A DNA stretch of 25,659 bases from Seison nebaliae. Its lineage: Eukaryota > Rotifera > Pararotatoria > Seisonacea > Seisonidae. Both the position numbers and the translations under genes were made by a program. The notes under the pieces are model-generated. The model was not told the origin of the DNA and ran no database searches. It saw only the letters and a list, made by a program, of their open reading frames with translations. Positions 1-25,659 of this stretch are shown here, piece by piece (within the stretch, counting starts at the first letter, position 1; every line of letters begins with the position of its first letter). Location of the stretch: the NCBI GenBank assembly GCA_023231475.1, contig JALJEE010000576.1, forward strand, positions 1 to 25,659. The letters run 5' to 3'.

Positions 1-123
1 TCTCATATTCCAGAATATTTAAGAGATGAAATCGTCATTGGAAGAAAACTTATCACTGATAACATGTACAGTAATCTATCTCATTTTCTTTTTAATTTAC
101 CCCGAGGGGATTTGATTTTATAA
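1..123 (+). CDS. 3' end of an unidentified protein gene (partial)
   Basis: Frame 1 is open from the first base of the window to a TAA at 121-123, giving 40 residues and ending NLPRGDLIL. The composition is ordinary soluble protein (RDEIVIGRKLITDN, then a hydrophobic FLFN stretch). The stop overlaps AATAAATAAATAAA and runs into an 18-A tract at 133-150, consistent with a polyadenylation region directly after the stop. I do not recognise the family from this tail. The gene starts outside the window. It could be a chance open frame, but the lack of stops in such AT-rich DNA and the poly(A)-signal context favour a real terminal exon. Confidence 0.4.
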   Translation, partial: SHIPEYLRDEIVIGRKLITDNMYSNLSHFLFNLPRGDLIL

Positions 124-592
124 TAAATAAATAAAAAAAAAAAAAAAAAATATTTGAGACTTGATAAGAATATTTTTTTTGGGAATGAAAGTTGATAGTA
201 AGAAGAACAATGTTGCTACAATTAATGAAATTAGATGCAAGTTGCTCGGATATATTTATTCGTTCAATCATCGTTCTAAATATTTTTCGATTCAATTGAA
301 CTTGAAGTTATTTGTAACTTATTAATGCGATTTTTATGAACTAGTCGTTTCTATGTCGAACACTCATAAGTCTTTGTTATGTGTTGATCGAACAGGTTGC
401 TACAAGGGTGCTTTTAGGTTGCTTCAAAATGTCATTTCCTCATGTCAAAAGAAAAATTACTTTAATTTTATTCGAAAAATGTAGAAAATTCAAAGTTCTG
501 ATTGTATTGATATTTCAAACTTTTCACATATTTCTTTAGAACAATAGAATAATTATCATTATTTCTTCAAAATTTTTCTTCCATAAAACTGT
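124..592. other. Intergenic, convergent 3' flanks
   Basis: This lies between the stop of the partial gene on the + strand and the stop of the fibrinogen-like gene on the - strand. It is AT-rich, with an 18-A run at 133-150 and several loose copies of GTTGCTNC (for example near 211, 240, 397 and 418). I see no coding frame or RNA gene. Confidence 0.5.
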
Positions 593-1395
593 TTAATTTG
601 GGAAATCAAATTTAATTCGTATTGTCAAACGGTTTGCATAAAATTTGAACATAAACTTAGTCACATACGGAATATTGCATCTGCCCCAAAATGCATATTT
701 TCCATTCACTTCGAATGGACTTCCATGACTTGTCTTTCTGTTTTGAGGACAAGTTTTCAGAGAGGTCTGTTCGTTAAATCCTTTTCCTATACTTGGTCCA
801 AGGTTTGCTAAATATCCGGTTTGCTCGTTCCCAAAAGTACAATTCGAATGCTCAAAATTACCATCAGGCTTATTATACTTGATATAAAAATTTACCGTCA
901 ACGGCCACAATTGACTTAATCGATGTAAAAAATCATTTCCCACCCAAAAATTTTGATCGTTTTCAACCCAACCTTTCGAATAGTCATCCCAAGTTTTTTT
1001 GTAATAAAATTCCGTATCTGAAAATTTTATATAATTGTCCATACCTGTATTCTTAGTTGGGAATTCTTCATATTTCATTAATTGGTCGTAAATGAAATTA
1101 TATTCTATACAAATATTAAGAGGAGTTAAATACCGAATTAATAGTAACTCGAGTTCAAAAATAAATCTTTCTTCATTTTGAATAAATCCAGATTAATTCG
1201 AAATAATTGATAAACTTTCCCTTTTTTCGAATAAATTCCAAAACAAGAAGAATGTTCTTTACAAATTCTTAAATGACAAATTATTTCAGAATTTGAAAGA
1301 GTTTTTTTCGTTTTTAGAATATATTTTGTTGTACTTGAAAAATTGATGAGAAATGAGAATGTTATCAAAATTTTAAGAAAATATCCCAAATACAT
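593..1395 (-). CDS. Secreted fibrinogen-related domain protein, two exons
   Basis: Model: complement of 1149-1395 joined to 593-1104, 252 aa. The intron 1105-1148 (44 bp, GTTACTAT...TATAG) keeps frame; the GTA further on lies after an in-frame stop. Residues 1-21 are a hydrophobic signal peptide. Residues 35-70 contain C40, C45 and C51 in CHLRIC...SSCFGIYSKKGKVYQLF, resembling a short PAN/apple-type module. Residues 110-252 resemble the fibrinogen C-terminal domain: WDDYSKGW (121-128) and FWVGNDFLHRLSQL (135-148) match its DYKxGFG...WLGNDxIHxLT core. The second half is divergent: the calcium-site D-x-D and the GGWW...NLNG block are absent. Such proteins act outside the cell as lectins or adhesion molecules in invertebrates; that role is inferred. 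The fibrinogen match is fair, the PAN match weak. Confidence 0.6.
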
Positions 1396-1750
1396 TTGTC
1401 CAACTTTTCTTTCCGTTAAAAAATATTTTATGTTTCATTATGTTTCTATTTTATACCAATGGGAATTTGATCAATAAATAATAATAATAATTATGGGAAA
1501 GAAACTTGGGACAAGGTTTAGTTTTCAATTCCTTCTAATTAGAATTATGCAAACTGCCAATTGACGAGTATAATTATAACTAAAATTAATATGAAAGTTA
1601 TCGAATAATCAACGAATTATTGAATTACGAACAAGGAGAAGAATAACGAATCTTGTTAATATGAGATTTCTCTTAGTTCTGAATTTTATAAAGGAAAGAC
1701 TCTTTGATAACTATGATTAAAAAACATATTTCTTTTAGAGCCGATTTTAA
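1396..1750. other. Intergenic, 5' flank of the fibrinogen-like gene
   Basis: This AT-rich stretch holds the presumed promoter of the - strand fibrinogen-like gene and the left edge of the MULE relic. I see no recognisable gene or repeat. Confidence 0.4.
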
Positions 1751-2158
1751 GCGGAACAAATCAAGAATTATACTATATGGTATATGGTATATCCAACTTT
1801 TTCAGTCTGTCCAAACGAATTTGTTCAATTATATATCCTGAATGTGCAATTGGAAGGTGGGTGTATAATGACACCTATATTTATTCTAATGAAAAATCGA
1901 TCCCGTGGATCATACGAGGAAGCCTTTAGTTTGTTAAGAATAAAATGGAATTCAATTTCGAAAATGTTTCCTTTGATTTCGAAATGGCCTCATACAATTT
2001 TGACAGGAAAGAGAGTTTGGCCAAATTGTGAGGTTCATTGGTGCTATTTTTATTTCAAACAATCGATATACCGGAAGATCCAGAGTAATGAAGAATGGTT
2101 AACGAGATACGCAAAACAACGTACTTTTCGTGTCGAGGTTAACCGACTTAACAACTAA
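1751..2158 (+). pseudogene. MULE-type transposase relic, DDE core region
   Basis: The open frame runs from after a TAA at 1748-1750 to TAA 2156-2158. It matches the catalytic middle of MULE transposases in order: W-Y-M...TFSVCPNEFVQLY, then CIMTPIFILMKNRSRGSYEEAF (the P-x-x-Y-x-L-x-x-x-K-x-x-x-Y segment), a shortened ILTGKR, then WPNCEVHWCYFYFKQSIYRK (the CxFHFxQ block). The first catalytic Asp (DGTF in active members) is replaced by YPTF, the second (T-D-F-E) is lost in LTGKR, and the H of CxFH is Y. There is no N-terminal FLYWCH or zinc-binding part and no C-terminal part. It is therefore a decayed fragment. A second, non-overlapping part of the same kind of element lies at 21576-21943, and a SINE-like copy follows directly. 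Confidence 0.75.
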
Positions 2159-2300
2159 AAAATTATTAAGGTTAACTGTAGTATTGCTTCAGTATCTGCG
2201 TAATTTATGAAACCTTGATAGTAATACCTGTACATCAAATATGGATATTCATTAACAAATCAACATTAATAAAAATGGTTCTTTAGCATTTTCTGAGCGG

Positions 2301-2435
2301 TTTTTTTTTAAGTGAAATTCCCGTCGGGATAAATTTTTTGATCGATCTCCTCTAAGGTCAGTGGTAGGAGATCTCTACGTAGCGTGAGACGTATGTCCCA
2401 TCGTTGTGGCGTTGGCAACGTGCATAAACCAATTG
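2301..2435 (-). repeat. SINE-like retroposon, copy 1
   Basis: Read on the - strand, the unit runs GCACGTTGCCAACGCC, then CACAACGATGGGAC, AGATCTCCT, CACTGACC, GATCGATCAAAA and TTTATCCCGACGGGAA, ending in a nine-A tail (T run at 2301-2309 on the + strand). The first half matches 20950-21030 and the second half matches 22340-22425. Compared with the 20935 copy it lacks the 5' end of the tRNA-like head. An A tail at one fixed end and a 5'-truncated head are typical of retroposed SINEs. Confidence 0.6.
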
Positions 2436-2440
2436 GTATT

Positions 2441-3589
2441 AAACTATAAAAATAATATTATTTAAACTATAAACATATTATACTAGAAGAGGAATAAGAT
2501 TGAAATGCCTTCCAGAAAGAAGTTAACCTTTCCTTGCAGTCAACCCATATACGAAGAAAATGAAAAGAATTCAATTAATTTGTAACAAAAAGGCATCAAG
2601 TCAACCCTGTTTTCGTAAAAAAGAACCCAGTCAACTCTTATTTTACCAATCAGAAAACTCTTAGAAAATTAATAATTTTTTAACTAATTAAGTAAAGAAT
2701 AACTAATAATAATAACATAAATTGAATACTGATGACTCATCACTGATGAGTAGAAATTCAGAAAAAATTTCTACTTATTTCTACTTCTATTAAAACGAAT
2801 ATTTTCGTTATTCATAAATTTCGTTGTCCTTTTTAGACGGAAACTTCATCATTTCAACCATTATTGTTTTTTTTAATTGACAATGATTTGTAGAGTTGTT
2901 GAACCCAATTAAATATTTACAATAGTTACAATTAGTTATTTCCAGTAAAAATATGTTTAAATGTCATGACTCATACCTCAATGACAGAACTTCTTAACGT
3001 CGGTTTTCAATTTCAATGAAATCTGAATTTTCCATTTCTTGACACATGAGTTACTTTGGGACCTTGACATTTTTATATCAATAATATATCAAGGATGGCC
3101 ATAGATAGTCGGTTGTATTGGAAACTATTAAAGAGAAAAAACTCCCACGAAATGTTCTTGATGTCATGCTAGCACAACAAACTTATATTCATTCCATTTT
3201 GTTTGGAGTTCAATTGGAGAAATATTTTAAGCAAAATTCTAATGATATTATGAAAATGATATTATTTAAAAAGAAGCTCAACTTTAAGAATTAAACAAAA
3301 CCTTTTTATTTTTAGTATATAAATGAACTTTGATTAGAATTTAAATGAATAATAATTTTGATTTGTGGAATTCGATATTTAGAAATATGAAACCACAAAA
3401 AATTAAGGGTCCATTTCATGGAAGAAATATATTTTGAAAGTTTGGCAAGTATATCAAAAACGCATGTTTCCTATCTTGTTTATATGATGCAAGAACATTT
3501 CGCAATACATTTCCTACATATATATAAGTATAATCATAAAATTTGTATTTGTATTCTTTTATTTAAAATAGAATACATTTCTCGTCAAA
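2441..3589. other. Intergenic, with one orphan coding-like frame
   Basis: This is mostly AT-rich non-coding DNA. It contains three loose copies of A/CAGTCAACC (near 2540, 2600 and 2630), a perfect 9-bp inverted repeat GTAGAAATT...AATTTCTAC (from 2750), and an open frame 3109-3294 with protein-like composition (ends KYFKQNSNDIMKM...KLNFKN) but no ATG at its start and no family I recognise. The right end is the UCH gene's promoter and 5' UTR. Confidence 0.4.
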
Positions 3590-4439
3590 ATGATGACTAC
3601 TGGTAAGCAGGAGGAAATTTATTGGAAACCGTTGGAAGCTAATCCGTCGACGTTTAATGAAGTTATTTTCACCATATTTCCTAGGATAATTCATGATAGT
3701 TTATTATGATTGTATAGTATGCGAAGGCTATTGGGATCAATTTGAGTCAACACGAATTTGTTGATGTTTATGGTTTAGATGAAGCATTGCTGGAAATGCT
3801 TCCGAAACCAATCGAAGCAATTATTCTCTTATATCCTCTGGAAGTTTCATTTTTCATAAATTCATTCTCTTAAATGAGACGGATTCTCAGGAAAATACCG
3901 TCGTTGAAAATGATCCGAAAAATAATTCAAAAATATCTCAAAACGTTTGGTTCACAAAACAAACGGTACGAAATGCTTGTGGTTCCGTCGCACTGATTCA
4001 CGCTATTGCTAATCTTAGAAATAAGATTCCATTAGATAGTTTGAATTTCTTAATAGTTTGAACAATTTTTATGATTAATTCGTTAGAAAATGGCGTGTTG
4101 AAGAAATTTTTCGATGAAGTCGATCCGTTGAGTTATGAAGAGCGAGGACACCGATTAGGGAAAGCTTGTGAGCTTGCATCTGCTCATGCTTCGACTGCAT
4201 TAGGAGGACAATCGGAAGTGATGGAAGCGACATCTAAACTTAATTTACATTTCGTCACTTTTGTGGAAGTGGACGGAAATATTTATGAGTTGGATGGTCG
4301 ACTTTCTGGACCTGTCCTCCATCAATGCTCATTGAAAGAAAACGGTTTCTTGAAATGTGTTGCTGCAATTATTCAAGATCGAACAAAGCGAACGAATAAT
4401 ATTAGATTTTCTTTGATGGCGATCGGAAAAAAAGAATAA
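3590..4439 (+). CDS. UCHL3: Ubiquitin C-terminal hydrolase, UCHL1/UCHL3 type, four exons
   Basis: Model: 3590-3661, 3718-3843, 3879-4038 and 4087-4439, 236 aa (human UCHL3 has 230). It cleaves ubiquitin or NEDD8 from small C-terminal adducts in the cytosol. Peptidase C12 motifs are intact: YWKPLEANPSTFNE (11-24), the oxyanion Gln94 and nucleophile Cys100 in KQTVRNACGS, His174 in LNLHFVTFVEVDG and Asp189 in YELDGR. These four residues are each shifted by exactly five from human UCHL3 (Q89, C95, H169, D184), which supports the splice model. Introns are 56, 35 and 48 bp and all begin GTT; the 35-bp one interrupts the less conserved segment after LLYPLE. Start chosen at ATG 3590 (or 3593 directly after). 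It converges on Rab6, with 180 bp between the stops. Confidence 0.88.
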
Positions 4440-4619
4440 AAGAATCTAATTAAAATATTGTTTTAAGTCAAATGAATTTTATAAAATAAAAATAAATTAT
4501 TTAATTATAATAAAAATATAGAGCTGATTACATTTTGATTAAAGAAAATGAGAAAAGATAACGAACGAAAGAAACCAAATAAAGTTTATTTAATAAATAT
4601 TCAGATCTCCCAACTCTAC

Positions 4620-5714
<1,095 letters not shown>

Positions 5715-6517
5715 ATGACAATCAAACGGAACAGAGTCGATAAGAGGATCCGACAAAAGAGGGAGAGTAAATTCTCATTGGAGAATATGAAGAAGAGATT
5801 AGAAGGAAGTGAGTTTCGGAAAATGAATGAAAAATTGTATAAAAATAATCCAAATGAATCCTTTCTCCATTTTCAAAAGAATAAAAAAGAATATGAGAAA
5901 TACCATTCGATCTATAAAAAACAAATTAATGATTGGCCATATAACCCTTTGAACCGAATAATTAAATTTATTAATACAAAGTTTATCTCATTCATTTGAA
6001 ATTATTTTAATTCGATTTAGTCCATCAGATTTCCAGCAAATTCGGTTATTGCTGATTTAGGTTGTGGAGATGCACGACTCGCTAAAGAAGTTAAACAAAA
6101 AAAAGTTTTCTCCATCGATTTAAATTCATCAAACAAATCCGTCATTTGTTGTAATATTGAAAAAGTTTTAATTTTAATTTCTATGAACTTTCTGAATTTA
6201 TCATTCAGACACCGTTAGATAATGAATCGATAGATATTGTAAATTTTTGTCTTTCCTTAATGGGAATTGAACAAACGAATATGATAAACGAAGCTAACAG
6301 AATTATGAAAATTGATGGGTCATTAATCATTACGGAGATATTGAGTCGATTTGATGGATATATCAATATTTTCGTTGAAAAAATGAAGAAACATGGATTT
6401 CAATTAACGGATAAAAAATCAGATGATTGGTTCATTCGATTTATATTCAAAAAGATAGAAACCAATAATTCCAAAACTGTTATCAAATTAAAACCATGTT
6501 CTTCGAAGAAAAGATAA
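5715..6517 (+). CDS. RRP8: RRP8 rRNA-processing methyltransferase, three exons
   Basis: Model: 5715-5980, 6029-6164 and 6209-6517, 236 aa. RRP8 (nucleomethylin) is a nucleolar SAM-dependent enzyme that methylates adenine-N1 in large-subunit rRNA. Features: LEGSEFRKMNEKLYKN (29-44) and WPYNPLNRIIKFI (74-86), both typical of the family; SAM motif I ADLGCGDARLA (97-107); NFCLSLMGIEQTNMI (146-160) with the family's CLSLMG; DGSLIITEILSRFD (170-183). The C-terminus is basic (CSSKKR). Intron 1 (5981-6028) uses the second of two nearby AGs (CATCAG), since only that restores KFPANSVIADLGCGD; intron 2 is 6165-6208. The long N-terminal tail of human RRP8 (456 aa) is absent, leaving essentially the catalytic domain. 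Its 3' end faces the Rab6-like gene. Confidence 0.9.
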
Positions 6518-6759
6518 TGAAATATTCGCTACTTTCATTTCTTTCTCATTTTAAATCAAAAATAAAATTTCTAATTTGAGATTTGGTTTTGACTAATAAT
6601 ATAGTTTTTCTATTAAGAATTTCTAGAATTATTAAATTCATCTAAAAAATTGTGAATTTCATTTGAAATGAAATAATATATAAAAATATATATATAGTTT
6701 ATAGTTCCATGAAGCAGGAAATTAAAATGTTTAAATCGAATAATAATTGTTAAAAATTA

Positions 6760-7386
6760 TCAGCAATAACACCAAGCATTTTGAGCTTCTTTCGTTGGTT
6801 CTTCTACTGTAATATTTTCGACACTTCGAGGTATCTGATCTGCGTTAATATCTTCCACACCTGGCATTGACTTTCCAATATTCATAAATAATTTTGATAT
6901 GTTCTCACCGGTTTTCGCACTGGTTTCAAAATATTGAATTTTATTTTTCTTCGCCCTCGCTTCACCTTGTTCCGTTGTTATTTGTCGTTCTTGAACTAAA
7001 TCGATTTTATTCCCAACCAGAAATATCAGGACGTCATTTCCTCGTTTTTTTCTAAAATCATTAATCCATGTTTTAGTTTCGTCGAAAGATGATTTTGAAG
7101 TAACATCATAAACGATAACGGCAGCGGTTGAATCCTGCATATAGGACGGAGTCAGAGCACGAAAACGTTCCTGACCAGCTGTGTCCCAAAATTGAAGACG
7201 AATAGCTTGTTCTCCGATATGAATCGTTTTACAAAGGAAATCTATTCCAACAGTTCCTTCATATTTGTCTTCAAAGGAATCATAAAGAAACCGAGTGAGA
7301 ACGCTCGTCTTTCCCACGTAGTGTTCCCCAAGAAAAATTATTTTGAACTTTTTTAATGGAAAGACCATATTCTCCTTTGCAGACAA
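6760..7386 (-). CDS. Diverged Rab6 paralogue
   Basis: Intact 208-aa intronless frame, clearly Rab6-derived: FPLKKFKIIFLGEHYVGKTS (9-28) shares FPLKKFK with the neighbouring Rab6 at 4620-5222. P-loop GEHYVGKT (20-27), [20 protein letters not shown] (67-86), NKID (126-129), ETSAK (154-158) and a terminal CYC prenylation motif are all present, so it should bind and hydrolyse GTP and be geranylgeranylated. Switch I/II residues differ from Rab6 (YEGTVGIDFLCKT for [23 protein letters not shown] for [10 protein letters not shown]), which probably changes effector choice. Met7 aligns with the Rab6 start and is an alternative initiator. The two paralogues lie on the same strand with RRP8 between them, suggesting a local duplication. 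The function is inferred. Confidence 0.88.
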   Translation of the reverse strand: MSAKENMVFPLKKFKIIFLGEHYVGKTSVLTRFLYDSFEDKYEGTVGIDFLCKTIHIGEQAIRLQFWDTAGQERFRALTPSYMQDSTAAVIVYDVTSKSSFDETKTWINDFRKKRGNDVLIFLVGNKIDLVQERQITTEQGEARAKKNKIQYFETSAKTGENISKLFMNIGKSMPGVEDINADQIPRSVENITVEEPTKEAQNAWCYC

Positions 7387-7872
7387 TTAACAACCTGTGG
7401 AGGATTCTTATTTGTTGATAATTATACTGCCTTAAGAATGACAAAAGCTAAAGTGACAACTCATCTGATGTTGGGAAATGAAGAGATTTATTTAATGGGA
7501 ACATTATTATATAAAAAATACTTCTAACTCAAAGGAGAATAATGAAAATTTCTCAATGTTCCGTCAAAATCTTACTGCTTAAGTTCATGAAGTTTAGAGA
7601 AATTCAATTTTATTTACATTTATTCATCTTCTTTCATTTAAACAAAACTTTTTCTAGAACTCATGTAATGTGACCTTCAACAGATAATAAAATAAAATAA
7701 GTATACTTCTCCTAACAGAAAATAGATCGAATAAAGAATAAAGATAAATTCTCATCAATTTTAATTGAAAAACATCTTTTGAAAACATTTTGATATTTTA
7801 TAAAACTGTAATATTGGTAAATATGAAAATTTTTATGTATAATACAATTTTTATGTGAAATGAATAAAAAAT
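7387..7872. other. Intergenic between GPCR 3' end and Rab6-like 5' end
   Basis: This 486-bp AT-rich stretch has both neighbours on the - strand, so it carries the GPCR's 3' UTR and the Rab6-like promoter. I see no coding frame or repeat. Confidence 0.4.
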
Positions 7873-8856
7873 TCAAAAACGACTGGTGGTTTTGAAACAG
7901 TTATGGAAAAGTTTCTGAAGAGCTTTATAGAATAGAAGAGAACCAAAAAATAATCTAAAGAATTGCAATGAATGATTGAAAATAAGAAAGTACCGTGCTA
8001 TAATAAAATAATGGAAATTCCTTTCGAATTCGATATGACCCAAATAGAATAAAGTTTCAAAGATGAAGATTGGTGAGGAATTGATAAGAAAAGTAATATT
8101 TGTAACGATGAGTATTCTTGATACATTAGATAAACGTTTCATTCGTTTACTTTGAGAATGATTCGATTTGAAAGAAGTTGAATTTGTGGAGCGGGTTATA
8201 TGATTTCTAATAACGGGTTGTATTATATTCTTCCGACTTGTCAGATGATGAATAATCAATATTGAACTAGTAATTAATGAGAGCATTGGAATGACGACAT
8301 ATGTTATAATAAGAATAACACTTGCTATCAGAATAGTAGCATGGCAAATATTTATTGGACCGATTTTAGTTAAGCTTAAATCGTTGATATAATCGATGGA
8401 TAATATTAGTGCAACGACAGCAATCATCAATACTTGAAAATTGATGTTGCAGATAATTGAGAAGATTTTCAATTTCTCTAACCGTTTAAAACGGATTTTC
8501 TTCAAATTTATTATTTTCAATATACAACAGAACGTGGTAATGAAGGCTGAGAGATGCATGAGCAAAATCCTTAATCCAACCAGTAATCGACAACATAAAT
8601 GCAAATAATTCTTTGGTAATTGAGAATGATTGAAAATGGCAGGTACTACATTGAGAAATAGAATCAATGTATCAATATACGTTTGGATTTCGAGACAATA
8701 AAAAATCTTCTTCCGCTTCAACGAACTAAATCTGATGACGATGGTGGCAAGTATATTGGTAACGGAAAAAATTATAATGGTAATTGGCATTAAATAATGA
8801 TAAATCAGTTTTGCCACTTGAAAACCATTTTGCGGGAGGTTTGTCGAATTAAACAT
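7873..8856 (-). CDS. Rhodopsin-family (peptide-receptor-like) GPCR
   Basis: Intronless, 327 aa, with seven hydrophobic segments at about 18-42, 55-77, 90-114, 130-155, 173-203, 246-270 and 283-308. The N-terminus carries an N-glycosylation site (NST, 3-5) and no signal peptide. C88/C89 before TM3 and C171 before TM5 can form the usual extracellular disulfide. TM6 reads RILIVTNITFLINSSPIFIF, similar to invertebrate FMRFamide/neuropeptide receptors. The third intracellular loop (about 204-245) is basic and Ser-rich. The standard activation motifs are weak: the DRY position at the end of TM3 is not recognisable (FCCILKIINLKK) and NPxxY in TM7 is replaced (FNHSLQFFRLFFGS). The C-tail has C320, a possible palmitoylation site. 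Ligand unknown. Intactness suggests a working but diverged receptor. Confidence 0.7.
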   Translation of the reverse strand: MFNSTNLPQNGFQVAKLIYHYLMPITIIIFSVTNILATIVIRFSSLKRKKIFYCLEIQTYIDTLILFLNVVPAIFNHSQLPKNYLHLCCRLLVGLRILLMHLSAFITTFCCILKIINLKKIRFKRLEKLKIFSIICNINFQVLMIAVVALILSIDYINDLSLTKIGPINICHATILIASVILIITYVVIPMLSLITSSILIIHHLTSRKNIIQPVIRNHITRSTNSTSFKSNHSQSKRMKRLSNVSRILIVTNITFLINSSPIFIFETLFYLGHIEFERNFHYFIIARYFLIFNHSLQFFRLFFGSLLFYKALQKLFHNCFKTTSRF

Positions 8857-9623
8857 TTCTATTAATCTATTTTCCAGAAATTTTCGTTTAGAGAGAATAT
8901 GTGAAGATAAATATGAATGATATGATGATAAATTTGTATTGACTTAAAAGGAAGAAAACAAATTCCTTAGAGCAATATCTTCTTTTAGGAGGGACATTCT
9001 CATACGATCCTTTCCTCCTATGTGAAAGAAATGGATGATGATTATTTTATTGAATGACGTAATTTATGGAAAGTAAATAGCTCATATTTCTGCACTCAAC
9101 TTTTTTCCGGAATATTCCTTCAACCTATTAATATATGTGTTAGGAGAATATGTTTTCAATGAGTCGTTTGAATGAAATACAATGAATCTTCTCAAATAAT
9201 TATTTGAATTCTTCAACAAATAATTCTTCCTTCAAAATTTTAATTAACTTATGAATAACATACTGTATTTATACGTTATATGTCATTTATCCGATTCGAT
9301 TTGAATATTGACGACATTTATATTGAACCATTCTATTTACAATCAAAAGAGTCAACATTATTCGAGGGATAGTTAAAAGTGTAAATTAAAATCTAAATAT
9401 CAAAAGGAATATCAGACCGAAAATTCGACTTTTCGTGTTCAGGAGACAAATGGAAACTCGTTTGGAAATCCAGTGGAATATATGAAACAAAATGGAATTA
9501 TTCAATCAGAACATACGTCTGATAAATTACTATTGGAATGGAAATTAATTGTTTATTTCAAAAGATTTAGTCGAAAGAAATAATTTCAGCGATGCTGGAT
9601 AATTTCATGTTTATTATGACCAC
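8857..9623. other. Intergenic with a possible small + strand gene (9280-9619)
   Basis: This separates the GPCR start from the CFAP57 stop. An ATG frame at 9280-9372 (30 codons, MSFIRFDLNIDD...LFEG) is followed by an open stretch 9377-9580 with protein-like composition (FRVQETNGNSFGNPVEY). A GTT donor at 9551 and AG at 9588-9589 would add a short last exon stopping at 9619, five bases from the CFAP57 stop. The two frames cannot be joined by any GT-AG pair I can find, so this is either a decayed gene or a gene whose structure I am missing. Confidence 0.3.
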
Positions 9624-12600
9624 TCATATTGGAGGTAACGATGCCGTACCCTTTCCATCATTAGTTATTGATGTCATAGAAGAAGCTGATTTGGGAAGAA
9701 TGGTCCTTAATTTTTGAATTTCATTCTTCTGTTCTTCGATGACTGATTCGAAATTCTTCTCACGTTCAACGACCAAATGGTTATCTATTCAAACGGAAAT
9801 TGAATATTTTAATATGAATTTAATTGAATTCTTTTCTAACTTTTATAACGGTTTAATATCTCGCTAAATTCTTCAGTTGTTCTAGCTGCAGCATTTCGCT
9901 TTATTCCTAATGCTGCCTCCAAATCAAATATTTTCTTATTTGCTTTTGTTAAGGCCGCTCGAAGATTATTCAATTCTTCAATCAGTATCACATTCTCTTT
10001 CATAACACGAATTTGGTCTTGACGTTGTCGTTCCACATCTTTCGTGGATTTGACTTTTAACGATTGAACAGTTTGTTCGAGATGTTGTCGCTGTCTCGAA
10101 TTCTCCGCTTCGATATCATTCGTCGCTTGCACTTTCTCTTTCTTCTCATAACGACAATATTTCTCTATTAAATTCTTGAAATGTAATTTTAATTGTTTTG
10201 GCTCCGTAACGAATTCACTCACGTTATATATGTCCGATTCGATTTTTTTGATGGTATTTTCTAAGTCTTTCTTCCTTTCTCGTTCTCTTTTCAACTCCTT
10301 CTCCAATCCAGTTAGTTTCTGTTTAAATTCCACAATATTCAAATCTAATTGATTATTCTGTTTGTAAAACTTCTCCAATTCGCCTTCCATCTCGTCAATT
10401 TGAGTCTTTTGCGTAATAATTTCCATTTCTCTCGGTTCGATTTTCTTTTTCAATTCTTTATTCTTGTAATCCAAAACGAATTTGAATTTTTCCAGCTCCT
10501 GATTCTTTTTCTTCAATTCATAAATTCGTTTCTCCTTCTCTTGAATTGTATCGTCGCGTTCCTGAATTTCTTTCTTCAACCCCAAAATGTCTCGTTCTAA
10601 ATTGTTAATATTATTCTGCAATTTCGTCGCTTCGCCTCTCATACCTTGAATCTTCTCATCGTTTAGTTTCAATTCATTCTCCAACGACGTGAATTTCTTT
10701 TTTAATGTTTCTCTTTCGGACGACAATTTTGATTTGACCTCTTCACTATTCTGCAATTGATGTTCGTAATTCGTTTTTATTATTCGAATTTCTTCATCTG
10801 CATCTTCTTCTATCTGTTTCTTCATTTCCTCATATTCCTTCAAATTCGTATTAATTTCCTCTTGTAACTTCAAATGGATTAAAGAAGTAGAGAAGGTTTA
10901 GAAGGAAATCAACTTGATTTTTTGTCGTCGTTAAATTATCGATTTCATTCTGATGGAGATTATGTAATTGTTGTAAATCACTTTCCCGTTTATGTTCCAT
11001 GGTTTGTAGTCGTCGTTCATAATCTTCTTGTAAATGCTGATTCTTATTTTGCAATTCTTGATGTTTCTCATATTCCAATCTCAATTTTTGTTCATTTGTC
11101 GATTCTATGAATTTGGAAAGGATTAGTGAGAAAAGTAAGGAAATAAGACGAACGCATTTCTTGTAATAATTCCTGGTATTTCTTATTCGTATCTGCTAAG
11201 ACGTCATTATAATGAACATTCTCTTTCTCTTTATCCGTTTTCAGTACTTGAATGTTCGTTTTCAGACTCTCTAATTCATGCATATATTGATCAGATAAAC
11301 TATCCATCTTTTCTTTGTGATTCATTTCTTTCCGTCCCAATTGATATTCATGATCAGTTTTCTCATCAATAATTTTTTGTTCCAACTCATGTATTTTGGA
11401 ATTCTATGAAAAGAGTACAAAAATGAATGTCTATTCCAAAACATTTTGAACTTTATCTTCCAAATCGGATTTAGTTATAAGAATCTCCTCAGCCCAAGTC
11501 ACCTCTCGGTCTCTTTTCAATCCTCGATTATCTTTGTCGGTTACCTTCCAAATTATAATCGATCCATTCATATCACAACTCAACAAATATTCATCAACCA
11601 CATTAATTCGCATCTAGTACAATTCGATTAGAACTAAAAAATGATAAATAATCAACTCGAATGACTGGTGATGTATGTCCAATATATTCGGTGTATTCAT
11701 CTTCCGCCTCTTCGACTAATGGAAATTTGTAACTTCGAATTGTTCCTCTGTTCGTTCCGCAAAATAACAGTCTTCCTGAATTCGACAAAACGACCGTTGT
11801 TAAAACTATATTTTCAGTAGTTACTTGTAATTGTTTTGTAATCTAACGAACATTTATAATGATAATGGAAAAATATATGACGTGCAAAAAACTAACAGCC
11901 GATCCATTTATTTCTTTAAGTGTCCGATCTTTCCCTACTGCGTAAATTAAACTTTTTTCATCATCGAATGTTATTCCGGTATAAGCGCAGGATTTCAAGA
12001 CGCATTCTTTCGTCCTCTTACCATTAATTACATCCCATTCATATACAGCACCTTTAGCATCACAAGACATTAATATCGTATCCGCTTGATTCCATAATAA
12101 TTGATGAATCTTAAAAAATTTTAAATGAAATAAAATTTTGATTGAGAACAATTGTTTAAACAGTTCCATTATGTCCTTTTAGAATTGCGATCGTCTCAAA
12201 AGAAATGGTCGAATGCACTTGTATTATATTCCCATGGACTGCTGCAAAATATGCTCCTCCATTACTGAATTGACACTAAGAATTCGATGAGATGAGAGAG
12301 ATGAGAATTGAATTGTAAATGAAAGAAAAAACTTCCTTGCAAGAACGGATGTTGAATTCTTTGAAATGTCTTATATCATCAATAAGAATATTCATTAATC
12401 TCAATTTGTTACTAAATCCCACCAAAATGTAGAGACCACTTGGATGTAAAGAGATACAAAGAGCCTCCTCCGCGAAAACTTTATAAATTTCCAGACGACA
12501 TTTCTCATAATCCCATATGCGAATAGATCGATCATTGGAACATGTGGCAACTAATGCCTTTCGTGCACAAACATCCATTCCAGTGACAGCATTCGAATGA

Positions 12601-13862
12601 AATGAATGATTAAAATAATCACAATAAATTGTTTCGGACTAAATGTAAAATAAATGAAAAATATGAACTTAGTTTAAAAGATAAAATAAAACATTCGATA
12701 CATCGATTTTGGAGAAGGTTATCGAACACAATTGACTTTTATTTGTGCTAAGAACCAAAGTTTCTTCTGAACTATTTATGGAAAATGATGTAAAAATTTG
12801 TGGAGTCGTATTCATTTCAACGGAATTATCTGAAGGAATTCTGATATTTCTTAATATTTCCATTTTCTCTTTATCATACATAATCGCTCTTTCATAACCA
12901 CAAGAAACAATAATTTCTTTAGAAGAAACAATTATTGCGTTTATATTGGTATTCCCATCCGCCATATCTGACGGTTGTGACATTGTTGTTGCATTGTAAT
13001 TCAATGTGTTTAAAGCCATCTCATCAGTTTCTGTTGCTAGTCTACAATTAATTTGAATTATTTTAAAGTAACTAAAATATATAAAACGGTATGATTGTAT
13101 CGGACCATTTCAGTTCACCTTTTTCATAGATAATCAATTTTCCATCTTCAGTTCCAGCAAGTAACTGATCCGAACTCAACCAGCAATGGCAACTGAACGA
13201 TTCTTCTTGTTTGTAATTCGCTTCAACTTTTAGATTCGAATCGATATATCGATACATCCGATATGTCTTATTTCCGGTACAACAAATTAAAGTGTTGTCA
13301 TTTGGATCAAATGATATCTAAAGTTAATTTTTATATATATAATATATATATATATTAATGATTAAACCATATTATATTAAATACATTAGATTTATGATAT
13401 AACCTCATTAATATGAACAGGTGGTGTTAAAACAACACTCGCCTGTTCCTTTGCTTTCTCCCAGATCCAATAAGATAAAACTTGTTCAGTTTTGTTTTCG
13501 GCTAACGAAATTATAAATTTGGAGTCAGAAGAAAATTTAATAGAAATAAATCCATTATTCTCTTGACTAATCAATTTTCTTCGTTTCAAAGTATGTGCGT
13601 CAAATATGGAAATTGTGGATTTATTCGCTAAGCTTTCAGCAACTGCAATATTCCGATGATTAGAACTAATGGCGATACATGTTAATTGTTGCGCTACATC
13701 AGTACAAGGTATCGTTCGTTGAGTATGTTGATGTAAGTTATAAAGAACTAAATGGTTGGCAGCAGGATAGACGCAAGTCTGCTCGTCTATGAACGCCAGG
13801 CAGTTCTTAACATCAGTTCGGAAGCCGAAAATATATTTGCATTGAGCGATACCGATCGACAT
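9624..13862 (-). CDS. CFAP57: CFAP57 (WDR65), axonemal WD-repeat/coiled-coil protein, 12 exons
   Basis: Model (complement): 13404-13862, 13088-13317, 12693-13041, 12333-12638, 12162-12275, 11897-12109, 11657-11842, 11443-11613, 11154-11403, 10914-11104, 9841-10867, 9624-9784; 1218 aa (human 1250). CFAP57 is a ciliary axoneme protein linked to inner-arm dynein assembly. Residues 1 to about 650 are WD repeats; conserved blocks include CLAFIDEQTCVYPA, ATCSNDRSIRIWDYE, LHPSGLYILVGFSNKLRLMN, GAVYEWDVINGKRTKECVLK and IIIWKVTDKDNRG. From about 655 to 1165 it is a long coiled coil, very close to vertebrate CFAP57 at KEIQERDDTIQEKEKRIYEL and KNQELEKFKFVLDYKNKEL. All 11 introns (39-86 bp) begin GTT and keep frame. 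The stop is TGA at 9624-9626. It appears intact and complete. Confidence 0.95.
13331..13357. repeat. AT microsatellite in CFAP57 intron 1
   Basis: A nearly pure TA dinucleotide run inside the 86-bp first intron of CFAP57, which makes that intron the longest in the gene. Confidence 0.8.
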
Positions 13863-14218
13863 GTTTATTTATAAATCAAATATACTTCGTCGTTAACGAC
13901 AATAAATCAAAAATAATATTTTTATTATCTTTAACTATCATCACATAAATATAATTCAATTTTAAATTAAAAGCCTGAATTTTTCTATTTTAAGCAGTAT
14001 TTCAAAACTATCGTTATCTATCGTTAATATTATTTTCTTGTGTTTTTATTTTCCACATGATCTCATCCGCTTTTTCCTTTTTTACATCACTTGTAAGACG
14101 TTTATGTAAGAAGAATTGTAAAAAGTTTAATAAATTAATTTCTATTTACTCAACAGAGTTGTGAATGACGTTTAAGAAAATAAAGAATAAACGTTACTAA
14201 TAAAAATAATTATTTAAA
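13863..14218. other. Intergenic between CISD2 3' end and CFAP57 5' end
   Basis: 356 bp of AT-rich DNA carrying the CFAP57 promoter and the CISD2 3' UTR (both - strand). No frame or repeat seen. Confidence 0.4.
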
Positions 14219-14698
14219 TTACTCTTTCACTACCAATGGACCAACATTGTCACCTGTGGCAGCGTTATGTTGATTGTGTGCGCCATCACAATAAGGAAAC
14301 TTCAATAATTAAAAATAAAATTTTTATAAAAAATCACAAAAATTATGAACTTTCTTTGATTTCCAACAGCGACAAAAGGCTTTCTTTTCACCAATATCTT
14401 CCACATCTACTATATCTACCACTTTCTCCTTGCTTAATTGTATACTTCGATTAATTATACTCTGATTACATCTATTTATTTGTTGACGAGTGTCATAATG
14501 ATAGTATCCCAAATATCCAATTCCAACAGTGACACCAAAGAATGGTAATAATCTTCCCCAATCGGATACTATTAACTTAAATAGAAGTCGTTCGTTTAAT
14601 AAAGAACAATAAACATGATAAGTGAAAGAATCCTCCAAAAGTTTTTGGCAAGGGTAATTGCGCAAAGTAATTTGCAAAAGATTGTGTCCAGAAATCAT
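14219..14698 (-). CDS. CISD2: CISD2-type CDGSH iron-sulfur membrane protein
   Basis: Model (complement): 14615-14698, 14351-14575, 14219-14299; 129 aa (human CISD2 135). It binds a redox-active 2Fe-2S cluster and sits in the ER and outer mitochondrial membrane. The membrane segment WGRLLPFFGVTVGIGYLGYY (34-53) matches the WLRLLPFLG of CISD2. The cluster motif CRCWKSKKFPYCDGAH (96-111) supplies C96, C98, C107 and H111 and is split by the 51-bp intron 14300-14350. The protein ends HNAATGDNVGPLVVKE, the family's usual tail. The first intron (14576-14614, 39 bp) is inferred because removing it aligns YHLIVSDWGRLLPF with the family; it is a multiple of three and has no stop, so retention would insert 13 residues without breaking the frame. 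Confidence 0.9.
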
Positions 14699-16073
14699 GA
14701 ATTGAGTTCATATTTGTTTAACGAAGTTCCTTAAGATAATTCAGTTCTAATGAAGCTAACTTTTTGAATTCCCATTAACAGTAAGTTCTAAATTAATAAA
14801 CTAATCTGCATAATTTCTGTTCAGAACCATATTTTTTTGTTATTTTTTAAATTAAGAAAATTAATTATATTTTCTAATGATGTATATGGGGAACTGATGG
14901 AAGATATTTATTTAACAAATTATTATGCAACAATTTCACGTACTACTAATTTCGAAAGACCTGTTGTACCAGATGAGTGTAAGCTTCAAATTTCAAAGTT
15001 AAAGTTGAGTCAACATAATGTTTAAATGTGTAAAGGAAGTTTTAGAAGAATTTACCATCTATGATTACCAAATTTTTTAGGGGTATCAATGAAACAATCT
15101 ATGTCAAACTCTGATATGTATATGGGCTTTCTGTTCACACGTTTCTCCAAATTCCTAATGTGAATTGAACATGCAGAGGACCTCTTTTTATATAAATAGA
15201 GAGAAATAACTAATGAGAAAGAATTCCATATTTCCTTCTTGATTATATTTAAATTAATTTTCTATCGTATCATTCCTATATGTTAGTGGGAGATTCTTGG
15301 GAATTTTCGTTCATTCGTCCATTGTAGTTTGAGAAAAATTTATTATCGGTATCATTCCTCACTTAATTCAAGTAATGACATTGATGATTTGAATAAGAAC
15401 ATTGAACGTTTTCCCTTCAATTTTGTGATAAACAAAAACAAATTGTTTCCCTACATAAATACTTCTATTTTCAATTTGTATTTTGAAAGGAAGAAAAAAT
15501 CCTATTACATTAAAAAGACTAATTGCAATTCATTTCTTTCATTTTCATTTTTTTTTCCATTTTAAAGAGAGTTCGTTTATCAAGTTCATAATCAAAAAAA
15601 TTCGCTTACAAACTCAGATGAACAACAATTCAGTGGTTGGATGATTATTTTATGTTCTACTTCCTCATTCTATTTCATTTTCCTTTCTCACCAACGTAGG
15701 ACGACGACAGTAGTAGTGGTTACTTTAATCGGGTAATGTTAAGTGGAAATATTGGATTCTTTGGAGAGTACAATATCTGCCGTGCTCAACATTGACTAGT
15801 TCGTCATTATCAATCAACGCAACAATCAGTCGCTATTTATCAGATAGACACCGCGGACTGAGGCAACGAAATTCAGTATCAATCTTTAAAATAATTAAAA
15901 CTTCTTCTCCAAACCAAATCTCCGTACCTACCAACATTTTCTTCTCATACTAATCCGTCATCTTCTACAAAGTCATTTAATTATTTTTCCTGTTTAAAAT
16001 AATTAATTTACTAATCATTCGTTTACCTCATACTCCATTCTACTATTGCGTCTGGTGAACAGTGGCGTTAATC
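14699..16073. other. Long intergenic region, divergent promoters of CISD2 and PRL
   Basis: The two flanking genes point away from each other. The right part (about 15660-16073) is probably the PRL promoter and 5' UTR, ending with an in-frame TGA at 16056. Open frames at 14897-15025 (from ATG, 42 codons, ends LKLSQHNV) and around 15329-15565 (no ATG) have some protein-like character but match nothing I know. No repeat or RNA gene seen. Confidence 0.35.
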
Positions 16074-16824
16074 ATGAAAGGTAAACCGCAAGCACGAAAT
16101 ATCAATCGAAACAATTCGGACGAAGGTAAAACACAACCAAAGAATGGACATTTGATCGCCACCCGACAACCCGTACCCCATTATACTCGACCACCATTCT
16201 GTTTGATTGAGTACAAGAACTTCCGATTCCTCATCACTGATCGACCTACTAATGCGTCATTGGAAAATTATGTGAAACAAATTAGTTCTTATGGCTGTAC
16301 TGATGTCGTTCGTGTTTGTGAACCAAATTATGAAATCGATAAATTATTATTGAATAATATCGCTGTATTGGATCTACCATTTCCTGATGGTGGATGTCCA
16401 CCCGTTACAATTATTCGACAATGGTTCCAATTATTAAAAGGTCGATATAAAAGTAATAAGAGTGCATGTGTCGCTGTACATTGTGTTAGCGGATTAGGAA
16501 GGTTAACTACATGACTTTCATTGTTTTTTTTTCATAATTTTTTTAGAGCGCCCGTTATGGTTGCCATAACACTAATGGAATTGGGCTTAGGCTATTTAGA
16601 AGCCGTTTCACGTGTACGTGAAAAGAGGCATGGTGCGTTAAATTCAAAGCAATTGGACTATCTCGCGAAATTCAGACCTTCGGGACGATTGAAAACTCGA
16701 AAGTTTTCTCTCGATTGTTTTGGTAGAAATTGGTTGTAGTTGACTACAATGAATTACAGCACCATTTATTTAAAAAAACATTAACAATAGTGATAATTTA
16801 AGAAACAATTGTTTCCTTATTTAA
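16074..16824 (+). CDS. PTP4A: PRL/PTP4A prenylated tyrosine phosphatase, three exons
   Basis: Model: 16074-16501, 16547-16702, 16803-16824; 201 aa. PRL phosphatases are membrane-anchored dual-specificity enzymes that also bind CNNM magnesium transporters. The core is intact: RFLITDRPTNASL (51-63), VVRVCE with the regulatory C82, DLPFPDGG with the general acid D105, HCVSGLGR (136-143) with C137 and R143, and ALNSKQLDYLAKFRPSGRLK (173-192). HCVSGLGR is split by the 45-bp intron 16502-16546. If translation read on past 16702 the protein would end CFGRNWL without a CAAX box. Splicing GTTTTC at 16703 to AAG at 16801-16802 instead gives RLKTRKNNCFLI, a polybasic stretch plus CAAX aligned with RNNCCIQ of human PRL-1. 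There is a 40-residue N-terminal extension of unknown role. An upstream in-frame stop fixes the start at ATG 16074. Confidence 0.88.
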
Positions 16825-17535
16825 ATTCGAATTTTGGAAGAAATTGGAAATGTTTCACTTACTAAAACATAGTTTTTAGATAAACAATCAATTATCTCGA
16901 AAAAAAGAAGGAATAGCTCAATGATTAACATTCTTCAATCTCTCATCTCAATATATCTTTTATGTTCCTATCGGTTTCTATTTTTGGAGAATCTTTTACA
17001 GAATTCTTCAAATATGAAACACTTAAATAAATTCTTATCAAAAGAAATGATATTAATTTTTGTTACAAATTTTTTCCTCCAAATCTTGCCAATTATTAAT
17101 ACATATTAATTACCGCAATTACCTTATCCTATAAATGGCACACCATCCATGTTAATTCATTTTTTTTTCTTTCGAATTTATCTCCTACATAATTTTACTT
17201 TTTTCCAATTAATGATTGATTAAATAAAAATATTAACATACTATTCAAACAACAACTGCTACAAAATAAATAAATATATTTTATTTAAAAAATAAAACGA
17301 ATTTACAAAATAAAATGTTAAAAAAATTAAATTAAACAAAATTAAATCTCATTCAAACGATTTTTTTTGGAAAAATTTTAAATTTTCCATCGGAACAGTT
17401 AACTGTATTTCATTGGATGGTTATACAAGCAAATATGTTATTCGAATCATCTCAAAATAACGCCACATAATTTTTCAATTAGTTCTCATCTTTTTAAAAG
17501 ACTGTATTCGGTGTTGATGTTTTTTTTATCTTTTC
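16825..17535. other. Convergent 3' flanks of PRL and TFIIA-gamma
   Basis: 711 bp of AT-rich DNA between two stops facing each other, with several AATAAA-like signals on both strands around 17220-17345. The open frame at 16921-17109 is hydrophobic, AT-driven and probably chance. Confidence 0.4.
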
Positions 17536-17871
17536 TTAACGACCACGGCTTTTCTTTTTGACAACAACGGGACTCTCTTCACAATGATTCGCCACCACAT
17601 TCAAAGCACCCAAAACAGTTTTCTGATCACCAGGTGTTCGATATTTGACGGAAGTAAAATTCAAAATCCAAACTTGGTCGCAAAATCGATATGTGTCTAA
17701 TTTCCCTTGGAAATTGAATTGAGTATGCAAATCTTTGAAGGAGTTAGAGAGTTGGTTATGGAATAATTCGAAGAATATTCCTCGATCATTCGTCGGTACA
17801 CATGCATCCGCTAATGCAGTAGTCAGTGTAGAAGCCAATATCGTACTGTGATATAAAGATGTGCGATCCAT
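17536..17871 (-). CDS. GTF2A2: Transcription initiation factor IIA gamma subunit
   Basis: Intact single-exon 111-aa frame; human TFIIA-gamma has 109. It is the small subunit of TFIIA, which binds and stabilises TBP on promoter DNA in the nucleus. The N-terminal helical part SLYHSTILASTLTTALADAC (5-24) follows the family pattern LYRxTxLGxSLxxxLDEL, and FNFQGKLDTYRFCDQVWILN (52-71) matches the beta-barrel core NFRGSLNTYRFCDNVWTF, the most conserved stretch of the family. The C-terminus differs, ending in a basic KKKSRGR tail. The N-terminal helical region is diverged (C24 and a PTNDRG insert where others have ELI...Q). It lies on the same strand as the ubiquitin-like gene upstream, about 200 bp apart. 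Confidence 0.9.
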   Translation of the reverse strand: MDRTSLYHSTILASTLTTALADACVPTNDRGIFFELFHNQLSNSFKDLHTQFNFQGKLDTYRFCDQVWILNFTSVKYRTPGDQKTVLGALNVVANHCEESPVVVKKKSRGR

Positions 17872-18068
17872 TATAAAATATCCATAGACCTGTTAATCAA
17901 TTCAATATGTACTGGATATCAACTCTCCACTATCGCTTTATGTTAATTTAAATTTCTATATTCCTTTTAAGTTAAAATTTTTGGCTTCGAACAACATTTA
18001 TTTCAAATTTATTTTTTGCTTCCTTATACACTCAATTTAAAAGAAAACTCAAAGAATAGATGATCATT

Positions 18069-18407
18069 TTAATATAAAGTCGAATCCCTTCTTCCAGCTA
18101 AACGGATAATACACCCAGGAAAAATTCCGAAACATGAAAGTCTTTCACATATACATTCGTGTAGCATTAGACCACGAAATACTAAAAATTGGCAATCAAC
18201 CGGAACTTTCAGTGTTTGTTGAATACTTAGCATTAGATCTATTACTAATGGCGACTGATCAGTTTTCAGAGTAATAAAATGCACATCATTCCCAAACATC
18301 ACTTGCACTTTCAACGTTTTAGCGTACGTTCTATTAGGATCTTCCAAATCAGCCTGAGTTAATGTCACATCATGCTTAACATGACAATATGCACCTGTGC
18401 CATCCAT
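18069..18407 (-). CDS. Small ubiquitin-like protein, BAG1-type UBL
   Basis: Intact single-exon 112-aa frame. After about 30 N-terminal residues it folds as a ubiquitin-like domain: LKVQVMFG (32-39), DLMLSIQQTLKVPVDCQFLV (57-76), FRGLML, and CFGIFPGCIIRLAGRR (92-107). The end closely resembles the BAG1 UBL (LGI-x-DGC-x-x-x-L-x-G-K-K), and VPxxxQxLxFxG is the usual UBL turn. No BAG domain follows: the frame stops five residues after AGRR, there is no GTT donor before the stop, and the next gene is TFIIA-gamma. There is no C-terminal GG, so conjugation as a modifier is unlikely. In BAG1 this domain contacts the proteasome; here a similar docking role is only inferred. Confidence 0.65.
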   Translation of the reverse strand: MDGTGAYCHVKHDVTLTQADLEDPNRTYAKTLKVQVMFGNDVHFITLKTDQSPLVIDLMLSIQQTLKVPVDCQFLVFRGLMLHECICERLSCFGIFPGCIIRLAGRRDSTLY

Positions 18408-19072
18408 TGGATTTAGTGAGAGAAACGAAAATAAGTAACTGAATATTTAAAAAAAAATGAAACAAAAAAATTTTCGGAAAGTTTTTCGCTTTTTCCACAA
18501 GTCCTGTTTTATAGAGAATGACAAGATTGGTTCATTTCTTTAGTTCCATTTAAATTCCATTTACGAGTAATTAAAAATTTTAAATAATGTCCTTTGTTAG
18601 AGATTGGATAAATTAGTCTAATATGAATAATTTCAAGGAGGCTTTAGTATTTCGACTTCAATCCCACTACATTGAGATTGTGATGGCGACGATATATTTT
18701 GGACAAATTTTATTATTACTATTATTTACAATTAGAGAATGATAGTTCTACAAATTATTCCTGTTTATACTATAAACCGTTTGTTGGTTTGTTCATTATT
18801 GAAGAAGAAGGAAATAAATTATCTTGAAAAAATGAAACAATTTATCTAAACTAAAATTTTAGAAAAAAAAATATAAAGTAAATTATTTTTATTAAAGAAA
18901 TTTGTAATATTATAGTTATTGCTATAGTGACGTGCAACGGACACTGTCCTTCGACTAACATAATAACATAACAGCTAATGTTAATTTGTTTCATAAGAAA
19001 AAGTTTCTGAATCTTCAATATTTTTGTTTATTAGTTTGTTATAGATCAATATTGACATTAATGACGTAAGTG
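18408..19072. other. Divergent promoter region; contains a GGACAcTGTCC palindrome
   Basis: 665 bp between two divergent genes. CAACGGACACTGTCC at 18935-18949 contains a perfect GGACA-C-TGTCC palindrome, related to motifs clustered at 25346-25449. A short upstream frame (ATG ACG TAA, 19061-19069) lies just before the next gene's ATG. Confidence 0.4.
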
Positions 19073-20086
19073 ATGAACTCAGCAATTTTATTCCACGAAA
19101 AACGACCACAAAACCGATTATTCTCCACAAGTAAATGTAGAAAATCGTCGAATGGCAACAATAGGAGTAAGAGAAATAGTACGAGAGTAGTCTCTTCAAC
19201 CATATCATCAGCCACATCAGATGTTATCAACGATATTGGTATGGATGATCCGACAGAAAATTATCGACTACATCTTCATAATCAACGGAAAGGAAAGTCT
19301 CAAAATGGATTTTATTCGAAGCAAATGCTCAATTTTCAACCAGTCAGTACTCTATCTACCTCATTTCGAAAGACGTATAATAACAATGGTATAATAAGAC
19401 GTAAACCGCCTTCATCTTCCTTAAGAGAATTGAACATATCAGATGATGAATTATCACCATTGACCATTGGGTCAAAAAAATGTTCAAAATTCATTCCAGC
19501 CAAATCAAAACCACAATCTGATAAGAAGAATCAACCATTGAATCATTCCTTGTTCAACTTGGTAATTCATAATTCTGCATCAAGCTCAACATCTAGGAAT
19601 AATATCTATAATACATCTCACAAATACGATGAAACGAATTGTCTATCAAGCAGTAGTTCTCCAACAGACTTTCCTTTGGTTGAAAAGCAACTGTCACCTT
19701 TACAAAAGATTAATTCTTCACATAAATTACGTGGAATGGATATAGTTAATAAATGCGATGTTGGTTACACTATAAATAAACAGAATGGGAAAAACATGAA
19801 TCAACCGTTATACTCTCTCCAAAATGACACTAGTGTCCCTAATAATTCAGTTAACGAAATCTTTCCTAACTTTACTACTCGAACTGTTCCTACTTCCAAA
19901 ATCAATAAGAATACTAGTATGAATAATAAGAATATTAATAAAATACGAAGGTTCTCTGTATACCAAGATCCACTTGTTCATTGTTCTCAAGACATGAAAA
20001 GGCGAATTCGAGATATCAATAAGCATGTACAGGAAACAATTGAATCTGAAAAGAAAATTGGCCGGCGTCCTTCGAAGAAACGATAA
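19073..20086 (+). CDS. Uncharacterised basic, Ser/Asn/Lys-rich protein
   Basis: 337-aa single-exon frame starting at ATG 19073 (a GTG three bases earlier is not a credible animal start). I do not recognise it. It is low-complexity and probably largely disordered: runs such as SSSTSRNN and LSSSSSPTD, no hydrophobic segment, no signal peptide. The N-terminus (KCRKSSNGNNRSKRNSTR) and the end (KKIGRRPSKKR) look like nuclear localisation signals. The C-terminal 45 residues, RRFSVYQDPLVHCSQDMKRR followed by a charged helix-like stretch, are the most ordered-looking part and the best candidate for a conserved motif. It might be a nuclear or cytoskeleton-binding regulator, but there is no direct evidence. 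A very long frame in AT-rich DNA supports it being real. Confidence 0.65.
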   Translation: MNSAILFHEKRPQNRLFSTSKCRKSSNGNNRSKRNSTRVVSSTISSATSDVINDIGMDDPTENYRLHLHNQRKGKSQNGFYSKQMLNFQPVSTLSTSFRKTYNNNGIIRRKPPSSSLRELNISDDELSPLTIGSKKCSKFIPAKSKPQSDKKNQPLNHSLFNLVIHNSASSSTSRNNIYNTSHKYDETNCLSSSSSPTDFPLVEKQLSPLQKINSSHKLRGMDIVNKCDVGYTINKQNGKNMNQPLYSLQNDTSVPNNSVNEIFPNFTTRTVPTSKINKNTSMNNKNINKIRRFSVYQDPLVHCSQDMKRRIRDINKHVQETIESEKKIGRRPSKKR

Positions 20087-20850
20087 AATAATATTAGTTT
20101 AATTCTTTGACATATATGTTAATAAACTTATTGCTTTCAATTGACTTATTACGAAAAAAAACTGTCATATTCGAAATATCGGAAGTTATATATCTCTATT
20201 TTATTATATATTGGATGTTACATGTATAATTCATTTCTAATTTTATTACCTCAAATTTTAATACTCATATGTATTTATTAATTGTCTACTTTTTATTTTC
20301 TGTTCATTGTGACCAGAATATGTAGTTCTCATTTTATTGTTATCTATCGAGCAATAAATTCAGTAAGATAAAGGACTATAACAAACATAAGCTAAAATTT
20401 GTTGTAGATAAAAATTAATAAAACCACCAAATTAGACTCAATGAATCTAGGGTAATTGGTAGATCGATTATCCAAAGTACATTTATGTATATACGTTTGA
20501 CAGTTTTTTTGATATTAATATTTGTTTACATATTCGTACAGTATCATAACTTCTGTCGGATTAGATATTTTAATAGAAGTACTTCTCATCATATGATAGT
20601 CTTATTCAAACTGTTTAAGAAGGTGGAATAGGATAAATTTCTATGTTGCAACTAAACAATTTCAATAAAATTCTTACGTTAGGACTAATAATATAAACCC
20701 TATTATTGCAAACGTGCCTGGTTAAACAGAGAACGTGGAAAAACTTTTACGATGAGTGGACATGGTAAATCGAAACATGGGAATTTATGCGTTTACAGCT
20801 CGGGATACATTTGATATAAATTGCGATATAAATCTTCGATATTTGATTTT
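20087..20850. other. Intergenic, 3' flank of the unknown gene
   Basis: 764 bp of AT-rich DNA with no coding frame of substance. It leads into the repeat cluster that starts at about 20852. Confidence 0.4.
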
Positions 20851-20851
20851 C

Positions 20852-21035
20852 TCGTGCGTACCGCAGTGGTCTACGTACGTTCCACGCATATTTACGAAAT
20901 AACGTACCTTACATCTCATTAGAGTTATATTGGGTCGTGCGTAGCACAGTGGTCTATGTACGTTCCCAACGCCACAACGATGGGACACATGTAGAGATCT
21001 CCTAAAACTGACCGTAGACCAGTCGATCAAAGCAG
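20852..21035 (+). repeat. SINE-like retroposon heads, two in tandem (copy 2)
   Basis: A 32-bp block starting TCGTGCGTA at 20852 recurs at 20935 with three mismatches, 83 bp apart. It contains TAGCACAGTGGT (20942-20953), which matches 11 of 12 positions of the tRNA A box TRGCNNAGYNGG; a matching B box is only weakly visible around 20980. After the second head the sequence continues CCAACGCCACAACGATGGGAC, AGATCTCCT, ACTGACCGTAGA and CGATCAAA, matching copy 1 (2301-2435, opposite strand). The 3' A-rich end seen in copies 1 and 3 is missing, so this copy is truncated or recombined. Confidence 0.55.
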
Positions 21036-21575
21036 ATAGTTTATCGCGTAATAACGGCAGAAAAACTGAAGGGACGACGAGAAGCCTGCACATTGTGTAT
21101 AAGATGAAACTGGAAGAGTTGAACTGCGGACAGAGTATTATATCTGCGGAATTATATGTTTCTTTCTTTAAAATTTATTGTATCGAGTTTATGATTTGTT
21201 GAATAATAAACAAGGTCTTCGAATGTTTGAAGATGGTCGTAATGTGGTTCGAGTTGTCGATTTGAAGGAATGTCATTTTAATTTGACACGAAATGTACAT
21301 AGACACTTTTCCCCCAAAATAATAATTATTTTTACCCTTTTAAAAAAAAAAAAATAACTTTGTCCGATTCCGGAATTTGTCCGCATTTAATTTTAACTTT
21401 TTTTTAAATATTTTTTTTCGCTTTAGGAGGTTATCGTCCCTAGTGTGAGTATAACTCAAATTTAACTTTTTTTTTTTAATAAACTCTATAAGATTTAGTC
21501 GATATTTGACTGAAAACTAAGTTAGAAATTACACCCAAAGAATAAAATTGATAAAGTAATAAATAAAAGTAATAA
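21036..21575. other. Repeat-flanking DNA, no gene recognised
   Basis: This contains long T/A runs (21338-21480) and a TTTGTCCG direct repeat around the palindrome ATTCCGGAAT (21367-21376). A fragmentary frame near 21181-21330 (NKQGLRMFEDG...) is protein-like; it might belong to the transposon whose C-terminal part follows, but I cannot place it. Confidence 0.35.
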
Positions 21576-21943
21576 TCATTTTATCCTTTATATGATTATT
21601 TCGAGGACACATATATTGGATACGAGAATTTGGTAACTTCTAAAATCGAATTGTGGAATAATTTCGATCGAGTAATGCATTCACTCCCTCGAACAAACAA
21701 TCTTGTTAAAGGTAAGAACAATGGATTGAAACATCTAATCAATATTGATAATCAAAAAACTATTTTGAAAATTCGATCATCAAATGTTTCAATTTAGAAG
21801 AGTTTAACTACAAATTATTTAAAAAAGGAGAGAAGAAAAGGCGACGTAAGATGGAAATTGAAAAAGATGAAAAATTAAAGAACTCCTACTCGCGTCGGTT
21901 TCAAAAAGAAATATCTCGATTATTTTTTCATGACCAAATTTGA
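21576..21943 (+). pseudogene. MULE-type transposase relic, C-terminal region
   Basis: Frame 21576-21797 encodes YDYFEDTYIGYENL, then SKIELWNNFDRVMHSLPRTN followed by NLVKGKNNGLKHLIN. This is the C-terminal signature of MULE/FLYWCH-associated transposases (YFEDTYIG ... IExWNxxxRxxxxLPRTNNxVEGWHxG). A stop follows at 21795 and the rest continues one frame over, 21797-21943, as EEFNYKLFKKGEKKRRRKME, typical of the family's basic tail. The stop/frameshift, the missing catalytic part and loss of the WH in VEGWH mark it as dead. It complements the catalytic-core relic at 1751-2158. A GTAAG at 21712 lies inside the coding frame and is read through. Confidence 0.75.
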
Positions 21944-22101
21944 CCAAATTGTCTAATTAAATTTCCACAGTTCTTCCATAAAATAATGTTTTTAATTGTT
22001 CTTAATAATTCTAAATTTTTGAATAATTTTTTGGTTATATTATTTCTTTAATCTTTAAACCATAATTAATCTTAATCAATTAACACATTTGATTAGAAAC
22101 A

Positions 22102-22336
22102 GGGTGATGAAATCACCGAATTTATAGAAAAAGGGGACGAAATCACCGTTTTTAAGGCGAAAAGGCGACGAAATCACCGTTTTTAAGAGAACGAAATCAC
22201 CGAATTGTTGAAATAACGTAAAGAAAATTTATGTAAGGGTGACAAAATCACCGTTTTTAGCAAAACAAGGTGACGAACTGTCCGAATCTGGAAAAAAAAG
22301 ATGAGCAAATCTAAGGGTGACGAAATCACCGTGATT
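22102..22336 (+). repeat. Degenerate tandem repeat, GGTGACGAAATCACCG units
   Basis: Seven related units, with cores starting near 22110, 22140, 22171, 22194, 22245, 22276 and 22323; spacing is mostly about 30 bp. The unit is an imperfect hairpin: in the first, GGTGAT-GAA-ATCACC is a perfect 6-bp stem. It is also codon-like: GGT GAC GAA ATC ACC GTT TTT reads GDEITVF, and two successive units read GDEITEFIEKGDEITVFKAK before the frame breaks. It may be the wreck of a repeat-containing protein or a structured satellite. The block abuts SINE-like copy 3. Confidence 0.7.
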
Positions 22337-22339
22337 CCA

Positions 22340-22425
22340 ACGTAGACATCTCCTTCCACTGACGGTAGAGGAGATCGATCAAAAGTTTCAATTTATCCCG
22401 ACGGAAATTTCAATTTAAAAAAAAA
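22340..22425 (+). repeat. SINE-like retroposon, copy 3 (3' part)
   Basis: AACGTAGACATCTCC, CACTGACGGTAGA, GGAGATCGATCAAAA and ATTTATCCCGACGG, ending in nine As (22417-22425). It matches the 3' half of copy 1 (reverse strand) and partly copy 2. The head is missing, as expected for 5' truncation, and the A tail sits at the same end as in copy 1. Confidence 0.6.
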
Positions 22426-22971
22426 TATCTAATTCATCGAAGGGAAGAAAACGTCAGTGTATATTGCATGTCCAGATTGAAATGCAACATTGAACTTAAA
22501 CACTTATCGGAAATTGATTGGAAAACAGAACAATCGAATTGCAGTTTCATTGAATCAGTCAAAAGTTCAAATAAGGTAACAATCGATCTCATTTTTCACC
22601 ACCCAATTAAAAAACATATGAAACATGAACGACAGACAATTCGGAGACGTGCTATATTATTTTGTTGCTTCAATGTGAAACATACGTACATTTTTCCGTT
22701 TGTGTCTTATATGATTTTTCTATATTCTTCATAATTATTCTTCAACCATTAAGCTTCGTTTCTATAATGAAGATTTTAAGATTGTTAAAAATAAAGATTT
22801 TCATTTATTCTACTTTTTTAAGCCTTACATATGATAGAGTTCAAAATAAGTTTTCAAAAATATCACTCAAGATACAATAAAGTGCTTGATAATAAAGAAT
22901 TTATTATTATTATTGAAAAAGTTTTGATTTTAATGTTTTAACTACATGTATAATATAATCCTAGCAGTCAC
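22426..22971. other. Intergenic, 5' flank of TANGO6
   Basis: 546 bp leading to the TANGO6 start. An 88-codon frame at 22468-22734 (MSRLKCNIEL...) has some protein character at its start but ends in hydrophobic AT-driven sequence; I do not accept it as a gene. No upstream exon for TANGO6 is evident. Confidence 0.4.
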
Positions 22972-25248
22972 ATGAGTATGAATCCGTTGAATTATTTAAA
23001 AAGTAACGTTCCAGTTTATCACACGGCATCCGGTTTCTGGCTTCACACATTGCAAACAATATATCATCGGCAATTTATTAGTGGACCGTTCAATTTCTTT
23101 AAATTTAAAGAACTCTTCAATCCAACCATACTGTCCAATCCTTCTGAGTTGGTGGAACATATAAGAGAAAATGAACATAGAATTAGAGAAATAATGAGTG
23201 AGGGAAATATTAATTCGTTCAAAAATGATCTTAAACTATTTACCGAAAAATTTGAAGCGACATTCAATACGTACCCGTACAGTTTATCTCCAGACGAAGG
23301 TAGTTTGATTTTCGATGCATGGCCGCCAATTATGTTTCTCATAATAATTCTCCAATATTATGATAATTCGGAAAATTACCGAACTGTCGTGAGAAAAAGT
23401 AAAAAAGTTATGGGAATATTATTAAATTCGTTGCAATCACCATTCATCGTTTATGCACATTGTTTGAATTTGTTCGATTATTTGAATAAATTTCGATTGA
23501 TTCGGGAGAAAAATTTCAAGAAATTTCATCAGTTGAGCTGCGAAGAACATTTAAGAAATACTTATCAGTATTTTTTCGAAAACTTTCTAGAAATTCGACA
23601 TGAAATATATTCAGAAGGTTTGGATCTCACCAAAATTAATCATGGACCAATTAAATTTGCGTTTAAAGATCATTTTCCTAAACTGTTCGACATTATAGAA
23701 ACTGATCTTTGTCAATTAGAGAGAATTGAAAAACGATTTATTTGGGGAAATTACATGGTTCTACATGAGATGGATGAGAATCAAATTCGTTTAAATGAAT
23801 TCCTTAAAAATCAACCGACCACTTTTCTACGAAGTCCATTAATTCGAGATCGTTTCTTTCGATTTTGTCTATCGCCCGAACTTCTCTATTGTGGGTCGAT
23901 TAAAGAAGAGAACGATATATTTTCTTCACTTTTGCGTAATGAGAAGAAATATGGAATGGTAGATATTAAAGCAGCAATAAAGAGACCGACAGAACTTGGA
24001 AAATTTTTTAAAGAAAAATTTAAATCAGTATTGGAATTAAAACGATCTAGAAAAGTAAAAATAGTTCCAACTGACTCCGTTACCTCATCGACAAATAGAA
24101 AACCGGAAGAAAAGAATGTTGAAAGAATTAGTGATGATATGTGGAAGGATTTGCAAGACGAAAGGAATCCTGCATTCTCTGGTGGTACAATGGCAACAAT
24201 TTCAAGAATGATAATAGATTCAAAAGAACTTCAAAATGACAATGAGACTTTGGAGAAGTTAATGAAAATAGTTTTGGAAAGATTATCCGATTCAGATTCA
24301 TATGTTTATTTATCAGCTATTCAATGCATTTCAACTCTCCTCAAGACGAGTAATATTCAACGAAAAATTATGGAGAAACTGTTTGATTATCTATATAAAT
24401 TGCGAAGACAATTAATGAATGAGAAGAAAAGGAAATTGTCAATTGAGAAGAAGCATTTCATGAAAACTCTTAATTCAATGAAATCGAAAGATTATGATGA
24501 AGTTTTGGACGATAAATATGTTTTCCATAATATTTTTGATGAGATCTCAAATAAGGAACGTGTATTTTTTCAATATAGTGAAATGTTATTCAAATCGATC
24601 AGAGCCCTGGGCAACACTTCTAGCAAATATATTAATCTCTTCACTTTATTTCTACTGAAATCTTCGGATTTGAATCTCAATGAAAATAATGAAGAGGAAC
24701 ATGTATATATAAAGGAAACTTTTAATTTGATGGATAATTGTTCCTTATTGACATTCCGTATTTCCATCATCAGTCAATGGGAAAATTTATTTCAATACGA
24801 TCACATCGGTCTGAGCGAACCAATCATCAATGAAATTATCGCAAAATGTATAAATCATTTAAAATGCGATTGGCAAGTAGTAGAACTGAAAAGGAAATCA
24901 GCAACGGTATTGTTATGTTACGTTGAAGGGCGAATGAAAACATCAAACATTATCTCGAACGATATCAATAGATGTAAAGAAATTAAAGATGTTTTAAAAT
25001 TATTTTACCAAAGACCTATTTCATCCAACACCATCTTCTCATCATTAAGATATAATGATCTTAAACAATGCGTTATTGATACATTTTTGGAACATCGAAA
25101 TGACGAAAAAAAAAGTTTTGTGAAATTCATCCGCTTTAATTTTTGTTTTCCCGATTCAATATTAAGTTCGACACTCGATAATGTCAATAGTCTTCTAAGC
25201 AAACTAATCACTCATACAATTATTCCCTCTATTTCATATACGTCATAA
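22972..25248 (+). CDS. TANGO6: TANGO6 (Transport and Golgi organization 6)-like HEAT-repeat protein
   Basis: Single uninterrupted exon of 758 aa starting at ATG 22972. TANGO6/Rtp1 proteins are alpha-solenoid factors involved in RNA polymerase II nuclear import (yeast Rtp1) and Golgi organisation (fly Tango6). The diagnostic part is LSDSDSYVYLSAIQCISTLL (438-457), the RTP1_C1 core. It is followed by SIRALGNTSSKY (542-553), matching the RALG...SKY block, and then TFRISIISQWENLF, aligned with the HRASSLANLGEL region. DWQVVELKRKSATVLL corresponds to the next helical pair. The extreme C-terminus (after about 655) is diverged from the RTP1_C2 motif. The protein is shorter than human TANGO6 (about 1090 aa), with the N-terminal part reduced. 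The lack of introns contrasts with CFAP57. Confidence 0.8.
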   Translation: MSMNPLNYLKSNVPVYHTASGFWLHTLQTIYHRQFISGPFNFFKFKELFNPTILSNPSELVEHIRENEHRIREIMSEGNINSFKNDLKLFTEKFEATFNTYPYSLSPDEGSLIFDAWPPIMFLIIILQYYDNSENYRTVVRKSKKVMGILLNSLQSPFIVYAHCLNLFDYLNKFRLIREKNFKKFHQLSCEEHLRNTYQYFFENFLEIRHEIYSEGLDLTKINHGPIKFAFKDHFPKLFDIIETDLCQLERIEKRFIWGNYMVLHEMDENQIRLNEFLKNQPTTFLRSPLIRDRFFRFCLSPELLYCGSIKEENDIFSSLLRNEKKYGMVDIKAAIKRPTELGKFFKEKFKSVLELKRSRKVKIVPTDSVTSSTNRKPEEKNVERISDDMWKDLQDERNPAFSGGTMATISRMIIDSKELQNDNETLEKLMKIVLERLSDSDSYVYLSAIQCISTLLKTSNIQRKIMEKLFDYLYKLRRQLMNEKKRKLSIEKKHFMKTLNSMKSKDYDEVLDDKYVFHNIFDEISNKERVFFQYSEMLFKSIRALGNTSSKYINLFTLFLLKSSDLNLNENNEEEHVYIKETFNLMDNCSLLTFRISIISQWENLFQYDHIGLSEPIINEIIAKCINHLKCDWQVVELKRKSATVLLCYVEGRMKTSNIISNDINRCKEIKDVLKLFYQRPISSNTIFSSLRYNDLKQCVIDTFLEHRNDEKKSFVKFIRFNFCFPDSILSSTLDNVNSLLSKLITHTIIPSISYTS

Positions 25249-25659
25249 ACCTGAAAACCATTCAAATTAAATGATATTTTACAATTTGCCATTTGTCAAA
25301 CTAATTAAATGTTTAATTTTTTAAATATACTTAATAGTCTTCATCCAACGGACAATTTATTATCCGACAATGTCCTTTTCATTGGCATTGTCTGGACAAT
25401 ATTGTTTAAACAATATTGTCTCAAAGAATTTTCGGACAATTGTCCGTTGATAACGGACATTTTAGGACAACTTAAAGTTCTAAACTTTGCTATACAAAAG
25501 CCGATATTTTGTTTAATTTTATAAATCAAAACGATAAGGAATAAGTAAGAAAATAATTTTATTAATTATAAAATATATAAAATAATTATTTTTATAAATA
25601 TAACTTTTTTTATGTAATTATGATAGATTAAGATATATCTTTATTCTTATATAATTTCT
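25249..25659. other. 3' flank of TANGO6
   Basis: AT-rich DNA holding the TANGO6 3' UTR and the palindrome cluster described separately. The short open frames on both strands at 25309-25529 arise from the symmetric sequence and are not genes. Confidence 0.4.
25346..25449. repeat. 104-bp element with 12-bp inverted ends and nested palindromes
   Basis: CAACGGACAATT (25346-25357) and AATTGTCCGTTG (25438-25449) are perfect inverted ends. Inside lies a perfect 26-bp palindrome at 25395-25420 (arm GACAATATTGTTT), a GACAATG/CATTGTC pair around 25364-25392, and a 14-bp palindrome CGGACAATTGTCCG at 25433-25446 that overlaps the right end. ACAAT/ATTGT is repeated throughout. It could be a small MITE-like element, a strong hairpin in the TANGO6 3' UTR, or a cluster of binding sites. 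Confidence 0.7.

Follow-up and report, generated by a model that had tools for sequence, protein, structure and literature searches.

The animal 5' splice site follows the consensus AG/GTRAGT, the slash being the exon-intron boundary; the 5' end of U1 snRNA is taken as nearly frozen, because U1 has to read thousands of donors simultaneously. One study on yeasts and one on a tunicate sought a U1 change to match altered splice sites and, in the accessible parts of their reports, found none (PMC10581693, PMC13326754). In Saccharomycotina the donor has switched between A and U at +4; for species with shifted donors the available text gives U1 ACUUACC and U6 ACAGA as invariant, with no snRNA compensation (PMC10581693). 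In Fritillaria borealis 95% of introns lie outside GT/AG while the 5' end of U1 is kept strictly intact, a change in U1 being, for its authors in the portion of their text at hand, a route not taken (PMC13326754). Donors of Entamoeba histolytica introns (GUUUGU) carry G at +5, and no U1 snRNA is recognised there according to the accessible parts of the sources (PMC6018208, PMC6085484, PMC13292270). In the diplonemid S. specki a variant U1 carries a C-stretch, and its complementarity to the canonical donor is about that of normal U1, as far as the available description goes (PMC12621601).

The seisonid Seison nebaliae, a tiny marine relative of the rotifers, can be set beside each of these. It shares with F. 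borealis an apparently genome-wide departure from standard animal splice sites, and with the yeasts an alteration at a single donor position inside a clade. It resembles E. histolytica in its short introns and usual U at +3, but falls outside the Entamoeba type, since G at +5 occurs in only 11 of 62 sampled donors and four U1 genes, some with a compensating base, are present. As in S. specki, conserved and altered U1 5' ends coexist; in the accessible account, however, the S. specki alteration is unlike the Seison change, in which one base has been fitted to a shifted donor. Against metazoan U1 (RF00003) and U2-type introns, Seison is alike in U1 fold, GT...AG ends, U6 ACAGAG, U5 loop and U2 branch region; it differs by the 5' end AUACUAACYUGG in three of four U1 genes, by T for A/G at +3 and by the scarcity of +5 G. 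Our main reading, at a probability of about 0.83, is that the donor has moved from AG/GTRAGT to roughly AR/GTT, with little preference outside GTT, and that most U1 genes would have changed to match. We read this as a genome-wide shift of the 5' splice site with a compensating change in U1, inferring both junction use and U1 expression from sequence.

The case began with a window of 25,659 nt, the whole stretch analysed, in which an earlier note had placed 21 introns in six genes, all starting GTT and ending AG. That observation is confirmed: script reading of the rebuilt models gives GTT and AG, and hence the GT and AG ends of U2-type introns, in 21/21. The note's tally of the fourth base held for GTTA (6); for GTTT, GTTG and GTTC, put at 11, 2 and 2, the recount is 9, 3 and 3. 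Its remark that GTAAGT at 19066 apparently goes unused also stands, none of the window's four GTAAGT occurrences serving as donor in the six gene models.

Support for individual introns is uneven, coming from an NCBI model, from homologue alignment, or from frame and motif alone. The weakest of the 21 is that of the fibrinogen-like gene (1105..1148, minus strand, 44 nt, donor TCGA/GTTACTAT), placed by frame and the GT-AG motif only. The UCH gene (plus strand) has three introns. The first (3662..3717, 56 nt, TGAA/GTTATTTT) is crossed by an alignment to the UCH-L3 structure and has an expectation-maximisation (EM) posterior of 0.86 (donor 0.98); the second (3844..3878, 35 nt, GGAA/GTTTCATT) lies in a poorly conserved stretch, where the alignment to a solved relative has a one-residue gap; the third (4039..4086, 48 nt, GATA/GTTTGAAT) is placed by EM and by a solved relative aligned through the junction. 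In RRP8 (plus strand) the 2zfu alignment spans intron 1 (5981..6028, 48 nt, CAAA/GTTTATCT) with one 1-residue gap and intron 2 (6165..6208, 44 nt, AAAA/GTTTTAAT) without a gap, CNIEK/TPLDNES standing against CDMAQVPLEDES. In the CISD1/2-like gene (minus strand) the CDGSH structure runs ungapped over WKSKK/FPYCDG at intron 2 (14300..14350, GAAA/GTTCATAA; EM posterior 1.00); intron 1 (14569..14614, TCAT/GTTTATTG) is placed by frame and GT-AG, and its spliced start presumably fits the CISD2 N-terminus. In the PRL phosphatase gene (plus strand) exon 1 alone matches PRL structures up to the final residue before intron 1 (16502..16546, GAAG/GTTAACTA; EM posterior 1.00). Intron 2 (16733..16790, 58 nt, ATTG/GTTGTAGT) yields the C-terminus NNCFLI, a CaaX-type end (CFLI); PRL phosphatases end in CaaX.

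The remaining 11 introns belong to CFAP57 (minus strand), whose GTT-spliced protein equals NCBI SNEBB_006235 (1215 aa) letter for letter, as the GTT-spliced protein of the two-intron U1C gene equals its NCBI model exactly; both models may be predictions whose training used this very signal. A 70-homologue profile made 10 of the 11 CFAP57 introns testable, and in all 10 the best GT-AG choice was GTT. Five of these have GTT as the sole frame-keeping GT-AG class, each at the same place as in the NCBI model: intron 1 (13318..13403, 86 nt, GTTATATC), intron 4 (12276..12332, GTTTTTTC), intron 5 (12110..12161, GTTTAAAC), intron 8 (11404..11451, GTTCAAAA) and intron 10 (10868..10913, GTTGATTT). Where a rival class exists, GTT leads by 89.7 to 67.6 bits over GTC at intron 9 (11105..11153, GTTCGTCT), by 127.2 to 117.7 over GTA at intron 3 (12639..12692, GTTTTATT) and by 68.5 to 68.4 over GTC, a near tie, at intron 2 (13042..13087, GTTTTATA), all three as in the NCBI model. 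The model join of intron 6 (11843..11896, GTTAGTTT), also that of NCBI, scores 138.3 bits, a slightly different GTT-AG join 139.2 and GTC 124.2; at intron 7 (11614..11656, GTTGATTA) the GTT-AG join tops all 632 motif-free candidates. Intron 11 (9785..9840, GTTAGAAA), which had no candidates in the profile test, is the same as in SNEBB_006235. Motif-free joins other than GT-AG outscore the model in nine of the 10 introns, by 1.4–15.7 bits; because of this, and because half the introns have no rival class, homology by itself does not fix the exact CFAP57 boundaries.

Beyond the window, donors were estimated by EM from 243,282 bases, 0.7% of the genome (1,759 of them counted twice, as L010 lies inside L027; L010 contributes no introns to the EM lists); 15 of the 20 long stretches came from contigs chosen for carrying snRNA genes. 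The coding model was of order 2, chosen after trials of orders 2 and 3; order 4 had yielded only 63 exon pairs, an insufficient number. Of 231 core pairs, EM took in the 90 whose two cores each reached at least 7 nats; 85 of these offered a GT-AG candidate, 68 had a donor posterior above 0.9, and composition was counted on the 62 of the 68 that measured 30–100 nt. With both sites flat, the run recovered G-T-T in a shifted frame, the intron starting one base late; for this reason AG, GT or both were imposed. When only AG was imposed and the donor left flat, GTT took 57.3 of 90 (ATT 7.0, GTA 3.0), with G at 0.74 in +1 and T at 0.86 in +2; with GT-AG imposed it took 73.4 of 85, and with GT imposed and a flat acceptor 75.2 of 88, the acceptor failing to converge on AG. 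Holding +3 to +8 flat left GTT in 124/174 joins and in 52/63 confident short joins. When dinucleotides were imposed in turn with AG, total likelihood was higher for AA (1791.5) than for GT (1772.2), totals that are not comparable, because candidate numbers differ, and from which nothing is drawn.

The shift that the earlier note proposed thus extends past the window in the EM sample, 59 of the 68 confident donors being GTT (GTC 5, GTA 3, GTG 1). As to whether T at +3 is fixed, it is predominant and not absolute: nine of the 68 are non-GTT, and the usual purine at +3 is confined to 3 of the 62. Two GTA introns and one GTC intron look real: those of ERO1 (GTAACT), XPNPEP (CAG/GTAATT) and a LITAF-like gene (GTCTCA). 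The weakness of the exon AG before the donor, also noted earlier, is borne out by position -1 of the 62 (A 25, G 19, T 11, C 7). No U12-type GTATCC donor occurs among the 85 listed EM introns, ATATCC being outside their reach since GT was imposed; a search of the genome for U12 snRNA gave no match, nor did its control give a signal.

Four U1 snRNA genes are recognised in the genome, at 112.9, 112.4, 108.0 and 97.4 bits (RF00003 gathering cut-off 69.5), and a 25-base U1 5'-end pattern allowed two mismatches finds the same four only (reversed control, none). Three read AUACUAACYUGG instead of AUACUUACCUGG, with A for U at position 6 (A6); the canonical end AUACUUACCUG is kept in one, L002, which lies 1.5 kb from an A6 gene. 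The compensating change in U1 or U6 that the earlier note suggested, with weak U1 dependence as its alternative, is present in U1, in 3/4 genes and at the base opposite +3, and absent from U6, whose ACAGAG is unchanged. As position 6 faces intron +3 U, the substitution restores Watson–Crick pairing at +3. By duplex energy with the 62 donors A6 U1 is better than canonical U1 in 54, equal in 4 and worse in 4, a preference largely set by +3 itself. On this evidence the A6 copies are U1 homologues whose 5' ends have changed; they have diverged from one another (pairwise identity 64.3–67.3%), yet retain both A6 and the predicted U1 fold. The contigs that carry them (C208, C647, C762) also bear GTT introns.

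One alternative accepts the donor shift and makes it independent of U1: weak dependence on U1 in a genome rich in AT would have allowed T at +3, the donor would be recognised by U5/U6 and proteins, as has been proposed for Entamoeba, and the U1 changes would be incidental. Positions +4 to +6 are almost without signal (0.06–0.15 bits), so U1 pairing must be short, and the accessible text on Entamoeba describes GUUUGU donors with no recognised U1 RNA (PMC6018208, PMC13292270). Yet T stands at +3 in 56/62 sampled introns against 45% in intron bodies (p = 9e-14), and so looks selected rather than drifting, and the exact compensating base has been kept in three U1 genes at about 65% identity; we consider this alternative unlikely. 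A second holds that the A6 genes are pseudogenes or minor variants and that the work falls to the one canonical U1, tolerant of the +3 mismatch. In its favour, the most distinct upstream element is that of L002: a 13-mer that it has in common, at like spacing (-98/-94), with a U2 gene (chosen by eye from these two genes; best match in 2000 shuffles, 11/13). The upstream regions of the U1 genes L001 and L003 show no match to it. Against it, the A6 gene L004 shares TTACAGTTCRCACTTTCT, also chosen by eye, with the U5 gene (-80/-78); of 41 predicted base pairs, 15 have changed on both sides across the U1 copies with pairing preserved; and all three A6 copies retain the AUUGCAC loop, which we take to be the U1A site, whereas L002 has CAGAGCAC in its place. 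This makes the second account improbable.

A third locates the cause in accessory factors or in the modification of U6 (METTL16, SNRNP27K), linked elsewhere to 5' splice-site preference. In the available text on yeasts these are tied to how splice sites evolved at +4 (PMC10581693), and +4 C is raised in Seison (18/62). The yeast effect sits at +4, however, not at +3, Seison has matches to a METTL16-type domain, SNRNP27 and LUC7, and U6 is canonical (ACAGAG); this cause is very improbable. That the GTT preference comes from method or AT-richness is scarcely credible: GTT does lead the GT triplets at candidate sites (201/418, true sites included), but the donor-flat EM run had no GTT prior, implanted GTR introns came back as GTR (n = 84; GTA 65.1, GTG 17.9, GTT 0.9; 78 recovered exactly), and protein conservation tracks the joins in RRP8, CISD, U1C and DDX39B, all three of whose GTT introns are ungapped at the junction against solved DDX39B.

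The preferred reading, a donor shift compensated in U1, joins the GTT introns, three diverged and structurally conserved U1 genes with the matching base, and unchanged U6, U5 and U2 sites. The changed U1 genes would be expressed and dominant, and would choose the 5' splice site; a U1 gene would have been duplicated and the changed copy have taken over as donors went from A/G to T at +3. Given the near absence of signal from +4 to +6, U1 probably pairs over a short stretch, from -2 to +3, and the low count of +5 G, although it exceeds the G content of intron bodies (8%, p = 0.009), makes pairing past +3 weak; U5 loop 1 on A-rich exon ends would probably help so short a duplex. The canonical U1 still present may be a relic, may serve the few GTA/GTG introns or may have another U1 task. 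More tentatively, and with the odds against it, one might suppose a reassignment of the splicing code by U1 duplication, in which A6 U1s read nearly all donors while the ancestral U1 persists alongside. Two or three U1 types may then split the introns, those with GTT going to A6, the few with GTA/GTG to the canonical U1, and those after A-ending exons to an A6 copy with C9 changed to U. The analogy is with duplicated tRNAs, which permit codon reassignment.

The open PMC literature, a corpus without subscription papers and supplements, yielded no report for Seison of either GTT donors or an altered U1; in the available part of the Seison genome paper (PMC8351084) 'donor' is absent, 'splic' occurs once and 'intron' twice. 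If RNA data bear the reading out, Seison would be a natural whole-genome compensatory experiment, with old and new U1 genes side by side. Three questions would then open to test: how an RNA reader and the many sites it reads can evolve in step, to what extent donor choice lies with U1 and not with U6/U5, and whether additional U1 genes formed the bridge. Default splice models may misannotate the S. nebaliae genome.

Some minor observations may be added. A fourth ATACTAACTTGG match, on C629, lies outside the U1 gene set. The complement of a perfect canonical donor, ATACTTACCTG, is present at 3 places in 36 Mb and its reverse at 34, and ATACTAACYTGG has 4 matches against 10 for its reversed form, controls crude enough that both counts are hints only. 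Seison U1C differs from the sequences of ten other animals by R28K, K29N and E32G, of which K29N is common to Pomphorhynchus.

On rebuilding, all 21 introns of the window start with GTT and end with AG, as the earlier note had held; the fourth donor base divides them into GTTT (9), GTTA (6), GTTC (3) and GTTG (3). Their best support, and the strongest check, is the match of CFAP57 to the NCBI annotation, a model that may be RNA-based or predicted: splicing out its 11 introns gives SNEBB_006235, with identity over all 1215 residues. Exons of UCH, RRP8, CISD and PRL agree with proteins of known structure; at RRP8 junction 2, CNIEK/TPLDNES aligns without a gap to CDMAQVPLEDES, and splicing PRL intron 2 yields the C-terminus NNCFLI, of CaaX type. 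Frame and motif are the sole basis of the fibrinogen-like intron and of CISD intron 1. A profile built from 70 homologues made 10 of the 11 CFAP57 introns testable: GTT ranked first among the GT-AG classes in all 10, with one near tie (68.5 versus 68.4 bits), and in five it alone among those classes preserved the frame. When no motif was required, rival joins beat the model by 1.4–15.7 bits in nine of the 10; thus, protein similarity locates an intron, but cannot alone set its final base.

GTT also prevails elsewhere in the assembly (36.03 Mb, 846 contigs, of which the window is contig C522). Besides the window, the sample took in seven smaller loci and 20 longer stretches, each of ~10 kb, for a total of 243,282 bases (1,759 of them double-counted). 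It covers 0.7% of the genome and is not random, as 15 of the 20 long stretches come from contigs bearing snRNA genes. A coding model was trained first; splice signals were then learned by expectation-maximisation (EM) from 90 of 231 pairs of adjacent exon cores. With an AG acceptor imposed and twelve donor columns flat, GTT was expected in 57.3 of the 90 (ATT came next at 7.0; GTA reached 3.0); with GT-AG imposed, in 73.4 of 85, and the 68 donors with posterior >0.9 were GTT 59, GTC 5, GTA 3 and GTG 1. With positions +3 to +8 flat, GTT appeared in 124 of 174 joins, and in 52 of 63 among confident short joins. As a positive control, introns with GTAAGT, GTGAGT or GTATGT donors were implanted into coding stretches (n = 84): 78 were recovered exactly, with GTA at 65.1, GTG at 17.9 and GTT at 0.9. 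Outside the window, DDX39B has three GTT introns, all three junctions aligning ungapped to solved DDX39B; U1C contains two GTT introns, with MPK/YYCDYCDTYLTHDSP as the reading across one of them, and its spliced protein equals NCBI SNEBB_003905 at all 115 residues. A genome-wide shift, as first suggested, is thus borne out across the sample as a prevailing state, not an exclusive one: 9/68 donors are not GTT, and the exceptions in ERO1 (CAA/GTAACT), XPNPEP (CAG/GTAATT) and a LITAF-like gene (GTCTCA) look real, with Pfam matches spanning the joins.

Donor composition was taken from 62 introns of 30–100 nt. Position +3 is T56 C3 A2 G1, a share of T far higher than in intron bodies (45%, p = 9e-14); T is therefore strongly preferred without being fixed, six of the 62 having another base. 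Information at +4 to +6 is 0.06–0.15 bits per position, with A20 T20 C18 G4 at +4 and A24 T16 G11 C11 at +5, where G is still enriched (18% versus 8% in intron bodies, p = 0.009). The exon end does depart from the usual AG, with A25 G19 T11 C7 at −1 and A38 at −2. From these counts, AG/GTRAGT is largely lost on either side of +3.

Four genes exceed the cut-off of the Rfam U1 model, and a 25-base 5′-end pattern allowing up to two mismatches found exactly these four over 36 Mb (reversed control, 0). L002 has the canonical 5′ end, AUACUUACCUGG; L001 and L003 have AUACUAACCUGG, and L004 has AUACUAACUUGG, all three with U6→A (hereafter A6). In standard numbering, U1 position 6 lies opposite intron +3; A6 then replaces a U:U mismatch on a GTT donor with an A:U pair. 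A passage of PMC10581693 places position 5 opposite +4. A single contig carries L001 and L002, at a distance of 1.5 kb, which puts both U1 kinds in the same genome; GTT introns also occur on the contigs that carry the A6 genes. A 5′ splice-site shift with a matching U1 change, which the earlier note had raised as a possible compensation, is supported by these sequences. One alternative it offered, a changed U6, finds no support in the unaltered ACAGAG box; the U5 loop is GCCUUUUAC, and GUAGUA is kept in the U2 genes inspected. Loss of METTL16, SNRNP27 or LUC7 as the cause is excluded, since matches to the METTL16-type domain and the other two were found. Among the U2 genes, L013 scores 78.7 bits against 139.1 and 135.4 for L011 and L012; it may be a variant or be undergoing decay.

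Paralogous U1 genes are usually much more similar than 62–67%. Here, identity is 64.3–67.3% among the three A6 genes and 62.3–65.0% between A6 and canonical; yet 15 of 41 predicted base pairs show two-sided, pair-preserving changes. The A6 state is thus probably old, retained while the remaining U1 sequence diverged, and none of the four has the look of a decaying copy. The AUUGCAC loop is retained in the A6 genes, and L002 carries CAGAGCAC at that place. L004 additionally has C9→U, which would fit A at exon −1; in the sampled introns, A at −1 is not enriched over exons at large (p = 0.43).

Against the A6 reading counts the clearest upstream element, TTATCACACTTTT, which belongs to canonical L002; an identical one precedes a U2 gene at nearly equal distance (2000 shuffles matched this 13-mer at best at 11/13, the 13-mer having been chosen from those same two genes). 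L004 and the U5 gene share TTACAGTTCRCACTTTCT, picked by eye, at −80/−78; L001 and L003 gave no clear upstream-element match. With so mixed a pattern, the sequence does not settle which U1 is most abundant.

If U1 carrying A6 does serve these donors, its snRNPs would most likely occupy a short site, from about −2 to +3, with A6 opposite the +3 U; handover to the unaltered U6 would follow, and U5 loop 1 may assist on A-rich exon ends. U1 duplication probably freed a spare copy to change, the donors following afterwards. Seison U1C (L039, 1443–1670) has R28K, K29N and E32G within an otherwise conserved zinc-finger region; K29N also occurs in Pomphorhynchus laevis.

Seison nebaliae belongs to Seisonidea, a group of the rotifer–acanthocephalan clade living on Nebalia crustaceans. 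Entamoeba has GUUUGU donors and no recognised U1 RNA (PMC6018208, PMC6085484, PMC13292270), whereas Seison has four U1 genes. Fritillaria has altered splice sites with unaltered U1 5′ ends (PMC13326754); in Seison, three of four are altered. Yeasts with a shift at +4 keep U1 ACUUACC invariant (PMC10581693), unlike Seison, with its shift at +3 and altered U1. One diplonemid U1 has a C-stretch 5′ end (PMC12621601), in contrast to the single-base A6. Searches of an open-access library yielded no genome-wide donor shift paired with a U1 change, which does not prove absence in print.

Elsewhere in the window, the ORF at 22978–25245, used as a query, returned one protein, SNEBB_006239 (1026 aa, 19070–25245). 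This seems to join two unrelated ORFs (19070–20086 and 22954–25248) over ~3 kb with a GTTAAC donor near 19860, read by eye, and is probably a false fusion. Further features were noted by eye. A dispersed repeat containing CCCGTCGGGATAAA and GATCGATCTCCTCT, in three copies and both orientations (2280–2440, 20930–21030 and 22330–22410), has the appearance of a short element, mobile or dispersed. Units of GACGAAATCACCG form a tandem-like array at 22110–22330, and an imperfect inverted repeat on TCCGACAATGTCC / GGACAATTGTCCG lies at 25340–25460. Two Rab-like GTPase genes (4620–5237 and 6760–7386) are adjacent on the same strand, each one unbroken ORF.
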